Below the pieces are notes generated by a model. That model worked only from the letters and a program-made list of their open reading frames with translations. It was not told the origin of the DNA and did not search any database. Below, in pieces: positions 1 to 64,000 of a DNA stretch of 64,000 bases. Made by a program: the position numbers and the translations under genes. The stretch is from contig NZ_BOOW01000030.1 of NCBI RefSeq assembly GCF_016863435.1, forward strand, positions 248,001 through 312,000, written 5' to 3'. The stretch comes from Sinosporangium siamense. GTDB taxonomy: Bacteria; Actinomycetota; Actinomycetes; Streptosporangiales; Streptosporangiaceae. Each line of letters begins with the position of its first letter. Position 1 is the first letter of the stretch.

Positions 1-243
1 AATGGCCTTCGGCCCCCCATAAGGACCTCTTGGAGCGCAAAAGCGGTAACGCGCATTTCCTGTCCCACCCCCATACGTTGGTGATCGGTACGGCACAGCC
101 ACGTCGAGCACTCGCAAGAAGTGGACACGAATGTCACAACCGCACCAGGGTCCGAGGGAGCACTCACCCCCACAAGGACCACCCAGCCGACGATCGGCGC
201 TCATCCTGGGCTCCCTCGCGGGCAAGGGCCTCGCCGGGTGTGT
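1..243. other. Left-edge intergenic sequence
   Basis: I see no gene here. The stretch lies downstream of the corA stop. It carries one copy (88-100) of a motif, GTACGGCACAGCC, that recurs in other gaps of this window, and the copy at 6547 shares the continuation CACGTCGA. Open frames crossing it are antisense shadows of corA or lack supporting features. Confidence 0.6.
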
Positions 244-1407
244 TCAGCTCTGCCGGGGCTTGGCGCCGAGCCAGCCGTTGCGCCGGAAGTGGCGATAGAG
301 CAGGGAGCACACGACCACCATGACGGTGAGCACGACGGGATAGCCGTAGGGCGACCTGGCCTCCGGCATGTGGTCGAAGTTCATGCCGTAGATGCCGGCG
401 ATCATGGTGGGCACCGCCATGATCGCCACCCAGGACGAGATGCGCCGCATGTCCTCGTTGACCAGAGCGTTCGAGCGGGCGAGGGCCGCCTGGAGTATCG
501 AGTTGCACAACTCGTTGGAGAGCTCGACCTGCTCACACACCCGGGCCAGGTGGTCGACGACGTCGCGGAAGTAGTCGCGCATCCCCGAGGGGATCATGCG
601 CCGCTGCGCCAGGCTCGACAGCGGTGCCACGAGCGGCGTGACCGCCCGCTTCATGTCGATCATCTCGCGCTTGAGCTGGTAGATGCGGCCGATGTCGCGC
701 GAGCTGACCGACGCGAACACCGTCGCCTCGACCTCCTCCAACTCCTCCTGCATGAGGTCGGCGACGTGGAGGTAGCGGTCGACGACGTGGTCGGCGATGG
801 CGTGCAGCACACCCGCCGGGCCGCGGTCGAGCAGCTCGGACTTGCTCTCCAGCCGGGCCCGCACCTCGGCGAGGGGGCAGTGCTCGCCGTGGCGGACCGT
901 CACCACGAAGTCGGGGCCGACGAACGCCATGATCTCGCCGGTGCCGATGATCTCGCCCGCGGCGTCCTGGTCGTCGTAGTCGAGGAAGGCGAGGGTCTTG
1001 AGCACGACGAACAACGAGTCGCCGTAGCGCTCGACCTTGGGCCGCTGGTGCGCCTTCACGGCGTCCTCGACCGCCAGGGGGTGCAACCGGAACACCTGGG
1101 CCAGCCACTCGACCTCAGCCGCCTCGGGCTCGTGCAGCCCGACCCAGACGAAGGCCCGGCCCGCCTCGGCTCCGCCGTCCTGCCACTCGTGGTGGCTGCG
1201 GACCAGTGCGAGGGCGTCCACGACGCTCTCGGACTTGATCTTGACGCCGTTGATGTAAGCGCCGTATTCCACGAGCGAGCGGCTCGGCGGAGCCGCGGAG
1301 CTGCTCTTGACGATGACCTTGGCCGCCTTGGCGCGGGCGCGGTTGTCGCGGTTGTCAGTGGTGCGGTGGTGACGGTTCATGCGGGTGAACAGGGTGGAGG
1401 AGCGCAT
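244..1407 (-). CDS. corA: CorA-family divalent cation (Mg2+/Co2+) transporter
   Basis: This 387-residue protein has the CorA layout: a long cytoplasmic N-terminal domain (about residues 40-320, helical in its second half) followed by two C-terminal membrane helices. The signature GMN follows the first helix (YGMNFDHMPE, around residue 340), where the family places its selectivity filter at the pore mouth. The second helix (VVLTVMVVVCSLLY) is followed by a short basic tail. CorA pentamers carry Mg2+ or Co2+ across the plasma membrane. The first ~45 residues are basic and Arg/Asn-rich, so the true start may be an internal codon. The gene stands alone and is divergent from purD. Substrate preference cannot be read from sequence. 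Confidence 0.93.
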   Translation of the reverse strand: MRSSTLFTRMNRHHRTTDNRDNRARAKAAKVIVKSSSAAPPSRSLVEYGAYINGVKIKSESVVDALALVRSHHEWQDGGAEAGRAFVWVGLHEPEAAEVEWLAQVFRLHPLAVEDAVKAHQRPKVERYGDSLFVVLKTLAFLDYDDQDAAGEIIGTGEIMAFVGPDFVVTVRHGEHCPLAEVRARLESKSELLDRGPAGVLHAIADHVVDRYLHVADLMQEELEEVEATVFASVSSRDIGRIYQLKREMIDMKRAVTPLVAPLSSLAQRRMIPSGMRDYFRDVVDHLARVCEQVELSNELCNSILQAALARSNALVNEDMRRISSWVAIMAVPTMIAGIYGMNFDHMPEARSPYGYPVVLTVMVVVCSLLYRHFRRNGWLGAKPRQS

Positions 1408-1880
1408 GGCAATGCCTTCCCGCCCAGCGTCGTTCCCTTACGCGCAAACGAAATCGCCTCAACGCAAAAGCGGGACGGTGTCCGAAAATCCATTAGGAGG
1501 ACAACGTCAGAAGAGGTGATGCGCGTAGGCCTACAGCCGGGCCGCCGATGCCGATATGGAGTGGCCAAGGGCGCGCACGACGAACGTGCGCCATCGAGTA
1601 CTGCTGGGATCACCAGACATCCCGGACCACCTCCAATCACCACGAGGCATCAAAAAGCCGCCCAAACTTAGCACAAGGCACGCGGCGCAAGCCATCCTAG
1701 CCCTCAGGGCAACGCGCGATCCCCGCTTCCCCCACCGTCCCCAGGTGACGCATGTCACTGTGCCCACCGGCCACCCGCACCGCGACCCGCATCCGCGCAG
1801 GCCCCGGGGCCGCGTCCGCCGGAGGCCGGGCCGATTATGCACGGATGTTGTCCACAGCCTGTGGATAAAGACGACTCCGC
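1408..1880. other. Intergenic region between corA and purD
   Basis: About 470 bases separate two divergent genes. I see no convincing gene: the open frames here lack actinomycete codon bias and recognisable domains. It must contain both promoters. Confidence 0.5.
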
Positions 1881-1886
1881 TAGGCT
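1881..1886 (+). promoter_or_regulatory. Possible -10 element (TAGGCT) for leaderless purD
   Basis: TAGGCT matches the actinobacterial -10 consensus TANNNT and ends seven bases before the purD GTG. Transcription would then start at or near the GTG and give a leaderless mRNA, which fits the absence of a Shine-Dalgarno sequence. No strong -35 is seen. Confidence 0.35.
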
Positions 1887-1893
1887 CAGCCGC

Positions 1894-3126
1894 GTGCGCG
1901 TACTTGTGATTGGTTCCGGAGGGCGCGAGCACGCGCTCTGCCGTTCCCTCAGCCTTGATCCGAAGGTCACCGACCTCCACTGCGCCCCCGGCAACGCGGG
2001 CATCGCGGAGGTCGCCGCCCTCCACACCGTCACCCCGACCGACCCCGGCGCGGTCGTCGGCCTGGCCCGGCGTGTCGAGGCCGACCTCGTCGTCATCGGC
2101 CCGGAGGCGCCGCTGGTGGCCGGGGTGGCCGACGCCGTGCGCGAGGCGGGCATCCCCTGCTTCGGCCCCTCGGCCCAGCCCGCCATGATCGAGGGCTCCA
2201 AGGCCTTCGCCAAGGAGATCATGGTCGCCGCCGGGGTGCCCACGGCCGACGCGCGCACCTGCACGACCTCCGAGGAGGCCGCGGCCGCGCTCGACGAGTT
2301 CGGGGCACCGTACGTGGTCAAGGACGACGGCCTGGCCGCCGGCAAGGGCGTCGTCGTGACCTCCGACCGCGACGAGGCGCTGCGGCACGCCGCCGCCTGC
2401 GAGCGGGTGGTGGTCGAGGAGTTCCTGGACGGCCCAGAGGTCTCGCTGTTCGCCCTGTGCGACGGCACGACCGCCGTCCCCCTCCAGCCCGCCCAGGACT
2501 TCAAGCGCGCCCAGGACGGCGACGCCGGTCCCAACACGGGCGGCATGGGCGCCTACACCCCGCTGCCCTGGGCCCCCGCCGACCTCACCGAGCAGGTCAT
2601 GCGCGAGGTCGTGCTGCCCACGATCAACGAGCTCGCCCGCCGGGGCACGCCGTACACCGGTGTCCTTTACGCGGGGCTGGCCCTCACCTCCAAGGGGCCG
2701 AAGGTGATCGAGTTCAACGCGCGGTTCGGCGACCCGGAGACCCAGGTCGTGCTCGACCGCCTCGCCACGCCCCTGGGCGGCCTCCTGCACGCCTGCGCGA
2801 CCGGCGCCCTGTCCGGGCACGGCCCGCTCACCTACCGCGAGGGAGCGGCGGTCACCGTGGTCCTGGCGGCCGAGAACTACCCGGGCACGCCGGCCAAGGG
2901 CGATGTGATCGAGGGCCTGTCCGAGGAGGTGCCCGGCGCCTATGTCCTGCATGCCGGGACAACCCTCGACGATCAGGGCAACGTGATCTCCGCCGGTGGG
3001 CGGGTGCTCAACGCCGTCGGCACGGGACCCGACGTCGCCACGGCGCGCCGTACGGCATATGCCCTGCTGGACAAGATCCGCATGCGTGGCTCGCACCACC
3101 GCACCGACATCGCAGCCTCGGTCTGA
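1894..3126 (+). CDS. purD: Phosphoribosylamine-glycine ligase (GAR synthetase)
   Basis: PurD condenses 5-phosphoribosylamine with glycine using ATP, the second step of purine synthesis in the cytosol. The start was set at GTG 1894 because the family-wide N-terminus VRVLVIGSGGREHAL begins there; the 19 codons before it are unlike PurD. The 410-residue length is normal. Visible features are the N-terminal Rossmann-like GSGGREHA motif, the ATP-grasp region (EGSKAFAKEIM, VVKDDGLAAGKGVVV, DGPEVSLFALCDG) and the metal-binding EFNARFGDPETQ. It stands alone with no other pur gene in the window and ends at a strong hairpin. Confidence 0.96.
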   Translation: MRVLVIGSGGREHALCRSLSLDPKVTDLHCAPGNAGIAEVAALHTVTPTDPGAVVGLARRVEADLVVIGPEAPLVAGVADAVREAGIPCFGPSAQPAMIEGSKAFAKEIMVAAGVPTADARTCTTSEEAAAALDEFGAPYVVKDDGLAAGKGVVVTSDRDEALRHAAACERVVVEEFLDGPEVSLFALCDGTTAVPLQPAQDFKRAQDGDAGPNTGGMGAYTPLPWAPADLTEQVMREVVLPTINELARRGTPYTGVLYAGLALTSKGPKVIEFNARFGDPETQVVLDRLATPLGGLLHACATGALSGHGPLTYREGAAVTVVLAAENYPGTPAKGDVIEGLSEEVPGAYVLHAGTTLDDQGNVISAGGRVLNAVGTGPDVATARRTAYALLDKIRMRGSHHRTDIAASV

Positions 3127-3148
3127 AGCCGAGTTTCGGTGGTTCTGT

Positions 3149-3177
3149 CAAGGGGCGGCGTCGACGGCCGCCCCTTG
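3149..3177 (+). terminator. Hairpin terminator after purD
   Basis: An 11-bp perfect stem (CAAGGGGCGGC / GCCGCCCCTTG) with a 7-base loop lies 22 bases after the purD stop. There is no clear U-tract, which is usual in high-GC actinomycetes. Confidence 0.75.
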
Positions 3178-3656
3178 TCGAAGTGCCGGGAACGCAACTG
3201 GCACAATTAACGTGGTGAACCCCGAAATAGGTCTAGGTTCGTGAACCTGGCATTCCACATAGGAGTGAACAAAACACCTACAGAACTGGTCACCTCACCC
3301 GGGTCGGATGTGACCAGTGAGCGTTCTTCGGAACCGCACCTCACGTGGCCTCGCAGCCACGAGTGGTTCGTCGCCGAGCGTCTGGAGAATGCTCAAGTAT
3401 GCGTTTTTTTCATCCGGAGCGTGGCTCCTGGACACCGGCCGCGGGGGCGGTCCGGGTCGGCGGGGCCGACGGAGGGGTGGAGAAGGCGACACTCGTCGGA
3501 CGGGAACCCCCAAGCTGTGCCGTGTTACACCTGTGACCACTGCGGCACCGGCCGAAGCGGCAGAGTCAGCACGTTCTAGCGGCTACTGTGGGCCCCGACA
3601 ACCCGGCTGCCGCCCAACTTGTCATCTCTCATGTCTGTTCAAGGAGCCTGACGCAA
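3178..3656. other. Gene-free leader region upstream of the MurA-type gene
   Basis: About 480 bases contain no gene I can support. Open frames on both strands (3241-3579 on +, 3295-3540 on -) show no domain and no convincing ribosome site. A run of seven T at about 3403-3410 is unusual for this genome and follows a weak GAGC/GCTC hairpin. An attenuator or small RNA is possible but not shown. Confidence 0.4.
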
Positions 3657-4940
3657 ATGGTCAGTTACCGCGTGCGCGGTGGCAACGCACTGCGTGGAAC
3701 CGCCTTCATCCAGGGCGCGAAGAACGCCGTGCTCCCGATGATCGGAGCGGCCCTGCTGGCGGCCAAGGGCCGCACGGTGCTGCGCAACGTCCCGATCATC
3801 GAGGACGTGCGCCGTGCGGTCGAACTCGCCCACACCATCGGCGCCAAGTGCGAGCTGCACGAGGCCGAACGCACCCTTGTGATCGACGCCTCCGAGCTGA
3901 CCAGCGCGAAGCTGCCCGCGGACATCGCCCGGCGCTTCCGCGGCTCGGTGCTGTTCACCCCGGCGCTGCTCCACCGCCTCGGCGAGGCCGTGGTGGAGGG
4001 TGTCGGCGGCTGCAATCTCGGCAGCAGGAACCTCGACTTCCACTACCTCGGCTACAAGCGCCTCGGCGCCGCGGTGGAGGAGAACGAGACCGTCATCCAC
4101 GTCAAGGCCGCAGGCCTGACCGGGGCGAAGCTTTACCTCGACACCCCCTCGCACACCGGCACCGAGAACCTCATCATGGCGGCCGCGCTGGCCAAGGGCA
4201 CGACGGTGATCGAGAACGCCGCGCTTGAGCCCGAGGTGCTCGACGTGATCGAGATGCTGACCCGCATGGGGGCGCGCATCAGCGGCGGCGGCACGGGTTT
4301 CATCACGGTCGAGGGTGTCGACGAGCTGCGCGCGGTCGAGCACACCGTGATGCCCGACCGCCTGGACGCCGGCGTTTTCGCGATGGCCGCCGCGATCACC
4401 GGTGGCGAGGTCAACCTGGTGGGCGCCTCGCTTGAGCACCTCGGCGTGGTGCGGTGGAAGCTTGAGCAGATGGGGGTGGAGTTCGCGACCCACGGCGCGG
4501 TGCTCCATGTGCGGCGTGAGCGTCCCCTGCGGCCCATCAACATCATCACGGACACCTATCCGGGCTTCGCGACCGACCTCCAGTCCCCCATGATGACCGT
4601 GGCGTGCTTGGCCGACGGCATGAGCTACATCCACGAGCGCATCTTCGACGGCCGGTTCGCGCTGGCCGGCGAGCTCAACAAGATGGGTGCCGACGTCGAG
4701 GTCGACGGCAGCCGCGCGATCGTGAAGGGCGCCACGCCGCTCCAGGGGGCCGACGTCACGGCCCACGATCTCCGCTCGGGCATCGCGCTCGTGCTGGCGG
4801 GTCTGGCGGCCGAGGGAGAGACCCGGATCGCCTCCGGCTATCTGATCGACAGGGGTCACTCCTATCTCGCCGAGCGCATGCGTGCTCTGGGGGCCGACAT
4901 CACCCGAGAGATTTTGCCCTCAACCGGCACAGTCTCGTGA
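3657..4940 (+). CDS. murA: UDP-N-acetylglucosamine 1-carboxyvinyltransferase (MurA type)
   Basis: MurA transfers enolpyruvate from PEP to UDP-GlcNAc, the first committed step of peptidoglycan synthesis. The start is ATG 3657, preceded by AAGGAG at about 10 bases; an upstream in-frame extension to 3588 is not MurA-like. The 427-residue protein keeps the substrate-site GAKN near residue 20, the PEP-binding cysteine loop GGCNLGSR, the catalytic Asp in YPGFATDLQ and the C-terminal DLRSG arginine. The sequence around the Cys loop (RNLDFHYLGYKRLGA) and other blocks differ from the usual RPVDLH form, so this may be the second, divergent MurA paralogue that many actinomycetes carry. Confidence 0.9.
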   Translation: MVSYRVRGGNALRGTAFIQGAKNAVLPMIGAALLAAKGRTVLRNVPIIEDVRRAVELAHTIGAKCELHEAERTLVIDASELTSAKLPADIARRFRGSVLFTPALLHRLGEAVVEGVGGCNLGSRNLDFHYLGYKRLGAAVEENETVIHVKAAGLTGAKLYLDTPSHTGTENLIMAAALAKGTTVIENAALEPEVLDVIEMLTRMGARISGGGTGFITVEGVDELRAVEHTVMPDRLDAGVFAMAAAITGGEVNLVGASLEHLGVVRWKLEQMGVEFATHGAVLHVRRERPLRPINIITDTYPGFATDLQSPMMTVACLADGMSYIHERIFDGRFALAGELNKMGADVEVDGSRAIVKGATPLQGADVTAHDLRSGIALVLAGLAAEGETRIASGYLIDRGHSYLAERMRALGADITREILPSTGTVS

Positions 4941-5088
4941 GTCACGACAATGCCCGCTGAGCTGCACCGATGAACAATTTGGACTGACATTCACCGTTCC
5001 CACGAATGTTTTTCCGGAAATCCGGGCGTGACATTACGGCCCTCACGAGCGATCGTTCCAAAAGAGAGCACTGCATACGGACGGCAGG

Positions 5089-6438
5089 ATGGGACGAACA
5101 TTGGTCGAACGGGCCGAAGAAACGCCCCGAGTGTCACGCCCGGGCACTCTGACGCCGGATCTCACGATCGGCGTGGTGGGGCCGCATGATCTCGTCGAGA
5201 GAGTCATGCTTATGGGTCATGCCGCGGCTCCTTTGCCGTGCCGCCTTGTGGCGGCCGCCTACCGCGATGAGCAGGAGGCGGCCGACAAGGTGACACGCCT
5301 GGGTCCGGGCGTGGACGCATGCCTGTTCGCCAGCCCGGTCCCCTATGACCTGGCTCGGCGTTCGGGCGTGCTGACGATGCCCGCCACCTTCGTGCAACTC
5401 GGCGGGGCCGCGCTCGTGGCCACGCTGGCGAAGGCGGCAATGGACGAGCGGTTCGACCCCCGGCGCGTCAGCGTCGACGTGGTGAGCCGCCCCGACGTAG
5501 AGGAGGCCTACTCCGATCTAGGATTATCCGCGGCGGAGGTGCACACCCGGGAAGAACCCGGAGCAACAGGCACCATTGCCGCCTATCACGAAAGACTCCA
5601 TCGGCAGGGCACCACCACCGGGGCGCTGACCAGCCTCCCGATGGTGGCTGAGCGGCTGCAGACGGCCGGGGTTCCGGTCATCCGCATCCGGCCCACCTCA
5701 GGTGCGGTGCGCACAGCACTGCACACGGCGGCCCTCCTCGGCGCTCATCACCGCCTGGAGGAGTCACAACTGACCGTGGTGCTGGTCGAGGTGCCGACTC
5801 TGCGCGAACCCGTGCGCCGGGCCGCGCCACGCTACTGGAGAGACGAGCTCCGCCTGTCACTGCACCGGCTGCTCGTCCAGGAATCCAATCGCATCAACGC
5901 AACCGTCTGGCCCATCGACGACCACAGCTATCTGATCACAGCGACCAGAGGCTCGGTCTCGGCGGCCACGGACGGCTTTCGCGTGCTCCCATTCGCGGCC
6001 AGAATCCGCGATGAGCTTGGTTTGGCCGTGGAGGTGGGTGTGGGCATGGGTCGCACCACCCACGACGCGGAGAGCCACGCGAGGGCCGCGCTGGCGCGGA
6101 CGCAGGCGGGCAAACAAGCCCAGGGCTTCGCGGTCGACCGCGAAGGCCGCGCTCTCGTCCCCGCGCCGAGGATGCCCCCCGCCGGCTCGACCCCGTTGAA
6201 ACCCAAGGGGGTCGAGGTGCTGGCCCGCCTGGCGGCAAAACTGTCCGGCGGGGACACCGTGGTCGACGCGGAGGGGGCGGGACGGATGCTCGGCGTCACG
6301 CCGCGCACGGCTCGGCGATTGCTGCGCACGCTGGTTGACGAGGGACTCGCGTGGCCGCTACCGCCGAACCGCACGCCCCAGCCGGGGCGCCCGCGGCAGC
6401 TCTACCGGTTGATCATCGAGAAGCTCGGCAGTCGCTGA
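5089..6438 (+). CDS. Winged-helix transcriptional regulator with nucleotide-cyclase-like sensor region
   Basis: I recognise the type (a large actinobacterial/Bacillus regulator) but not a named gene. The 449 residues appear as three parts. Residues ~25-215 form an alpha/beta sensor of periplasmic-binding or PrpR-N type (TIGVVGPHDLVERVM). Residues ~230-345 resemble a GGDEF/GTP-cyclohydrolase-III-like ferredoxin fold (ESNRINATVWPIDDHSYLITATRG, ELGLAVEVGVGMG) without a GGDEF motif. Residues ~375-449 form a winged helix (AEGAGRMLGVTPRTARRLLRTLVDEGL, then a GRPRQLYRL wing). GGCAGG precedes the ATG. It ends at a strong terminator, so it is monocistronic. Ligand and targets are unknown; the next gene, an exporter, is a candidate target. 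Confidence 0.7.
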   Translation: MGRTLVERAEETPRVSRPGTLTPDLTIGVVGPHDLVERVMLMGHAAAPLPCRLVAAAYRDEQEAADKVTRLGPGVDACLFASPVPYDLARRSGVLTMPATFVQLGGAALVATLAKAAMDERFDPRRVSVDVVSRPDVEEAYSDLGLSAAEVHTREEPGATGTIAAYHERLHRQGTTTGALTSLPMVAERLQTAGVPVIRIRPTSGAVRTALHTAALLGAHHRLEESQLTVVLVEVPTLREPVRRAAPRYWRDELRLSLHRLLVQESNRINATVWPIDDHSYLITATRGSVSAATDGFRVLPFAARIRDELGLAVEVGVGMGRTTHDAESHARAALARTQAGKQAQGFAVDREGRALVPAPRMPPAGSTPLKPKGVEVLARLAAKLSGGDTVVDAEGAGRMLGVTPRTARRLLRTLVDEGLAWPLPPNRTPQPGRPRQLYRLIIEKLGSR

Positions 6439-6493
6439 GCAACCCTCTCGGTGGGCACGCCCACCGGCTCGGGGGGCATGCCCACCGGGGGAC

Positions 6494-6530
6494 ACCGGGC
6501 CCGAACCGCCACAAGCGGTCCGGGCCCGGT
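6494..6530 (+). terminator. Terminator after the winged-helix regulator
   Basis: A 16-base inverted repeat with one mismatch (ACCGGGCCCG... / ...CGGGCCCGGT) and a 5-base loop is followed by CCTGTTT. A smaller GGTGGGC/CCCACC repeat lies just before it. The rest of the 331-base gap to the next gene (6439-6769) holds two dispersed-motif copies and no gene. Confidence 0.75.
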
Positions 6531-6546
6531 CCTGTTTCCCACTTTC

Positions 6547-6626
6547 GTACGGCAAAGCCACGTCGACCCAACGCCGCACCGCAAGCGACCTGACGCGCCC
6601 GCCCCTGCTCGCCGTACGGCACGGCC
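6547..6626 (+). repeat. Two copies of the dispersed GTACGGC motif
   Basis: GTACGGCAAAGCC (6547-6559) and GTACGGCACGGCC (6614-6626) lie in one intergenic gap. Related copies occur at 88, 49116, 49212, 49269, 55463 and 63578, all but one outside genes. Confidence 0.5.
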
Positions 6627-6769
6627 CGCTTAGAGCTCCGCACAGACGCAAGGGGGCCGAAGATCGGCCGGCCGGGCAGTGAACACCGGCGCGCTCGGCT
6701 GTGCCGTACCTCTCAACGTCTCAAGGTCTGAAACTCGCTAACGAAATGTCGGGCATGCCGGATATCGTC

Positions 6770-7732
6770 ATGACCATGGGGCCAGACACTACTGACACCC
6801 CCCGGTCGTGGCAGATCTGGGGTGCGCTCACGATCGTCTACATCGTGTGGGGATCCACCTACCTCGGGATCATGGTGGTGATCGAGACGATCCCCCCGAT
6901 GCTCGGCGGCGCGATGCGCTTCACCATCGCCGGGTTGCTGCTCGTCGGCTTCCTCCTCCTGCGCCACGGCCGATCCGCGCTGACCATGAACCGCCGCCAG
7001 TTCGGCGGTGCGGCCCTGGTCGGCCTCCTGCTGCTGGCGGGGGGCAACGGCATGGTGGCCGTGGCCCAGCAGCACATCTCCAGCGGCATGGCCGCCCTCC
7101 TGGTGGCGTCCATCCCGCTGCTGCTCGTGGTGATGCGTGTGATGGCCCGTGACAGGCCGAGCCTGCTGACCACGGTGGGCGTGCTGATCGGCTTCTCCGG
7201 GGTGGCGCTGCTCGCCCTCACCGGGGGCACGGGGGACGACGACGGCATCGGCGTCGTGGTCATCCTCTTGGCAAGTGTCTCGTGGGCCCTCGGCTCGTTC
7301 CTGTCGGGCCGCATGCCGATGCCGTCCAGTCCCCTCGCCGCCAGCGCCGTGGAGATGGTGGTCGGCGGCCTGGCCATGATCGTCGTCGGTGCGGCGGTCG
7401 GCGAACGCCTCGACCTGGCCTCGGTGTCGGGGGCCTCCTGGACGGCGCTGGCCTACCTGATCGGCGCCGGATCACTCATCGCCTACACCTCGTACATCTG
7501 GCTGCTGCAGAACGCCCCGATCTCCCTGGTGGCCACCTACGCCTACGTGAACCCCGTGGTGGCCGTGATCCTCGGCATGCTGATCCTCAACGAGACGCTG
7601 ACCACCCAGATGGTCCTCGGCGGCCTGGTGATCGTCGTCGGCGTCGCCCTCGTGGTCTCCACAGAGCGCACCCGCCGCCGCCCCGCCGCCGCGGCTCCGG
7701 TCAAGCGCCAGGAGGAACTCAGCCACTCCTGA
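6770..7732 (+). CDS. EamA/DMT-family metabolite exporter
   Basis: The 320-residue protein is almost entirely hydrophobic, with about ten membrane segments in two EamA repeats. The first repeat opens with WGALTIVYIVWGSTYLGIMV (residues ~12-32), the typical WGstf/y motif. The second begins near GIGVVVILLASVSWALGSFLSGR. The last helix (LGGLVIVVGVALVVS) leads to a basic cytoplasmic tail. EamA proteins export amino acids, drugs or other metabolites by proton exchange; the substrate here is unknown. The start at ATG 6770 was chosen for family length; ATG 6746 is an alternative and neither has a clear ribosome site. Confidence 0.88.
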   Translation: MTMGPDTTDTPRSWQIWGALTIVYIVWGSTYLGIMVVIETIPPMLGGAMRFTIAGLLLVGFLLLRHGRSALTMNRRQFGGAALVGLLLLAGGNGMVAVAQQHISSGMAALLVASIPLLLVVMRVMARDRPSLLTTVGVLIGFSGVALLALTGGTGDDDGIGVVVILLASVSWALGSFLSGRMPMPSSPLAASAVEMVVGGLAMIVVGAAVGERLDLASVSGASWTALAYLIGAGSLIAYTSYIWLLQNAPISLVATYAYVNPVVAVILGMLILNETLTTQMVLGGLVIVVGVALVVSTERTRRRPAAAAPVKRQEELSHS

Positions 7733-7734
7733 GC

Positions 7735-7760
7735 GGCGTCCCGCCGTGCTGCGGGACGCC
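7735..7760. terminator. Bidirectional terminator between convergent genes
   Basis: A perfect 10-bp stem (GGCGTCCCGC / GCGGGACGCC) with a 6-base loop sits between the convergent stops of the EamA gene and the aminotransferase. It can serve both. Confidence 0.8.
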
Positions 7761-7770
7761 CGCCCCGGCC

Positions 7771-8835
7771 TCAGCCCTTCCTGAACCCCTCGGCGGCCGA
7801 GAGGAAGTTGTCGTTGGCCTCCGCCGTACCGATCGAGATGCGCACCCCGTCCGGCGGATAGTGGCGTACGGCGACGCCCACCTCGGCGCACGCCGCGGCG
7901 AAGGCCGCGCCCTTCTCGTCGTCCATGCGCAGCCAGACGAAGTTGGCCTCGGTCTGCGGCACCGTCCACCCCTGGGCGATGAGCGTGTCCCGGACCCGTG
8001 AGCGCTCCTTCACCACGACCTCGACCCGCTCGCCCAGCTCGGCCTCGGCGGCGAGCGAGGCGACCGCGGCGGCCTGCGCCAGGTGGTTGACCGCGAACGG
8101 CGTCATGGTCTTGCGCACGGCGGCGGCCACAGGAGCGTGGCCGATCAGGTAGCCGACCCTCAGCCCGGCCAGGCCGTACGCCTTGGAGAAGGTGCGCAGC
8201 ACCGCGACGTTGGGACGCTCGCGGTAGTAGCCGATGCCGTCGGGCACCTCGGCGTCGCGGACGTATTCACGGTAGGCCTCGTCCAGCACCACCAGGACGT
8301 CCTCGGGCACCTTGTCAAGGAAGGCGGTGAGATCGCTCTCACGGATCGCCGTGCCGGTCGGGTTGTTGGGGTTGCACACGAAGATCATGCGCGTGCGAGG
8401 GGTGACGGCGGCCGCCATGGCGTCGAGGTCGTGGTCCTCGCCCACCAGCGGCACCGGCACCGCGGTGGACCCGGAGAGCCCGGCGAGCAGCGGGTATGCC
8501 TCGAACGAGCGCCACGCGAAGATCACTTCGGCACTGGCTTCGCCGACGGTCTCGAACAGCTGCTGGGCGACCGACACCGACCCGGCGCCGAGCGCGACGT
8601 GCTCCGCCGGCACGTCGTAACGCTCCGCGAGCGCCGCGGTCAGCGCGGCGGCCCCGGGGTCGGGATAGCGGTTGACCTCACGCGCCGCCTTGGCCAACGC
8701 GTCCACCACGGACGGCAGGGGGTCGAACGGGGACTCGTTTGAAGAAAGCTTGTAGGAACGGCCGTCGGCGGAAACCACGGCCTTCCCCGGCTTGTAAGCC
8801 GGTAGATCGTCCAAGATGGCGCGGAAACGTGGCAT
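7771..8835 (-). CDS. Histidinol-phosphate / aromatic amino acid aminotransferase (HisC/Pat type)
   Basis: A 354-residue class I/II PLP aminotransferase. Visible landmarks are the N-terminal [12 protein letters not shown] substrate region, NPNNPTGT for PLP binding, VLDEAYREY (the Asp that holds the pyridine nitrogen), and the Schiff-base lysine in [15 protein letters not shown] at about residue 217. HisC converts imidazole acetol phosphate to histidinol phosphate; the close Pat paralogue uses aromatic 2-oxo acids. The gene is not in a his operon, which favours the Pat/HisC2 role, but sequence alone does not decide. Confidence 0.88.
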
Positions 8836-8889
8836 GAAGCCAGCTTATTGGCCGCCCAAACTTTTAAACCTTCCCGGCCCCTGGAAACG

Positions 8890-9564
8890 CTACTCCTTGA
8901 GCGACCGCAACATCGGCGGATGGAGCAGCTCGGCCGGACCCCGGCGGTAGAGCTTGGCGGGACGGCCGCCGTCCCGGGTAGTGGTGCCGCCGGTGGGGAG
9001 GAGGAACCCCTCGGCCTTGGTGACCTTGCGGTGGAAGTTGCGCGGATCGAGCGGACGGCCCCACACGATCTCATACACGCGCCGCAGATCGGCCACCGTG
9101 AACTCGGCCGGGCAGAACGCCGCCCCCAGAGAGGTGTATTCGAGCTTGCCCCGGGCCCGCTCGATGCCGTCGAGCATGATGCGCCGGTGGTCGAAGGCCA
9201 TGGTGGTGAGCTCCGACACCGCGCGCCAGGCCATGTGGGCCTCGGTGGAGGCGGGCAGGTCGGGGGCGAGGCCGAGGTAGGCGACGCTGACGACACGTTC
9301 GCGTGGATCACGCATCGGGTAACCGTATGTCTGGAGTTGCTCCAGATGCACGGGAGCACCGGGAAGGCCGGCGCGCTCGGCGAGCACACGCTCGGCGGCG
9401 GCCGGAAGGTCCTCGTCGAGCTGGATGAACCCGCCCGAGAGCGCCCAGCACCCGGGGTAGGGGGGGTGATCCCGCCGCCACACGAGGGCACAGAGCGCCT
9501 GAGAACGGACTGTCAGCACGACCAGATCCACGCTGACAGGAACGGTCGGCACCATGTCAGGCAC
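8890..9564 (-). CDS. NrtR-type Nudix-like transcriptional regulator
   Basis: The protein has an N-terminal Nudix fold (about residues 5-135) and a C-terminal winged helix (about 140-224, FTVADLRRVYEIVWGRPLDPRNFHRKVTKAEGFL). That arrangement is the hallmark of NrtR, a repressor that binds ADP-ribose-type ligands and controls NAD metabolism. The Nudix box is degenerate: after GGFIQLDE it reads ERVLAERAGL where an active hydrolase has REUxEExGU, so metal-binding glutamates are missing and it should sense rather than hydrolyse. I placed the start at GTG 9564, preceded by GGGGGAG; TTG 9612 is an alternative. No NAD genes are adjacent, so targets are unknown. Confidence 0.85.
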   Translation of the reverse strand: MPDMVPTVPVSVDLVVLTVRSQALCALVWRRDHPPYPGCWALSGGFIQLDEDLPAAAERVLAERAGLPGAPVHLEQLQTYGYPMRDPRERVVSVAYLGLAPDLPASTEAHMAWRAVSELTTMAFDHRRIMLDGIERARGKLEYTSLGAAFCPAEFTVADLRRVYEIVWGRPLDPRNFHRKVTKAEGFLLPTGGTTTRDGGRPAKLYRRGPAELLHPPMLRSLKE

Positions 9565-9655
9565 GTTACACGCAAACTCCCCCGCCCATGTCCCGCCCGA
9601 GAAGTCGATCAAGACCGCGAAAACCCCAGGTTAGGACAGGGAGCATCAAAGAAGG

Positions 9656-11452
9656 TCATCCCTGGGCACGGACGTGGAGCGGCGCGGACGACTCCCGCCC
9701 GTCGGGCGCCGACACCGTGATGCGCACCCACACGTCCTTGGGCACGGTCTTCCAGTCGAACGGCACCCACGCGACCTGTGTGCCCGTCGGCAGGCCCGGC
9801 GAAGGCTCGGCGGAGTGCCAGCCGACCGCGGCGACGTCGGCCTTCTTCGGCTCCTCCAGCCCCTCCCAACGCACGTTCACCGTGGACCCCGCGAGGTTGT
9901 AGCCCCGCACCTCGATGCCGTTGCGGATGTCGCGAACCTTGCGGACGGCGTCGACCGCGATGGGCCGGTCCCAGTCGGCGGCGAGCCGGTCGGAGAGCGA
10001 CGGCGAGCCGCATGTCATGAAGTCGGTCCACATGTAGGAGATGACCTTGGAGACGTATCTCCCGGCCATCGCGACCGCGCCGTCCAGCCGCTCCTTGTCG
10101 GTGCGCCCGCGCTGGCCGCCGTTGCCGCACGCCTCGGTGCCCGTGGGTTCGAACGCCTCGATGTTGGCCCAGAGCTGCACGTTGAAGCCCTCGCCCGCCA
10201 TCTCCGCCCTGGCCTCGGCCATCTCCCGATAGTAGTCGCGGGTCGAGGCGTGGTAGGCGGTGCCGTTCGTGGTCCGGCCGACCACCGGAAGCAGCCGCTC
10301 GTCCACGTCCTTCTCGCGCTCGTCTGGCCAGAAAAGGCCGACCTTGCCGGTGCCGCGGCTGTCCTGCGGCGCGATGATGCCCACGCCGGTGCGCGCGAGC
10401 GCCCGGAAGCCCACGCCGACCTCCTCGGGCGTGGCACCGAAGTTCACACGTTTGCGCGCGTCGAGGTAGGGACTGACGAGAATCGGCTTGCCCTTGAGCT
10501 CCTCCTCCACGATCTTGTGTTGCTCGGCGTAGACCTTCAGCGTCGGATGGTCCTCGGTCATCTCCCGCAATTGCAGCTCGAACGGCTGATAGACGCCGCC
10601 GAACGACTCGCGGTCGGCGAGGCGGGCGCCGTAGTCATGCAAGATGCGCCGGGTCAGCATGGTGAGGGTGCCGATGTGCCGGGGGTCGGCGTTGGTGGTC
10701 TGGGGCCGGGAGCGCGGGGCCACGGGCAGCGCGGGGAAGACCTTCATGCCGAAGCGGTCGGCGACGTTCAGCAGGATGGTGAGGCTGTCGTCGGGCCGGG
10801 CCGCGACCAGGATGAGGTGATAGTCACGGGCCTTGGAGCTGAAGTCGCACGAGGTGTTCTCCGAGCCGTCGGCAAGAGCGACGATCCGGTGGAAGACCGC
10901 CCGGTCGGTGGTGATGACCTTCTCCATGCCCGGGCACCGCAACAGATCCTTCCCGAACGCCTCGTCCGTGCGGTAGGCGTAAGTCCAGGAAATACGGTTG
11001 TTGAGGTTAGCCTTTCTGAGGTCCTGCTCCGCCGCCTGGAAACACGTGAGCCCGTTCTCCCGGCAGGAGTTGTAGCGCGGATCGACGTCGACGCCGTCCC
11101 TGTCGAGCACACGCCCGTCGAGGTCGATGCGCCGCGGCTGGAGCCCGGTGCCGATGCGGATCACCGTGTCGCCGCCGACCTTGTGCATGGCCTCCAGTTG
11201 CCGCCGCCACGTGCACTCGTCGGAGCTCGGCACGAGCCAGTAGCCCGTGATGGCATACGGAGTGCGGGTCTTGGTGTCGAACGTCCCGCAGGGGTCGGTG
11301 AACTCCTCCGAGGAGGAACTGGAGATGCTCTGGCCGGGATTGGGGGTCTCGCCGGCCTCCGGTGCGCTCACGTCGCCGCTCGGCAACACGATGGCGAGTG
11401 CGGCAACCATGGCGAGGATCGCTACCCCGAGGAGAACCGTGATCCAGCGCAC
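9656..11452 (-). CDS. Membrane-anchored DUF4434-type glycosidase-like protein
   Basis: The 598-residue protein starts with an uncleaved-type signal anchor (WITVLLGVAILAMVAALAIVL) and a Ser/Pro-rich linker (~25-55), so the body lies outside the membrane. The segment from about residue 68 (YAITGYWLVPSSDECTWRRQLEAMHKVGGDTVIRI) matches the start of DUF4434, a TIM-barrel glycoside-hydrolase-like domain. A beta-rich C-terminal part (from ~520) ends the chain. Such proteins accompany exopolysaccharide clusters; the nearest studied analogue is the PslG-type hydrolase. Position next to glycosyltransferases and nucleotide-sugar genes supports a role in trimming or releasing a surface polymer. Catalytic acids could be E in ANIEAFEP and in QPFELQLRE, but this is inference. 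Confidence 0.65.
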   Translation of the reverse strand: MRWITVLLGVAILAMVAALAIVLPSGDVSAPEAGETPNPGQSISSSSSEEFTDPCGTFDTKTRTPYAITGYWLVPSSDECTWRRQLEAMHKVGGDTVIRIGTGLQPRRIDLDGRVLDRDGVDVDPRYNSCRENGLTCFQAAEQDLRKANLNNRISWTYAYRTDEAFGKDLLRCPGMEKVITTDRAVFHRIVALADGSENTSCDFSSKARDYHLILVAARPDDSLTILLNVADRFGMKVFPALPVAPRSRPQTTNADPRHIGTLTMLTRRILHDYGARLADRESFGGVYQPFELQLREMTEDHPTLKVYAEQHKIVEEELKGKPILVSPYLDARKRVNFGATPEEVGVGFRALARTGVGIIAPQDSRGTGKVGLFWPDEREKDVDERLLPVVGRTTNGTAYHASTRDYYREMAEARAEMAGEGFNVQLWANIEAFEPTGTEACGNGGQRGRTDKERLDGAVAMAGRYVSKVISYMWTDFMTCGSPSLSDRLAADWDRPIAVDAVRKVRDIRNGIEVRGYNLAGSTVNVRWEGLEEPKKADVAAVGWHSAEPSPGLPTGTQVAWVPFDWKTVPKDVWVRITVSAPDGRESSAPLHVRAQG

Positions 11453-11500
11453 TTCGTGGAGATTACCGTTCTGCTGATCAGGTGGACATAAATCGGAGAT

Positions 11501-12589
11501 CTAACCTTTGGCGTCGGCCCAGCTCTCCAGTTGTACGACGAACCGGCGGGCGGAGTTCGGCCAGTGGTGGTTGGCTCGCGCCGCCGCATAACCTCTGGCC
11601 CCCTGCCCGCGCCGGCCGGCGTGGTCGTCCCGGAGCATGAGTACGGCTTGCGCCACCGCCTTGGGGTCCTGCCACGGCACGACCATTCCGCTGTCGTAGC
11701 GTTCGACCAGCTCGACGGCCCGCGGGGAGGGCGTGGTGATCACGGGGATGCCGTGCGCCATATACTCCACGATCTTGGTGGGCATCGAGTGCCGATAGTT
11801 CGGTTCATCGCGTAAGAGGGAAAGGCCGGCCAGAGCGCCGTCAAGCCGCTTCAACGCCTCGTCGTTCGGCATGAAGTCGCGCCACTCCAGCACACCCTCG
11901 GCCACCGCCTGATCGAGCAGCGGCCTGCTCTGCGGGTCCGCGTAGCCGATCAGCTCGACCGCCACCCGATACGGCTGAAGCAGCTTGGCCACCTCGACGG
12001 CCTCACGCACACCGCGCGCCTCGGACAACCAGCCGAGGTAGACGACTCTGTCGTCGCCCGGCGGGCTGACGCTGTCGGGCACCCACGTCTCGTTGGGCAC
12101 CACCAGGTGGGCCTCTTTGAAGCGTCCGGCGTAGGCGGTCTCGGCCAGCAGCAGGTGGAAGCTGCGCTCGGCCGCGCCTTCGAGCATCCGCGCCACGAAC
12201 CGCACAGGCGGCCGAAGGAAGGCCGGCAGCCACGGCTTGAGCGACAACGTCGCGGGGGTGTCCTCGTGGACGTCCCACACGACAGGCGGGCGCCGCCGTA
12301 CCCCTGCCACCGCGAACAGCAGCTCGGGGTCGTGGATGATGACCATGTCCACGCTGTCGCGCATCCGCTTGAACACCTTGCGCGCGGCCAGCACGGCCGA
12401 CAACCGCCGGCGTTCGGCGGCGCGCGGCAGATCGACGCCGTTGACCCACGAGCGGGGCACGACACCGCGCGCGGTGTACGGCGCGGCATACGTGACCTCA
12501 TGCCCGGCGTCCACGAGCGCCCTGATCTGCCGGTGCAGGATCCGGGCGTCCTCGGGGTGATGCACCACCGTCATGACGAGCACGTGCAC
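11501..12589 (-). CDS. GT4-family glycosyltransferase
   Basis: A 362-residue GT-B enzyme. The N-terminal domain starts VHVLVMTVVHHPEDARILHRQIRALVDAGHEVTYAAP, the usual donor/acceptor Rossmann start. The C-terminal nucleotide-sugar site includes VVYLGWLSEARGVREAVEVAKLL and SMPTKIVEYMAHGIPVITTPSP, the GT4 EX7E-like region. The start is GTG 12589, 20 bases downstream of the dehydrogenase stop; the longer open frame upstream is only the shadow of that gene. It is cotranscribed with the dehydrogenase in the glycopolymer locus. Donor and acceptor are unknown. Confidence 0.88.
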   Translation of the reverse strand: MHVLVMTVVHHPEDARILHRQIRALVDAGHEVTYAAPYTARGVVPRSWVNGVDLPRAAERRRLSAVLAARKVFKRMRDSVDMVIIHDPELLFAVAGVRRRPPVVWDVHEDTPATLSLKPWLPAFLRPPVRFVARMLEGAAERSFHLLLAETAYAGRFKEAHLVVPNETWVPDSVSPPGDDRVVYLGWLSEARGVREAVEVAKLLQPYRVAVELIGYADPQSRPLLDQAVAEGVLEWRDFMPNDEALKRLDGALAGLSLLRDEPNYRHSMPTKIVEYMAHGIPVITTPSPRAVELVERYDSGMVVPWQDPKAVAQAVLMLRDDHAGRRGQGARGYAAARANHHWPNSARRFVVQLESWADAKG

Positions 12590-12608
12590 TGCGCGCAGCC
12601 CCCTGTCG

Positions 12609-13871
12609 TCAGAGCCGCTCGACGCGGCTGCCCTCGGCGAGCACGCCTCGGGTGTCCAGCACGAGCCGGGCTTTGTCTTCGATGACCGACAGATCGAACG
12701 CGGCGTGCGGCTGGAGCAGAACCGTGATGTCGGCACCTTCGACCGCCGCGGCCAAGTCTGCCTCGCGAGGAATGTCGGTGCCGTCGACCTGCCACTTGCT
12801 GACGTGGGGATCGACGAAGGACAGTTCCGCGCCGAGATCCAGCAAGGCCCTGGCCACAGGCAGGGCCGGGGTCTCACGCTCGTCGGCGATGTCCGGTTTG
12901 TAGGTCACGCCGAGCAGCACCACCCGGGCGCCGTTGACCGCCTTGCGCTGCCGGTTGAGCGCCCGCTGGGCGCGGGCCACGACGTAGCCCGGCATACGCT
13001 CGTTGATCTCCTGGGCGAGCTCGACGAACCTGAAGGGATAGCCCAGCTTGCGCACGGTGTACGACAGGTAGCTGGGATCGACCGGGATGCAGTGGCCGCC
13101 CACGCCGGGTCCTGGCAGGAACTTCTGGAAGCCGAACGGCTTGGTGGCCGCCGCCTCGATGGCCTCCCAGAGGTCGACGCCGAGCTCGTCGCAGAAAATC
13201 GCCATCTCGTTGACCAGGGCGATGTTGACGTGCCGGTAGGTGTTCTCCAGGAGCTTGGCCATCTCGGCCTCGCGGGTGCCGCTGACCGGCACGACCTGCT
13301 CGACGAAGCGCGCGTAGAACGCGGCGGCCCGGTCGCGGCAGGTGTCGGTGTATCCGCCGACGACCTTGGGGGTGTTGCGCAAGCCGTACTTCGGGTTGCC
13401 CGGATCGATGCGCTCGGGCGAGAAGGCGAGGTGGAAGTCGAGCCCCGCGGCGAGGCCGGTCTTCTCCAGCAGCGGCCGCACCACCTCGTCGGTGGTGCCG
13501 GGCCAGGTGGTGGACTCAAGCACGACCAGCGTGCCCTTGACCATGTGCGCGGCGACGGTGGCGCTCGCGCCCTCGACCGCGGACAGGTCGGGGCGGTGGT
13601 CCTCGTCGAGCGGGGTGGGCACGCAGATCACGATGGTGGCGCTGTCGGCGAGCACCGACGCGTCGAGGGTGGCGCTGAAGCCGTTGGCCAGCATGTGGTC
13701 GAGGTCCGCGTCGGTGAGGTCGTCGATGTAGGACCGGCCCGCGTTGAGAGCGTCGACCTTGCGGGGGTCGACGTCGACGCCGACCACCTTCAGACCTGCC
13801 GTCGTGGCCTCCTTGGCCAGCGGCATACCGACGTAACCCAGCCCGATGACGGCGAGATCGAAGCCGCTCAC
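12609..13871 (-). CDS. wecC: UDP-N-acetyl-D-mannosamine dehydrogenase-type nucleotide-sugar dehydrogenase (WecC-like)
   Basis: This 420-residue enzyme oxidises C6 of a UDP-hexose to the uronate in two NAD-dependent steps. It shows the N-terminal Rossmann motif FDLAVIGLGYVGMPLA, the central block ESTTWPGTTDEV, the catalytic cysteine in GPGVGGHCIPVDP and the C-terminal UDP-binding domain starting VVLLGVTYKPDIADERETPA. The specificity call (UDP-ManNAc to UDP-ManNAcA) rests on the WecB-type 2-epimerase 1.9 kb away; UDP-GlcNAc or UDP-Glc remain possible. The start is GTG 13871 after CAGGG; a GTG at 13901 is less likely. Confidence 0.82.
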   Translation of the reverse strand: MSGFDLAVIGLGYVGMPLAKEATTAGLKVVGVDVDPRKVDALNAGRSYIDDLTDADLDHMLANGFSATLDASVLADSATIVICVPTPLDEDHRPDLSAVEGASATVAAHMVKGTLVVLESTTWPGTTDEVVRPLLEKTGLAAGLDFHLAFSPERIDPGNPKYGLRNTPKVVGGYTDTCRDRAAAFYARFVEQVVPVSGTREAEMAKLLENTYRHVNIALVNEMAIFCDELGVDLWEAIEAAATKPFGFQKFLPGPGVGGHCIPVDPSYLSYTVRKLGYPFRFVELAQEINERMPGYVVARAQRALNRQRKAVNGARVVLLGVTYKPDIADERETPALPVARALLDLGAELSFVDPHVSKWQVDGTDIPREADLAAAVEGADITVLLQPHAAFDLSVIEDKARLVLDTRGVLAEGSRVERL

Positions 13872-13997
13872 GTGAAGACCCTGGGGAGTCGGAAACAACA
13901 CTTCATGGTCGCAAAGGCTATCTCAAGTCCGTACGAGCCACGCCTAATGTGCCTGAACGCCCAGGAAACCTCTGCTTTACATGTGGTGTTCATCCGA

Positions 13998-15710
13998 CTA
14001 TTGGATGGTGATCGAACGGTAGATCTCGCGGTAGGTCTCAGCGATTCTGCTCCACGTGCGCTTGGCCGCGACCTCGGCCCGGCCCGCCTCGCCCATCGCC
14101 GCCCGCCGCTCGGGATCCTCGCTGAGCTCGGCCAACGCGTCCGCCAGCGCCGCCGGATTGCCCGCGGGCACAAGCAGGCCCGCGCCGTCAGAACCGACCA
14201 GCTCCGACAACGCGGGCAGGTCGCTCAGCACGACGGGCTTGCCGAGCGCCATCGCTTCCACCGGCTTCAGCGGGGTGACCAGGCGGCAGACACGGAGGTC
14301 CTCACGCGGGCAGACGAAGATGTCGATCGCCGACTGCGCCTGAAGCGCCTCGTCCGGCCCCACCCTGCCGGGCAGGATCGCGACATCGCCGAGCTTGAGG
14401 GAGTCCACCTGCCGCAGCAGCGCGGGGCGCTCCACCCCGTCGCCCACGAGCAGGACCTTGACCTTCACCTTCCGTTTGCGGAGCAGCGCCGCCGCCGACA
14501 GAAGAGTGGCGAATCCCTCATAAGCCACGATGCTCGACACCGAGCCGATCACGATGTCGTCGGGCTCGATGTTCATCGAACGGCGGAATGCCTCGCCGTC
14601 GTAGTCCGCGGTCAGCAGCGAGTCGTCCACGGCGTTCGGCGCCAGGTGGATGCGCTCGCGCGGCACACCGCGGTCGACGATCTCGGCCGCCATCGTCTCG
14701 GCGAGCGTCACCACCGCGTCGGCCGACCGCATGAGAAATGCCTCGCGGTCGCGCTGCATAAGGTGCCGCTCGCTGCCGATCCTGGCCGGATCGCGCGAGG
14801 CCCAGGTCTCCTCCAGGAACCCGCGCACCTCGTACACGAACGGCGTACCCGTACGCTCACGCACGGCCATCGCCACCGAGCCGTTGCGGTGGTCGGTGGC
14901 GGCGTGCAGCACCTGCGGGCGCAGCTTACGCACGAGCTCGGTGACGTCCTCGGCGCCGCGTGTGATGCGCCCCCGGGTCTGGTTGGGGATGTCGCCGTGC
15001 GGCAGCAGCCGGTGATACGGCGTGCCGTCGATCAGCTCGCCCGCGGTGGCGTCCGCGTGCCCCTGGAGCATCGGCCAGCCCCAGCTCGTCACCACATGCG
15101 GGTCGAGCCCGGCGGCGCGCTGAGCGGTCACGATGCGGTGGGTTCGCACGGTGTAACCGGCCTGGGTGTACGGCAAAGCATTCGTGACGCAGTGCAGTAC
15201 CCGGCCTTCGATCCGGTCGCCCACGTGCACCGCGGGGGCCGGCGGGATCGGGTTGGTGCCGATCGCCGCCATCTCGCCCTCGTAGAGGGCCATCCTGCGG
15301 CGGATGAACGGCCACCGGGCGTGCGGCTTGAGGGTCGCGATCGCCGCGGACATGTGCCCGTCGACGAACTGCGCCTTGGCCTTCTCAAGCGGGCCGTCGG
15401 CCATGCGGCGCGCCATCTTGCGCGCGGCCACGCGCGCGCGGCGCGCGACGGGCCAGGCCACCGAGCCCACGATAGGACGCAGCTTTGGCGGCAGCGCTTC
15501 GGCTGCGGCCTGGGCGACCCTCATGGGGTCGGATCTCACCCGGGTGATGACAATCCGGGAAACGATGACCGGATGCTGAACGAACCCTCGGAGAAGTCCG
15601 CCTATACCGGCACGTGCCGCTTTGGGAGAGACCTTGCGGGAGTCTGGCCGACTGGCATCGGATACCACGCGGTGACCGTACCATAGGCAACGTTTGCCCC
15701 ACTCCCGCAT
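13998..15710 (-). CDS. GT4-family glycosyltransferase with N-terminal extension
   Basis: The chain is about 570 residues. The GT4 catalytic half starts near residue 185 (RVLHCVTNALPYTQAGYTVRTHRIVTAQRAAGLDPHVVTSW) and carries the donor-binding block VCPREDLRVCRLVTPLKPVEAMALGKPVVLSDLPALSELV, with E in KPVEAMA as the EX7E glutamate. The first ~180 residues are basic and helical and unlike typical GT4 enzymes, perhaps membrane- or complex-binding. It is divergent from the 2-epimerase; the two starts overlap or nearly touch, so promoters must lie inside each other's leader. The start (ATG 15710) is uncertain. Confidence 0.82.
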   Translation of the reverse strand: MREWGKRCLWYGHRVVSDASRPDSRKVSPKAARAGIGGLLRGFVQHPVIVSRIVITRVRSDPMRVAQAAAEALPPKLRPIVGSVAWPVARRARVAARKMARRMADGPLEKAKAQFVDGHMSAAIATLKPHARWPFIRRRMALYEGEMAAIGTNPIPPAPAVHVGDRIEGRVLHCVTNALPYTQAGYTVRTHRIVTAQRAAGLDPHVVTSWGWPMLQGHADATAGELIDGTPYHRLLPHGDIPNQTRGRITRGAEDVTELVRKLRPQVLHAATDHRNGSVAMAVRERTGTPFVYEVRGFLEETWASRDPARIGSERHLMQRDREAFLMRSADAVVTLAETMAAEIVDRGVPRERIHLAPNAVDDSLLTADYDGEAFRRSMNIEPDDIVIGSVSSIVAYEGFATLLSAAALLRKRKVKVKVLLVGDGVERPALLRQVDSLKLGDVAILPGRVGPDEALQAQSAIDIFVCPREDLRVCRLVTPLKPVEAMALGKPVVLSDLPALSELVGSDGAGLLVPAGNPAALADALAELSEDPERRAAMGEAGRAEVAAKRTWSRIAETYREIYRSITIQ

Positions 15711-15724
15711 GAAAGGCGAGGTCA

Positions 15725-16864
15725 ATGAGGGAAAACCCCCTCGTCCTACACGTGCTGGGCGCTAGGCCCAACTTTGTCAAGGCTGCACCGGTCGTGTCTG
15801 GCCTTTCCAGCATTGGGATTAGGCAGGGCATTGTTCACACAGGTCAGCACTATGACGCGTTGATGTCGGACGTCTTCTTCGCCGACCTTGGCCTGCCCGA
15901 GCCGGTCGCCAACCTGGGGGTCGGATCCGGCAGCCACGCCCGCCAGACCGCCGCCCTGCTCACCGGCCTCGAAGAGGTCGTGCTCGAGCACTCCCCCGAC
16001 CTCGTCGTGGTCTACGGCGACGTCAACTCGACCCTCGCCGCCATCCTGGTGTGCGCCAAACTCGGGGTGCCGACCGCCCACGTGGAGGCCGGCCTGCGCT
16101 CCTTCGACCGCGGCATGCCGGAGGAGGTCAACCGGGTCGTCACCGACGCCCTGTCCGACCTGCTGTTCGCCACCTCCCCCGACGCCCTGTCGCACCTCGC
16201 CAACGAGGGCGTCGACCCGGCCCGGGTGCACCTCGTCGGCAACCCAATGATCGACAGCCTGTTCTCCGCCCTCCCCAAGCTCGACCCCGCCCCCGTGCGT
16301 GAGCGGCTCGCCCTCCCCGAGAGGTACGGCGTCGCCACCCTGCACCGGCCCGCCAACGTGGACTCCCCCGAGGCCGCCCGCGAACTCGTCGACGCCGTGC
16401 TTGAGGTCTCCAACCGGGTGCACATCGTCGTCCCCCTCCACCCGCGCGGACGCACCCGCCTCGCCGAGGCCGGGCTCGTCAGCGGCGAGAACCTCTCGAT
16501 CGTGGACCCGCTGGGATATGTCGACTTCCTGTCCCTGGTGCGGGGGGCAGCCCTGGTCGTCACCGACTCCGGCGGCGTGCAGGAGGAGACCACCATGCTC
16601 GGCGTGCCGTGCCTGACCGTGCGCCCCAACACCGAGCGCCCGGTCACGATCACCCACGGCACGAACCGCCTGGTCACCCCGGCCCTGCTGCCGTCGGCCG
16701 CCGACAAGGCCCTCGCCGACGGCGCCGCCACGCCGAGCGGCGACCTGCCCCCGCTGTGGGACGGCAAAGCCGGTCCGCGCATCGCCCGGGTCATCGCCGC
16801 CTGGCTCAAGGGGGACAATCTCTCCCCGGCGGCGCAAGCCGTACCACCGATGCGAATCGGATAA
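15725..16864 (+). CDS. wecB: UDP-N-acetylglucosamine 2-epimerase (non-hydrolysing)
   Basis: A 379-residue enzyme converting UDP-GlcNAc to UDP-ManNAc. It has the N-terminal HVLGARPNFVKAAPVV, the VHTGQHYD motif, the active-site VYGDVNSTLA and HVEAGLRSFDRGMPEEVNR blocks, and the C-terminal VTDSGGVQEETTMLGVPCLTVRPNTERPVTI loop that binds UDP. GGCGAGG precedes the ATG. Together with the WecC-like enzyme on the opposite strand it should deliver UDP-ManNAcA, a building block of teichuronic-acid-like and related surface polymers. Confidence 0.95.
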   Translation: MRENPLVLHVLGARPNFVKAAPVVSGLSSIGIRQGIVHTGQHYDALMSDVFFADLGLPEPVANLGVGSGSHARQTAALLTGLEEVVLEHSPDLVVVYGDVNSTLAAILVCAKLGVPTAHVEAGLRSFDRGMPEEVNRVVTDALSDLLFATSPDALSHLANEGVDPARVHLVGNPMIDSLFSALPKLDPAPVRERLALPERYGVATLHRPANVDSPEAARELVDAVLEVSNRVHIVVPLHPRGRTRLAEAGLVSGENLSIVDPLGYVDFLSLVRGAALVVTDSGGVQEETTMLGVPCLTVRPNTERPVTITHGTNRLVTPALLPSAADKALADGAATPSGDLPPLWDGKAGPRIARVIAAWLKGDNLSPAAQAVPPMRIG

Positions 16865-16932
16865 TTCACCCGTTCTAGGCACGGCGTTCGCCGTACGCTT
16901 GCAGACTCCGACCTCGTTAGGGCGACGCACCC

Positions 16933-19002
16933 ATGGCCGACAACGTTGAGAACCCGCAAGAGCCGCTCTACCAGCGGCTTGGTCCCGTCAACTGGCTACC
17001 GGAAGAGCGCAAGCTCGTCGAGCGCTACGAAGACCACATCCGGGAACTCGAACGCCGGCTCGCCATCGCCGAGGCCAAAGCCGACTATGCCTCGTGGAAG
17101 CTCAAGGCCACCCAGGTCCAGCGGCCCTACCGCGTCGCCGAGGTCCTCGCCGACTCCCGCGACCCCGCCTCCGTCGTGAGTCTCCCCGGCCGCCTCGCCC
17201 GCGCCATGCGCACGAACGGCAAAGCCCCCGCTGCCCCAGAACAGGTCGCCAAGGTGGCCGAAGCCGCCCGCACCCGGCCACCCCACGTCAAGGTGCCCAC
17301 CGCCTCGTGGCCCAAGGGGCCCGTCAACCGGCCGGACCTGAAGGTGGCGGTCATCCTCGACGACTTCTCGCGGATGACCTTCAAATACGAGTGGGACCAG
17401 ATCGAGTTCGGGTTGAAGGACTGGCCGGAGATCTTCGCCGAGCGCTGCCCGGACATCCTGTTCTGCGAGTCCGCCTGGCACGGCAACCAGGGCCGCTGGC
17501 GCTACCAGATGACCGGCACCAACGCCCCGAAACCCGAACTGCGCGCCCTGATCGACTGGTGCAAGGAGGAGGGCATCCCCACGGTCTTCTGGAACAAGGA
17601 GGACCCGCCCAACTTCGACTTCTTCATCGACACGGCGAAGCTGTTCGACTACGTGTTCACGTGCGACGGCGACATGGTGCCGAAGTACCGCGAAATTTTG
17701 GGACACGACCGGATCGACGTGCTCCAGTTCGCCGCCCAGCCCCGCGTGCACAACCCCATCCAGGCCCGCGAGGGCCGGCTGCACGACGTCGTGTTCGCCG
17801 GGATGTACTTCCGCAACAAGCACCCGGAACGCCGCGAGCAGATGGAAACCGTACTCGCCCCCATCCGCGAGCTCGGCCTGCACATCTTCGCCCGCAACGG
17901 CGAAGTCGACGAGAAGTACGCCTGGCCCGAGGAGTATCGCCCGCACATCGTGGGCGAACTCCCCTATGACCAGATGCTCGCGGCCTACCGCATGTACAAG
18001 GTGTTCCTCAACGTCAACTCGGTGCTCGACTCACCCACCATGTGCGCGCGCCGCGTCTTCGAACTGTCCGCCTGCTCCACCCCCGTGGTCTCCGGCTGGT
18101 CCCGCGCCATCCAGGAGACCTTCGGCGGTCTGGTGCCCCTGGTCCAGACCCAGGAAGAGGCGTACAACACCGTCCTGCACCTCATCAACAGCCCCGAAGC
18201 CCGCTCCCGCCAAGCCCACCTGGCCATGCGCGAGGTCTTCGACAAACACCTCTTCTCCCACCGCGTCGACCAGGTCCTGCAATTCATGGGCCGGCCCGTC
18301 ACCCGGCGCTCACGCTCGGTCTCGGTCGTACTCCCCACCAACCGCGCCGGCCAGATCGAACACGCCATCACCCAGGTCGCCCGCCAACGCCACCGCGACC
18401 TCCAGCTCGTCCTCGTCCTCCACGGCCTCGACCTCGACCCCGGAGTCGTCACCGACAAGGCCCGCGCCGCCGGCATCCCCGACGTCACGGTCCTCACCGC
18501 CGATCCCAGCCTCACCCTTGGCGAAGTCCTCAACCTCGGCATCTCACGTGCCGACGGCGAACTCATCTCCAAGATGGACGACGACAACATCTACGGCGAG
18601 CACTACCTGAGCGACCTCATCCGCTCCTTCGACTTCTCCTCGGCCGAGATCGTCGGCAAGGGGGCCCACTACACCTACTTCCCCCACCGCAACACCACCG
18701 TCTTCCGGCTGCCCGGCCTGGAACACCGCTACGCCCACCTCATCCAGGGCGCCACCATCGTCGCCAAGTCCGAACTCCTCCGGGCCATCCCCTTCGAACC
18801 GGTCAACGCGGGCGAGGACACCCGCCTTGTACGGCGTTGCAAGGCGGACGGCATCAAGATCTACTCCTCGGACAGGTTCAACTTCATCTACATGCGCGGC
18901 AGCAACGCGGGCAACCACACTTGGCAGGCCGAGGACCACAAGCTCCTGCGGAACGCCCAGTTCTCGTTTGTAGGCAACCCTGAGGACCATGTGTTGATCT
19001 AA
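16933..19002 (+). CDS. Two-domain glycosyltransferase: CgeB-type GT-B domain fused to a GT2 domain
   Basis: A 689-residue cytoplasmic protein. A coiled N-terminus (~25-55) precedes a CgeB/Glyco_trans_1_2 domain (~135-455: KVAVILDDFSRMTFKYEW, VFWNKEDPPNFDFF, DVVFAGMYFRNKHPERREQM, RRVFELSACSTPVVSGW). A GT2 GT-A domain follows (~460-680: SVSVVLPTNRAG..., the acidic SKMDDDNIYGEHYL metal-binding region, AGEDTRLVRRCKADG). Each half could add a different sugar, so one chain may extend a repeating disaccharide. It follows wecB by 68 bases and is probably in the same operon. Confidence 0.85.
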   Translation: MADNVENPQEPLYQRLGPVNWLPEERKLVERYEDHIRELERRLAIAEAKADYASWKLKATQVQRPYRVAEVLADSRDPASVVSLPGRLARAMRTNGKAPAAPEQVAKVAEAARTRPPHVKVPTASWPKGPVNRPDLKVAVILDDFSRMTFKYEWDQIEFGLKDWPEIFAERCPDILFCESAWHGNQGRWRYQMTGTNAPKPELRALIDWCKEEGIPTVFWNKEDPPNFDFFIDTAKLFDYVFTCDGDMVPKYREILGHDRIDVLQFAAQPRVHNPIQAREGRLHDVVFAGMYFRNKHPERREQMETVLAPIRELGLHIFARNGEVDEKYAWPEEYRPHIVGELPYDQMLAAYRMYKVFLNVNSVLDSPTMCARRVFELSACSTPVVSGWSRAIQETFGGLVPLVQTQEEAYNTVLHLINSPEARSRQAHLAMREVFDKHLFSHRVDQVLQFMGRPVTRRSRSVSVVLPTNRAGQIEHAITQVARQRHRDLQLVLVLHGLDLDPGVVTDKARAAGIPDVTVLTADPSLTLGEVLNLGISRADGELISKMDDDNIYGEHYLSDLIRSFDFSSAEIVGKGAHYTYFPHRNTTVFRLPGLEHRYAHLIQGATIVAKSELLRAIPFEPVNAGEDTRLVRRCKADGIKIYSSDRFNFIYMRGSNAGNHTWQAEDHKLLRNAQFSFVGNPEDHVLI

Positions 19003-19307
19003 CTAGGCTTCCCAGGGAGCAGCCAGGTCAAGTGCGGCGAGAAACCGGGCGGTCTTGACCTCCACAAAGACTTCGGCATCGTCATGGATCTCGTGGTCAT
19101 CCGCTCCCCTTGCCGGGCACATGCGTCGATCCAGCCCAGGAGACCGTACTCGCGGGACTCGTCGCCCCCTCCCTGCAGGCCCTCGGCCACCAAAGCTCGT
19201 CAAGGGTTTATCGCCCGGAAACCCTCTAGGATCGGTGCCGGTAGACGACCGTAGCGGCCTGGCTCAAAAATCCGGCCGAGGTCCCGTCGGCTCTCGGGGG
19301 CACCATC
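19003..19307. other. Gap between glycosyltransferase and asparagine-synthetase-like gene
   Basis: The 305 bases contain no gene or strong hairpin that I can support. The open frames are short and unlike their neighbours in codon use. Confidence 0.45.
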
Positions 19308-21110
19308 GTGCGCGTGTTTCTCAGTGTGGTGGCGAAGCGGCAGGACAGCGATATCACCGGCTACCTGAAGACGGCCCGCACGACCATCGACAATGTTCTC
19401 CCCGTGCCACGCGACACCATCGACTCAGCCGAATGGTCAGGAAAACACGCCGCCATCCTCGCGTGGTCCAACGAGGGGCAGGACGGCGAGAGACCACCCC
19501 TCCTCGCCGCAACGGAACACAGCGCCCTAGGCGTCAGCGGCACGATCGCCCGGCCAAACGACGTCCAGCGACTCGCCCGGACCGACTTACTGGGAGCCGA
19601 GGCCTGCGGCCTCGCAGGTTGCTTCTCCGCCATTCGCACAGCCGACTGGGAAGTGCAGGCGGCGACCTCCAGCACGCGAGCCCTGTCGGTCTTCCACGCC
19701 GAAACCGACGATGTTCACGTGGTGGGAACCCGCGCCCTACACGTGCACCTGGTCGCGGGCCGCGGCGAAATCACGTGGAACAACACAGCTCTGCAGACGA
19801 TGATCCGCCAAGGCTATTTTCTCTCCGACGAGACCCCCTACGCGGGAGTCACCGCACTTGGCCCATCCTCATCCATCGTCATCCGCGGCGGTCGCCGGAC
19901 CATAGAATCCACCCCCCTCCCCGAAGCCCACCCCGCCCCCGCATCCCCCAGGGCCAGACGAGCCGCGATCACACGCCTGGCCGACGCCCTCGTAGCCGCC
20001 GTCGAACCCCTGCGCGCGAACCCCACCCCGGTGAACCTCGCCCTCACCGGCGGCCGGGACAGCCGCCTGATGGCCGCCCTCCTCCACGCCGCCAAAGTGC
20101 CGTTCCGCGCCACAACCAACGGCCTCGACTCCCACCCCGACGTCATCCTCGCCCGCCAGATCACCGCCCTCCTCCGCATCGACCACAACGTGATCCCTCC
20201 CGTTCAAACGGAACGGAGGGACGCCGTGCTCATCCCCCACCCGAGCACCCGCACCTTCGAAGTCCTGCGCACCTGCGAGGGCATGACCTCGGCCTACGAA
20301 AGCATCGTGGAATATCTGCCCTACAGCGCCAGACCCACGATGTCCGGCCAGAGCGGCGAGATCCTCCGAGGCGGCTTCCTTTACAGCCAAGGCCAGACAA
20401 CCGACAAAGCCATGCGCCGCCGCGTGAACGACTTCTTCCTCAAGAACGAGTCCCTGTTCACCGAGGAAGCCAACGAACACGCCCGCGAGCTCGCCACCCC
20501 CTGGCTTCGCAGAGCCGAGAAGAACCCCTGGGAGGTGCTAGACCACCTCTACGTCACCTACCGCGTGGGCCGCTGGCACGCCGCCGCAAGAGCAGGATCG
20601 CTACGCCGGGGCGACCCGTTCCAACCGTTCCTCGACAACCGCGTCGTCGTCGAAGCCCTTTCCCTGGACCAGCGGTGGCGCCACTCCGAGGAAGTCGTCT
20701 ACGAACTGATCCGCCGCTTCGCCCCCGGCCTCCACAAGATCGAGGTCGAAGGCAAACCGTGGCGCTTCCTCGCCAACCAACCCCCACCCCGAAGATGGCC
20801 CTGGTCCCGCCCTGCAATCCCTTCTCAGAAACCGACCCCCACCAAAAAACCCGGCAACAACTGGAACTGGCGCACAAGCCCAGGACCCAACCTGTCCACG
20901 ATCCTCCGCGATTTCGTCCTCGAACGCACCGACGCCCTATCGCCCATCGTCCGCGCAGAAGAACTCAAAGCGGTTTTCGAAGCACCATCGGTAAGCCAAC
21001 CCGCCCTCGCATGGAACCTGTACACGGTCGCCGCCATGCTGACAGGCGCCTTCCCCGGAGAAGCCCCATCCAGCCTGGAGCCGGTTCGCGTGGAGATCCC
21101 AAGGCCGTAG
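19308..21110 (+). CDS. Asparagine-synthetase-like amidotransferase without glutaminase cysteine
   Basis: The C-terminal half (~225-420) is an asparagine synthase domain: the ATP PP-loop appears as LALTGGRDSRLMAALL instead of SGGxDS, followed by SGQSGEILRGG. The N-terminal half has the length and beta pattern of a class II glutamine amidotransferase, but the chain begins VRVFLSVVAKRQ and lacks the essential Cys at position 2, so it cannot release ammonia from glutamine in the usual way. Homologues in O-antigen and capsule loci (WbpS type) are proposed to amidate uronic acids, and this gene follows a predicted UDP-ManNAcA pathway. Amidation of that sugar is my inference. The 600-residue length fits the family. 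Confidence 0.75.
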   Translation: MRVFLSVVAKRQDSDITGYLKTARTTIDNVLPVPRDTIDSAEWSGKHAAILAWSNEGQDGERPPLLAATEHSALGVSGTIARPNDVQRLARTDLLGAEACGLAGCFSAIRTADWEVQAATSSTRALSVFHAETDDVHVVGTRALHVHLVAGRGEITWNNTALQTMIRQGYFLSDETPYAGVTALGPSSSIVIRGGRRTIESTPLPEAHPAPASPRARRAAITRLADALVAAVEPLRANPTPVNLALTGGRDSRLMAALLHAAKVPFRATTNGLDSHPDVILARQITALLRIDHNVIPPVQTERRDAVLIPHPSTRTFEVLRTCEGMTSAYESIVEYLPYSARPTMSGQSGEILRGGFLYSQGQTTDKAMRRRVNDFFLKNESLFTEEANEHARELATPWLRRAEKNPWEVLDHLYVTYRVGRWHAAARAGSLRRGDPFQPFLDNRVVVEALSLDQRWRHSEEVVYELIRRFAPGLHKIEVEGKPWRFLANQPPPRRWPWSRPAIPSQKPTPTKKPGNNWNWRTSPGPNLSTILRDFVLERTDALSPIVRAEELKAVFEAPSVSQPALAWNLYTVAAMLTGAFPGEAPSSLEPVRVEIPRP

Positions 21111-21322
21111 ACGCGCACCGGCCGGACTCTCCCCGCAGGAGGTGTCGACACGGAGGGCGCTGTTGCCCGATCGCCCAAACGCGAGGCGTTTTCCAGGGGT
21201 CCATTTTATGATCTACAGCATCAAATCCAGGTTGTCCGACGCAGCCACGCCGACGACAACATGGGAGAACAGACTTCGCTAGCCATGGAGCTCTGATTTC
21301 CGAACACTCACCACCCTCTTGG

Positions 21323-22657
21323 GTGCCCCTACCCTTCGGGGCACAGATCGTGCCAGCTCTGGGCGGCCCCGGTGCCTCCGTCGGTGCAGTGGCCTGCGGA
21401 CTCCTAAATGGACGTCCAATCGTGATCACCGACGGCCGCGACGGCGTGGCACGCCTCTGGGATCTCGCCTCCCACCGGCAGATCGGTCCGCCCTTGGAGG
21501 AGGAGAAGACATTCTCCTTCGGCGTCGCCCAATCGGTGGCGTACGGAACGCTGAACAATCGCCCTATCGCCGTCAAAGGGGCGGGGGACTTGGCGATATG
21601 GGAGCTGACCGGACACGAGCACGCCCAGAAACCTGGCAAACCACGTCACATCCGCTACGGTTCCCCGGGGTCGGTCTACACGGTGGCATGTGCCGTACTC
21701 AACGGCCGCTCGGTCGCGGTCACCGGTGCCTACGACAGCAGCGTGCGCATGTGGGACCTGGCAACTGGGACACAGATCGGCAAGCAGTTGTCAGGCCACG
21801 GCAGCGTGGTCAGGTCGGTCGCAGCCGGAATGCTGGCCGGCCGAGCGATCGCCGTCAGCAGCAGCGAGGATCACACCATCCGGGTGTGGGACCTAGCCGA
21901 CGGCACGCAGATCGGCCCGCCCTTAACCGGCCACACCGGACATGTGTGGGCCGTGGACATGGGGCTGCTCAATGGTCGCCCCATCGCCGTCAGCGGCGGC
22001 GACGACCACACGGTGCGCGTATGGGACCTGGCTAACGGCAGACAGATCGGAGCACCACTGATCGGCCATACCAACAAAGTCCGGGCGATTGCCTACGGTG
22101 CACCCGACGGCCAACCCATCGCCGTCAGCGGCGGCGACCACACGGTGCGCGTATGGGATCTAAGAACTCGCCGCCAAATCGGCCACCCCATGCGCGACAG
22201 CCGCGGTCTCTCCATCGGCTCGATCGCCTACATCCTGCACGGCGGCCGACCCCGTGTAGTGGCAGCGGACATCGAAGGTAGGGCACGCATATGGAACCTC
22301 GATGCCCACCGCGCAATGGGAACAACCACACCACCGGCCCGCATCGCCCCTGAACTGCCCGACAGATGGACCGATCCCCGCACCGGCGATGTCTATGACC
22401 TCACGCAACCCATTATCGACGACGACGATCGCGAATACGTATATGTCGACTGGGATGGCTTCGAGCCACTCGTCAGCCAGCACGACGCGGATCTGCCCCT
22501 CAGCATCTCCTATATGCACGCATATTGGGGTCTCACAAGCATCATCACGTCAGCATCGGGCCAGAAAGCTCGCAGGAATTTCCACGGTGACGACGAAGAA
22601 TATTTCGAGGCGACGACTGGAATGAGTGGGACGACTGAGTCGACCGATAATTCCTAG
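21323..22657 (+). CDS. Seven-blade WD40 beta-propeller protein
   Basis: The protein contains seven WD40-type repeats between residues ~15 and ~330, each built as V..VA.G.LNGRPIAV..G.D..VRVWDL..G.QIG. Seven blades close one propeller, so the domain is probably complete despite the weak GTG start and lack of a ribosome site. The last ~110 residues are acidic and not repeat-like (DDDDREYVYVDWDGFEPLV). The near-identity of blades 4-6 suggests recent duplication. WD40 proteins are scaffolds; partners are unknown, although the TPR-CHAT operon 3 kb downstream would suit a scaffold. No ATPase, kinase or protease domain precedes it, unlike many actinomycete WD40 proteins. Confidence 0.8.
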   Translation: MPLPFGAQIVPALGGPGASVGAVACGLLNGRPIVITDGRDGVARLWDLASHRQIGPPLEEEKTFSFGVAQSVAYGTLNNRPIAVKGAGDLAIWELTGHEHAQKPGKPRHIRYGSPGSVYTVACAVLNGRSVAVTGAYDSSVRMWDLATGTQIGKQLSGHGSVVRSVAAGMLAGRAIAVSSSEDHTIRVWDLADGTQIGPPLTGHTGHVWAVDMGLLNGRPIAVSGGDDHTVRVWDLANGRQIGAPLIGHTNKVRAIAYGAPDGQPIAVSGGDHTVRVWDLRTRRQIGHPMRDSRGLSIGSIAYILHGGRPRVVAADIEGRARIWNLDAHRAMGTTTPPARIAPELPDRWTDPRTGDVYDLTQPIIDDDDREYVYVDWDGFEPLVSQHDADLPLSISYMHAYWGLTSIITSASGQKARRNFHGDDEEYFEATTGMSGTTESTDNS

Positions 22658-22886
22658 CACTGTCGCCGAGCACCGGAAATTCCCGACAGGTGCGCCTTGT
22701 CTCCCACAGTTGAAGTCTTCACTAACCAAGGTTCCGCATAAAGCAAGATCCCGCCAATTGTCGGCAGGGCGGATCGTGCCGGCGCCTTCTAAATGATCTC
22801 GTTCGGGTGAGTCTCCGTGCCACCGACACCGCACCAGCGGTGCCGGCCCCACGGAGCCGGTTTTCGCCCACGAGAGGAACATCACC

Positions 22887-24404
22887 ATGAGGCGCATCCT
22901 CCGGATGTGTTACCTGGTCACCGCCCTGACAGCAGTGGCCCTCCCGCTCTCCCCGTCCAACGTGGCGCTGGCGGACAACAAGCCAACGAGGGCGCAAGCC
23001 GCACCAAATCCAGCCACCTGCCCAAACCGGGTAGCGCTGATCAACGGCGGTTTCGAGACCCCCGTAGTCGTCGGCGGACCGTGGGCCTCGTTCCCCGACG
23101 CCTCCCGGACCGCCCCGAGCAAGGTGCCAGGCTGGCGGACGACGTCCACCGATCACCTGATCGAACTCTGGAGCCGCCGCATGGGCGTCCCACCCAACGA
23201 AGGCGACCAGTTCGCCGAGTTGAACGCCACCCAGGTCGCCACCCTTTATCAGGACCACGCCACCACACCAGGCCAGAAACTGTACTGGCGCCTGTCCCAC
23301 CGCGGCCGCTCCGGCACCGACACGATGGCCCTCGACATCGGCGCCCCAGGCAACCCGGTCCAGCAGACCACTGTGTCCGACGGCACCACAAGGTGGGGCA
23401 CCTACGCAGGCACCTACACCGTCCCAGCCGGTCAAACCACAACCCGCTTCGCCTTCCGCTCCATCTCCGCAGCCGGCGGGAACGCCGCCATCGGCAACTT
23501 CCTCGACGACGTCTTCTTCGGCACCGCCCCCTGCGTCATCCTCACCAAGAGCGCAAGCCCGCAAAGTACGGTAAACGTCGGCGACGTCATCACCTACCGC
23601 CTGACCGCCGTCAACCACGGCGGCGACACCGCGGAAAACCTCCAGCTGACCGACTCCATCCCAGCGGGCACCACCTTCGTCCCCGGCTCACTCCAAATCG
23701 TCAACGGCCCAAACAACGGCGCCAAAACCGACCAGACCGGCGATGACCAAGCCCACTTCGACCCGGCCACCGGAAAAATCACCTTCGCCCTAGGCGCCGG
23801 AGCCACCGCGACAACCGGAGGCCGCCTACTCCACAGCGGCACCCTCCCCGAGGGCACCACCGTGCAATTCCAGGTCAAAGTCAACCGAGCAGCCGCAGGC
23901 CGCCAGGTCACCAACAAGGGCACCGTCACCTACGAAAACCGCCTCGGCACCGAGCCTGAGCCCCTGACCTCAACCAGCGACGACACAACCACAGAGGTCA
24001 ACCCCGCCGTAGACCTCGACGTGGTCAAGTCCGCAGAACAAACCCGAGTCACCGTCGGAGGCACCGTCACCTACCACGTGGCCGTCCGCAACGCCGGCCC
24101 CAACGACGCAACCGGCGTAGTGGTCGAAGACGCCCTCCCCACCGGCCTCACCCTGGTGAAAGCCACCCCCTCAGCAGGCACCTACACCGGTGACACCTGG
24201 ACAGTAGGCAACCTCGCCGCCGGAGCAACAGCAACCTTGACCATCAAGGCCAAGGCCACCAGGGTCGCCGAAACCACGAACACAGCAACCGCCGACAGCA
24301 ACGAACTAGACCTCGACCCGTCCAACAACACCGACAACACCAAGGTCTGCATAGACCCCGCCCCCGCCTGCCCGTACTGCACTCCGACGAGAACCCAAAA
24401 GTAA
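22887..24404 (+). CDS. Secreted DUF11-repeat surface protein
   Basis: A signal peptide (residues 1-30, LVTALTAVALPLSPSNVALA) leads to a beta-sandwich region (~45-215, starting ALINGGFETPVV). Two DUF11 repeats follow: ~217-340 (LTKSASPQSTVNVGDVITYRLTAVNHGGDTAENLQLTDSIPAG) and ~375-480 (DVVKSAEQTRVTVGGTVTYHVAVRNAGPNDATGVVVEDALPTG). The end is a short Cys-rich tail (CIDPAPACPYCTP) with no LPXTG or membrane anchor. DUF11 domains are Ig-like modules of cell-wall and secreted proteins. GAGAGGAAC precedes the ATG. Confidence 0.85.
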   Translation: MRRILRMCYLVTALTAVALPLSPSNVALADNKPTRAQAAPNPATCPNRVALINGGFETPVVVGGPWASFPDASRTAPSKVPGWRTTSTDHLIELWSRRMGVPPNEGDQFAELNATQVATLYQDHATTPGQKLYWRLSHRGRSGTDTMALDIGAPGNPVQQTTVSDGTTRWGTYAGTYTVPAGQTTTRFAFRSISAAGGNAAIGNFLDDVFFGTAPCVILTKSASPQSTVNVGDVITYRLTAVNHGGDTAENLQLTDSIPAGTTFVPGSLQIVNGPNNGAKTDQTGDDQAHFDPATGKITFALGAGATATTGGRLLHSGTLPEGTTVQFQVKVNRAAAGRQVTNKGTVTYENRLGTEPEPLTSTSDDTTTEVNPAVDLDVVKSAEQTRVTVGGTVTYHVAVRNAGPNDATGVVVEDALPTGLTLVKATPSAGTYTGDTWTVGNLAAGATATLTIKAKATRVAETTNTATADSNELDLDPSNNTDNTKVCIDPAPACPYCTPTRTQK

Positions 24405-24419
24405 CGAGCCACGATCAGT

Positions 24420-24450
24420 CGTCCTGCCGTGACCCGCTCACGGCAGGACG
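24420..24450. terminator. Bidirectional terminator between convergent genes
   Basis: A perfect 13-bp stem (CGTCCTGCCGTGA / TCACGGCAGGACG) with a CCCGC loop lies just after the DUF11 gene and overlaps the last codons of the opposing gene. Confidence 0.8.
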
Positions 24451-25421
24451 ATCACACGAGCCGACGGCAGCCATTCGGACGCCGCCGGCACGAGCCGCCG
24501 ATCATCGTTGAAGGCCATGTACTTCCATACGTCCGAGGCCAGTGGCACCACGGCTTCCGCGTCGCAAGACCACACCTCACCGGTCTGCGGATGCCGCGGC
24601 ACCAGGGCGATGTCCGCGATCTCGGCAGACAGGCCAGGCCCGGCCAGGACGAGGTGGCGTTCCGGTGGCCCCGGACGGAGCAGACTGTCGATCGCCCGGC
24701 GAAACGCCTCTGCGACCGACCCTTCGGGGACGGACACCCGCTTACCACCCGAGACTGCCAGCAGGTGCGCCGATGCCACCGCGACTGCGGCCTCCCAAAG
24801 GGGGCTCCAGAAGCCACACGGGTCAACCGATGGCGTGCTCGGCAGTTCTGCCCAGTCGACCACCCGCTGGACATGGCCGTCGACAGCGACCGGACGCACG
24901 GCTTCCGGCTCCAGCCACACCACCTGCCAGAACCCGCAATCATCGACACGAGTCGCCACCGGACAGCCGCACCTCGCGCACGCGAGATTGGGGCCGTACT
25001 GGCCGTCCAAGCCACAACAGCGGCCGCCTAACCGCTCCGGAATGAAGACGGTTCCGCGGACATCGCCCGGCGCGATCCCGATCCTGTTCAGGGGACCCGA
25101 AATGCAGTATGTCAGCAGCCGGACGCCGTCCTCTTCCGGCTTGGGCTCCAATGGTTTCCAAGGCCGGCCGTCTCCCTGGTCCACCACGTACGTTCCCGGC
25201 TCCAGAAGACCGGAGAGCAGACCATGGCCGTACTTCTGGCCAGAGTGGTCAGGAAGCACCACCCGCGCCACCCGCGCGGTTATCACGGCGCCACACCCGG
25301 CACAGGCGAAAACAACCAAACAGCCCCCCTCATCGAAAACGGCGCGATCATGCTCGCACAATGGCCTGCGTTGTGGGAAAACCCCGACCATGCCGAAGTG
25401 CGTGGCCGTGTGACGGTCCAT
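24438..25421 (-). CDS. Uncharacterised protein with two CxxC knuckles
   Basis: I do not recognise a family. About 327 residues contain two zinc-knuckle-like pairs, FACAGCGAV near residue 38 and LACARCGCPV near residue 150, plus further Cys/His residues (RRPLCEHDRAVF, GGRCCGLDG). The C-terminal third holds a helix-rich stretch and no membrane segment. The start was placed at ATG 25421; the 69 codons upstream look non-coding, and ATG 25391 is equally possible. It is divergent from the CpXC/CHAT operon, and both sides carry Cys-rich zinc-type proteins, so a shared regulatory region and function are plausible. Confidence 0.55.
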   Translation of the reverse strand: MDRHTATHFGMVGVFPQRRPLCEHDRAVFDEGGCLVVFACAGCGAVITARVARVVLPDHSGQKYGHGLLSGLLEPGTYVVDQGDGRPWKPLEPKPEEDGVRLLTYCISGPLNRIGIAPGDVRGTVFIPERLGGRCCGLDGQYGPNLACARCGCPVATRVDDCGFWQVVWLEPEAVRPVAVDGHVQRVVDWAELPSTPSVDPCGFWSPLWEAAVAVASAHLLAVSGGKRVSVPEGSVAEAFRRAIDSLLRPGPPERHLVLAGPGLSAEIADIALVPRHPQTGEVWSCDAEAVVPLASDVWKYMAFNDDRRLVPAASEWLPSARVIVLP

Positions 25422-25693
25422 CCGTACCAGCGGGAACAAGTCCCGGCACACCCTGGCACTCCCACAGCGCTGAGTGGAAGCACTCAAAGCACAGGGGCTC
25501 AACAAGAAGCGGACAGGAAAGCAGCGGCAAGCCCCCGCACTGTGTCTACAGGCGACAGCGGATCCCCGCAGTTTACGGATGCCCGAAAGTTCGCGCTGTT
25601 CCAATCCTTGCCCGCGCGATGCCCTCAAAAAGGTGCACTATCGGTATTGGGGACTTCGACCGGCTTTCGGCTTGATGATCTTGGGATTCTCTC

Positions 25694-26452
25694 ATGTCAC
25701 AGAAGAGCTTCGCCAGGCTGAGGAGATTGTCGTGCGAACGATGCGGGACGCACAGCACACATGAAGTATGGGAGGTGGTCGACGCCGTCGATCGCCCTGA
25801 TCTCGTCAAGCGGATAATCACGGGCCGGATAAGACTGGTGAACTGCCCCGGATGTGGGACTGACGCCTCCGTGTCCGCCCTTCTCATGGTGCTGCGGCCA
25901 CAGCGGTGGCCCCGACCGATGGTCATTCCGGTCCACAGGATTCCGGTTGTCATGGGACAGGAAGCGTACTCGCTGTTGCTGGCCGGCTTGCAGGCGCTCT
26001 TCAACCACTATGGCCTTCGGGACGCGGGCGTTCCGTTCGATCCGGACAATCTCCTCATCGTGCCCCTAAAACTGCTTCCTCTCGCCTTTGACCGAGACAT
26101 CGGCGCCGACCTGGAGGCGGAATCCCGGAACGGCCTGAGGCCGTTGACGCCTCTCGAACACCACTATGCGGAATGGCTCGGAGAACTAAACACACAGGCC
26201 TGGAGGACTCATGCGATCGCGCTCCTCTCCGCTCTCTTTGAATGCGAGAGCACCGATGCTCTCCGAAGGCTGATCGAAGAGAATTCGCAGCTTCTCGAAG
26301 AGCGTATGGATGATTTGGTCTCCTCGGTGATGGAGGTGCTGCGCGAGGAGAGGCCCGAGTTGCTTCCCCTCGTGGCCAACCGGAGGTTGCTGCTTCGGCA
26401 AGTCCGCAGATACGGGATCGAGCGTGTCTTCAGGACGGAGGCTGAGCGGTGA
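25694..26452 (+). CDS. CpXC-type zinc-binding protein, first gene of the CHAT operon
   Basis: The N-terminus carries paired cysteine motifs (LSCERCGTHSTHEV at ~13 and LVNCPGCGTDASV at ~48) in the arrangement of the CpXC domain. A mostly helical C-terminal half (~130-252) follows, rich in Glu/Leu/Arg. It probably binds zinc and is cytoplasmic. Its TGA overlaps the GTG of the next gene (GTGA), so translation is coupled to the TPR-CHAT protein. CpXC proteins often sit beside large repeat proteins of unknown role; no activity is known. The 272 bases upstream are shared with the divergent CxxC gene. Confidence 0.7.
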   Translation: MSQKSFARLRRLSCERCGTHSTHEVWEVVDAVDRPDLVKRIITGRIRLVNCPGCGTDASVSALLMVLRPQRWPRPMVIPVHRIPVVMGQEAYSLLLAGLQALFNHYGLRDAGVPFDPDNLLIVPLKLLPLAFDRDIGADLEAESRNGLRPLTPLEHHYAEWLGELNTQAWRTHAIALLSALFECESTDALRRLIEENSQLLEERMDDLVSSVMEVLREERPELLPLVANRRLLLRQVRRYGIERVFRTEAER

Positions 26453-29400
26453 GCGGGCCCGAGCGAGAGCTCAGTGCCTCTTCGGGGGCGGCTCTGCTGG
26501 CGATCGCGGGGATCCACAAGCTAGAGCGAGACGAGTTGTGTGAGCTCATCGAACAGGCCTTACTCGAGATGCCCCCGGAGGAGCAGGACCTAGGTCTCGA
26601 ATGTTCGCATGGAGAGATCGTGAGCCTCAGAGACGTGTTCGCGATAGCGCTGGCGGAGCAGCTCCTGAAGGGCCGGAGGCCGTTCAATGTACGGGAGGCG
26701 CTACACCTCTATGGCGAGCTGGGAGGCCTGCGTGAGACCGCGCCCCTGAACTGGGCGGAGGTCCAGCACAACATCGGCATGGCCTACAGGTTGCTGGCGC
26801 GGCCCGGGTCCGTCGAAGATCTCGTTCCGGCCAAGGAGGCGCTGGAACGGGCTCTGACGGTTCGCACACCGCAGGCGGACCCGGAAGGCTGGGCGGTCAC
26901 CGTCGTCTCCTTGGCCGAGTTCTCACTTGAGGCTCCCGCACATGACACGCGGCGTGTTGGTGAGGGCGTGCGGCTGCTCAAAAAGGCTCTCCGCGAGGCG
27001 CCGCCGGGGCTGCCCGCCCAGTACCTCGCCCGCTTCCGGTCGGCGCTCGGTTTAGCCTTGCTGCGAGGCGCGGACGGATCTACCGGACAGGACCTGAACC
27101 GGGCGATTGACCTGCTGCGGTCGGTCGCATCGACCCCAGCCATGGAGGAAGATCCGGATCTGAGGCGCACAGTGTGGATCAATCTGGGCACAGCTCTGTC
27201 GAAGCGGGCGGAACAGCTAGGGGATCCGGCCGACTGGGACTCGGCGATTACGGTCCTGCGCATGGTCTCCGCTGAGATCTCGGCAGATCTGGAGCCGCGG
27301 TACTGGGTCGCCGCGAACGGCAATCTCGGGATCGCGTTGCTCCACCGTGTCGGCGCCGACCACGACGCAGATCTGGCTGAGGCGATCGAGGTCTTCCGGG
27401 CGGTGTCCGCGCTCTCCGCACGGTCGCGGCTACAAGAGGAGTTCGCCGCATCGCAGAACAACCTGGGCAACGCCCTCCGAGCACGTTTGGCCGGGGATCG
27501 GGACGAGGACCTCTCGGAGGCAGCCGAAGCATACCGGTCGGCTCTAAAGATCTGGACGGAGCCGACCCATCCCGTCGAATGGGCGCTCACAAACGCGCGG
27601 CTCGCGGATACGCGTTCCGCCCAGGGTGCCTATGCAGAAGCGGTCGAGCTCTTCTCCGGTTCCCTGCGGGTCCTGGATCGCGAGCGGCATCCGTTTGACT
27701 GGGCGGGCGTCGCCAACCGCCAGGCTGCGGCCGAGGAGCACCTCGAACGGGGGGACGGCCACGGGCTGCGGACCGCGATCGCGCTCTACGAAAAGGCCGT
27801 CCGAACGCTCGGACCGGGTCGATTCACCCATCTGAGCGCGTCGATCCAGAGCAACCTTGGCGACGCTCACCTGCGGATGGCGCAGTTGACCGGCTCGCCT
27901 GTCCACGCCGTCAGGGCTGTCGAGTCGTTTCGGGAGGCCCTGCGGCTCTGCCCAGTGGAGGAAGCGCCGCTCGAATGGGCGCAGAGCGCCACCGGGCTGG
28001 GACTCTGCCTGGCCGAGCACGGCAGGAGCACCGAGGCCGTCCAGTGGATGCGGAAGGCCCTTCAGGTCCTTGAGACGGGGGGACTCACCTCACACGTCCT
28101 CCATACAGCGGAAGCCCTCGGCCACGTTCTCTCGAGGTTTCACCGCTGGAATGAGGCGCGCACCGCCTTCCACACAGCGCTGGTGGCTGCGGAGCGGCGG
28201 CTCGCCACCGCGATCCTCAGGAAGTCCAAGGAGAAGGTCCTATCGGATCTGGGCCGTCTCAGCATCATCGCCGCTTACATCACCGTTAAAGCCGGATATC
28301 CAGCCGAAGCTGTAGACCTGCTGGAGGCGGGACGCGCACGGCTGCTCGCCGACGCACTAGAGCGCGAGGATCCGGTTTGGGCGGAGACGACCCCCCAGTC
28401 TGAGGCCTACCGGGCGGCAACGCTACGACTCGCGGAAGCGGAGGCTGCGTCCGCGAGGCTCCTGCGAGGGGCGCCCCCAGGCGAGGAGAGATTCCTTCGC
28501 CGGGCGGAGCAGTCAGTCCGGGCCGAGCTCAGAGAGGCTTCCGCAGCCTTCGAAGCGGCAAGGGCGGCTACGGCGGATACCTCATCCAAAACTCCGCGTC
28601 AGCGGCGGAACGAGATCGTGATCTACCTTCTCGCATCGTACATCGAAAGCATCGGGCTGGTGGAGACACCGGACGGCGCCGTCACCGTGATCAGATCCGA
28701 GATCCCCACGCTCGCCGAGCTGGAAAAAGCGGTGAGAGGAGCCGACGGCCACCCCGGCATCACCGAGGCACGCGGCGAGGCGCTGGAAGCCCTCCTGCGC
28801 GGGATGGGAGGCATCGCCGAGCGGATCAGCCGGACGCTGACCGCGCTGGGAGCATCTTCGGTCACCCTGGTCCCCTGCGGGCCGTTCGCCGCGCTGCCGA
28901 TCCATGCCTTCTCCTTCGCCGCCTCAGACGGCGAACGATGCCTGCTCGACGACTTTGACGTCGGATACGCCCCCTCGACGACCGTCCTGGACGCGGCGTA
29001 CCGCGCAGGGGAACGCGCGGTACGCCCGTTCGCGGTGGGCATCGCCGACGAGCACAGCGGTCTGCGCCATACGGGACAGGAAGTCGCCGAACTGCTATCC
29101 CGCATGCCCGGACAGGTCATGCCGGAAGGCATCGAGGTGCCGGAAGTACTGGCGCTCATCGCGGACGCCACCCATATCCACTTCGCCTGTCACGGGAGAT
29201 CGATTGCGGACCGGCCGGTCGACTCCTTCCTAGCGCTTGACAACAGGGTCCGGCTCACCGTGCTGGACCTCCTCACCGCGGGCCCAGGAACGTCGTCGAG
29301 CACACGTCTGACCGCGGGTCCGCTCATCGTGGCCTCGGCCTGCGAGACGGCCGTGGCCGACACCCATCACACGCCGGAGGAGTTCGTAGGACTGGCCGCG

Positions 29401-29730
29401 GGCTTCCTGGCCGCCGGAGCCCGCGGATTCATCGGCACACAGTGGCCGTCGGGCGATCTGACTTCGGCCCTGCTCATGACCTACTTCTACGAGCAGCTCC
29501 TGCCCGGCGCCGACGGGTCGCCCGTTCCGGCCAGGACGGCACTGTGCCGCGCCCAACGCTGGCTCAGATCACTCACAGGCGCGGAGCTGGCCGCCTACGC
29601 CGCCGCACGGCCCCGCCTGGCCGCCAACTTAGGAGAGTCCTTGGAGCTCGCCCGTGGATACCCAGAGCACCGGTTCTTCGCCAAGGCTCAAGCCTGGGCT
29701 CCCTTCGTCTACATCGGAGCGCCGCTGTGA
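26449..29730 (+). CDS. TPR-CHAT protein (caspase-like protease)
   Basis: The 1093-residue protein has a helical N-terminal part, TPR-like repeats from ~70 to ~620 (for example WAEVQHNIGMAYRLL, AASQNNLGNALRARL, SIQSNLGDAHLRMAQ), a linker coiled coil (~625-720) and a C-terminal CHAT domain (~720-1093). The caspase-type dyad is visible: His915 in HFACHGRS and Cys965 in VASACETAVAD, followed by GLAAGFLAAGARGFIGTQWP. CHAT proteases are relatives of caspases and separase that cleave partners after a sensor signal; the CRISPR-linked Craspase is the best known. Translation is coupled on both sides by GTGA overlaps. Substrate and trigger are unknown. Confidence 0.92.
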   Translation: MSGPERELSASSGAALLAIAGIHKLERDELCELIEQALLEMPPEEQDLGLECSHGEIVSLRDVFAIALAEQLLKGRRPFNVREALHLYGELGGLRETAPLNWAEVQHNIGMAYRLLARPGSVEDLVPAKEALERALTVRTPQADPEGWAVTVVSLAEFSLEAPAHDTRRVGEGVRLLKKALREAPPGLPAQYLARFRSALGLALLRGADGSTGQDLNRAIDLLRSVASTPAMEEDPDLRRTVWINLGTALSKRAEQLGDPADWDSAITVLRMVSAEISADLEPRYWVAANGNLGIALLHRVGADHDADLAEAIEVFRAVSALSARSRLQEEFAASQNNLGNALRARLAGDRDEDLSEAAEAYRSALKIWTEPTHPVEWALTNARLADTRSAQGAYAEAVELFSGSLRVLDRERHPFDWAGVANRQAAAEEHLERGDGHGLRTAIALYEKAVRTLGPGRFTHLSASIQSNLGDAHLRMAQLTGSPVHAVRAVESFREALRLCPVEEAPLEWAQSATGLGLCLAEHGRSTEAVQWMRKALQVLETGGLTSHVLHTAEALGHVLSRFHRWNEARTAFHTALVAAERRLATAILRKSKEKVLSDLGRLSIIAAYITVKAGYPAEAVDLLEAGRARLLADALEREDPVWAETTPQSEAYRAATLRLAEAEAASARLLRGAPPGEERFLRRAEQSVRAELREASAAFEAARAATADTSSKTPRQRRNEIVIYLLASYIESIGLVETPDGAVTVIRSEIPTLAELEKAVRGADGHPGITEARGEALEALLRGMGGIAERISRTLTALGASSVTLVPCGPFAALPIHAFSFAASDGERCLLDDFDVGYAPSTTVLDAAYRAGERAVRPFAVGIADEHSGLRHTGQEVAELLSRMPGQVMPEGIEVPEVLALIADATHIHFACHGRSIADRPVDSFLALDNRVRLTVLDLLTAGPGTSSSTRLTAGPLIVASACETAVADTHHTPEEFVGLAAGFLAAGARGFIGTQWPSGDLTSALLMTYFYEQLLPGADGSPVPARTALCRAQRWLRSLTGAELAAYAAARPRLAANLGESLELARGYPEHRFFAKAQAWAPFVYIGAPL

Positions 29731-30251
29731 ACCGCCACGAGCTCGTGGGTGAGCGGGCGCTCCAGCCGGTGGAGCTCGTCCGAGAGACGGAAGACCGCCC
29801 TTTGAGAGGGTCATGGATCGTCGTAGTGGCGGAAGACGGCCGTCCGATCGGTGCGGTGCCGCCTGGGCCCGGCGCCCCTGCGGGCGGTTTCGTTGTCGTC
29901 GATGCTGCTATGCCCATCGAGGTGCTGATGAGATCGGCCGCAGTCAAGGGTCTCGACCCGAGATCACCGGTGATCGTCATCGCCGACCGGCAGGTGATCG
30001 GAGTCTGGGCGGGACCAGATCTGGCGGCGGCCATCCTCGACGGCGGACGCCGCCTGCTGTCCGATCTCCTCCTCCCCGGCGAGATCGCCATTCCGGAGAT
30101 CAGCAGGATCTGCCAATACACCGAGGATGACCACGCGTGCGGGCAGGTCACGACTTTCCACGTCAAACCCTTTCAGATGCCCCAATGCACGAACAGTCGC
30201 GCCCTGGCGGACCATACCTTCGAGTGGTCACGGGTGGTGGCAGGTGCTTGA
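29727..30251 (+). CDS. Small CHAT-operon protein with CBS-like region
   Basis: No certain family. In the 174 residues, ~50-105 (GGFVVVDAAMPIEVLMRSAAVKG... VIVIADRQVIGVWAGPDLAAAIL) resembles one CBS half, the nucleotide-sensing module, and VVVAEDGRPIGAV near residue 31 repeats the pattern. A Cys/His tail (ICQYTEDDHACGQ... MPQC) could bind metal. The GTG start overlaps the CHAT stop (GTGA) and the end overlaps the next gene by eight bases, so the stoichiometry of the products is probably fixed. It could be a ligand sensor or a protease substrate. Confidence 0.6.
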   Translation: MNRHELVGERALQPVELVRETEDRPLRGSWIVVVAEDGRPIGAVPPGPGAPAGGFVVVDAAMPIEVLMRSAAVKGLDPRSPVIVIADRQVIGVWAGPDLAAAILDGGRRLLSDLLLPGEIAIPEISRICQYTEDDHACGQVTTFHVKPFQMPQCTNSRALADHTFEWSRVVAGA

Positions 30252-31134
30252 CAAGACGGCAGGACTACTCGACCGAAGGTTCGTCCTCGCCCTCTTCCTG
30301 CCGTCCTTGATTTTCCTCGGGGCCGTCCTCGCTCTGGTGGCCACAGCCGTCGGCCAACACGACTTCCTTCTCTGGTGGAACCGGCTGACGGGCGCGCAGC
30401 AGGCCCTTGTGGCCACCGGAGCGACCGCTTTCGTGGTCTTCTTCGCCACCTGCCTCGGCTCCCAGGTCTCCACGCTGATCCGCCTCTGGGAGGGCTACTG
30501 GCGCGGCGCGCTTTTGGCACCCGCCGCCAGCCGCCTGTCGAGGAGGCAGGGCAGGCGGCGAGACCGTCTCTCCTATGCCCGTCAATACCGCGAATTCCCG
30601 GCCGACCCCTCGCTGGTACTCCCAACCCGACTTGGCAACGCACTCCGCGCCGCTGAGACCTATTCCGGCGACCCCGAACGCTACGGCGCGGACGCAGTCT
30701 TCCTCTGGCCACGCCTCTATCTGGTGATCCCCGAGTCCACCAGGAAACGGGTCGACGAATCGAGGGACACCATGGACCAGCAGATCGTGCTCGCGAGCCT
30801 TTCGGTGCTGTTCTGCGCCGCGGACCTTGCCGTAGCAGCCCTCCTGCCGGCCGCACTCTGGGCCTCCGCGCTTCTGTGCGGCCTCCTACTGACCACACTG
30901 GCTTACCGCGCCGCCGTGGGAGCGGCACTGGCGTTCGGAGAGATCGTACGCAGCTGCTTCGACCTCTACCGCCGCGATCTGATGCAACACCTGGGCTTGG
31001 AACCCCCGGCGACCCTGGAAGCCGAACGAGCCCTCTGGGAGGCCCTTCAGCAGCAGCTCTACCGCCGAGGCTCCACCCACCCGGACCTCCTCCGTTTCGC
31101 CCCGCTTCCGCCGCCGAACTCCCCGTGCGAATGA
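30244..31134 (+). CDS. Four-helix membrane protein, last gene of the CHAT operon
   Basis: The 296-residue protein has two N-terminal membrane helices (about 14-38, FVLALFLPSLIFLGAVLALV, and 55-80) and two more after a soluble loop (about 180-235, LSVLFCAADLAVAALLPAAL and ASALLCGLLLTTLAYRAAVG). The loop (~85-175) is basic and Arg-rich and probably cytoplasmic, as is the helical C-terminus. No family is recognised. As the only membrane component encoded with a caspase-like protein, it could be the anchor, signal receiver or membrane-active effector. GTG 30244 was chosen because it gives the tight overlap with the preceding gene. Confidence 0.65.
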   Translation: MLDKTAGLLDRRFVLALFLPSLIFLGAVLALVATAVGQHDFLLWWNRLTGAQQALVATGATAFVVFFATCLGSQVSTLIRLWEGYWRGALLAPAASRLSRRQGRRRDRLSYARQYREFPADPSLVLPTRLGNALRAAETYSGDPERYGADAVFLWPRLYLVIPESTRKRVDESRDTMDQQIVLASLSVLFCAADLAVAALLPAALWASALLCGLLLTTLAYRAAVGAALAFGEIVRSCFDLYRRDLMQHLGLEPPATLEAERALWEALQQQLYRRGSTHPDLLRFAPLPPPNSPCE

Positions 31135-31188
31135 CCCCCCACCACGCTGAAGCTCACCGCCTCCACATCGGGCACCGACCTTTATGGG

Positions 31189-31560
31189 CTATCGCCGTAC
31201 ATCCGCGATCAAGGGCAGCGTTCTCAACCGCTGCTCGATGTGAGAGGCCACGAAGGAGGGAAGAGTCGGTTCCCTCTCACCTGCGGCCACGTGTCGGCCA
31301 TGGCTGTCACGGTGTCCTTGACCAGGCCGACCACCCGGACGGGATCCAGCCTGGTTTGACGATCCAATCGCCTCCCTGCCCGGACATGGGCAGGGCCAGC
31401 CCTTTCCCCTCCCAGCACATGGAGAATTTGGCCTGAACTCCAGCCAAGGAGAACCGCACCGTACCGGCGCCCTCGGCGAGGCTTCGCAGGTCCTGCTCCG
31501 GCACCACAGCGCCGCCGGACTCCATGACGACACGGACGTTCGGGGCGTCGAGGGGTTCAC
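31189..31560 (-). pseudogene. HipA-like kinase remnant
   Basis: One frame reads VRFSLAGVQAKFSMCWEGKGLALPMSG and GDWIVKPG, matching the start of the HipA kinase domain (SLAGxQxK ... WIxKP). It then jumps, through a deletion of roughly 200 residues and a frame change, to a HipA C-terminus-like end (AMADTWPQVRG, then ASHIEQRLRTLPL). The phosphate-transfer Asp and ATP-site regions are gone, so it cannot be active. HipA toxins phosphorylate aminoacyl-tRNA synthetases. No HipB antitoxin is intact nearby. Confidence 0.65.
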
Positions 31561-32511
31561 CGTGCCCCTCGGCAGAGAGACGTCTGGGAAAACGGGACAG
31601 GAGACCGAGGAAGTTGAGTTTGCCGTGAACGTTGCCGAGTCGAGTCTGGTATAGATCCGGCCGCCATGGAGAGAGCGGCGCACGCGGCAGGAGCCTGATG
31701 AGGTTCTGTGCGCTGCTGAGAGGGTCGGTGTGGATGGCTGCCATGTCATGTCGCAGCGCTGCGGCGCTGAACTCGCGGCGCGGCGCCGCAGCGGCGCCTC
31801 GCCAGATCCAGCGGCGGAAAAGCTCTGCCGGTCTGCCGGCGAGAGAGCCGAACCGCACGACAAATCGCACCAGCACAGGGATGCACTGAAGGGGGGCACC
31901 GGCTTGATATGAGGGATCTCTGCCACATCGCGGAAAAAGCCGACGACGTGGCTGAGCACCCTCTCAGTTTGCGTGATCGCGACCCGGCGATCGTTTCCGA
32001 TCCGACTGTAAAACTCTCGACCGGCTATCACATCGCCGGAGGCGGTCAAGCTTTGTACGAGAACCCATTCGGGCAGTCTTCCGAAACCGAATGCTTGAGC
32101 ATTGGCGCTCAAAGTGTCTAGGTCATCGCGACCCGGAACCTCATTGATGGACTCCAGCACGGCGAGCAGCTCCGCCGAGGTCGACCGCCGATGGGTCCTG
32201 TCTATACGCTGAACGATGCTGCGCGGGACATGGATGTCCTCGCCGGGACAATGTAAGTGGGAATCCAGTGGTCACGCAGGGCGCTTACGGCTTGATCAGT
32301 CCGGGCGACCTTTTCCGCGCTCAAGTGCGGCCGTGCACGGATCCATGCGCGCACTTGAGTGGGCTGAAGGGCAATCGCCAAGGGGAATGTTCGTCTCCCG
32401 GCCTCTGCAGACGCGCTGGAAGGCGGGCAAGCGTAGGCGCCTCCTGCGTGCGAGGTCCACCAACTCGCCCGGCGTGATGCTGACGGCCCGTGGCCGGGTC
32501 ACTGCACTCAC
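31561..32511 (-). pseudogene. DUF262 (GmrS-like / ParB-like NTPase) gene remnant
   Basis: Pieces of a DUF262 protein are spread over several frames in the right order. They are ITPGELVDLARRRRLRLPAFQR (its N-terminal motif), VRAWIRARPHLSAEKVARTDQAVSALRDHWIPTYIV, the run through LESINEVPGRDDLDTLSANAQAFGFG and FFRDVAEIPHIK, and finally VRFVVRFG...AELFRRWIWRGAA and LGNVHGKLNFLGLLSRFP. The DGQQR catalytic region is deleted and there are at least two frameshifts. DUF262 proteins act in GmrSD-type restriction of modified DNA. It ends by running into the HipA remnant, so a deletion fused two genes. Confidence 0.65.
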
Positions 32512-32552
32512 TCCGGTCCCCCTTGCCCCTAGGACACCTGCAGCCAGATGCG

Positions 32553-32585
32553 CCGAGGCCCCCGCGGTGGTCGCGGGGGCCTCGG
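32553..32585 (-). terminator. Terminator of the detached tRNA-Thr 3' half
   Basis: A perfect 14-bp stem (CCGAGGCCCCCGCG / CGCGGGGGCCTCGG) with a GTGGT loop lies just downstream, on the minus strand, of the tRNA fragment. Its presence suggests that this was the original end of the tRNA transcription unit. Confidence 0.7.
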
Positions 32586-32595
32586 CGATGCTGGG

Positions 32596-32637
32596 AGCCG
32601 CCTAAGGGAATCGAACCCTTGACCCCTTCATTACGAG
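32596..32637 (-). other. tRNA-Thr 3' half: distal attachment site of the integrative element
   Basis: On the minus strand this reads from the anticodon loop CTCGTAA through TGAAG, a complete T-arm (AAGGG-TTCGATT-CCCTT) and acceptor strand AGGCGGC plus T; the 5' half is missing. GACCCCTTCATTACGAG (32621-32637) is identical to 44651-44667 in the intact tRNA-Thr. The T-arm differs from the intact gene but is self-complementary, as expected when an element carries its own tRNA 3' end to repair the gene it enters. Direction on the chromosome makes this the element's left end. Confidence 0.82.
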
Positions 32638-32798
32638 GGAAGGGCGGATGCCTCGTCAACGACGTCTTGGCCTGTTCAGACGGTAGATGCGATCCGGTGA
32701 TGTGTGATCATGTAAGGCGGTGTTGCTGTATGCCGCTGCTGTACACCACCTTCGTGGACGTGACCACAGCAGGCTCCCGCAGTGATAAATGCGGCACC

Positions 32799-34166
32799 TC
32801 ACAAAGCAGCTCGAATCTTCGTTCCGAGCCATTCCAGTTCGGGATGTTTCTCGATCCGATCGAAGACTTCTTCCGGCGCCTTGGCATCTCGCAGCATGCA
32901 TAGAATAAAGAGCCAGTATAGCGAATTAGACAGGAAGAGCTGTACCGATGGAGTCTGCTTCATCCGCGTGCCTAGGTGGTGAGCGATGTCGTTGCGATCC
33001 TTTCTGATCGCCTCCGCCCACACCTCCACGTCTCCGACGAGTTTGGCGAAAAGATTTCCCGCCAAGTCGACACATCGCATAAGCCGGGGTTTGAGATCGC
33101 TCCGCGCGTGTCCGAATTTTGTGCGATCGAAAGCTTCTAGGGCAGCCGCACAGTTGAGCAGACGGTCAGAGACAAACATACTCTTCGCGTACTTGCTGGC
33201 CATCACTCTCCCGAGTGCTCCTCGATACTGGCTGGCACTCTCTAGCCATCGGCCAACACCATCAATTCCACCAAAATCGGTGTAGGTGAAGAACATTTCG
33301 TGGTGAGACAGCTTGCCAGGATTTTTGCTCTTGTCCTTGGAGTTCCAGGAAACAAAGAACTCGATTGGCTCCCTGTGCTGACGGTTCCCGCTCTTCCAAA
33401 CCACGTCGGGATGCCAGAACCGCATACCGTCGAACTCCGCCGTACGGCCTGTTGCAATGGAAATTAGATCCTGCAGGTCACTGGCGCGTTCCATGAGCGC
33501 CGGGATAGGACGGAGTGACGACGCATCCAGACGGAAGAAAAATTTTTGTGAAAGTCCCCGCGTAGCGATCCGATCGCCGTCAATAGCGACCGAGTGCTTT
33601 AGCCGCAACGTGTCACCTTCCGGCAGGGAAACGACAGCATCATCCAGAACCCGAGCCTCTAGTTTGATACTCGGAATGTCCGGCGGAAGGTCATCAGTCG
33701 GGAACGCTTGCGTCTCCTTGATCCCACTGTCGCAGATCCAGTGGGTGAGGTAGCGCAACTCTACCGATACACCATCAGCGGTCAGCTCTTCGTCTTTCTC
33801 GAAATATGCACCCTGGAAGATCTGGTTAACATGGATAGTTTCCGTGCCGCTTTGACCGAGGAGATGTCGGGTCATTCGGGAGCGAAAGCAATCTTCCAGC
33901 GTGTATTGCTTACCATCCGCTAGCCCGTGAATACGCGGATAGGTTCCGCTTCTCTCGATCGTGTCCTCAGAGAAGGTAACTACTGTCGTACCATCCGGAT
34001 TCTGCGATTTGTCCCCTTCCTCCATCATTGATCGGAAAGTTCCGATCAATCGGAGCTCCGCACCAGAGTCCAAATCGAAGCGCAGCCTTCCAGCCACTTT
34101 CCGGTCTTCCTGCCCAGGCAGCCACCATTCACCCTCAGCATCGAAGGCGCGGGGGGAGTTACTCAC
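32799..34166 (-). CDS. ApeA-like HEPN antiphage protein
   Basis: The 455-residue protein begins with an ApeA N-terminal-domain-like sequence (AFDAEGEWWLPGQEDRKVAGRLRFDLDSGAELRLIGTF) and ends with a helical HEPN domain (~330-455) carrying the RNase motif R-x4-H as RNDIAHH near residue 405. ApeA is an abortive-infection HEPN protein shown to protect E. coli from phages; members of this domain pair are common in defence islands. Base composition is clearly lower in GC than neighbours, a sign of transfer. The GTG start overlaps the stop of a small upstream frame. The gene appears intact. Confidence 0.8.
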   Translation of the reverse strand: MSNSPRAFDAEGEWWLPGQEDRKVAGRLRFDLDSGAELRLIGTFRSMMEEGDKSQNPDGTTVVTFSEDTIERSGTYPRIHGLADGKQYTLEDCFRSRMTRHLLGQSGTETIHVNQIFQGAYFEKDEELTADGVSVELRYLTHWICDSGIKETQAFPTDDLPPDIPSIKLEARVLDDAVVSLPEGDTLRLKHSVAIDGDRIATRGLSQKFFFRLDASSLRPIPALMERASDLQDLISIATGRTAEFDGMRFWHPDVVWKSGNRQHREPIEFFVSWNSKDKSKNPGKLSHHEMFFTYTDFGGIDGVGRWLESASQYRGALGRVMASKYAKSMFVSDRLLNCAAALEAFDRTKFGHARSDLKPRLMRCVDLAGNLFAKLVGDVEVWAEAIRKDRNDIAHHLGTRMKQTPSVQLFLSNSLYWLFILCMLRDAKAPEEVFDRIEKHPELEWLGTKIRAAL

Positions 34167-34378
34167 AGGTCATCCTTTCTCGGAGAGTGATCGGCTGGCT
34201 GGGACGTTAGCGCACTGAACATCATGATCGAGTACGGCTCGCGTCCGCCAATGGCGTCCGACACGACATCACGGGCTTTCAAAACCAGCTGGCCGGTATA
34301 GCGCTCACCATACTTGACCTCGTTCTTACTGCGGGACCATTTGGGCAGAATTTGCAGATTCTCCTAGTCCACGGGCAT
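34163..34378 (-). pseudogene. Small ORF coupled to the ApeA-like gene, with an in-frame TAG
   Basis: The frame starting at ATG 34378 reads MPVD, then TAG (34366-34364), then continues open for 66 codons (ENLQILPKWSRSKNEVKYG...) and ends in a TGA that overlaps the ApeA GTG. The coupling and coherent hydrophilic sequence suggest a real gene, or its remnant. AGGAG lies right at the TAG, about nine bases before an ATT codon, so a shorter product from a rare start is possible. No family recognised. Confidence 0.45.
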
Positions 34379-34449
34379 CCAATATCACCCGATTAGTTAC
34401 TAATATCCAGCTTTAGCAAGATCAACATTCGCGCCCTTGACCGATTAAG

Positions 34450-35053
34450 CTACCCACCCCTCACTTGGAGGATCTCCATCGCTTGGAGCACGTCAGCGGC
34501 AACATGATCCGCCTTGTATTTGTGCTCCGGCCACGTCCCTCGGTCGATCCAGACCGTACGTAGACCGGCCGCCTGACCCCCTTCAATATCGGCAATCGGA
34601 TGGTCGCCCACCATCCATCCCCCAACTGCAAGGGGCATGCCGCACCGTCGAGCGGCGATCTCGAATAGGCCGACCTCGGGCTTGCGGATGCCTTCGAGCC
34701 CTGAGAGCGCGTAGGCGTCGACGGCTTCGGCCAGCCCCGTCCGCTGGATCTTTCCGAGCTGGTTGTCCGCCGTCCCATTGGTGACGATGCCCACCTTCCA
34801 CCCGGACGCACGAAGACGCGCCAGCCCTTCCAACACCTCGGGCCTGCAGCGAACGAGGTACGGCATGCGTCGGCGGTAGCGGCTCCACAGCTCTTCAATC
34901 GACTCCGAGAGAGCGAAGTGGTCCCGCACCTTGCCGAAGAAGGTCTCACGGTGCGGATAGCCGGCTCGGTTCAGGTCGAGTAGCCAACTGATCGCCTCGT
35001 TGCCAAGAGCGTGCTCCCCGGTTATCAAGGTCAAAAAGTGCGAGTCGCTGCAT
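34450..35053 (-). pseudogene. HAD-family phosphatase gene, frameshifted after motif I
   Basis: The start ATG at 35053 reads MQRLALFDLDN, the beginning of HAD motif I (DxDxT). The reading frame then breaks. The rest of the enzyme continues in another frame as EHALGNEAISWLLDLNRAGYPHRETFF, with motif II (GIVTNGT), motif III lysine (GIRKPEVGLFEIAARR) and motif IV (MVGDHPIADIEGG). A small deletion removed the conserved T-L after DLDN, so the nucleophile loop is damaged and translation does not run through. The downstream frame alone lacks the catalytic Asp. Intact relatives are ~230-residue haloacid-dehalogenase phosphatases. Confidence 0.75.
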
Positions 35054-35214
35054 AACGGTGCATCCTACGTGGTCGCCATCTCGGGCAAGAAGAAGATCCA
35101 CAGTTTCCTCTGATCCCTTCTCAAAGAATCTTGGACCGTGTGAAACTGACATATCGGATCAGGGGCGCCCTACCAACCGATCCGGTTCGACAACTCCGCA
35201 GCGAACGGACGTAT

Positions 35215-38200
35215 ATGGCCTCGACGACTCCCCCCAAGCCGCTGCTCGAAAAGGCCGTAGAGGCGGTGGCGCGTTTCGGCAAGTCCGCCGCCGTGAAGCT
35301 GAATGGCGGCGGCCAGCCCGAGGATCAGCTCCGCTCCCCGCTGGAAAAGCTCTTCGAAGATATGGCCGAAGGACTCGGCGTCTCCGTGACGATGATCGGT
35401 GAGACCTCGTTGGCCACTCTGGGGGTACGGCCTGACTACGCCGTCGAGGTGGCCGGTGCGCGGGTGGGCTACATCGAGCTCAAAGCCCCTGGCCGCGGTG
35501 TGCCGTCGACCTGGACACCCAACAAGCACGAAAAGCGCCAGTGGGAGAAGCTGCAACTGCTGCCCAACGTCCTCTACACCGACGGAGCGCTGTGGGCGCT
35601 GTACCGCAATGGGGAGTTGGTCGGGCAAGTCGCTCGGATGAACGGCGACGTCCGCAAGGCGGCCGGCAAGCTCACTCCCTTGGATAGCGAGTTCGCCCGC
35701 GTCATCTCCGACTTCCTGTTATGGAAGCCTGACCCTCCCCGCAGCATCCGCCAGCTCGTACGCGCAGTGGCCGGCCTGTGCAAGCTGCTGCGCACGGAGG
35801 TCATCGAAAGCATCGAGCGCGAGGAGCGCGGTGAAGAGGAACGCAAGAGCTTCACCGAGTTGAGCGAAGATTGGCGCAAGCTGCTGTTTCCTGGCCTGAC
35901 ACCCGATGAGTTCGCCGACGCCTACGCCCAGACGGTCACCTTCGCTCTGCTGCTCGCCCGGGTAGACGGCATCTCCTTCGAGGGCCGCACCCTCGGCCAG
36001 ATTGCCGGCCAGCTCGGTAAGACCCATTCACTCATGGGCAAGGCGCTGGCCGTACTGACCCATGACGCGGTCGAAGGCCGCAGCGTTGTCGCAGAGACGC
36101 TCCGGCGGGTCGTCGGCGCGGTGGAATGGGACAAGATCAGCGACGGCTCGGCGGACTCCTATCTCCACCTCTATGAGCGTTTCCTGGACATCTACGACGC
36201 CGACCTTCGCCGAGAGAGCGGGTCGTACTACACCCCGAACGAGGTGGTCTTGTTCATGGTCCGCTTCGTTGATGACATCCTGCGAACCAAGTTCGGACGG
36301 GAAGGCGGCTTCGCCAATGACGACGTGATGGTCGTCGACCCCGCGATGGGAACGGGGACTTACCTACTCAACATCGTCAGCAACGTCGCCCGGACCGTGG
36401 AGGAGGAAGAGGGTAAGGGTGCTGTCCCAGGACAGCTCAAGAAGCTGTTCGGTCGCCTCATCGGGATGGAACGGCAGACCGGGCCGTACGCGGTGGCCGA
36501 ACTTCGGTTGAACCAGGCGCTCAAGTCCGAGCACGGCGCGGAGATCGCCGAGAAGGACCAGAAGCTCTACGTCGCCGACACCCTGTCGAACCCCTTCGAG
36601 GACTCCGAGCTCTCCGGCGTGGTGTACCGGGAAATCGCCAAATCCCGGGAAGAGGCCAACCGGATCAAGCGTGACACTCCGGTTCAGGTGGTCATCGGCA
36701 ACCCGCCCTACCGCGAGCGTGCCAAGGGCTTCGGTGGCTGGATCGAGCAGGGGGCGGAGAACTCCGGCCACGACGTTCCGCTGAAAGCCTTCAAAGCGGC
36801 AGGGCTCGGGAAGTACGAATACGTCCTGTCGAACCTGTATGTGTACTTCTGGCGGTGGGCAACGTGGAAGGTCTTCGACGCCCACCCCGAACAGCCCGCG
36901 GGCGTCGTCGCCTTCATCACCACCTCGGGATACACGACCGGCCCCGGCTTCGCCGGCATGCGGGAGTACCTGCGCCGAACCGCTGACGAGGGCTGGATCA
37001 TCGACCTGTCGCCGGAAGGTCATCAGCCCGACGTCCCCACTCGGGTCTTTCCCGGCGTTCAGCAACCACTCTGCATCGGGGTCTTCGTGCGGTACGGCGA
37101 AGGCAACCGGACGACCCCCGCGCTGGTCCACCACGTCAGCCTGTCAGGCCACCGGTCCAAGAAGTTCGCGGCCTTGGAGCAACTGCGCCTCGACAGCTCG
37201 GAGTGGGTCAACTGCGCGACCGGCTGGACGGACCGGCTTCAACCACCCGGCGGGGACGACTGGCTCAGTTACCCGGCGCTCGGCGACTTGATGCCCTGGC
37301 AGGCACCGGGCATCAAGCCCAACCGGACATGGGTCTACGCCCCATCCCCTGAGGTGCTCCGTACACGATGGAACCGGCTGATCAAAGCCCCGCTCAGCGA
37401 CAAAGCGATCTTGTTCAAAGAGAGCGACGCCCGGAAGATCGACACCATGTTGGTCCAGCCGGTCACCGGGTTCGCCGAACACAGCGGAAAGATCAAGGAC
37501 GAGACGAAGCCTTGCCCAGAGCCGATCAGGGTGGGGTACCGGTCCTTCGACCGGCAGTGGGTGATCCCGGACGCGCGTGTCCACCACCGGCCTAGCCCGG
37601 ACCTCTGGAAAGTGGCCAGTGAATTCCAGGTCTTCGCCACAGAGCAGCATGCCCACCCCATCGAAAGTGGCCCCGGCCTCGTGTTCACGGCGTACGTGCC
37701 TGACATGCACCACACCAATGGCCGGGGCGGGCGGGTACTTCCGCTGTACCGAGACCGAGCCGCTGGTGCGGTCAACTTCGCGCCCGGCCTGGTTCGTACT
37801 CTCGCTCAACGCCTCGGCCTGCCGGTCTCTGCTCCCGATGTGTTGGCCTACATCGCTGTGGTGACCGCGCACGGCGGCTATACCGCCCGCTTCACCGAGG
37901 AACTCCGTACCCCCGGCGTACGCATCCCGCTCACCGCCGACCCGGAACTGTGGGCGCACGCCGTACGGCTCGGCCGACGAGTTCTGTGGCTGCACACCTA
38001 CGGTGAACGCTTCGCCGACGCCTCCGAGGGCCGCCCTGCTGGGCCTCCGCGTCCTCTGACCGGCTGGGCCAAATCTCAAAGAGTCATCCCAGGCGATGCC
38101 GACTCCATGCCGAACGAGATCACCTATGATCCGGACACTCTGACCCTGCACGTCGGCGCCGGAGAGATATCCCCGGTGCGCCCAGAGGTGTGGGCATACG

Positions 38201-38517
38201 AGGTCTCTGGCATGAAGATCGTCAAGAAGTGGTTCGGTTACCGGAAGCAGAAGCCGGCGGGCCGCAAATCGTCACCGCTCGACGACATCCACACCGAGGA
38301 ATGGCCGGCTGAGTTCACCACCGAATTGCTCCGGCTCCTTCACGTACTCACCCTCTGCGTAGAACTGGAGCCCGAACAGGCCGACCTACTGGAGCGGATT
38401 TGTGCCGGTCCGCTCGTCACCGTGGCCGACCTGGAACAGGGGAACGTGTTCCCTGTCCCCGCCGCTGCCCGTAAGCCTCCGGCCGCTGAGTCCCCCGACA
38501 CCCCGACCTTGTTGTAA
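35215..38517 (+). CDS. Single-chain restriction-modification enzyme (type IIG / ISP-like)
   Basis: A 1100-residue protein. Residues ~45-110 contain a PD-(D/E)XK nuclease core (VRPDYAVEVAGARVGYIELKAPG). A helical linker follows, then an N6-adenine methyltransferase (~330-560) with SAM motif I VVDPAMGTGTYLL and catalytic motif IV VVIGNPPYRERAKG. The remaining ~500 residues should be the target-recognition part. No helicase motifs appear, so it is not a full type I or type ISP translocase. One chain would both methylate host DNA and cut unmethylated DNA. The start ATG 35215 fits the family better than 35131. The frame is intact within a damaged mobile element. Confidence 0.85.
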   Translation: MASTTPPKPLLEKAVEAVARFGKSAAVKLNGGGQPEDQLRSPLEKLFEDMAEGLGVSVTMIGETSLATLGVRPDYAVEVAGARVGYIELKAPGRGVPSTWTPNKHEKRQWEKLQLLPNVLYTDGALWALYRNGELVGQVARMNGDVRKAAGKLTPLDSEFARVISDFLLWKPDPPRSIRQLVRAVAGLCKLLRTEVIESIEREERGEEERKSFTELSEDWRKLLFPGLTPDEFADAYAQTVTFALLLARVDGISFEGRTLGQIAGQLGKTHSLMGKALAVLTHDAVEGRSVVAETLRRVVGAVEWDKISDGSADSYLHLYERFLDIYDADLRRESGSYYTPNEVVLFMVRFVDDILRTKFGREGGFANDDVMVVDPAMGTGTYLLNIVSNVARTVEEEEGKGAVPGQLKKLFGRLIGMERQTGPYAVAELRLNQALKSEHGAEIAEKDQKLYVADTLSNPFEDSELSGVVYREIAKSREEANRIKRDTPVQVVIGNPPYRERAKGFGGWIEQGAENSGHDVPLKAFKAAGLGKYEYVLSNLYVYFWRWATWKVFDAHPEQPAGVVAFITTSGYTTGPGFAGMREYLRRTADEGWIIDLSPEGHQPDVPTRVFPGVQQPLCIGVFVRYGEGNRTTPALVHHVSLSGHRSKKFAALEQLRLDSSEWVNCATGWTDRLQPPGGDDWLSYPALGDLMPWQAPGIKPNRTWVYAPSPEVLRTRWNRLIKAPLSDKAILFKESDARKIDTMLVQPVTGFAEHSGKIKDETKPCPEPIRVGYRSFDRQWVIPDARVHHRPSPDLWKVASEFQVFATEQHAHPIESGPGLVFTAYVPDMHHTNGRGGRVLPLYRDRAAGAVNFAPGLVRTLAQRLGLPVSAPDVLAYIAVVTAHGGYTARFTEELRTPGVRIPLTADPELWAHAVRLGRRVLWLHTYGERFADASEGRPAGPPRPLTGWAKSQRVIPGDADSMPNEITYDPDTLTLHVGAGEISPVRPEVWAYEVSGMKIVKKWFGYRKQKPAGRKSSPLDDIHTEEWPAEFTTELLRLLHVLTLCVELEPEQADLLERICAGPLVTVADLEQGNVFPVPAAARKPPAAESPDTPTLL

Positions 38518-38968
38518 GCGACGACTTCGAGCGGGCTCGGGTGTCTCGGCGGCATGCCGGGCCTGCTGTGACTTGCCGGGGCGCTCGCGCGGATCTCCTG
38601 CCCTGCGTGGCTTCTGGCGGTGGCTCGCCTCGTCATTCGATGGCAAGTGGACCCGTACCGCAAGGCCGCCAGGCCTGAGGAACGGAAGCCACGCGGCAGC
38701 CCTACGGACAGATCATTCAAGACTTCCGGAAGCTCTCTCACTCTGTGGCTGCCGCTTGGCGACCCTCAGCGCGTGGGCGGCGGCGGCCGCGACCGGCCGA
38801 AGAGCCGCAGCGCGGCCGACGACCATCCACGCGCGGCGGGCCGCGAAGCGGATCGCCTTTAAAGCCGTGGAGAAAGTCCTCATCCGGGGCTGCTGCCCTG
38901 TGTCTGTCCTACCCCGTGTCCGCCTGGTGATTGGTGCCCACGGGGCAAGGCCATGTAGGGACTTGGCC
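38518..38968. other. Gap between restriction gene and GntR regulator
   Basis: The 451 bases hold one possible small minus-strand gene (listed separately at 38713-38883) and otherwise nothing I can support. Confidence 0.45.
38713..38883 (-). CDS. Possible 56-residue basic protein
   Basis: The minus-strand frame MRTFSTALKAIRFAARRAWMVVGRAAAL... ends with TGA and has one amphipathic or weakly hydrophobic stretch (VVGRAAALRPVAAAAAHAL) between basic ends. It lies downstream of the gntR gene in the same direction, where pSAM2-like elements keep small transfer-related genes. There is no good ribosome site. The assignment rests on position and composition only. Confidence 0.35.
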   Translation of the reverse strand: MRTFSTALKAIRFAARRAWMVVGRAAALRPVAAAAAHALRVAKRQPQSERASGSLE

Positions 38969-39382
38969 CTACGCCTCGTTGTTGACCTTGATGATCGTTC
39001 GGTCTGCGGGAAGCAGGCGGGTTTCGCCGTTCGGTTCGGTGATGACCAAGATGGGCACGCCTTCGGCTACGCCGAGTTGCTTGCGCTCGGGTTCGGTCGG
39101 CATGCGGGCCGCCACCTGGGCGCTTGGGGCTATCTCGACGATGACGGCCTCGCCGGCGTCGCGGACTCGTGAGCCTCGGAGCTCGGTCACGATCAGTCCC
39201 TCTCCCCTGAGTACGGCCATGGCTCGGCGGACCGAGTCGCGGGAGATGCCGTGCTCGGCGACGTAGTCATTCTCGGCGGGCAGTCGCTGCCCGGGGCGGA
39301 GCTTTCCGTCTTCGATGTCCGTCCGGATCAGGTCGGCGAGCTGCTTGTAGACCGGGCGGTCGGCGCTGGGGTCGATGGCCAT
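38969..39382 (-). CDS. Short GntR-family regulator (KorSA-like position)
   Basis: The 137-residue protein starts MAIDPSADRPVYKQLADLIRTDI and has the GntR winged helix to ~residue 75 (GQRLPAENDYVAEHGISRDSVRRAMAVLRGEGLI). A compact C-terminal part follows, too short for a full UTRA domain. In pSAM2-type elements a GntR repressor (KorSA) silences the transfer/replication activator, and this gene sits in the matching place, divergent from a row of small accessory genes. Two palindromes lie in the shared upstream region. Start ATG 39382 chosen because GntR homology begins there. Confidence 0.8.
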   Translation of the reverse strand: MAIDPSADRPVYKQLADLIRTDIEDGKLRPGQRLPAENDYVAEHGISRDSVRRAMAVLRGEGLIVTELRGSRVRDAGEAVIVEIAPSAQVAARMPTEPERKQLGVAEGVPILVITEPNGETRLLPADRTIIKVNNEA

Positions 39383-39391
39383 GGCATCGAA

Positions 39392-39439
39392 GCTACGTAG
39401 CAGCATACGAGCTTCCGATTGCACGTACATGCGTATGTA
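39392..39439. promoter_or_regulatory. Palindromes upstream of the GntR gene (candidate operators)
   Basis: GCTACGTAGC (39392-39401) is a perfect palindrome. TACATGCGTATGTA (39426-39439) is palindromic with one mismatched pair. Both lie in the region between the divergent gntR gene and the accessory operon, and suit autoregulation by a GntR dimer. Confidence 0.45.
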
Positions 39440-39483
39440 ACTACATTCGAAGAGACGTGACCCCCTCTTGATGGGCTGGGCCT

Positions 39484-39744
39484 ATGACGCTTGAGGAACT
39501 GACGATCCGGTACCCCGATTGGGTGATCTGGCGCGGCGCGGCCGCGGCCGGCCCCGGAGGCTGGTACGCCACCCGGCGCGGCGTCTTCCTCGACAACGAA
39601 CAGCTCCACGCCGGAATGGCGCTGACGGTCAGCGGCGATGACGCCGCCGGCCTCATCCGGGAACTCCAGGAGCAACAGGAGATCGCCTCTCGGCTGGCCG
39701 CAGTGGATCCCGGGGTGACAAGCGCGGCGGGAGATGGGACATGA
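39484..39744 (+). CDS. Small conserved-type hypothetical protein of the element
   Basis: 86 residues (MTLEELTIRYPDWVIWRGAAAAGPGGWYATRRG...), Trp/Tyr-rich at the start with a helical C-terminus. Such short proteins are typical passengers between the regulator and replication genes of actinomycete integrative elements. The stop overlaps the ATG of the next gene (ATGA), indicating an operon. Function unknown. Confidence 0.65.
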   Translation: MTLEELTIRYPDWVIWRGAAAAGPGGWYATRRGVFLDNEQLHAGMALTVSGDDAAGLIRELQEQQEIASRLAAVDPGVTSAAGDGT

Positions 39745-40055
39745 CCGCGCTCCTTCACGATGGTGCGACCGCTGTTGCCATGGCCAAGGAACTCCGTACG
39801 GTGCTGGCGGATCACGGGATAGCGTCCGATGTCCACGACGGGTACGGGCTGGCGCTCGTGTCGATCTGGGTCGGCTTCGTCGTCTGGTGCGACGGAGAAC
39901 GCTTCTGGTGGCGCACCGGGTGGAATCCTCGTCAGTACCGCCCCGTCTACGCCTGGCATCCGGCGATGGAGCCCGCTCGGGCCGCTCATCGGATCGCCCT
40001 GCATTACGCGGATTTCCGTAGGAGGGACGCGCAAGCGGGCGGGAGTGTCTCGTGA
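39741..40055 (+). CDS. Small hypothetical protein, second of the coupled set
   Basis: 104 residues with a Trp-rich core (LALVSIWVGFVVWCDGERFWWRTGW) and alternating strand pattern; no membrane helix is certain. It overlaps the genes before and after by four bases each (ATGA, GTGA). I cannot name a function; position suggests a role in the integrative element. Confidence 0.6.
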   Translation: MTALLHDGATAVAMAKELRTVLADHGIASDVHDGYGLALVSIWVGFVVWCDGERFWWRTGWNPRQYRPVYAWHPAMEPARAAHRIALHYADFRRRDAQAGGSVS

Positions 40056-40339
40056 TCGCGCTGGACGGGTGCCTGAGTCCGCATGTGCCGTTGCCGCAGC
40101 GGGAGCATGTGCGGCTCGTGTGGCGGCTGCCGAATTCGGCGTTGGAGCGGGTGCGGCCGGTGACCTGGACCTGTTGAAGCCGGGCCACGGTGTACGAGCT
40201 GTACGCGGGCGGGGGACGTGCGTTCCTGCGGCGGACGGTCCAACTCGACGGCGGGCACGAGGTTCACTAGACCTCGTCCATGTCGATCGGTGAAGCTCGG
40301 GCGACCTGGACGGCGCTGCTGTCTGGTAGAGCCCGTTAG
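40052..40339 (+). pseudogene. Third coupled small gene, interrupted by two in-frame stops
   Basis: Starting at GTG 40052 (GTGA overlap), one frame reads VIALDGCLSPHVPLPQREHVRLVWRLPNSALERV... to TGA at 40175. It resumes in the same frame SRATVYELYAGGGRAFLRRTVQLDGGHEVH to TAG at 40268, then ends ...GEARATWTALLSGRAR at TAG 40337. The three pieces look like parts of one ~90-residue protein that accompanies the preceding two genes in such elements. Two point nonsense mutations without frameshift indicate recent decay. Confidence 0.6.
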
Positions 40340-40621
40340 ACGGGCGTGGCGGCGTGAAAGGCCCTGGGAGGGGTCATGCCGCCACGCCTGCCAGGAGCCA
40401 CGGGCAGGCTCCTGGCATCCTCCTCCCCCGCCCCGGGGCCACCTGCCCGTGTCCCGGCTCAGCCCCAAGGGGTCGGCCCTCGCCGGCGGTGTCCGTCCGT
40501 CCCCGGCGGACGCCGTCGATGTCGCCTACCCCGAAGAGGTCGGCCTCCGGGAAGGGCTAGGACGTTGCGGCAGTCAGCGGGGCGGGGGAGGAACGGACCT
40601 TACGAAGGGAGAAGACGAGAG
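40340..40621. other. Gap before the CxxC small gene
   Basis: The 282 bases contain inverted-repeat-rich GC sequence but no gene I can support. Confidence 0.4.
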
Positions 40622-40849
40622 GTGACAGTCCCACCGATGGGCTATGGGCTCTCCCCTGTCGACTGCTCGCACGCCTCGGTGCGCTGGACGGTCGACCCGC
40701 AAGGGATCTGGACGGGTGCCCGGTGCGACGGGTGCGGGACCTGGTGGCGGCTGGACCTGATCCCGCCGGACGTGGCGGCACGGCTCACGGGGGGCATGCC
40801 TCCTCGCGAGGCTGCCCGGCCGTTCGCAGCCGGTCGTAGGCGGTCATGA
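40622..40849 (+). CDS. Small CxxC protein
   Basis: 75 residues from GTG 40622, preceded by GAGAG. The core is VDCSHASVRWTVDPQGIWTGARCDGCGTWWRLDLIPPDVAARL; the C..H and CxxC pairs could hold a zinc ion. A longer upstream frame to 40376 is Pro/Arg-rich noise. It lies just before the IS110 remnant. No function can be assigned. Confidence 0.5.
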   Translation: MTVPPMGYGLSPVDCSHASVRWTVDPQGIWTGARCDGCGTWWRLDLIPPDVAARLTGGMPPREAARPFAAGRRRS

Positions 40850-40906
40850 TCTCCCGGGCCGCGGCGTCGGCGCTGAGTCGGTCGGTGTGGATGCGCAGAT
40901 ACCGCC

Positions 40907-41067
40907 GGCGACAACCCCGACCGGCTACGAAGCGAGGCAACCTTCGCCGCCCTATGCGGCGTCAGCCCGATCGAGCACTCCAGCGGCAAATCCCAACGGC
41001 GCCGGCTCAACCGCGGCGGCGACCGCGCCGCCAACTCCGCCCTGTGGCTCATCGCGCATGTCCGGCG
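40907..41067 (+). pseudogene. IS110-family transposase fragment (middle to C-terminal part)
   Basis: The frame GDNPDRLRSEATFAALCGVSPIEHSSGKSQRRRLNRGGDRAANSALWLIAHVRR matches the second conserved domain (Transposase_20) of IS110-family DEDD transposases. The N-terminal catalytic domain is absent. The sequence stops at a short CCGGCG, the left breakpoint of an inversion; the missing C-terminus lies inverted just downstream. Confidence 0.8.
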
Positions 41068-41341
41068 TCGGGCGACGTGACGCCGTAGCGCGAGGGTGAA
41101 GCGCCGCCACAGCTCCGGGGACATGGCGTTGAACAGCACGCTTCCCGCGTAGATGCCTCTATGTCAAGCGGCTGCTGGGGAGGCGGGGTGGGTGGTTGGG
41201 GTCAGTGCGTTGATGATGTCGCGGTAGACCTCTCTGACGATGTAGCGCTTGAGTCGGCGCATGATGTCTTTGCGGTCGTTGCCTTGGGCGGCGCGTTTGG
41301 CCGCATAAGCGCGGGTTCGGGGGTCGTGGATGAACCGCCGG
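41068..41341 (-). mobile_element. Inverted segment with IS110 C-terminus and a piece of rep
   Basis: On the minus strand the segment reads RFIHDPRTRAYAAKRAAQGNDRKDIMRRLKRYIVREVYRDII... to TGA at 41166-41164, the C-terminus of an IS110 transposase. After the stop it reads AGSVLFNAMSPELWRRFTLALRR, an internal part of a pSAM2-type replication initiator. Flipping it restores the transposase (IAHVRRFIHDPRTRAYAAK) in frame and joins the rep piece to its downstream part. CCGGCG (41062-41067) and CGCCGG (41336-41341) flank it. Confidence 0.75.
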
Positions 41342-42092
41342 GCTGACCCTGCGGAAACTACGCGAACAGGCCATGATCTCGTTTGCTAAGGTCGCCGAGT
41401 ACCAGCGGCGCGGCGTCGTGCACTTCCACGCCGTCATCCGCCTCGAAGGCCCCGACGGACCCACCTCGCCTCCCCCCGCCTGGGCGACCGTCGATGTCCT
41501 GGCGGACGCCGTACGGCACGCCGCCTCCGCCGTGGCCGTCACCGTCCCCGCCGCGGGCGACGAACCCGCGAGGGTGCTCCGGTGGGGCGCGCAACTCGAC
41601 GTCCGCCGGATCGCCATGGGCGGGGACCTCACCGAACAGGCCGTGGCCGGCTACATCGCCAAGTACGCCACCAAGGCCGCCGAATGCACCGGCACCCTGG
41701 ACCGGCGGATCAATCCCCTCGACGACCTGGACGCGCTCCCCCTGCGGGAGCACGCCCGGCGACTCATCGCCGCGTGCCTGCGCCTGGGCGCTTTGGAGGA
41801 GTTGGCCGACCTCCGCCTTGTCCAGTGGGCGCACATGCTCGGCTTCCGCGGCCACTTCTCCACCAAGAGCCGCCGCTACTCCACCACCCTCGGCGACCTC
41901 CGCGCCGCACGCGCCGACCACATGCGCGACGAGCAGATCAGCACTGGACGCCTCCCCCTCTTCGAGGAAGACACCGTCCTCGTCATCGCCCATTGGGAGT
42001 ACGCCGGACAGGGCTACTCCGCGGGAGACGCACTCCTTGCCGCCACTCTCACCGGAAACCCCGTGCCTGACCCGAGGGGCATCCATGAATAG
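41342..42092 (+). pseudogene. Replication initiator (RepSA-like), 3' part
   Basis: The frame from LTLRKLREQAMISFAKVAEYQRRGVVHFHAVIRLEGPDG onward is the C-terminal ~245 residues of a rolling-circle-type Rep of pSAM2-like elements. HFHAVIRL is the His-hydrophobe-His metal motif. It continues through AMGGDLTEQAVAGYIAKYATKAAECTG and MLGFRGHFSTKSRRYSTTL. The N-terminal half is missing and a 1-base frame difference exists between the inverted piece and this part. An ATG at 41373 could start a truncated protein, but without the N-terminal domain it should not replicate DNA. It overlaps xis by 8 bases. Confidence 0.78.
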
Positions 42093-42270
42093 CCCCAAGC
42101 TGCTGACCGTCCCGCAGGCCATGGCCGCTCTCCAGGTCAGCCGGTGGACCCTATACCAGCTCATACGCTCCGGCGAACTCGACTCGATCGTGGTCGGCAT
42201 GCGCTGCCGCCGCATCCCCGAATCCGCCCTCAGCGACTACGTGACCCGACTGTGCGAGGAGGCCGCCTAA
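42085..42270 (+). CDS. xis: Excisionase (Xis), MerR-like helix-turn-helix
   Basis: 61 residues: LLTVPQAMAALQVSRWTLYQLIRSGELDSIVVGMRCRRIPESALSDYV is a typical HTH_17 excisionase/DNA-binding motif. In AICEs the order rep-xis-int is fixed and the three overlap, as here (ATG inside the rep end; TAATG overlap with int). Xis bends DNA and directs the integrase to excise the element. The gene is intact although its partners are damaged. Confidence 0.88.
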   Translation: MNSPKLLTVPQAMAALQVSRWTLYQLIRSGELDSIVVGMRCRRIPESALSDYVTRLCEEAA

Positions 42271-43509
42271 TGGGCAAGCGCGCGAACGGTGAGGGCTCGG
42301 TCTTCCCCTACAAGGACGGCTGGGCGGGCTACGTCTGGGTCACCACGCCGGACGGCAAGAAGACCCGAATAATGGGCCTACGGCAAGACCCGCGAGGAGA
42401 CACACGAGAAGTGGCTCAAGCTCCACGACCTCGCGAACAAGGGGCCGGTACCGACCAAACACCCCACGATGGCTGCATACCTGACGCGCTGGCTGGCTGA
42501 AGTGATCGAACCCAACCGGGAGCCGACCACCTACGCCGGTTACGAGCCTCTGGTCCGGCTCTACCTGATCCCCGGCCTGGGCAGGAAGCGCCTCGACAAG
42601 CTCACGGTCCGGGACGTCCAAACCTGGATCAACACGCTGCCGACTCTGTGCACCTGCTGTGACCAGAAGAAGGACCACCGGCGCCCGGAGGATAAGCGGC
42701 GGTGCTGCTCCAAGGGGAAGTGCTGCAAGGACTACCCTTCCCGGAGCACGATCGCGAGTATCCGGCGCGTCCTGCGCTCCGCACTCGGCAACGCCATCCG
42801 CGAGGAGTTGATCTCCAAGAACGTCGCCGGGCTGACGGTCCTGCCCAACGCGAGCAAGACCAAAAAGGCCAAGAGCCACAGCGTGTGGAACGTCGACGAG
42901 GCCCGGCGATTCCTCGAACACGTACAAGAAGCGAAAGAGCCGCTCTACGCCGCCTACGTCCTGATCCTGATTCTCGGCCTGCGGCGGGGCGAGGTGCTCG
43001 GACTGACCTGGGACTGTGTCGACCTTGACGGCGAACAGCTCTGGATCTCCCACCAGCTCAACCGCGTCCGCGGGCAGCTCCTTCACCGGGACACGACCAA
43101 GACGGAGGACTCGACGGCGTCCCTGCCGCTCCTTGGCCTCTGTGTCTCGGCGCTCCGGGACCGCAAACGAATCCAGCAGGAGGCCCGTCATGACGCCGGA
43201 GCGAGGTGGAAGGACTCCAACCTCGTGTTCACCACGAAGAACGGCACCCCGGTCGAGCCACGTAACTTCTACCGGTCCTTCGAACGCTACTGCGAGAAGG
43301 CCGGTGTCCCCCGCATCCGGGTTCACGACACCCGGCACACTTGCGCATCGCTCCTGGCCGCCCTCGACGTTCACCCCCGCGTCGCGATGCGCATCCTCCG
43401 GCACTCGCAAATCTCGGTGACCATGAACGTCTATACGCAGATCCCGGCACCCGAGACGCGGAAAGCGCTGGATCGGCTGAATCAGAGCATCGGCGAGAGA
43501 ATGTCATAG
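42270..43509 (+). pseudogene. int: Tyrosine integrase with a one-base frameshift
   Basis: The gene starts at ATG 42270 (MGKRANGEGSVFPYKDGWAGYVWVTTPDGKKTR) and then loses frame at CGAATAATGGGCC. Removing T42370 gives CGA AAA TGG GCC and restores KTRKWAYGKTREETHEKWLKLHDLANKGP, running through to 43509. The rest has a SAM-like domain with a Cys-rich insert (TCCDQKK... RRCCSKGKCCKDY) and a tyrosine-recombinase domain with catalytic Arg (LGLRRGEVLGL), HxxR (HDTRHT), His (ILRHSQIS) and Tyr (MNVYTQ). A protein from ATG 42469 would lack part of the arm-binding domain. Site-specific recombination into tRNA-Thr is inferred from position. Confidence 0.88.
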
Positions 43510-43550
43510 CGTGTCCTGATTGCTACACAAAACTACTACCCAGTACGCAA

Positions 43551-43581
43551 AAGGCCCTTCCGGATTACTCGGGAGGGCCTT
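43551..43581 (+). terminator. Terminator after the integrase
   Basis: AAGGCCCTTCC / GGGAGGGCCTT pairs over 11 bases with one G-U, followed by CGACGTAGGGGCC. The block resembles the tRNA-Thr terminator at 44587-44617 and its flank (GGGCCTTCGAC is shared), so it may derive from a captured tRNA flank. Confidence 0.6.
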
Positions 43582-43635
43582 CGACGTAGGGGCCACCTAG
43601 CGGATCGTGCCCTGACTTCTTGCAGCTAGGGCGCC

Positions 43636-44442
43636 TCAGTGATGCCTGGTAGCACGCTGCTCGTAGAGGCGGAACCCGTGATCGATGACGGCCACTGCGC
43701 CCACGGTAGTCCAGTACAGGTTGGAGATAGAGCCGGTCACCCTTGCTAGGGCAATGCCCTTTTCTCGCTGAATAATCTCCCTGTCCAGCAGACCAAGAGT
43801 TCCTGAAAGATCGCCATGGGCAAGGGAGCTACAGCCGCTCCAGATCACATCCACCATGTCCGCTCCCAGCGCCGTGTGATCCCCCGCTGTCCGTACGATG
43901 TCGCTGTACTGCGGCATCCGTAGAGCGGCCTTCCCCTCCTTAGCAGGAACGCCAGCAGCAATGACGAGATCTGTCAGCTGCTTCATACGCTCATCCTTCG
44001 TGCGGGCCGCTGGCTGCTTCACGACCTCACGAAGCCGCTCCGAGCGCTTCAACTCGCCAGCTTGCAGAGACAGCCGCCGCTTCACCCGTTCCAGTCGGGA
44101 CGTGGGGCCGATCATCCACACAGCCCGTGCTCCGTTCTCAATAGCACCCCGAATAAGCGACGACTGAGCGTGCGTGTGGATACTGACAGAGGCGCGGTCT
44201 TTCTCCATCTCAACGATGAGCGAAGATCGCAAACAGTTGAGATGATCCACTGCGACCGTAAGCGCGTGACGGACGCTGTGTGAGATTTGGTACGGGTCAG
44301 TCTTGGCGTCATCACCGGCAAGAGCGCTGCCCGACTGGACATCCCAGAGGGGAGAAGAAGCGCCGGTCAGCTCCTCCCAAGGCTTCGCTCGGTCTAAGAG
44401 CTTTAGTAGCTCTTGTAAATCTTGCGCCTCGTCCGCGTTCAT
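43636..44442 (-). CDS. Helical hypothetical protein between integrase and tRNA
   Basis: The 268-residue protein starts at ATG 44442 (MNADEAQDLQELLKLLDRAKPWEELTG). It is nearly all helical, with SHSVRHALTVAVDHLNCLRSSLIVEMEKD, RGAIENGARAVWMIG and, near the end, DVIWSGCSSLAHGDLSGTLGLL, reminiscent of HEPN/DUF5677-like proteins, though I cannot confirm the motif. It is convergent with the integrase and lies inside the element, just within the right attachment site. It could be another defence cargo gene; that is speculation from position. Confidence 0.6.
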   Translation of the reverse strand: MNADEAQDLQELLKLLDRAKPWEELTGASSPLWDVQSGSALAGDDAKTDPYQISHSVRHALTVAVDHLNCLRSSLIVEMEKDRASVSIHTHAQSSLIRGAIENGARAVWMIGPTSRLERVKRRLSLQAGELKRSERLREVVKQPAARTKDERMKQLTDLVIAAGVPAKEGKAALRMPQYSDIVRTAGDHTALGADMVDVIWSGCSSLAHGDLSGTLGLLDREIIQREKGIALARVTGSISNLYWTTVGAVAVIDHGFRLYEQRATRHH

Positions 44443-44586
44443 GCCTCGCAGCGTACGCGGGGGACCTGGCGCCCAACGACTGAATTTTTCGCCAAATGCA
44501 CGATCCCCACTGCCTTTCACCTTGTCCACCCCGTCGACCATGGGGAAGATCGGGTTGCTGTACAGCGCTGCTGTACGGACACGACA

Positions 44587-44617
44587 AAGGCCCTCCGGGA
44601 TCATCCCGGAGGGCCTT
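44587..44617 (-). terminator. Terminator of tRNA-Thr
   Basis: A perfect 14-bp stem (AAGGCCCTCCGGGA / TCCCGGAGGGCCTT) with a TCA loop begins six bases beyond the encoded CCA of the minus-strand tRNA. Confidence 0.85.
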
Positions 44618-44622
44618 CGACC

Positions 44623-44699
44623 TGGAGCCGCCTTCGGGATTCGAACCCGAGACCCCTTCATTACGAGTGAAGTGCTCTGGCCGACTGAGCTAAGGCGGC
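44623..44699 (-). tRNA. tRNA-Thr (anticodon CGT)
   Basis: On the minus strand the 77 bases fold as a full cloverleaf: acceptor GCCGCCT/AGGCGGC, D-stem GCTC/GAGC, anticodon stem CTTCA/TGAAG with loop CTCGTAA (CGT, reading ACG), T-arm TCGGG-TTCGAAT-CCCGA, discriminator T and an encoded CCA. It is the integration site of the element to its left; its 3' half contains the 17-bp core (44651-44667) also found at 32621-32637. Confidence 0.96.
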
Positions 44700-44817
44700 G
44701 TGGTCGCAAAGGTTTCCTACGACCGGCTTTAGGATACCAGCCCCCAGCCCCCAGTGGGGCAAGCCGGGAGATCACCGCCCTCAGGCCCCCGAGGTGGGAG
44801 AGGCCTGAGGGGGATGG

Positions 44818-45390
44818 TCAACGGCTGATCGTGAGCTGGCGGAGGGCGTGTTCGACCAGCATGACCAGGACCGACTTGGCCGAGGCGCGCTGGCGGACGT
44901 CGCAGAGGAGGACGGGGACCTCGGGGTCCAGGTCCAAGGCGATGCGGACGTCGTCGGCGTCGTACTGGTCGGCGCCTTCGAAGCAGTTGACGGCCACCAC
45001 GAAGGGGGTGCCGCGCTGTTCGAAGTAGTCGATCGAGGGGAAGCAGTCGGTGAGGCGGCGGGTGTCGGCCAGGACGACCGCGCCCAGGGCACCGTAGCTG
45101 AGTTCGTCCCACATGAACCAGAAGCGTTCCTGGCCCGGGGTGCCGAACAGGTAGACGACCAGCCCATCGCGGATGGTGATGCGGCCGAAGTCCATGGCGA
45201 CCGTGGTGGTGGTCTTGCCTTCGACGCCGTCGGTGTCGTCGACGCCGACGCCTCGGTCGGACAGCACCTCCTCGGTGCGTAGGGGCCGGATCTCACTGAT
45301 CGCACCGACCAGTGTGGTCTTCCCGACGCCGAAACCCCCAGCGATGAGGATCTTGAGCGCTACGGGTTCGTCAGAGAGCCCGAAGTCCAT
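44818..45390 (-). CDS. Conservon small GTPase (CvnD-like)
   Basis: The 190-residue protein has a P-loop (AGGFGVGKTTLVGAISE) at ~15-30, a Ras-like switch region with T in KTTTTVAMDFG, and FGTPGQERF (G3) at ~85. The guanine-specificity loop appears as VAVNCFEG rather than NKxD. It is the fourth member of a conservon, where the GTPase acts with a membrane sensor, a roadblock protein and a DUF742 protein in a complex compared to eukaryotic GPCR signalling. It overlaps the DUF742 gene by 20 bases and ends the operon. Confidence 0.92.
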   Translation of the reverse strand: MDFGLSDEPVALKILIAGGFGVGKTTLVGAISEIRPLRTEEVLSDRGVGVDDTDGVEGKTTTTVAMDFGRITIRDGLVVYLFGTPGQERFWFMWDELSYGALGAVVLADTRRLTDCFPSIDYFEQRGTPFVVAVNCFEGADQYDADDVRIALDLDPEVPVLLCDVRQRASAKSVLVMLVEHALRQLTISR

Positions 45391-45736
45391 TGATCACTTC
45401 CTTGAGAATGCGCTCGCTTGGTCGTGGCGCCGCTGACGCGGGCGGTGCCACTCTGATGAGACCGTGGTCTCGGAGGTCGCCGAGGAGGACGCGCACGACG
45501 CCGACCGGGAGGGTCAGGGAGGCGGCGAGGTCCGCGACCGTGGTCGTGGTTCGCGCCAGGCGCAGGATGCGTTCCTGCTCGGGGCCGAGGGTGGTCTCAT
45601 CGTTTGGCTCGGCGCGGATGGTGGTCACCTGCGCAATGAGGTCCAGGTCGTCGGCGGAGGACCTGGTGCGCCCACGGGTGAGCGCGAATGGCCGGACCAC
45701 CGGTCCGGCCGCCTCGTCGAGCCATTCGAATGTCAC
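45371..45736 (-). CDS. Conservon DUF742 protein (CvnC-like)
   Basis: 121 residues with the DUF742 pattern VRPFALTRGRTRSSADDLDLIAQVTT and a C-terminal winged-helix-like segment (LGPEQERILRLARTTTTVADLAASLTLPVGVVRVLLGDLRDHGLI). The domain may bind DNA or the GTPase. The start overlaps the roadblock gene's end (4 bases). Confidence 0.92.
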   Translation of the reverse strand: MTFEWLDEAAGPVVRPFALTRGRTRSSADDLDLIAQVTTIRAEPNDETTLGPEQERILRLARTTTTVADLAASLTLPVGVVRVLLGDLRDHGLIRVAPPASAAPRPSERILKEVINGLRAL

Positions 45737-46140
45737 GGAGCCGTCCGCGGGTTGGTCGAGATGTGCTGGCCGACTCGTTTGACCAGCATGGCCATCTCGT
45801 AGGCGATGTGGCCCACATCGGCGTCGGCGTCGGCTAGGACGGCGAGGCAGGTGCCTTGGCCGGCCGCGGTGACGAACAGGAAGGCGGATTCCATTTCAAC
45901 GATGGTCTGGCGTACTTCGCCACCGTTGAAATGCCGTCCGGCGCCCCTGGCGAGACTCTGAAATCCGGCGGCGACGGCCGACAGGTGTTCTGCGTCCTCA
46001 CGGCTGAGACCTTTGGAGAACCCGACGGCCAACCCGTCCGTGGACAGGATCACCGCCTGCCGTACCGCCCCCACCCGGGCGGCGAGGTCGTCCAGCAGCC
46101 AGTTGAGTTCGCCGGAGTTTGTCGACGAGTGCCCGGTCAT
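45733..46140 (-). CDS. Conservon roadblock/LC7 protein (CvnB-like)
   Basis: 135 residues forming a roadblock/LC7 fold (LNWLLDDLAARVGAVRQAVILSTDGLAVGFSKGL...). In conservons this small protein bridges the sensor kinase-like protein and the GTPase. It overlaps both neighbours by four bases, so all four products are coupled. Confidence 0.94.
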   Translation of the reverse strand: MTGHSSTNSGELNWLLDDLAARVGAVRQAVILSTDGLAVGFSKGLSREDAEHLSAVAAGFQSLARGAGRHFNGGEVRQTIVEMESAFLFVTAAGQGTCLAVLADADADVGHIAYEMAMLVKRVGQHISTNPRTAP

Positions 46141-48467
46141 TCCTCCCCCTTCTCCCTTGTGGTGTTGTGTGCGTAGTCTGCGGCTTCACGTCCCCGCCGC
46201 GCTCCTTGCTGAAAGGCAGAGAATAGGGCGCGGACTTCATCAGGGGAACGCTCTGGGGTAGGTTCACCTGATTTTTCCGTCGGCCCGGCCGGTTGATTCT
46301 CTACCGGTTCAGCAGAATCAGCGGATTGGCGAAGTTGTGGGGCCAAGTTTGCCTGCCGTACTCGGCGTGGCAACCCGGCGTGGGTGCCGTGGGGGACGGC
46401 GCGGTCGCCGTTGACCACGGCGAGTGAGGCGCCGCCGCGCTTGGCGGTCTTGGGCGCGCCCTCTCGGGGCCGCTCCGAGGCGCCGGTGGCGAGACCGGCG
46501 GAGGTGCCGTTGCCGGCGCTCGTGAGGACCGGGCGGCGGCGCTGGGTCAGCTCGGGGATCTCCGGCCCGTCGTCGATCTTCGGGACCTCGGTGATGAGGG
46601 CGCGGGGGATGAGCACGATGGCGACGGTGCCACCGTACGGAGAGGACCGCAGCATGACCCGGATCCCATGGCGCGCGGCGAGCCTGCCGACGACGAACAG
46701 GCCGAGCCGGTCGCTGTCGGCGAGATCGAACTCGGGTGGAGTGGCGAGACGTTCGTTGATCTGCTCGTAGGCGCCGGGGGCCAGCCCGAGCCCGCGGTCC
46801 TCGACTTCTACGGCGAAGCCGTTGGCGACGCTGTCACCCCGGACGTCCACGGCGCTCTTCGGCGGAGAGTAGACCGTGGCGTTTTCCATGAGTTCGGCGA
46901 TGAGGTGGATGAGGTCGGCCACCGCCGCGCCGTTGACGGCGATGTTGGGCATTTGGGCAATGTTGATCCGCGTGTAGTCCTCGACCTCGGTGGTCGCGGC
47001 GCGCAGCACGTCGATGACGGGCACGGGCTGCCGCCAGGCGCGGCCCGGGGCGGCGCCGGACAGGATGATCAGGCCTTCGGCGTTGCGCCGCATGCGGGTG
47101 GTCAGGTGGTCGAGCCGGAACAGCTCGTCGAGGCTGTCCGGGTCGTGTGTACGGCGCTGCATGCCGTCGAGCAGCGTGAGCTGCCGGTGGAGGAGTGCCT
47201 GTTTGCGGCGGGCGAGGTTGAGGAAGACCTGGCCGACGCCGCGGCGCAGGTTCGCCTGGCCGACGGCGGCCTCGACGGCGGTGCGCTGGACCGAGCTGAA
47301 GGCGTTGGCGACGTCGGCGATCTCGGTGGAGCCGCCCGCGGTGATCGCCGGCGCCTCGATCTCGATGTCGACCTCGTCGCCGTTGCGGAGACGTTCGACG
47401 AGGAGGGGCAGCCGGTGGTCGGCCAGTTCGACGGCGGCCTTCTGCAGCCCGGCGAGTTCGCGGGCGAGGCGCCTGCCGAAGCGCACCGAGATCAGGATGG
47501 AGGCGATCACAGCGACCAGGCCGAGGCCGCCGGCGACGGCGATGCGCGCGACGATGCCGCCCGCGACGCCGCCGGAGCGTTCGGTGAGGGTCTCGGTGGA
47601 GGTGACGGCGAGTTCGTCGAGGGTGCGCAGGACGTTCTCGATGGTGGTGGGCCACAGTTCGGAGTCGCCGGGCAGCGCGCCGGTGCCGCTGATCGACGCG
47701 ATCTTCTGCTCCATCTCGACGAACTGCCGGAACGTCGGGGAGTTGAGCGCCTCCTGGTAGGGGCGTCCGAGCTCGGTGTCAAGCGCGGAAAGTCCGCGGG
47801 CGTGGAGGAAGCGGCGGGTTGAGACGTACTCGGTGAAGGCGTCGTGCTCGGCGGGCACCATCTTCTTGTCGACGAGGATGCCCGAAACCAGCGCCTTCTC
47901 CCGGGAAATGATCTCTCGCGCGTTGTTCATCGAGGCCAGGGCGTTGGCCTGCTGGAAGAGCGCGAGGTCGGGGATGGCGATGATCTGATCGGCGAGGCGG
48001 AAGAGCGCGTCGTGGATCCGGTTGTAGTCCGCCAGCATGTCGAGGCGGTCGCTCTTTCCGCCGTCCATGCTTTCGCGGATGGTGGGGAGTCGCTTGAGTT
48101 CGTCCCGCAGGTAGAACAGCGCGGCCCGGGTCTGCGGGTTGATGATCTCGATGCTCTCCGGGGTGAACGCGGTGTCGACGAAGCTCTTGATCGCGTCGTC
48201 GGTGCGTTGCCGCTGAGCGCCGAGGCCGGTGGTGAGCTGGCGTGAGCTGATCTCCACGGCGGACTGCATGCGTTCGGCCTGGAGCTCCGTGGTGAGGTTC
48301 GCGGAGGCCATGCCGATCGTGTTGTAGAGGGTGTCCGACCTGGAGAGGGCGGCTCCGTCTCCTACCGTCAGATTTAGGACGAACCCCCACAAAGCGCTCA
48401 GCGACAGGAGGGGCAGGAGCAGCAGTAAGAAGATCTTGAACCGAATCGACCGGTCTCGAGAACCCAT
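46137..48467 (-). CDS. Conservon sensor with histidine-kinase-like ATPase domain (CvnA-like)
   Basis: About 776 residues. A first membrane helix (IFLLLLLPLLSLSALWGFVL) is followed by an extracellular nitrate/nitrite-sensor-like helical domain (to ~300), a second membrane helix (IVARIAVAGGLGLVAVIASILI), a HAMP-like linker, a helical dimer region and a HATPase_c domain (~480-590: LIAELMENATVYSPP, VEDRGLGLAPG, SDRLGLFVVGRLAARHGI). The phospho-acceptor His box is not obvious, as in other CvnA proteins. The C-terminal ~190 residues are disordered. The start ATG 48467 was chosen because the signal-anchor follows at once. Confidence 0.9.
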   Translation of the reverse strand: MGSRDRSIRFKIFLLLLLPLLSLSALWGFVLNLTVGDGAALSRSDTLYNTIGMASANLTTELQAERMQSAVEISSRQLTTGLGAQRQRTDDAIKSFVDTAFTPESIEIINPQTRAALFYLRDELKRLPTIRESMDGGKSDRLDMLADYNRIHDALFRLADQIIAIPDLALFQQANALASMNNAREIISREKALVSGILVDKKMVPAEHDAFTEYVSTRRFLHARGLSALDTELGRPYQEALNSPTFRQFVEMEQKIASISGTGALPGDSELWPTTIENVLRTLDELAVTSTETLTERSGGVAGGIVARIAVAGGLGLVAVIASILISVRFGRRLARELAGLQKAAVELADHRLPLLVERLRNGDEVDIEIEAPAITAGGSTEIADVANAFSSVQRTAVEAAVGQANLRRGVGQVFLNLARRKQALLHRQLTLLDGMQRRTHDPDSLDELFRLDHLTTRMRRNAEGLIILSGAAPGRAWRQPVPVIDVLRAATTEVEDYTRINIAQMPNIAVNGAAVADLIHLIAELMENATVYSPPKSAVDVRGDSVANGFAVEVEDRGLGLAPGAYEQINERLATPPEFDLADSDRLGLFVVGRLAARHGIRVMLRSSPYGGTVAIVLIPRALITEVPKIDDGPEIPELTQRRRPVLTSAGNGTSAGLATGASERPREGAPKTAKRGGASLAVVNGDRAVPHGTHAGLPRRVRQANLAPQLRQSADSAEPVENQPAGPTEKSGEPTPERSPDEVRALFSAFQQGARRGREAADYAHNTTREKGEE

Positions 48468-49079
48468 GCCCACTCGTCCCAACCTATGAGTGCGTGGAGG
48501 ATCACATCGCATCTCACATATCTGTGTAAATGCACCTCCGGAAGATCGCATAGGAGACTAGCATCAATTAAGGTTCTGGCGCATTGGGCCACGTGCAGCT
48601 TTAGAGGGATTGCGCCCGGCTTGTCGGGATTTTCGGTCGTGACTCCTGGGGGATTGAGGTCCGGCCACACACTCGGGATGCAGCGGGCTACGGCGGCCGG
48701 AAAGGCGTTTCTCCTGCTCCGGGGGCTCCAACCCGGTGAGATCTTGGCAAGGCGACTCCTGACAGACTCGGTCAGGATGGCCATAGGTCACATCTGGGGC
48801 TCAATGATGGTGGCTGCCGCACATGCCGGTCACGCCCTGGGCCGCACTGGGTCCCACCTGCCCGGCTGGCGGGGATTTCGGGCTGCTGTGCGCCTCCCTG
48901 CCTTGCCTGCTGGAGGCTTCCCAGCCCGGTGCCCGCACTAGGCGGCCAGGGGCCTGCCGAGGGTCATCTGGGGGCGCTTGAGCGGGTCGCCTATATCGGC
49001 TCTTCTCATGGTCCGGGCTCCATCGCGTCACATGCCCGGCATCTCCGCATTTCCGCCTGTCGCCGCATCCATCACAGGC
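48468..49079. other. Non-coding region upstream of the conservon
   Basis: About 610 bases without a gene I can support; open frames on both strands are low-complexity or show no domain. The conservon promoter must lie near 48480-48560, where the sequence is locally A/T-richer. Confidence 0.5.
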
Positions 49080-49300
49080 GTCACGCCTCCCGTTGGGGCG
49101 GGAGAGGCGGGGCGGGTACGGCAAAGCCTGCCCCTCACGGGCCTCCCATTGGGGCGGGAGAGGCGGGGGAGGCGGGGGAGGCGGGGGAGGCGGGGGAGGC
49201 GGGGGAGGCGGGTACGGCAAAGCCTGCTCCTCACGGGGCCTCCCGTTCGGGCAGGAGAAGCGGGAGAGGTACGGCAAAGCCCGCCTCTTGGCCGGGCAGG
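49080..49300 (+). repeat. GC-rich repeat cluster with 9-base tandem array
   Basis: Three imperfect copies of a block (CCTCCCGTTGGGGCGGGAG...GTACGGCAAAGCCTGCC) run head to tail. The middle copy contains about six tandem units of GGCGGGGGA (about 49156-49210). The motif GTACGGCAAAGCC ends each copy (49116, 49212, 49269). Purine strand asymmetry is extreme. Frames through it give Pro-only or Gly-Glu-Ala repeats and are not credible genes. Confidence 0.8.
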
Positions 49301-49827
49301 TAGTCGGCCTGGTCTTCGGCGTCGCGGACGTCGGCCGGCGACGGCGCCGGACGCCGCGGGCGCACCCGCACCAGCGGCGGCGGGCGGGGTGACGTGGGCG
49401 GCAGCCGTAATCCGCTCTGCGAAGGGGTTTCTCCTCAGGTTTCTCCTCGCGATTCACAGACCTGCCTGGCGCATTCTCCTTCCCAACCTGCATCAGGCCC
49501 TTTCGTCGCATATGTCCAGCTAGAAGCCTCGCTAGGCGTCCCAGCGTCAAATATCGCGACACAGGGCCCAGCGGTGCGATAAGCCGCCAATATGGGCCCA
49601 GCAAATCAACCACCGCCGACCCGATTGTGCAACATTCCCCTCGGCCTGTTTCTCGATAACCACGAAACCGCATAACGTGCCTCTTGGCGCGCTTCCCGAT
49701 GTCTCCCAGATGCTTTTCAGGCGTCCGGCCGATGGACAGCCGGTATTAAGGCCGACAGCAAGGTCGGAATCCGGCCCCAAAACCCCTACACGCCACCCAA
49801 CCAACGAATAAAAAAGGAACCAAACCC
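49301..49827. other. Non-coding region upstream of the lipoprotein gene
   Basis: About 530 bases with no supportable gene. The last 60 bases are A/T-rich for this genome (ACGAATAAAAAAGGAACCAAACCC) and contain the AAGGAACC ribosome site of the lipoprotein gene. Confidence 0.5.
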
Positions 49828-50550
49828 GTGAAACTCACCTACAAGACAATCCCCGCACTATGCCTAGTCACCCTCACGGCCACCGCCTGCGCGGCGCATA
49901 ACGCCGCCCCCGCGAAGCCCGCGAACAGCCCCACAACCTCCGCCGTCGCCCAACCCCCCGTGCCTCCGGCGGTCGCCAAGGCCGCGCGTGCTCTCGGCGC
50001 CGGCCTCCTGGCCTCGGTCGACGGGATGAAAAAGGTCTACGGCCCTGAGTCGGGCGCCTTCGGCGGCCTGACGGCCACCCGGCGCGGTCTGGAGGCGATG
50101 GCCAAGACCAAGGTGGACAAGCCGGGCTGCGCCACGACGGGGCAGTTGGACGCGCAGGCTCCCGCCGTACGCGACGCGCCGGCGGCGGTGGTCTCCTTCA
50201 TGTCGAAGTCGCGCACGATCACCGAGGCGCTGATCGAACTCCCGGAGAAGGACGCGGTGAAACGTTTCCCGGGCCTGCAGCCCGGTTGTGAGAAATACAC
50301 GTTGAGCAGCGGCGATGCGAAGATGACCTACACGACACGCCCGGTTGAGCTGCCCCGGCGCGGGGACCGGGTCAGCGCCTTCCTGACGTCGGTCGAGGGG
50401 ACGGGGATCGATCTGAAGTTGGGATCGGTGGCGCTGCGCCGCGGGAACGTTGTGATGAGCCTGCTCGTTGTCGGGTCAAAGGTCGACAGAAAGGATTTGC
50501 TCGATCAAACAGACAAAGCCTATGCCGCCCTGATCAAGGTGGTGAAGTAG
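49828..50550 (+). CDS. Secreted lipoprotein of unknown function
   Basis: A lipoprotein signal (MKLTYKTIPALCLVTLTATAC, Cys at ~21) is followed by a Pro/Ala-rich linker and a ~190-residue globular domain with two further cysteines (PGCATTG, LQPGCEKYT) that could form a disulphide. The domain has the size and strand pattern of PknH-sensor/mycobacterial Lpq-type lipoproteins, but I cannot confirm a family. AAGGAACC precedes the ATG. It should be anchored to the outer face of the membrane. Confidence 0.75.
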   Translation: MKLTYKTIPALCLVTLTATACAAHNAAPAKPANSPTTSAVAQPPVPPAVAKAARALGAGLLASVDGMKKVYGPESGAFGGLTATRRGLEAMAKTKVDKPGCATTGQLDAQAPAVRDAPAAVVSFMSKSRTITEALIELPEKDAVKRFPGLQPGCEKYTLSSGDAKMTYTTRPVELPRRGDRVSAFLTSVEGTGIDLKLGSVALRRGNVVMSLLVVGSKVDRKDLLDQTDKAYAALIKVVK

Positions 50551-50601
50551 CATCTAAAGCGGTAATGTCGCCTTCGGTTGACGGGGCGACGGGGAGATTC
50601 T

Positions 50602-50802
50602 GTGGTCGGTAAGCAGGGCAGAGTCACGGGGAAGATTGGACCTGGCCTGGTCGGGGAAGTCATGGTCGCCGTCCGCGGGGGAGTCGAGGCGTTCTACGCG
50701 CACCCATCGCTCCCCGATGAGGAGATTTCCGTCGGCTCCATCGTGGTCGTCGTCGAATATTACCCGCCGCGCACCGTCTACGTCGCTCGCGCGATCCTCT
50801 GA
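50602..50802 (+). CDS. NfeD-like C-terminal OB-fold protein
   Basis: 66 residues from GTG 50602, with GGGGAG upstream: VVGKQGRVTGKIGPGLVGEVMVAVRGGVEAFYAHPSLPDEEISVGSIVVVVEYYPPRTVYVARAIL. This is the soluble beta-barrel found at the end of NfeD proteins, here without the membrane part. Short NfeD genes are classically paired with flotillin, which follows 33 bases later, and the two proteins work together in membrane microdomains. Confidence 0.85.
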   Translation: MVGKQGRVTGKIGPGLVGEVMVAVRGGVEAFYAHPSLPDEEISVGSIVVVVEYYPPRTVYVARAIL

Positions 50803-50835
50803 TCCCCCCTTATCTCCCCCCATCCGGAGGCTTCC

Positions 50836-52335
50836 ATGTCCCTGGAAATCATTCTCACGATCGGCGCGGTGCTCGTCGCCCTTGTCGTGTTGCTCGTCCT
50901 GTTCAAGACGGTTTGGCGGGTAGCCGAGCCAAACGAGGCATTGATCATCTCCGGGCTCGGCGCGCGCGGGCGCAACGAACTGGCCGACAGCCTGGGATTC
51001 AAGATCGTCACAGGTAAGGGCACAGCGGTCATGCCCGGCTTTCAGACCGCGAGACGACTCAGACTCGACAGCCGCGCCGCGAACCTGAAGGTCCACTGTG
51101 TCACCCAGCAGGGCATCCCCGTGCAAGTGCGCGGCGTGGTGATCTACAAGGTGGGTGACGACCTCTCGTCCATCGCCAACGCCGCGCGCCGTTTCCTCGA
51201 CCAGCAGGACTCCATGAACGGCGCCATCCACGAGCTCTTCACCGGCCACCTGCGCTCGATCATCGGCAACCTGACGGTCGAGGACCTCATATTGAACCGC
51301 GAACGTCTCACCGGTGAGACCCGCAGCAGCGCCGCGGACGAGATGAGCAAACTCGGACTGGTCGTCGACTCTCTACAGATCCAGGAGATCGACGACGAGA
51401 CCGGCTACATCACCAACCTCGGCAAACCGCACGCCGCCCGAGTCGCCGCCTCCGCCCGCATCGCCGAGGCCCAGCGCGACCAGGAGGCCACCGAGGCCGA
51501 GCAGGTGGCCGTGGCCAACAAGGCGATGGCCACGCGCGACGCGCAGATCAAGCAGGCGTCCTACCAGGCCGAGATCGACGAGGCGCAGGCCAGGTCACGC
51601 CAGGCCGGCCCGCTGTCGGAGGCGACGGCCCGGCAGGAGGTCGTCGTGCAGGAGACCCGGGCGGCCGAGCTCGAAGCCGCCCTCGCCGAGCAGCGTCTCC
51701 AGGCGCAGGTGCGCAAGCCCGCCGACGCCAAGGCGTACGAAACCGTCACGCTCTCCCAGGCGGAACGTGACGCCCGCATCGCCCAGGCCGAGGCGGAGGC
51801 CAAGGAGACCGAGCTGCGCGCGGTAGCCCAGGCATCCCAGGTCAAGCAGGCCGCCGCCGCGGACGCCGAGTCCGTGCGGCTGCGCGGTGAGGCCAGCGCC
51901 GCCGCCACCAGGGCCACCGGTGAGGGTGAGGCGATGGCCGCCAAGGCGAAGGGACTCGCAGAAGCCGAGGCGGCGCGGGCGAAGGGCCTGGCCGAGGCCG
52001 AGGCCGCGAAGGCCAAGGGGCTGGCGGAGGCCGAGGCGATCCACGCCCGCGCCGAGGCTCTCGCGCAGAACCAGGAAGCCGTCATCGCCCAGCAGCTCGC
52101 CGAGAACTGGCCGCACATCGTGGCGGCGGGGGCCAAGTCGTTCGGCAACGTCGACCACATGGTCGTGCTGAACGGCGCCCAGGGCATCGAGGAGATGCTC
52201 GCCAAGGCCCTCACGCTCGGCGGCACCGGCTTCAACCTGGCCCGCAGCCTCCTGTCCAACGCCGCAGGCGGGCACCCGGAGCCGACGCAGAACGGCACAG
52301 CCGCCGACACCGTGACCCCGATCAAACCCGCCTGA
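50836..52335 (+). CDS. Flotillin (SPFH/band 7 protein)
   Basis: The 499-residue protein has an N-terminal membrane hairpin/helix (LEIILTIGAVLVALVVLLVLF), an SPFH domain (~35-200: RRLRLDSRAANLKVHCVTQQGIPVQVRGVVIYKVGD) and a long Ala/Glu-rich coiled coil (~210-400). The coil includes tandem copies of AKGLAEAEA around residues 370-405, and a short C-terminal domain follows. Flotillins assemble scaffolds that organise lipid domains. GGAGGCTTCC lies before the ATG. It forms an operon with the NfeD-like gene. Confidence 0.94.
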   Translation: MSLEIILTIGAVLVALVVLLVLFKTVWRVAEPNEALIISGLGARGRNELADSLGFKIVTGKGTAVMPGFQTARRLRLDSRAANLKVHCVTQQGIPVQVRGVVIYKVGDDLSSIANAARRFLDQQDSMNGAIHELFTGHLRSIIGNLTVEDLILNRERLTGETRSSAADEMSKLGLVVDSLQIQEIDDETGYITNLGKPHAARVAASARIAEAQRDQEATEAEQVAVANKAMATRDAQIKQASYQAEIDEAQARSRQAGPLSEATARQEVVVQETRAAELEAALAEQRLQAQVRKPADAKAYETVTLSQAERDARIAQAEAEAKETELRAVAQASQVKQAAAADAESVRLRGEASAAATRATGEGEAMAAKAKGLAEAEAARAKGLAEAEAAKAKGLAEAEAIHARAEALAQNQEAVIAQQLAENWPHIVAAGAKSFGNVDHMVVLNGAQGIEEMLAKALTLGGTGFNLARSLLSNAAGGHPEPTQNGTAADTVTPIKPA

Positions 52336-52339
52336 CGTC

Positions 52340-53314
52340 TTACGACATCTGCCGCATCCCCTGGCCGGCATCCCCGTTCATCGGGTGGCCGGCCCACTGC
52401 GCCTCTTCGGGGGACGTCGGGGCCTCCTCCTGGATCTCCGCGAGAGCACGGCTGAAGTCCCGGGACGACAACCACAGCTTGTACATGATCGCCCCCTCGA
52501 AAACGAGCAGGAGTACGGCGGCGCCGATCGTCACCGGGACGATCTGCCCGAGCAGCGGCCCCACGATGAACACCGCCATCTGGAACTCGATGCCGCTGAC
52601 GAGGTGCGTGCGGACACGGTGGTCGCGCAGCCAGTCACGAACGCGAATGTAGGAGACGAACTTCGAGCGGAACTCCTGCTGCAGATCGACCCCGGCGGCC
52701 GTGCGGACGGGCGCCTCCTCGGCCTCGCCGCCGTCGAGCGCGCCGTCGAGCCCGCCGTCCTCGGCTGCGGCGTCCTCGTCGTTGACGTCGCCGGTTGCCG
52801 GCGCCCCGAGGGCCCGCTTCAGTTTGCGGCGCATCTGCCGCCGCACCTTCGCCACCTGAAGGGCGTCGACATAACGCAGCATGTCGAGAAAGACGACCGC
52901 GATGCCGAGAAGCAGATAGAGCTCCTGGCCGCTCTTTTGATATTGCCCCCACATCAGCGCGACGGTGCAGGTGAGCACCCTGATGCGGTCGAAGACATAA
53001 TCGAGCCAGCCCCCGAGCACGGTGCCGGTGCCCTTGAGCCGGGCGATCTTCCCGTCGATGCAGTCCAGGACGAAACTCAAGTGGTAGAGCAGAGCCCCGG
53101 CGACGAGCCACCGCCAGTCGGCCGCGAGGAAACACGCCGCCGAGCCGAGGCCGAGAACAAATGCCCCCCAGGTGATCTGGTTGGGGGTGACCGAGGTGCG
53201 GTTCGCGAGGAAGACGACCAGCCGGCCGGCGAGCGGGTCCACTAAGAACACCGTCCACCAGGCGTCCCGCGCCTTGTAGGTCTCCGACCGCACATCGTGC
53301 AGCGTGAATCTCAC
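52340..53314 (-). CDS. CDP-alcohol phosphatidyltransferase-family membrane protein
   Basis: The protein (~324 residues) carries the complete CDP-alcohol phosphotransferase signature DG-x2-AR-x8-G-x3-D-x3-D as DGKIARLKGTGTVLGGWLDYVFD at about residue 85. Four to six membrane helices surround it, and an acidic soluble insertion (~185-225, DVNDEDAAAEDGGLDG) interrupts the chain. These enzymes transfer a phospho-alcohol from a CDP-linked donor to a second alcohol; here the acceptor, possibly inositol, glycerol or a sugar, is unknown. The start is uncertain: GTG 53314 has GGAGCG upstream and follows a tiny ORF, while ATG 53350 is in the same frame. Confidence 0.85.
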   Translation of the reverse strand: MRFTLHDVRSETYKARDAWWTVFLVDPLAGRLVVFLANRTSVTPNQITWGAFVLGLGSAACFLAADWRWLVAGALLYHLSFVLDCIDGKIARLKGTGTVLGGWLDYVFDRIRVLTCTVALMWGQYQKSGQELYLLLGIAVVFLDMLRYVDALQVAKVRRQMRRKLKRALGAPATGDVNDEDAAAEDGGLDGALDGGEAEEAPVRTAAGVDLQQEFRSKFVSYIRVRDWLRDHRVRTHLVSGIEFQMAVFIVGPLLGQIVPVTIGAAVLLLVFEGAIMYKLWLSSRDFSRALAEIQEEAPTSPEEAQWAGHPMNGDAGQGMRQMS

Positions 53315-53330
53315 ACCGCTCCGGTCACCC

Positions 53331-53459
53331 TCAGAAGTCGTCGTCGTCATCTGGGTCATCCATGTCCTCCCCCGGCTCGAACGCGTGCGTATCGTCGCCG
53401 TCATGCGGGTCGTCGTAGGCTCCGAAAAGCTCGGCGATCGTTTGAAAAAATGAGTTCAA
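53331..53459 (-). CDS. Possible 42-residue acidic protein
   Basis: A frame beginning at TTG 53459 (LNSFFQTIAELFGAYDDPHDGDDTHAFEPGEDMDDPDDDDF) has AAGGGGG about ten bases upstream. It begins just after the stop of the preceding gene and ends 17 bases before the GTG of the phosphatidyltransferase. The mix of a short amphipathic helix and an Asp-rich tail looks like a genuine small protein rather than chance. No family known. Confidence 0.45.
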   Translation of the reverse strand: MNSFFQTIAELFGAYDDPHDGDDTHAFEPGEDMDDPDDDDDF

Positions 53460-53481
53460 TCGACTCGGCCCCCTTACCGAC

Positions 53482-54774
53482 TCACTGAATGGTCAAATCG
53501 GGCTCCTCCGGCGCGGGTTCCTCCTGGCTTTCGGACGGCGACTCCTCTTGCGGCTTCTCCGCGGGTTCCTCCTGCGCGGATTCCGGGAGTTCGGGCTTGT
53601 CGTCCGTCCAGCCCATCTCGACGTATGCCTGATAGGAGCCGACCTCGACGGTGCGCCCGTTGGCGAGTTCCCTGATGCCGGTGGTCTCGCTGGAAAGGGG
53701 CATCCCGCTTTCCGGGTCGATGACGTAGCGCACGTCGCTGACCTTGCTCTGATCGGACCTCAGCACCTCGTATCTCAGCCCCTGGCCGGTGCGGCCGAGC
53801 GGATCGACCACCTCCCCGTCGGCCTTGATACCGGGAAGGGAGGCGAGAATCTGATAGGCGGACGCCCGCACCTCGGGCGACACCGGCAACCCGGAGAGGA
53901 TCTCCATACAGCTCCGCTGGAGCCGGACCTCCATCTCCGCCGTCTGGTTCAGTCGGGGCCCCTTCGCCGCCTGACCGCGGATTCGCGCCTCAAGGAAGCT
54001 CCGCAATCGGGCGGGGTCTCCGGGAAGCGCTTTCACCTCGGCCCAGGTCGTGGGGGTCGCGAGCAGAATCCCGGCCGTGTCAAGCGCGGTCGCCTCCGGC
54101 TCCCGGGGACCGCTTTCCCATGTTCCGGCGGGTTCGACGATGCTGCCCTTATCGCCGTCCACCGCCGGATAGTGCCACCGCGTCGGCGAACCGGCGGCAC
54201 GCCAGGCATACTCGTCGGGCGGCGTCGCCGGCTTGGCGCCGAGATAATGCTCGATCCACCAGCTCCGCTTACCGGTGGTGTCGGTCAGCCACGCCTGCTT
54301 TTCCATGCTGAACCGCAGCACATATCGGCGGCTCGGATCAGGGACAAGCGCTCCTGTCACCGTACGGCTGCGCCAATAGACACCCTCGCCCGGCGATTTG
54401 GCCACGGCCGTGGCGGCAGCGAGCAGAACCTGCCGGGCCGTCGGGCCCGCCGAGGCCGAAACGGTCGCCTGGGGGGTGAGCAAAAGCAGGCTGTCCGAGG
54501 ACGTCACCGTGACGGTCAAGAGCAGCGCCGCCGCAGCCCCGGCCGTCAAGGCCCACACGCCTCTCCATCGCGATGTCCGCCGTCGCCGGGTGGCGATCCA
54601 ACCCGGTGCGGCGGCCTCGGTTTCCCCGGCGAGTTCTCCGGCGATGGCCGACAACAGGCGGGCGCGCCCCGCCTCCGTCGCCTCCGGTAAAGGTCCGGAG
54701 GCTTCGAGAAGGCGGCGAATGACCGCCATCTCGTTCTCCGCGGAGGGATCCGCGTGCCTGTCCGCCTCATCCAT
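53482..54774 (-). CDS. CU044_5270-type membrane protein, partner of the ECF sigma factor
   Basis: 430 residues with a cytoplasmic N-terminus (~1-70, LLEASGPLPEATEAGRARLLSAI), one membrane helix (RGVWALTAGAAAALLLTVTVT), and an extracellular domain (~100-385) with Trp-rich motifs (GVYWRSRTVTG, WWIEHYLG). A Glu/Pro-rich tail (EEPAEKPQEESPSESQEEP) ends it. The layout is that of the CU044_5270 family, which follows ECF sigma genes in Streptosporangiales and relatives. It overlaps the sigma gene by eight bases, which implies an anti-sigma or sensor role; this is inference. Confidence 0.82.
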   Translation of the reverse strand: MDEADRHADPSAENEMAVIRRLLEASGPLPEATEAGRARLLSAIAGELAGETEAAAPGWIATRRRRTSRWRGVWALTAGAAAALLLTVTVTSSDSLLLLTPQATVSASAGPTARQVLLAAATAVAKSPGEGVYWRSRTVTGALVPDPSRRYVLRFSMEKQAWLTDTTGKRSWWIEHYLGAKPATPPDEYAWRAAGSPTRWHYPAVDGDKGSIVEPAGTWESGPREPEATALDTAGILLATPTTWAEVKALPGDPARLRSFLEARIRGQAAKGPRLNQTAEMEVRLQRSCMEILSGLPVSPEVRASAYQILASLPGIKADGEVVDPLGRTGQGLRYEVLRSDQSKVSDVRYVIDPESGMPLSSETTGIRELANGRTVEVGSYQAYVEMGWTDDKPELPESAQEEPAEKPQEESPSESQEEPAPEEPDLTIQ

Positions 54775-55369
54775 CGGATCCTCCGATCACAGGGTTCACG
54801 CCGCCCAGAGCCCTGCGCAGTTTCCTCCGCACCCGGTTGAGCCGGGAACCGACGGTGCCGAAGGGAATGCCAAGCGTCTGCGCCACCTCCTCATAACTGA
54901 GATTCGCGAGCGCGACGAGAAGCAACACGTCGCGGTCGCCGTCTGAAAGACGCCGGAGTTCGGACGCGAGCCGCCCCTGTGCGCTCGCGGCCGTCACCCG
55001 CGCCGTAACCCTTTCCTCGTGCCCGTCCTCGGCGACATCGCCGGCCGGCGACCGTTGCAGCGCCTCCAGCCTGCGCGCCTCGCTTCTGCGGTGCTGGGCG
55101 AGCAGGTTGGTGGCGATGCCGTAAAGCCACGGCCGCACGTCTCCGCGCGAAGGGTCGAAACTCTGTCGTCTGCGAAACGCCACGAGAAACGTCTCCGCGG
55201 CGAGATCGTCGGCGATCTGCGTGCCGAGTCGTCCCGCGGCGTAGCGATGGATCTCACCGAAATAGCGGTCGTAGAGAACCGCGAAAAGGTCGGGGCGACG
55301 CCATGACTCTTGGATGAGCTCGGCGTCATCGAGGCTCGTGGGCACATCCGGTGGCGCGGCTTTCCACAT
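54767..55369 (-). CDS. ECF RNA polymerase sigma factor
   Basis: 200 residues with region 2 (LYDRYFGEIHRYAAGRLGTQIADDLAAETFLVAFRRRQSFD, then RPWLYGIATNLLAQHRR) and region 4 (LRRLSDGDRDVLLLVALANLSYEEVAQTLGIPFGTVGSRLNRVRRKLRRAL). There is no C-terminal extension. It is the first gene of a two-gene unit with the CU044_5270-type protein, which probably holds it inactive until a cell-surface signal. Confidence 0.93.
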   Translation of the reverse strand: MWKAAPPDVPTSLDDAELIQESWRRPDLFAVLYDRYFGEIHRYAAGRLGTQIADDLAAETFLVAFRRRQSFDPSRGDVRPWLYGIATNLLAQHRRSEARRLEALQRSPAGDVAEDGHEERVTARVTAASAQGRLASELRRLSDGDRDVLLLVALANLSYEEVAQTLGIPFGTVGSRLNRVRRKLRRALGGVNPVIGGSDG

Positions 55370-55569
55370 GGCGTCCCTTCGTCGGGGTTATACCTGTAGT
55401 CCGCCGGAAGGCCGATTCCCCTTCACGCTTTTTTCACGAAATTTCCCCACCGGGCTCGTGCCGTACGGCGAAGCGGCCCCTTGGCCGCCTATGCGGAGAG
55501 GAAAGGGCCCTGGTCAACACGTCCGATCCGGACAAGACAGCGGCTTCCCTGGGAGAGCAGGATGGCCGT

Positions 55570-56460
55570 ATGAACATCGACCTTCTCGCCGTGGACGCCT
55601 TCATGGCCGGGCACGCGCGAGTGCTGGACCGCCGCCGTTTCGGCCTGATGACGGGCAGGACGGGCTCCGCCGACGTGCTCGCCGCCCTCGACGGCTATCG
55701 CAACGCGGACGGCGGCTACGGCTGGGGATTGGAGCCCGACCTCCGTTCGCCGGAAAGTCAGCCGGGTGCAGCGCTGCACGCCTTCGAGGTCTTCGAAGAG
55801 GTCGCGCCCGCCACCGCCCCGCAGGCGGCGGCATTGTGCGACTGGCTGGAATCGGTATCCCTGCCCGATGGGGGATTGCCGTTCGCGCTGCCGTTGACGG
55901 TCGCCGAGGCGACGGCCCCCTGGTGGCGGGGGGCCGACTCCACGGTTTCCTCCTTGCAGATCACCTCGGTGACGTGCGCCGCCGCCTGGCAGGTGGCCGC
56001 ACACGACGCCGCGGTCGCCGCGCACCCCTGGCTTGAGCGGGCCACCCGTTATTGCCTCGGCGCGATCGAGGCCATGGACGACAAGCCGCACGCCTATGTG
56101 CTGGCTTTCGCGGTGCGGTTCCTGGACGTCGTCCACGATCACATGCCTGAGGCCGCCGCCCCGCTTTTGCGACGGCTCGGCGAATACATTCCCGGCGATG
56201 GGCGACTGCCGGTGGAAGGGGGCACCGAGGAGGAGGCGCTCCATCCGCTCGACTTCGCCCCTCACCCCGATCGGCCGGCGCGGCGGTTGTTCACCCCGGA
56301 GGTGGTCGCCGCCGACCTCGACAGGCTGGCGGCGCTTCAGCGGGACGACGGCGGATGGGTTGTCGATTACGCGACGATCTCACCGGCGGGCTCGCTGGAG
56401 TGGCGCGGGCACACCACCGTCAAGGCGATCGACATTCTCCGCCGCAACGGCAGGCTCTGA
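55570..56460 (+). CDS. Alpha-toroid (prenyltransferase/squalene-cyclase-like) protein
   Basis: 296 residues with repeated helix-hairpin units ending in QW-like motifs: LDGYRNADGGYGWGLEPD (~38), SVSLPDGGLPFALPL (~97), LAALQRDDGGWVVDYATISPAG (~258) and LEWRGHTTVKAIDIL. These resemble the (alpha/alpha)6 barrel of terpene cyclases and prenyltransferases. No DDxD/DxDD acid cluster is evident, so an enzyme role is uncertain. Many actinomycetes carry such single-domain proteins of unknown function. GGAGAGCAGG lies before the ATG at 55570; the open frame upstream to 55351 is non-homologous. Confidence 0.75.
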   Translation: MNIDLLAVDAFMAGHARVLDRRRFGLMTGRTGSADVLAALDGYRNADGGYGWGLEPDLRSPESQPGAALHAFEVFEEVAPATAPQAAALCDWLESVSLPDGGLPFALPLTVAEATAPWWRGADSTVSSLQITSVTCAAAWQVAAHDAAVAAHPWLERATRYCLGAIEAMDDKPHAYVLAFAVRFLDVVHDHMPEAAAPLLRRLGEYIPGDGRLPVEGGTEEEALHPLDFAPHPDRPARRLFTPEVVAADLDRLAALQRDDGGWVVDYATISPAGSLEWRGHTTVKAIDILRRNGRL

Positions 56461-56462
56461 AT

Positions 56463-57203
56463 TCAGGCGTTGGCGCCGCCGTCGACGGTGATGGCGGTGC
56501 CGGTGATGTAAGCGCCGGCGGGCCCTGCGAGATGGGCGACGGTGGCGGCTATTTCGGCGGGCGCGGCGAAGCGCTTGAGCGGTGTGATGGCGCGTTGCGC
56601 GTCGGCGCCGGGGCTGTCGGCGGGATTCATGTCGGTGTCGGTGGAGCCGGGCTGCACAACGACGGCGGTGATTCCGCGAGGACCTAGATCGTGCGCGATG
56701 CCTCTGGCGAATCCGACGAGAGCCGCCTTGCTGAGCGCATAAAGGCTGATGCCCGGTTCGACCACCCGATCGGCGAGATTGCTGCCGATGGCGATGATCC
56801 TTCCGCCGTCCGGCATGTGGCGCACGGCGGCCTGCACGGCGAGGAACGCCGCGCGCACGTGAATCGCCATGGTGTGCTCATAGTCGTCGAGAGTGAGTTC
56901 GTCGATCGTGCCGTAGGTGTAGACACCGGCGTTGTGCACGAGGATGTCGAGGCGGCCGAATTCTGCGGCGGTCTCCTCCACGGCTGCCGTGACGGCGGCG
57001 GGATCGGTCAGATCGGCCTTGATCGCGACACCGCGCCGCCCTTCCTGTTTGATCAGCTCGGCCACCTGACCTGCCTGCTCAGGCGAACTGTTGTAGGTAA
57101 AGGCCACGTCCGCGCCGTCCTGTGCCAGGCGCTGGGCGATGGCGGCGCCGATTCCCTTGCTGCCGCCGGTGACGAAAGCGGTTTTGCCGTCGAGTGGCTT
57201 CAC
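56463..57203 (-). CDS. SDR-family NAD(P)-dependent oxidoreductase
   Basis: 246 residues of a classical short-chain dehydrogenase: TGGSKGIGAAIAQRLAQ (cofactor loop), LVHNAGVYTYG (NNAG equivalent), IIAIGSN followed by the YALSKAALVGF catalytic YxxxK, and C-terminal ITGTAITVDGG. It is close to FabG/3-oxoacyl-reductase-like enzymes but its substrate is unknown. It is divergent from a TetR regulator, with inverted repeats in the shared promoter, so induction by its substrate through that repressor is likely. It converges with the toroid gene with only two bases between. Confidence 0.92.
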   Translation of the reverse strand: MKPLDGKTAFVTGGSKGIGAAIAQRLAQDGADVAFTYNSSPEQAGQVAELIKQEGRRGVAIKADLTDPAAVTAAVEETAAEFGRLDILVHNAGVYTYGTIDELTLDDYEHTMAIHVRAAFLAVQAAVRHMPDGGRIIAIGSNLADRVVEPGISLYALSKAALVGFARGIAHDLGPRGITAVVVQPGSTDTDMNPADSPGADAQRAITPLKRFAAPAEIAATVAHLAGPAGAYITGTAITVDGGANA

Positions 57204-57210
57204 GGTGACC

Positions 57211-57263
57211 CCTCAGAGATTTATGTAGTGATCGCTACTTAATTGGTAGCATCGTCTCTGAGG
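57211..57263. promoter_or_regulatory. Candidate TetR operator between the SDR and TetR genes
   Basis: GTAGTGATCGCTAC (57225-57238) is a 14-base near-palindrome. A wider repeat CCTCAGAGA (57211-57219) / TCTCTGAGG (57255-57263) flanks it. Both lie in the 87-base divergent promoter region, as expected for autoregulation plus control of the SDR gene. Confidence 0.6.
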
Positions 57264-57290
57264 GGATGTCAAAAGGATCGAGTGAGGCAC

Positions 57291-57911
57291 ATGGCAACTC
57301 GGGGTCGTCCGCGAAAGTTCGACCGGGCGGCGGCGCTGCGGACCGCGATGCAGCTCTTCTGGGAGCACGGTTATGAAGGCACGTCGCTCAATCAGCTCAC
57401 ACATGCCATGGGGATCACACCGACCAGCCTCTACGCGGCGTTCGGGTCGAAGGAGGAGCTGTTCCGCGAGGCCGTGGAGCTCTACAACGCCGGGGAGTCA
57501 CCCATGGATCGTGCCCTGCGCGAGGCGCCGACGGCGAAGAAGGCCGTCGAGAGGATGCTCCGCGACAACGTCGACAACTATGTCGACCCGGCCACGCCCC
57601 GAGGCTGTCTCGTGGTGCTGGCGGGCATCAATCTGACCGCCGCCAACGAGGAGATCGGCCGCTATCTCACCACGTGCAGGGAAGACGACCAGGCGAAAAT
57701 CGTCGCGAGACTCGAACGCGGCGTCGAGGACGGCGATGTGCCGCGGGGAGCGGATCTCCAGGCGATCGCCTTCTACTATCTGACCGTGCTTCAGGGGTTG
57801 TCGATCCAGGCCCGGGACGGTGTTTCCCGCGAGACTGGGCAGCGCATCGTGGACAGCGCCATGATGACATGGGACCTCCTTTTACCCGGCGGCTATCTGG
57901 CGACGCCGTAG
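57291..57911 (+). CDS. TetR-family transcriptional regulator
   Basis: 206 residues. The N-terminal helix-turn-helix is GRPRKFDRAAALRTAMQLFWEHGYEGTSLNQLTHAMGITPTSLYAAFGSKEELFREAVELY; the rest is the ligand-binding helical domain (PRGCLVVLAGINLTAANEEIGRYL). The start is ATG 57291 with GTGAGG upstream. It should repress the divergent SDR gene and itself. Its end overlaps the convergent crcB gene by 19 bases. Confidence 0.93.
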   Translation: MATRGRPRKFDRAAALRTAMQLFWEHGYEGTSLNQLTHAMGITPTSLYAAFGSKEELFREAVELYNAGESPMDRALREAPTAKKAVERMLRDNVDNYVDPATPRGCLVVLAGINLTAANEEIGRYLTTCREDDQAKIVARLERGVEDGDVPRGADLQAIAFYYLTVLQGLSIQARDGVSRETGQRIVDSAMMTWDLLLPGGYLATP

Positions 57912-58243
57912 GCCGCCAAGGCTCCGCCGTACGCCGCGACGAGCCCCGCGGCGACACTGCCGCAGGCATTGAGGAGGGCGGCGCGGGTCATGCCGTTCTC
58001 GACTAGGCGCAACGTTTCGAAGCCGAAGGTCGAATAGGTGGTGAGGGCGCCGCAGAATCCGCTGCCGGCCAATGCCATCACCCCCGGTGAGGCGGGAAAG
58101 GCGGCGAGAAATCCGAGTACGGCGGAGCCCGCCATGTTGGCCGTGAACGTGCCCCACGGGTGCGGCGAGGCGATGGCGCGGTCGATGAGATAACGCAGGG
58201 GAGCGCCGACGGCGGCCCCGAGGGCGATCAGCAGGAGTGTCAC
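57893..58243 (-). CDS. crcB: CrcB/Fluc fluoride channel, second subunit
   Basis: 116 residues from GTG 58243: VTLLLIALGAAVGAPLRYLIDRAI, then GTFTANMAGSAVLGFLAAF, then the pore/Na+ region GFCGALTTYSTFGFETLRL and a last helix. Four membrane helices and the G-x-T-T-x-S-T-F motif are those of Fluc channels that export fluoride. The GTGA overlap with the upstream crcB couples the two; paired crcB genes form obligate heterodimers of antiparallel topology in several bacteria. Confidence 0.92.
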   Translation of the reverse strand: MTLLLIALGAAVGAPLRYLIDRAIASPHPWGTFTANMAGSAVLGFLAAFPASPGVMALAGSGFCGALTTYSTFGFETLRLVENGMTRAALLNACGSVAAGLVAAYGGALAAYGVAR

Positions 58244-58656
58244 GGGGTTTCCTCCGCCTCGGCAGCCGGTGGGGGCACAAGTCCGAGGACCGCGGTCGTG
58301 ACGGCGCCTCCAGCGTAGACGGCGGCGAGGGCCGAGACCAAGGTGATCGCAAGATAGGCGAAGGCGACGAAGGGGCGTCCTTCCCCCAAGGTCTGCTGGA
58401 TGTCCACGATGTAGGCGGAGAAGGTGGTGAACCCACCAAGCACGCCGACCCCCAGGAAGGGCCGGAGCAATCGCGGCGCCCGGGGCACACCCGCCACGAC
58501 CGCCATGAGGGCGCCGATCAGCAGGCAACCGGTGACGTTCACCACGAAGGTCGACCAGAGCTGAGGAAGGGCGATGGTCGCGGCGTGACGGGCGAGCGCG
58601 CCTATCACGCCTCCCACGGCGATGACCACCAGGGTTGCGGGTTCCAGGGGACGCAT
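58240..58656 (-). CDS. crcB: CrcB/Fluc fluoride channel, first subunit
   Basis: 138 residues: four membrane helices, STFVVNVTGCLLIGALMAVV (the N-x-x-G motif) and GVLGGFTTFSAYIVDI, the Phe-box/Na+ site equivalent of the paralogue. The charge distribution differs from the downstream copy, consistent with opposite membrane orientation. I see no fluoride riboswitch in the 40 bases before the divergent ECF41 gene. Confidence 0.92.
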   Translation of the reverse strand: MRPLEPATLVVIAVGGVIGALARHAATIALPQLWSTFVVNVTGCLLIGALMAVVAGVPRAPRLLRPFLGVGVLGGFTTFSAYIVDIQQTLGEGRPFVAFAYLAITLVSALAAVYAGGAVTTAVLGLVPPPAAEAEETP

Positions 58657-58696
58657 CTATAGAGGGGACCACATAGACGCGTAGAGTCAAAAAACT

Positions 58697-59548
58697 GTGG
58701 ACGACTTTCAAGACCATCGCCCCCATCTGTGGGGTGTCGCCTACCGGATCGTCGGCACGGTCACCGATGCCGACGACGCCGTGCAGGAGACATGGTTGCG
58801 ATGGCGGCAGGTCGACCACGCCGGGGTCGAGGATCCGCGCGCCTACCTGACGACGGTGGTGAGCAGGATCTGCTACGACCTGCTGACCTCCGCCAAAGCC
58901 AAACGTGAGGCCTATGTCGGGGAATGGCTGCCGGAACCCGTGGTGGATCAGCTCGGGCCGGACGAACAGGTCGCACTTGACGAATCCGTCGGCCTCGCCC
59001 TGCTCGCGGTCATGGAGCGGCTCACCCCGGCCGAACGCACATCGCTGGTGCTCCACGACGTCTTCGCTGTGCCGTACGACGAGATCGCCGACATTGTGGG
59101 CCGCACGCCCGACGCGGTGCGGCAGCTCGCCTCGCGGGCGCGGCGGCGGGTGCGGGAATACGCCCCGCAGGGCACGGTCGACCGCGCCGAACACCTCAGA
59201 GCGGTGGAGGCGTTCGCGGTCGCGGCGACCACGGGTGACCTGCCCGGGCTCGTGGCCGTGCTCGATCCCAAGGTGGTGTGGCGGTCCGACGGCGGCGGGC
59301 TGGTCGTCGCGGCGCGAGTGCCGGTCGTGGGGGCCGAGACCGTGGCCCGGCTCATCAGCAAGGCGATCCAGCGGTGGTCCGCGGAGTTCGACACCGAGAT
59401 GCGCGAGATCAACGGTGCTCCGGGCTTCGTGTTGTGGAACAAGGGCGGAGGTGTGGACAGCGTGTTGTCGTTGGTGGTCGCGGACGGGCGGATCATCGAG
59501 ATCGGTTTGGTGCGCAATCCCGAAAAACTCCGCCATCTGGCTGTGTGA
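58697..59548 (+). CDS. ECF41-type RNA polymerase sigma factor (SigJ-like)
   Basis: 283 residues: sigma regions 2 and 4 (FQDHRPHLWGVAYRIVGTVTDADDAVQETWLRW; ERLTPAERTSLVLHDVFAVPYDEIADIVGRTPDAVRQLASRARRRV) plus a C-terminal SnoaL-like domain (~165-283). Both ECF41 marks are present: WLPEPV between regions 2 and 4, and NPEKL near the end. In ECF41 the extension acts as a built-in anti-sigma and activator. The usual target is an adjacent oxidoreductase/decarboxylase/epimerase gene, here the FAD oxidoreductase. Confidence 0.94.
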   Translation: MDDFQDHRPHLWGVAYRIVGTVTDADDAVQETWLRWRQVDHAGVEDPRAYLTTVVSRICYDLLTSAKAKREAYVGEWLPEPVVDQLGPDEQVALDESVGLALLAVMERLTPAERTSLVLHDVFAVPYDEIADIVGRTPDAVRQLASRARRRVREYAPQGTVDRAEHLRAVEAFAVAATTGDLPGLVAVLDPKVVWRSDGGGLVVAARVPVVGAETVARLISKAIQRWSAEFDTEMREINGAPGFVLWNKGGGVDSVLSLVVADGRIIEIGLVRNPEKLRHLAV

Positions 59549-59593
59549 GCTGACTCACTCTCACATTTCCCACCGTTCCCCAGTCTCTCCTGC

Positions 59594-60721
59594 ATGGAGA
59601 TGAAACAGCAGCACATCGTGGTCATCGGCGCGGGATACGCGGGGCTGACGGCGGCACTCCGACTGGACCGGCGGCACCGGATCACCCTGATCAACGCGGA
59701 GAAGGAGTTCACCCAGCGCATCCGGCTGCACGAATATGTGGCGGGCCGCCCCAGCGTGACCGTGCCCCTGACGGAGCTCACCCGAGGAACCGGCATCACC
59801 GTCGTGCAGGCTCGTGTCGGCGCCCTGGACCCAGCGGCGAAACTGGTCCACACCACCGACGGGCGACAATTCTCCTACGACACCCTCGTCTACGCCTTGG
59901 GCAGCCGCACCGACCTCAGCGTCCCCGGCACCGCCGATCACGCCTATACCGTGGAGCAGGCCGCAGCCCTCAGGACCCGCCTGACCACCCCCGGCGGCGG
60001 CACCCTCGCGGTGGTGGGCGGCGGCCTGACCGGCGTGGAGCTCACCACCGAACTCGCCGAGGCATATCCCGCCTGGCGCATCAGTCTCGTCACCGGCGAA
60101 CTGTGCGCCGGCCTCTCCCCCAAAGGCCGCGCTCATGTCAGAAAGGCGCTCACCAGCCTCGGTGTCACCATCCACCCCGACACCCACATCACCGCCGTCA
60201 AACCCGGCACACTCATCACCGACCGGGGCGACATCGAGGCCGACGTCATCGCCTGGGCGGGCCCCTTCGCCGTGCCCACCCTGGCGGCGGAATCCGGCCT
60301 CGCCGTCGACGGCCGCGGCCGTGCGAAGGTAGACGAAACCATGCGCTCGATTTCGCACCCCGATGTCTACATCGTGGGCGACGCGGCAGCCGCACAACTC
60401 CCCAACGGCGACGAATCACGCATGTCATGCGCCGTGGGCATTCCCACCGCCGCCCACGCCGCCGACGCCATCAACGCCCGGACCGCCACCCGTACGGCGA
60501 AGCCCTTCAGATATGCCTATCTCCTCCAATGCGTCAGCCTGGGGCGCAACAACGGGCTAGTGCAGTTCGTCCACCCCGACGACTCCCCCCGCGACCTCGT
60601 CCTCACCGGCAGAACCGCCGCCTGGATCAAGGAGGGAATCTGCCGCTCCACCATGGTGGCCCTCCGCCTGGAACGCCGCCGCCCCGGCTCGACGATCTGG
60701 CGCCGGGGCAGAGCCCGCTGA
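59594..60721 (+). CDS. FAD-dependent NAD(P)H oxidoreductase (NDH-2-like), likely ECF41 target
   Basis: 375 residues of a two-dinucleotide-fold flavoprotein: FAD motif HIVVIGAGYAGLTAALRL at the start, TLVYALGSRTDLSVPGTADHAYTV, the NAD motif GTLAVVGGGLTGVELTTELAE (~135) and the second FAD contact HPDVYIVGDAAA (~255). There is no redox cysteine pair. Like type II NADH dehydrogenases it may pass electrons from NAD(P)H to a quinone or other acceptor. It follows the ECF41 gene by 45 bases, the classic ECF41-COE arrangement. Confidence 0.9.
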   Translation: MEMKQQHIVVIGAGYAGLTAALRLDRRHRITLINAEKEFTQRIRLHEYVAGRPSVTVPLTELTRGTGITVVQARVGALDPAAKLVHTTDGRQFSYDTLVYALGSRTDLSVPGTADHAYTVEQAAALRTRLTTPGGGTLAVVGGGLTGVELTTELAEAYPAWRISLVTGELCAGLSPKGRAHVRKALTSLGVTIHPDTHITAVKPGTLITDRGDIEADVIAWAGPFAVPTLAAESGLAVDGRGRAKVDETMRSISHPDVYIVGDAAAAQLPNGDESRMSCAVGIPTAAHAADAINARTATRTAKPFRYAYLLQCVSLGRNNGLVQFVHPDDSPRDLVLTGRTAAWIKEGICRSTMVALRLERRRPGSTIWRRGRAR

Positions 60722-60892
60722 CACGGGACATCGCATCGGCAGTCGGCATCCCAGCCCGAACACCACATAATGCGGGCTTGGACTCGCTCGCGAGAGGGAG
60801 GCCGGATATCGCTCTCACCGGCGATTACCTCTGAGCCGGAGAAAACCACCATTGGGGACGTACGGCCAACGCGAGTGAGGAGCGTCCCCGCA

Positions 60893-61477
60893 ATGAACCA
60901 TCGTGTCGCCTTTATCGCGGCCCCACTGTTCACCCTGGCGTACGGAGTGATCCGGATTGTCGACGGGTTCGACGGCAGCCGGGGACCCGGTCTGGCGTGG
61001 ACGGTCGGCCATCTGGCCTTCCTGGTGGCCTTGGTCATGTTCGCCGTGACCTTTAAGCACATGTGGCAGCTGGCCGGGCGGGACAAGGTGACCACAGTGC
61101 TCGCCGTTACGGGGATCACCGGGATCGTGGCGATCTGCCTGCAGTTCGTCATCGACATCGTCGTCGGGTTCATGTCGGTGGACCACGCGGCCATGGGGGT
61201 GTTGTTCACCCGGATCCAATCGGTCCCGGGGGTCTCCTTCGCCGTCTATGACGTGGGGCCGTTCCTCTTCTACCTCGGGCAACTCGCCGTCGTTGTACGG
61301 CTTGCCACGATGCGAAGGGTGAAGGGCTGGGTGCCGGCGCTTGTCCTGGTCAACATGGCGCTGCCGTTCGTCGACAAGGACCTCATCCCGGTCGGCGCGG
61401 TGTTCCTGTTCGTGGCTTTCGCCCACATCGCCGGGCAGGTGAACACGACAAGGCCTGTGCCTGCCCCCGCGCGGTGA
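60893..61477 (+). CDS. Small polytopic membrane protein
   Basis: 194 residues with five to six membrane helices (IAAPLFTLAYGVIRIV, TVGHLAFLVALVMFAV, VLAVTGITGIVAICLQFVIDIVVGF, and others). The start is ATG 60893 after GAGG. No family motif is seen; the small size and TVGH segment recall DUF4386-like proteins, without proof. Function unknown. Confidence 0.75.
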   Translation: MNHRVAFIAAPLFTLAYGVIRIVDGFDGSRGPGLAWTVGHLAFLVALVMFAVTFKHMWQLAGRDKVTTVLAVTGITGIVAICLQFVIDIVVGFMSVDHAAMGVLFTRIQSVPGVSFAVYDVGPFLFYLGQLAVVVRLATMRRVKGWVPALVLVNMALPFVDKDLIPVGAVFLFVAFAHIAGQVNTTRPVPAPAR

Positions 61478-61523
61478 GCACTTGCCGTGGGCTCACAGAT
61501 TGATTTTCGGAAGAAGGCGGGGC

Positions 61524-62669
61524 TCAGCCCCCCTCGCCGAACACCGCCTTGATGCCGTCGAACATGATGTCCCAGCTCTTCCACTCCATATTGGTGTGAA
61601 GAGCAAAGGTGTGCTCACCGTCGGCTGTGCCGACCACGGAGATGTAGGAGCCCCACAGGCTGCCCCCCACGCCACGCAAGGTGATCCCGCCGGCCACCTC
61701 GTGGTCGAACTCGAACACACCGAGGCCGTAGCGCGTGTGAGGCATCCAGTGGCCCCCCTCCGTGGAGATCGTCGTCCACATCTTGCGATGCTGCTCCGGG
61801 GGCAGCAGGGCACCACTCGCCAAGGCACCGACAAAACGGATCATGTCGCCGGTCGTGGAGACGATGTTGCCGGCGGCCCAGCCACCCGAGGTGTTGAACT
61901 CCGTGACGTCCAGGGGCTCAAGACCGGGGTCCTCCATAGCCGACTGCCAGTTCTCCGCAGTGATCTGCGCCGGGTCGAAGCCCTCCTTGTAGAACAGCTT
62001 GGAGTAGGAACGCGGGTGCGGCTGGGGATAGTCGATCTCGTCCGGGCGGCGCACGTGAGTGTGAGTCAGGCCAAGCGGCTGGATCACCGTACGGTCGACC
62101 TCGTCGGCGTAGCTGTTGCCGGTGACCTCCTCAAGGATCGCGGCGGCGATGTAGAAGCCGCCGTTGGAGTAGGCGAAGGCCGTGCCGGGTTCGAAGATCG
62201 GCGGCTGGGACACGGCGAGCGTCAGCAGCTCTTCCTTGGTCGAGATGTCGAAGCGGTGTTTGGCGAAGCCGGAGCGGGTGGCGTAGCGATAGTAGATCTC
62301 CGGGGCGAGGCCGGTGACGAACAGGCCGCTGCTGTTGCTTAGCAGGTGCCGGATAGTGATCTTGCTTCCGTCATAGCCGTTGACGTCCAGAACACCTGGC
62401 AGCCATTTGTCTACGGTGTCGTCGATGCTCAGTCTGCCCTCGGCCTCCAACCGCAATATCGCGGCGGCGGTGAAGGCCTTGCCGGCGCTTCCGGTGTGCA
62501 CGTGCTCACCACGCCGGCGTTCGTCTCCCGTCGTGATGTCGGCCACCCCGGACGTACCGAACCATGTCTCGTCCCCGCGGCGGATCTCGGCGACGACACC
62601 GGGCACGCCGTACTCATCCACCACACGGTCGAGTAGCTGCTGGACGGCGGAGTAGGTCATCTCGTTCAC
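61524..62669 (-). CDS. Serine hydrolase of the beta-lactamase/DD-peptidase family
   Basis: 381 residues with the class-C-type catalytic set: SxxK as GSAGKAFTA (~62), YxN as YSNGGFYIA (~170) and a C-terminal motif region with GGSLWGS in place of KTG/HxG. No signal peptide is seen, so it is probably cytoplasmic, which argues for an esterase or D-aminopeptidase-type role rather than antibiotic resistance. It is divergent from a MarR-type regulator with a strong palindrome between them. Confidence 0.88.
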   Translation of the reverse strand: MNEMTYSAVQQLLDRVVDEYGVPGVVAEIRRGDETWFGTSGVADITTGDERRRGEHVHTGSAGKAFTAAAILRLEAEGRLSIDDTVDKWLPGVLDVNGYDGSKITIRHLLSNSSGLFVTGLAPEIYYRYATRSGFAKHRFDISTKEELLTLAVSQPPIFEPGTAFAYSNGGFYIAAAILEEVTGNSYADEVDRTVIQPLGLTHTHVRRPDEIDYPQPHPRSYSKLFYKEGFDPAQITAENWQSAMEDPGLEPLDVTEFNTSGGWAAGNIVSTTGDMIRFVGALASGALLPPEQHRKMWTTISTEGGHWMPHTRYGLGVFEFDHEVAGGITLRGVGGSLWGSYISVVGTADGEHTFALHTNMEWKSWDIMFDGIKAVFGEGG

Positions 62670-62800
62670 CCTTGTCTCGAGAACATTTACGGCACATCAA
62701 AAATTACGTTGCATACACCGAACGGTCAATCACACTTTCGTGACGCAACTGGCAAATACGCAGCTCACAGGCTGGAAATCATTGCGTCGACCTTGCTTGC

Positions 62801-62824
62801 TAACGCAATAGCGGCGTTGCGTTA
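62801..62824. promoter_or_regulatory. Palindromic operator TAACGCAA-N8-TTGCGTTA
   Basis: A perfect 8-base inverted repeat lies 35 bases before the regulator start, in the 189-base divergent region. Extra half-sites occur at TTGCGT (~62782) and ACGCAA (~62743). It is the obvious site for the adjacent HTH/MarR-type regulator. Confidence 0.7.
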
Positions 62825-62858
62825 AGCTGTTGCCGACGCACCACAGCTAAGGAAGCCG

Positions 62859-63572
62859 ATGTCTGGACAAAGGCTGACCCAGCAGGACCGTCGGCAGATC
62901 GCCGCCGGACTGCGTGACGGGCTGACCTACGCCGCCATAGCCCGCCGTCTTGGGCGGCCGACCTCGACCGTCACCCGCGAGGTGATGCGCAACGGCGGCC
63001 CGGGCGGCTACCACGCCGACCGGGCTCATCTGGCAGGCAAACGCCCCGTGCGCCGGCACGGCACCACCCCGGCGACACGGCCGGGGAGCGGCGACCTAGA
63101 CGGCCGCGACCCGCGCGTCGTGGACGAGGTGGCCGCCCAGAGCGCTGAGCTAATGGTCCGAGCGGGGCTCCCCCTGATGATGGCCAAGGTGATGGCCGCG
63201 CTGTTCACCACTGACAGCGGCAGCCTCACCTCGGCCGACCTCGTGCGACGCCTCCGCGTCAGCCCCGCCTCGATATCCAAGGCGGTCGGCTATCTGGAGA
63301 GCCAAGAGCTCATCAAACGCGAACGCGACCCCCGCCGCCGAGCCGAACGTTACGTCGTCGACGACACCATATGGCTCCAGGCCATCATGGCCAGCGTCCG
63401 CATCAACTATGAGATCGCCACCGCGTGCGAACACGGCGCCCAGAGACTGGGCCCCGGCACCCCCGCGGGCGTCCGCCTTGAGTCCATGGGCCGCTTCCTC
63501 TCCCACGTCAGCGACGACTTGGTCCGCTCCACCGAACACTGGCACCGGGTCTGCTTCCCCGATTCACCCTGA
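62859..63572 (+). CDS. Regulator fusing an IS30-type HTH to a MarR/GbsR-like domain
   Basis: 237 residues. Residues 1-65 (RLTQQDRRQIAAGLRDGLTYAAIARRLGRPTSTVTREVMRNGG..GYHADRAHLAG) are the HTH_38 domain known from IS30 transposases. Residues ~85-237 form a GbsR/MarR-like winged helix (SLTSADLVRRLRVSPASISKAVGYLESQELIKRERDPRRRAERYVVDD). The protein thus has two DNA-binding modules. It should control the divergent serine hydrolase and itself through the palindrome upstream. A GTACGGC motif follows its stop. Confidence 0.85.
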   Translation: MSGQRLTQQDRRQIAAGLRDGLTYAAIARRLGRPTSTVTREVMRNGGPGGYHADRAHLAGKRPVRRHGTTPATRPGSGDLDGRDPRVVDEVAAQSAELMVRAGLPLMMAKVMAALFTTDSGSLTSADLVRRLRVSPASISKAVGYLESQELIKRERDPRRRAERYVVDDTIWLQAIMASVRINYEIATACEHGAQRLGPGTPAGVRLESMGRFLSHVSDDLVRSTEHWHRVCFPDSP

Positions 63573-63593
63573 ACGCCGTACGGCACAGCCCCC

Positions 63594-64000
63594 TTAAAGA
63601 AGCACCGCCAACGTGCCCCACGCCGCCACCCCACCGGCTGCGGTCCCGGCCACGACCTGGGCGGCAGTGTGGTCGCCGACCGACACCCTCGACCACCCGA
63701 TCAGCCCCACCAGCACGGCCCCCACCAGCAGGACGGGCACTGTGGCCGCCACGTTGGCCACCGTCACCACGCTGCCCGCCGCGACCGCCGTGTGAAAGGA
63801 GATCTTCCACACGAGCGTGACCGGACCGATCACCGCCAACGTGGCCAGCATGACGGCCACACAGGCCACCATCACCCTGGGTGCGCCCAGCGCGCTGAGC
63901 AGGACAAGCGCGGCCACCACAAGAACAACGAGAACCACGACAAGCTTCGGGCGTTCCGCCCGCGTGGTGACATGCCGATTGCCAAACCAACCGGCCTTCA
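63594..64000 (-). CDS. PAP2-family membrane phosphatase, N-terminus beyond the window
   Basis: The minus-strand frame is open to the window edge, so the gene is partial here. The visible ~135 residues have four or five membrane helices and two of the three PAP2 motifs: KISFHTAVAAG (SFHS-type motif 2) and WSRVSVGDHTAAQVVAG (SRx5HxxxD-type motif 3, here with Gln in place of Asp). PAP2 enzymes dephosphorylate lipid phosphates such as undecaprenyl or phosphatidyl phosphates. The N-terminal KxxxxxxRP motif 1 may be RPKLV or lie outside. Confidence 0.7.
   Translation of the reverse strand, partial: KAGWFGNRHVTTRAERPKLVVVLVVLVVAALVLLSALGAPRVMVACVAVMLATLAVIGPVTLVWKISFHTAVAAGSVVTVANVAATVPVLLVGAVLVGLIGWSRVSVGDHTAAQVVAGTAAGGVAAWGTLAVLL

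Follow-up and report, generated by a model that had tools for sequence, protein, structure and literature searches.

A short open frame overlapping an ApeA-like defence gene in Sinosporangium siamense is probably the decaying tail of a lost DNA methyltransferase gene

We identified the short open frame that overlaps the start of an ApeA-like gene in Sinosporangium siamense as, most probably, the 5'-truncated and decaying tail of a gene for a PglX/DrmMI-like DNA methyltransferase of about 1,340 amino acids, and not as a partner of ApeA. On sequence comparison we give this reading a probability of roughly 0.92. A preliminary description of the same 64,000-nucleotide stretch of DNA, referred to below as the window, had suggested that the frame might encode an unreported small ApeA partner, a proposal displaced by the match to methyltransferase tails, by the stops in the nearest relative and by the lack of codon-position bias. 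The ApeA-like gene itself is a real phage-defence gene by its domains and looks intact. The features discussed are collected in Table 1.

Table 1. Features of the window and related operons, with the evidence for each
Feature	Coordinates	Strand	Evidence and remarks
ApeA-like gene	32799..34166	-	455 aa, GTG start; ApeA_NTD1 (aa 11-300) and C-terminal HEPN_Apea with RNDIAH (Rx4H)
Short open frame, probable methyltransferase remnant	34166..34363	-	66 open codons; some 55 codons from the 3' end of a gene for a PglX/DrmMI-like DNA methyltransferase; profile match, no codon-position bias
In-frame TAG	34364..34366	-	Codon 5 of the ATG at 34378
HAD-family hydrolase	34450..35034	-	Pfam; 79% identical neighbour at the same place in Streptosporangium amethystogenes (tblastn)
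Type ISP restriction-modification enzyme	35218..38517 (provisional start; listed ORF from 35131)	+	Type_ISP_C 1.3e-79, N6_Mtase 3.9e-12 (Pfam)
GntR-family regulator	38969..39430	-	Pfam 1.2e-13
RepSA (pSAM2 replication initiator), N-terminal half missing	41334..42092	+	Pfam 1.6e-83, profile positions 205-436 of 438; frame opens no earlier than 41334
HTH_17 protein, excisionase-like by position and size	42091..42270	+	Pfam 1.5e-10
Tyrosine integrase	42469..43509	+	Phage_integrase 6.4e-21 (Pfam)
tRNA-Thr(CGT), presumed attachment site	44623..44699	-	ARAGORN
Degenerate second copy of the tRNA-Thr(CGT) 3' part	32594..32645	+	87% over 52 bases; presumed other island end, just past the apeA end
ARMADA Type I-like operons beside ApeA	L013:6796-18964; L014:10191-19899; L033/L046		ApeA of L014 decayed (2 TGA)

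The ApeA-like gene

ApeA proteins are HEPN-domain defence proteins. The gene had been described in advance as an ApeA-like HEPN defence gene, low in G+C and intact, with an RNDIAHH motif, and the sequence bears this out. Both Pfam domains exceed their curated cut-offs in the window protein, with ApeA_NTD1 (PF18862) reaching 135.2 bits (4e-39) against 25.5 and HEPN_Apea (PF18739) reaching 30.7 bits (5e-7) against 24.4. The PADLOC model PDC-S58 matches at 4.8e-33 and the Cas13-ApeA model weakly, at 0.0023, while a scan of the protein against NCBIfam returned no family. The ORF has a G+C content of 54.6%, against 66.6% for the window. As a motif test we used Rx4-6H, which we take to be the HEPN catalytic signature; it is kept as RNDIAH or RDDIAH (Rx4H) in 8/8 ApeA sequences, the window's included.

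The closest ApeA is that of Streptosporangium amethystogenes (G399), at 86%, and differs from the window gene at 51, 23 and 129 first, second and third codon positions, respectively. With three outgroup homologues, the changes were assigned as 27/9/53 to the window branch and 10/7/9 to the G399 branch (89 and 26 overall), with 87 more sites ambiguous. Judged by this pattern, the window ApeA is under purifying selection. By its sequence it is a known kind of defence gene and a member of a divergent actinomycete clade. It resembles ApeA as a single-gene HEPN defence in having both domains, the Rx4H motif and a restriction-modification gene nearby; it differs in belonging to that clade, known here from sequence, and in the weak match to the Cas13-ApeA model. 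A 2013 survey of HEPN proteins marks ApeA "Yes" in what is apparently its motif column and places ApeA within restriction-modification operons in epsilonproteobacteria (PMC3710099), and one statement in a commentary has the ApeA system consisting of HEPN domains (PMC7699616).

The short frame and its layout

The arrangement that the preliminary description had read from the DNA stands: 66 open codons, a TAG as codon 5 of the best ATG, an AGGAG overlapping that TAG, and a closing TGA (34165-34163) that overlaps the GTG of apeA. The coupling to apeA through GTGA, also part of that description, is present, yet carries less meaning than it seemed to, because the +1 frame is bound to read TGA wherever TG forms the last two letters of the start codon and the next codon opens with A. 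With TTG taken as the start, a TTGA overlap is found at apeA of G399, G282, G005 and G108:C1, and at the last of these an unrelated open frame of 42 codons finishes there. The TAG of the window aligns with a TGA in G399, where it terminates the reading frame of the HAD gene. Within the final bases of the short frame lies AGAAAGGA, which, as read by eye, would act as the ribosome-binding site of apeA. Scanning the short frame against Pfam gave no family, and a promoter and terminator scan of 34100-34600 found none.

Homology to methyltransferase tails

The 62-aa peptide of the short frame was searched in 341 genomes of the family, a search that is not exhaustive, as the tail-bearing genomes G038 and G108 are among the 341 and fell below its threshold. 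Matches were found in 8 of them: one in the window, one broken copy in G399, carrying a TGA and a TAG and adjoining apeA, and six others, all of which lie at the end of an open frame of 1340-1527 aa. These long frames are PglX/DrmMI-like DNA methyltransferases, the two that were tested matching PADLOC DrmMI at 2.5e-60 and 7.2e-65. A class-level profile, which includes the window peptide and with which the best 16 candidates per genome were scored in 394 genomes, gave 30 places in 29 genomes, one being the window and the other 29 falling within frames of 1305-1850 aa. No stand-alone small gene appeared among the matches from these two non-exhaustive searches, and the peptide matched nothing in collections of 72,556 plasmid and 50,697 phage records.

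When a profile built from eight intact methyltransferase tails was searched against the 1401 open stretches of at least 20 aa in the window, the short frame was the sole significant match (E 2e-8, against 0.89 for the runner-up). In a pairwise tblastn comparison, the shared core is a short one of 34 aa, with 50% identity (E 1.3e-4). The catalytic domain of the methyltransferase is missing from the window copy, and about 55 C-terminal codons are left. The window has one other methyltransferase match, at E 0.004, and it lies inside the Type ISP gene; the genome of the window lacks a complete copy of the methyltransferase gene, its one match, elsewhere, being 79 residues long (E 7e-4). In Microtetraspora malaysiensis (G038), and likewise in G108:C3, where ApeA is decayed, an intact tail ends about 190 bases before apeA.

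Decay of the short frame

Between the window and G399, the short frame differs at 19, 18 and 19 first, second and third codon positions, and so lacks the third-position excess seen in ApeA and in the HAD gene (27/30/73); under the constraint seen in ApeA, third-position changes as few as these would have a probability of 6.5e-6. With intact methyltransferases as the outgroup, the changes in the remnant core (34/34/33 sites) fall as 12/7/7 on the window branch and 0/0/1 on the G399 branch. The window lineage is the faster one in both the remnant and ApeA, with a third-position excess there in ApeA alone, and the lopsidedness of the branches in the remnant core, 26 against 1, exceeds that in ApeA. 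By this pattern of change the short frame is dead and drifts without codon-position bias. The G399 copy has a stop inside the core despite its single core change, while the window copy has gained 26 changes.

Distribution among ApeA loci

We compared eight near-complete ApeA homologues of at least 41% identity, those of the window, G399, G282, G005, G108:C1, G038, Nonomuraea sediminis (G305) and Geodermatophilus. A partner protein could be looked for upstream of other ApeA genes, as had been suggested beforehand, and related loci with no trace of it would speak against its existence. The short frame is open in one of the eight loci, that of the window, and at the apeA start of none of the other seven; in G005, G305 and Geodermatophilus, the 200 bases upstream of apeA hold nothing similar. 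By the preliminary description's own yardstick, these loci count against a partner. G038 has no match in the 200 bases before apeA because its intact methyltransferase stops about 190 bases upstream. The DNA just upstream of apeA is shared by G399 and the window (z 36.8). In G282 there is a shorter trace, with a z of 14.1 against the DNA of G399 and with a score against the intact tail that was reached by 59 of 500 shuffles; we rejected it as a kept small frame, since gaps break the frame and a stop is present. The match in G108:C1 is weak and gappy, with 4 of 500 shuffles reaching its score, and we did not take it for a remnant. The counts of eight and nine loci used here exclude a further nine ApeA matches that are more distant; in the DNA around them, 2-4 kb for eight and 20 kb for one, neither the short frame nor ARMADA genes were found (best E 0.48).

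Association with ARMADA Type I

DruE/YprA-like and DpdE/DrmD/BrxH-like helicase genes accompany the relatives' methyltransferase in 9 of the 9 loci compared, and at one relative's locus PADLOC matched DruE at 4.9e-95 and assigned the middle gene to DpdE/DrmD/BrxH. The preprint of Bell et al. (2025) gives the gene order of ARMADA Type I as a YprA/DruE-like helicase, a BrxHII/RapA-like helicase and a PglX-like methyltransferase (PMC12458937). The three-gene operon of the relatives has this same order, and the window frame would descend from the end of the third gene; the window differs in keeping about the last 55 methyltransferase codons alone. The term HEPN does not occur in the main text of the preprint (PMC12458937).

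Among the nine closer ApeA loci, six have either ARMADA Type I beside ApeA (G038, G108:C3 and G305) or its probable scar (the window, G399 and possibly G282). In G305 the operon starts about 2 kb from ApeA and is oriented away from it. Six other ARMADA loci had no ApeA match within the 14-20 kb examined. ApeA and ARMADA Type I have been neighbours several times in the Streptosporangiaceae, and ApeA can outlast the larger system. In the window lineage, we infer from the relatives that the two once formed a single locus; no intermediate was found. In G305, a UvrD-family helicase gene lies directly before ApeA (L033:11432-12088).

Alternative readings of the short frame

The frame could instead be a translated ApeA partner, an antitoxin or a regulator, begun at a rare start codon after the TAG. 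Its 66 open codons, its overlap with the apeA start and an AGGAG placed before possible ATT or CTG starts would fit such a gene. However, the closest relative carries stops in it, it has no codon-position bias, and it is absent at other ApeA loci; nor do the family and class searches, non-exhaustive as they are, or the plasmid and phage records offer a stand-alone homologue. We regard a partner as very improbable. The frame could also be an accidental open stretch, unrelated to any gene. When the 283 bases upstream were put through 5000 dinucleotide shuffles, the frame stayed open for at least 66 codons in 152 cases (about 3%), and open length by itself is therefore weak evidence. Chance does not, however, account for the match to methyltransferase tails, which is significant and specific, keeps the coding frame and lies before apeA as in the relatives; with the profile match at E 2e-8 against it, this explanation is close to negligible.

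A further alternative accepts the origin from a methyltransferase and asks whether the remnant has been kept as a leader, untranslated or briefly translated, that tunes the translation of apeA, with its 3' end alone being of importance. The DNA before apeA is common to G399 and the window and more weakly to G282, and the likely ribosome-binding site of apeA lies inside the remnant. Against this, G005, G305 and Geodermatophilus have no similar leader, so the family does not need one, and the similarity may reflect common descent alone. A retained leader seems to us unlikely, and the reading as a decaying methyltransferase tail is the one that we carry forward. Speaking against that reading are the 66 codons still open in the window, the branches of the remnant core, which are more lopsided than those of ApeA, and the shortness of this core.

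Proposed history and mode of action

If the short frame is a methyltransferase tail, apeA would have stood behind an ARMADA Type I operon in an ancestor, as it still does in M. malaysiensis. A deletion, predating the split from S. amethystogenes, would have spared some 55 codons at the very end of the methyltransferase gene, and this leftover would have drifted since, except perhaps for the final bases that hold the ribosome-binding site of apeA. A wider possibility, which we consider doubtful, is that in the Streptosporangiaceae this ApeA clade was at first an accessory of ARMADA Type I, with an RNase that arrests growth in support of a DNA-targeting system, and that ApeA has here outlived its partner, with the methyltransferase tail as the scar. 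The six closer loci with ARMADA Type I or its scar fit this idea; the nine more distant ApeA matches and the six other ARMADA loci, in the DNA covered around them, speak against it.

Gao et al. (2020) reportedly found that one gene suffices for ApeA defence, which acts through abortive infection. In the window, infection would presumably raise a nucleotide signal that is sensed by the N-terminal domain of ApeA, and this signal, by analogy with the family, would switch on RNA cleavage by the HEPN domain and lead to growth arrest. ApeA would act alone, and the short frame would have no protein role at any step. The comparison also removes a false lead, as a short frame over the start of a defence gene can descend from the end of a neighbouring gene since lost, and counts of differences per codon position against the nearest relative reveal this quickly.

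A probable surrounding island

The ApeA-like gene lies at one end of a 12 kb stretch, from 32594 to 44675, that is bounded by two copies of the 3' part of tRNA-Thr(CGT). Elements of the pSAM2 type in actinomycetes presumably carry RepSA, an integrase, an excisionase and a GntR regulator as their usual gene set. Like them, the window has an integrase, an HTH_17 protein, RepSA, a GntR regulator and a presumed tRNA attachment site, and the Type ISP and HAD genes also lie between the two tRNA copies; it differs in that its Rep protein is without the N-terminal half and its tRNA repeats are 87% alike. We infer that the stretch is probably a degenerate pSAM2-like integrative element, in which ApeA looks like cargo at the far end. 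In G399, genes for RepSA and an integrase lie about 10 kb from ApeA, and no tRNA was found in the 20 kb stretch around it.

Some other frames in and near the island may be recorded. Between the integrase and tRNA-Thr lies a frame of 292 aa (43639-44514) with no Pfam match at 0.001. The stretch 31310-31876, taken by eye for a broken HipA-like kinase, had no Pfam match at 0.001 and was not kept as a candidate. At 26449-29730, the window encodes a protein of 1093 aa with repeats, the C-terminal part of which resembles a CHAT peptidase by eye.
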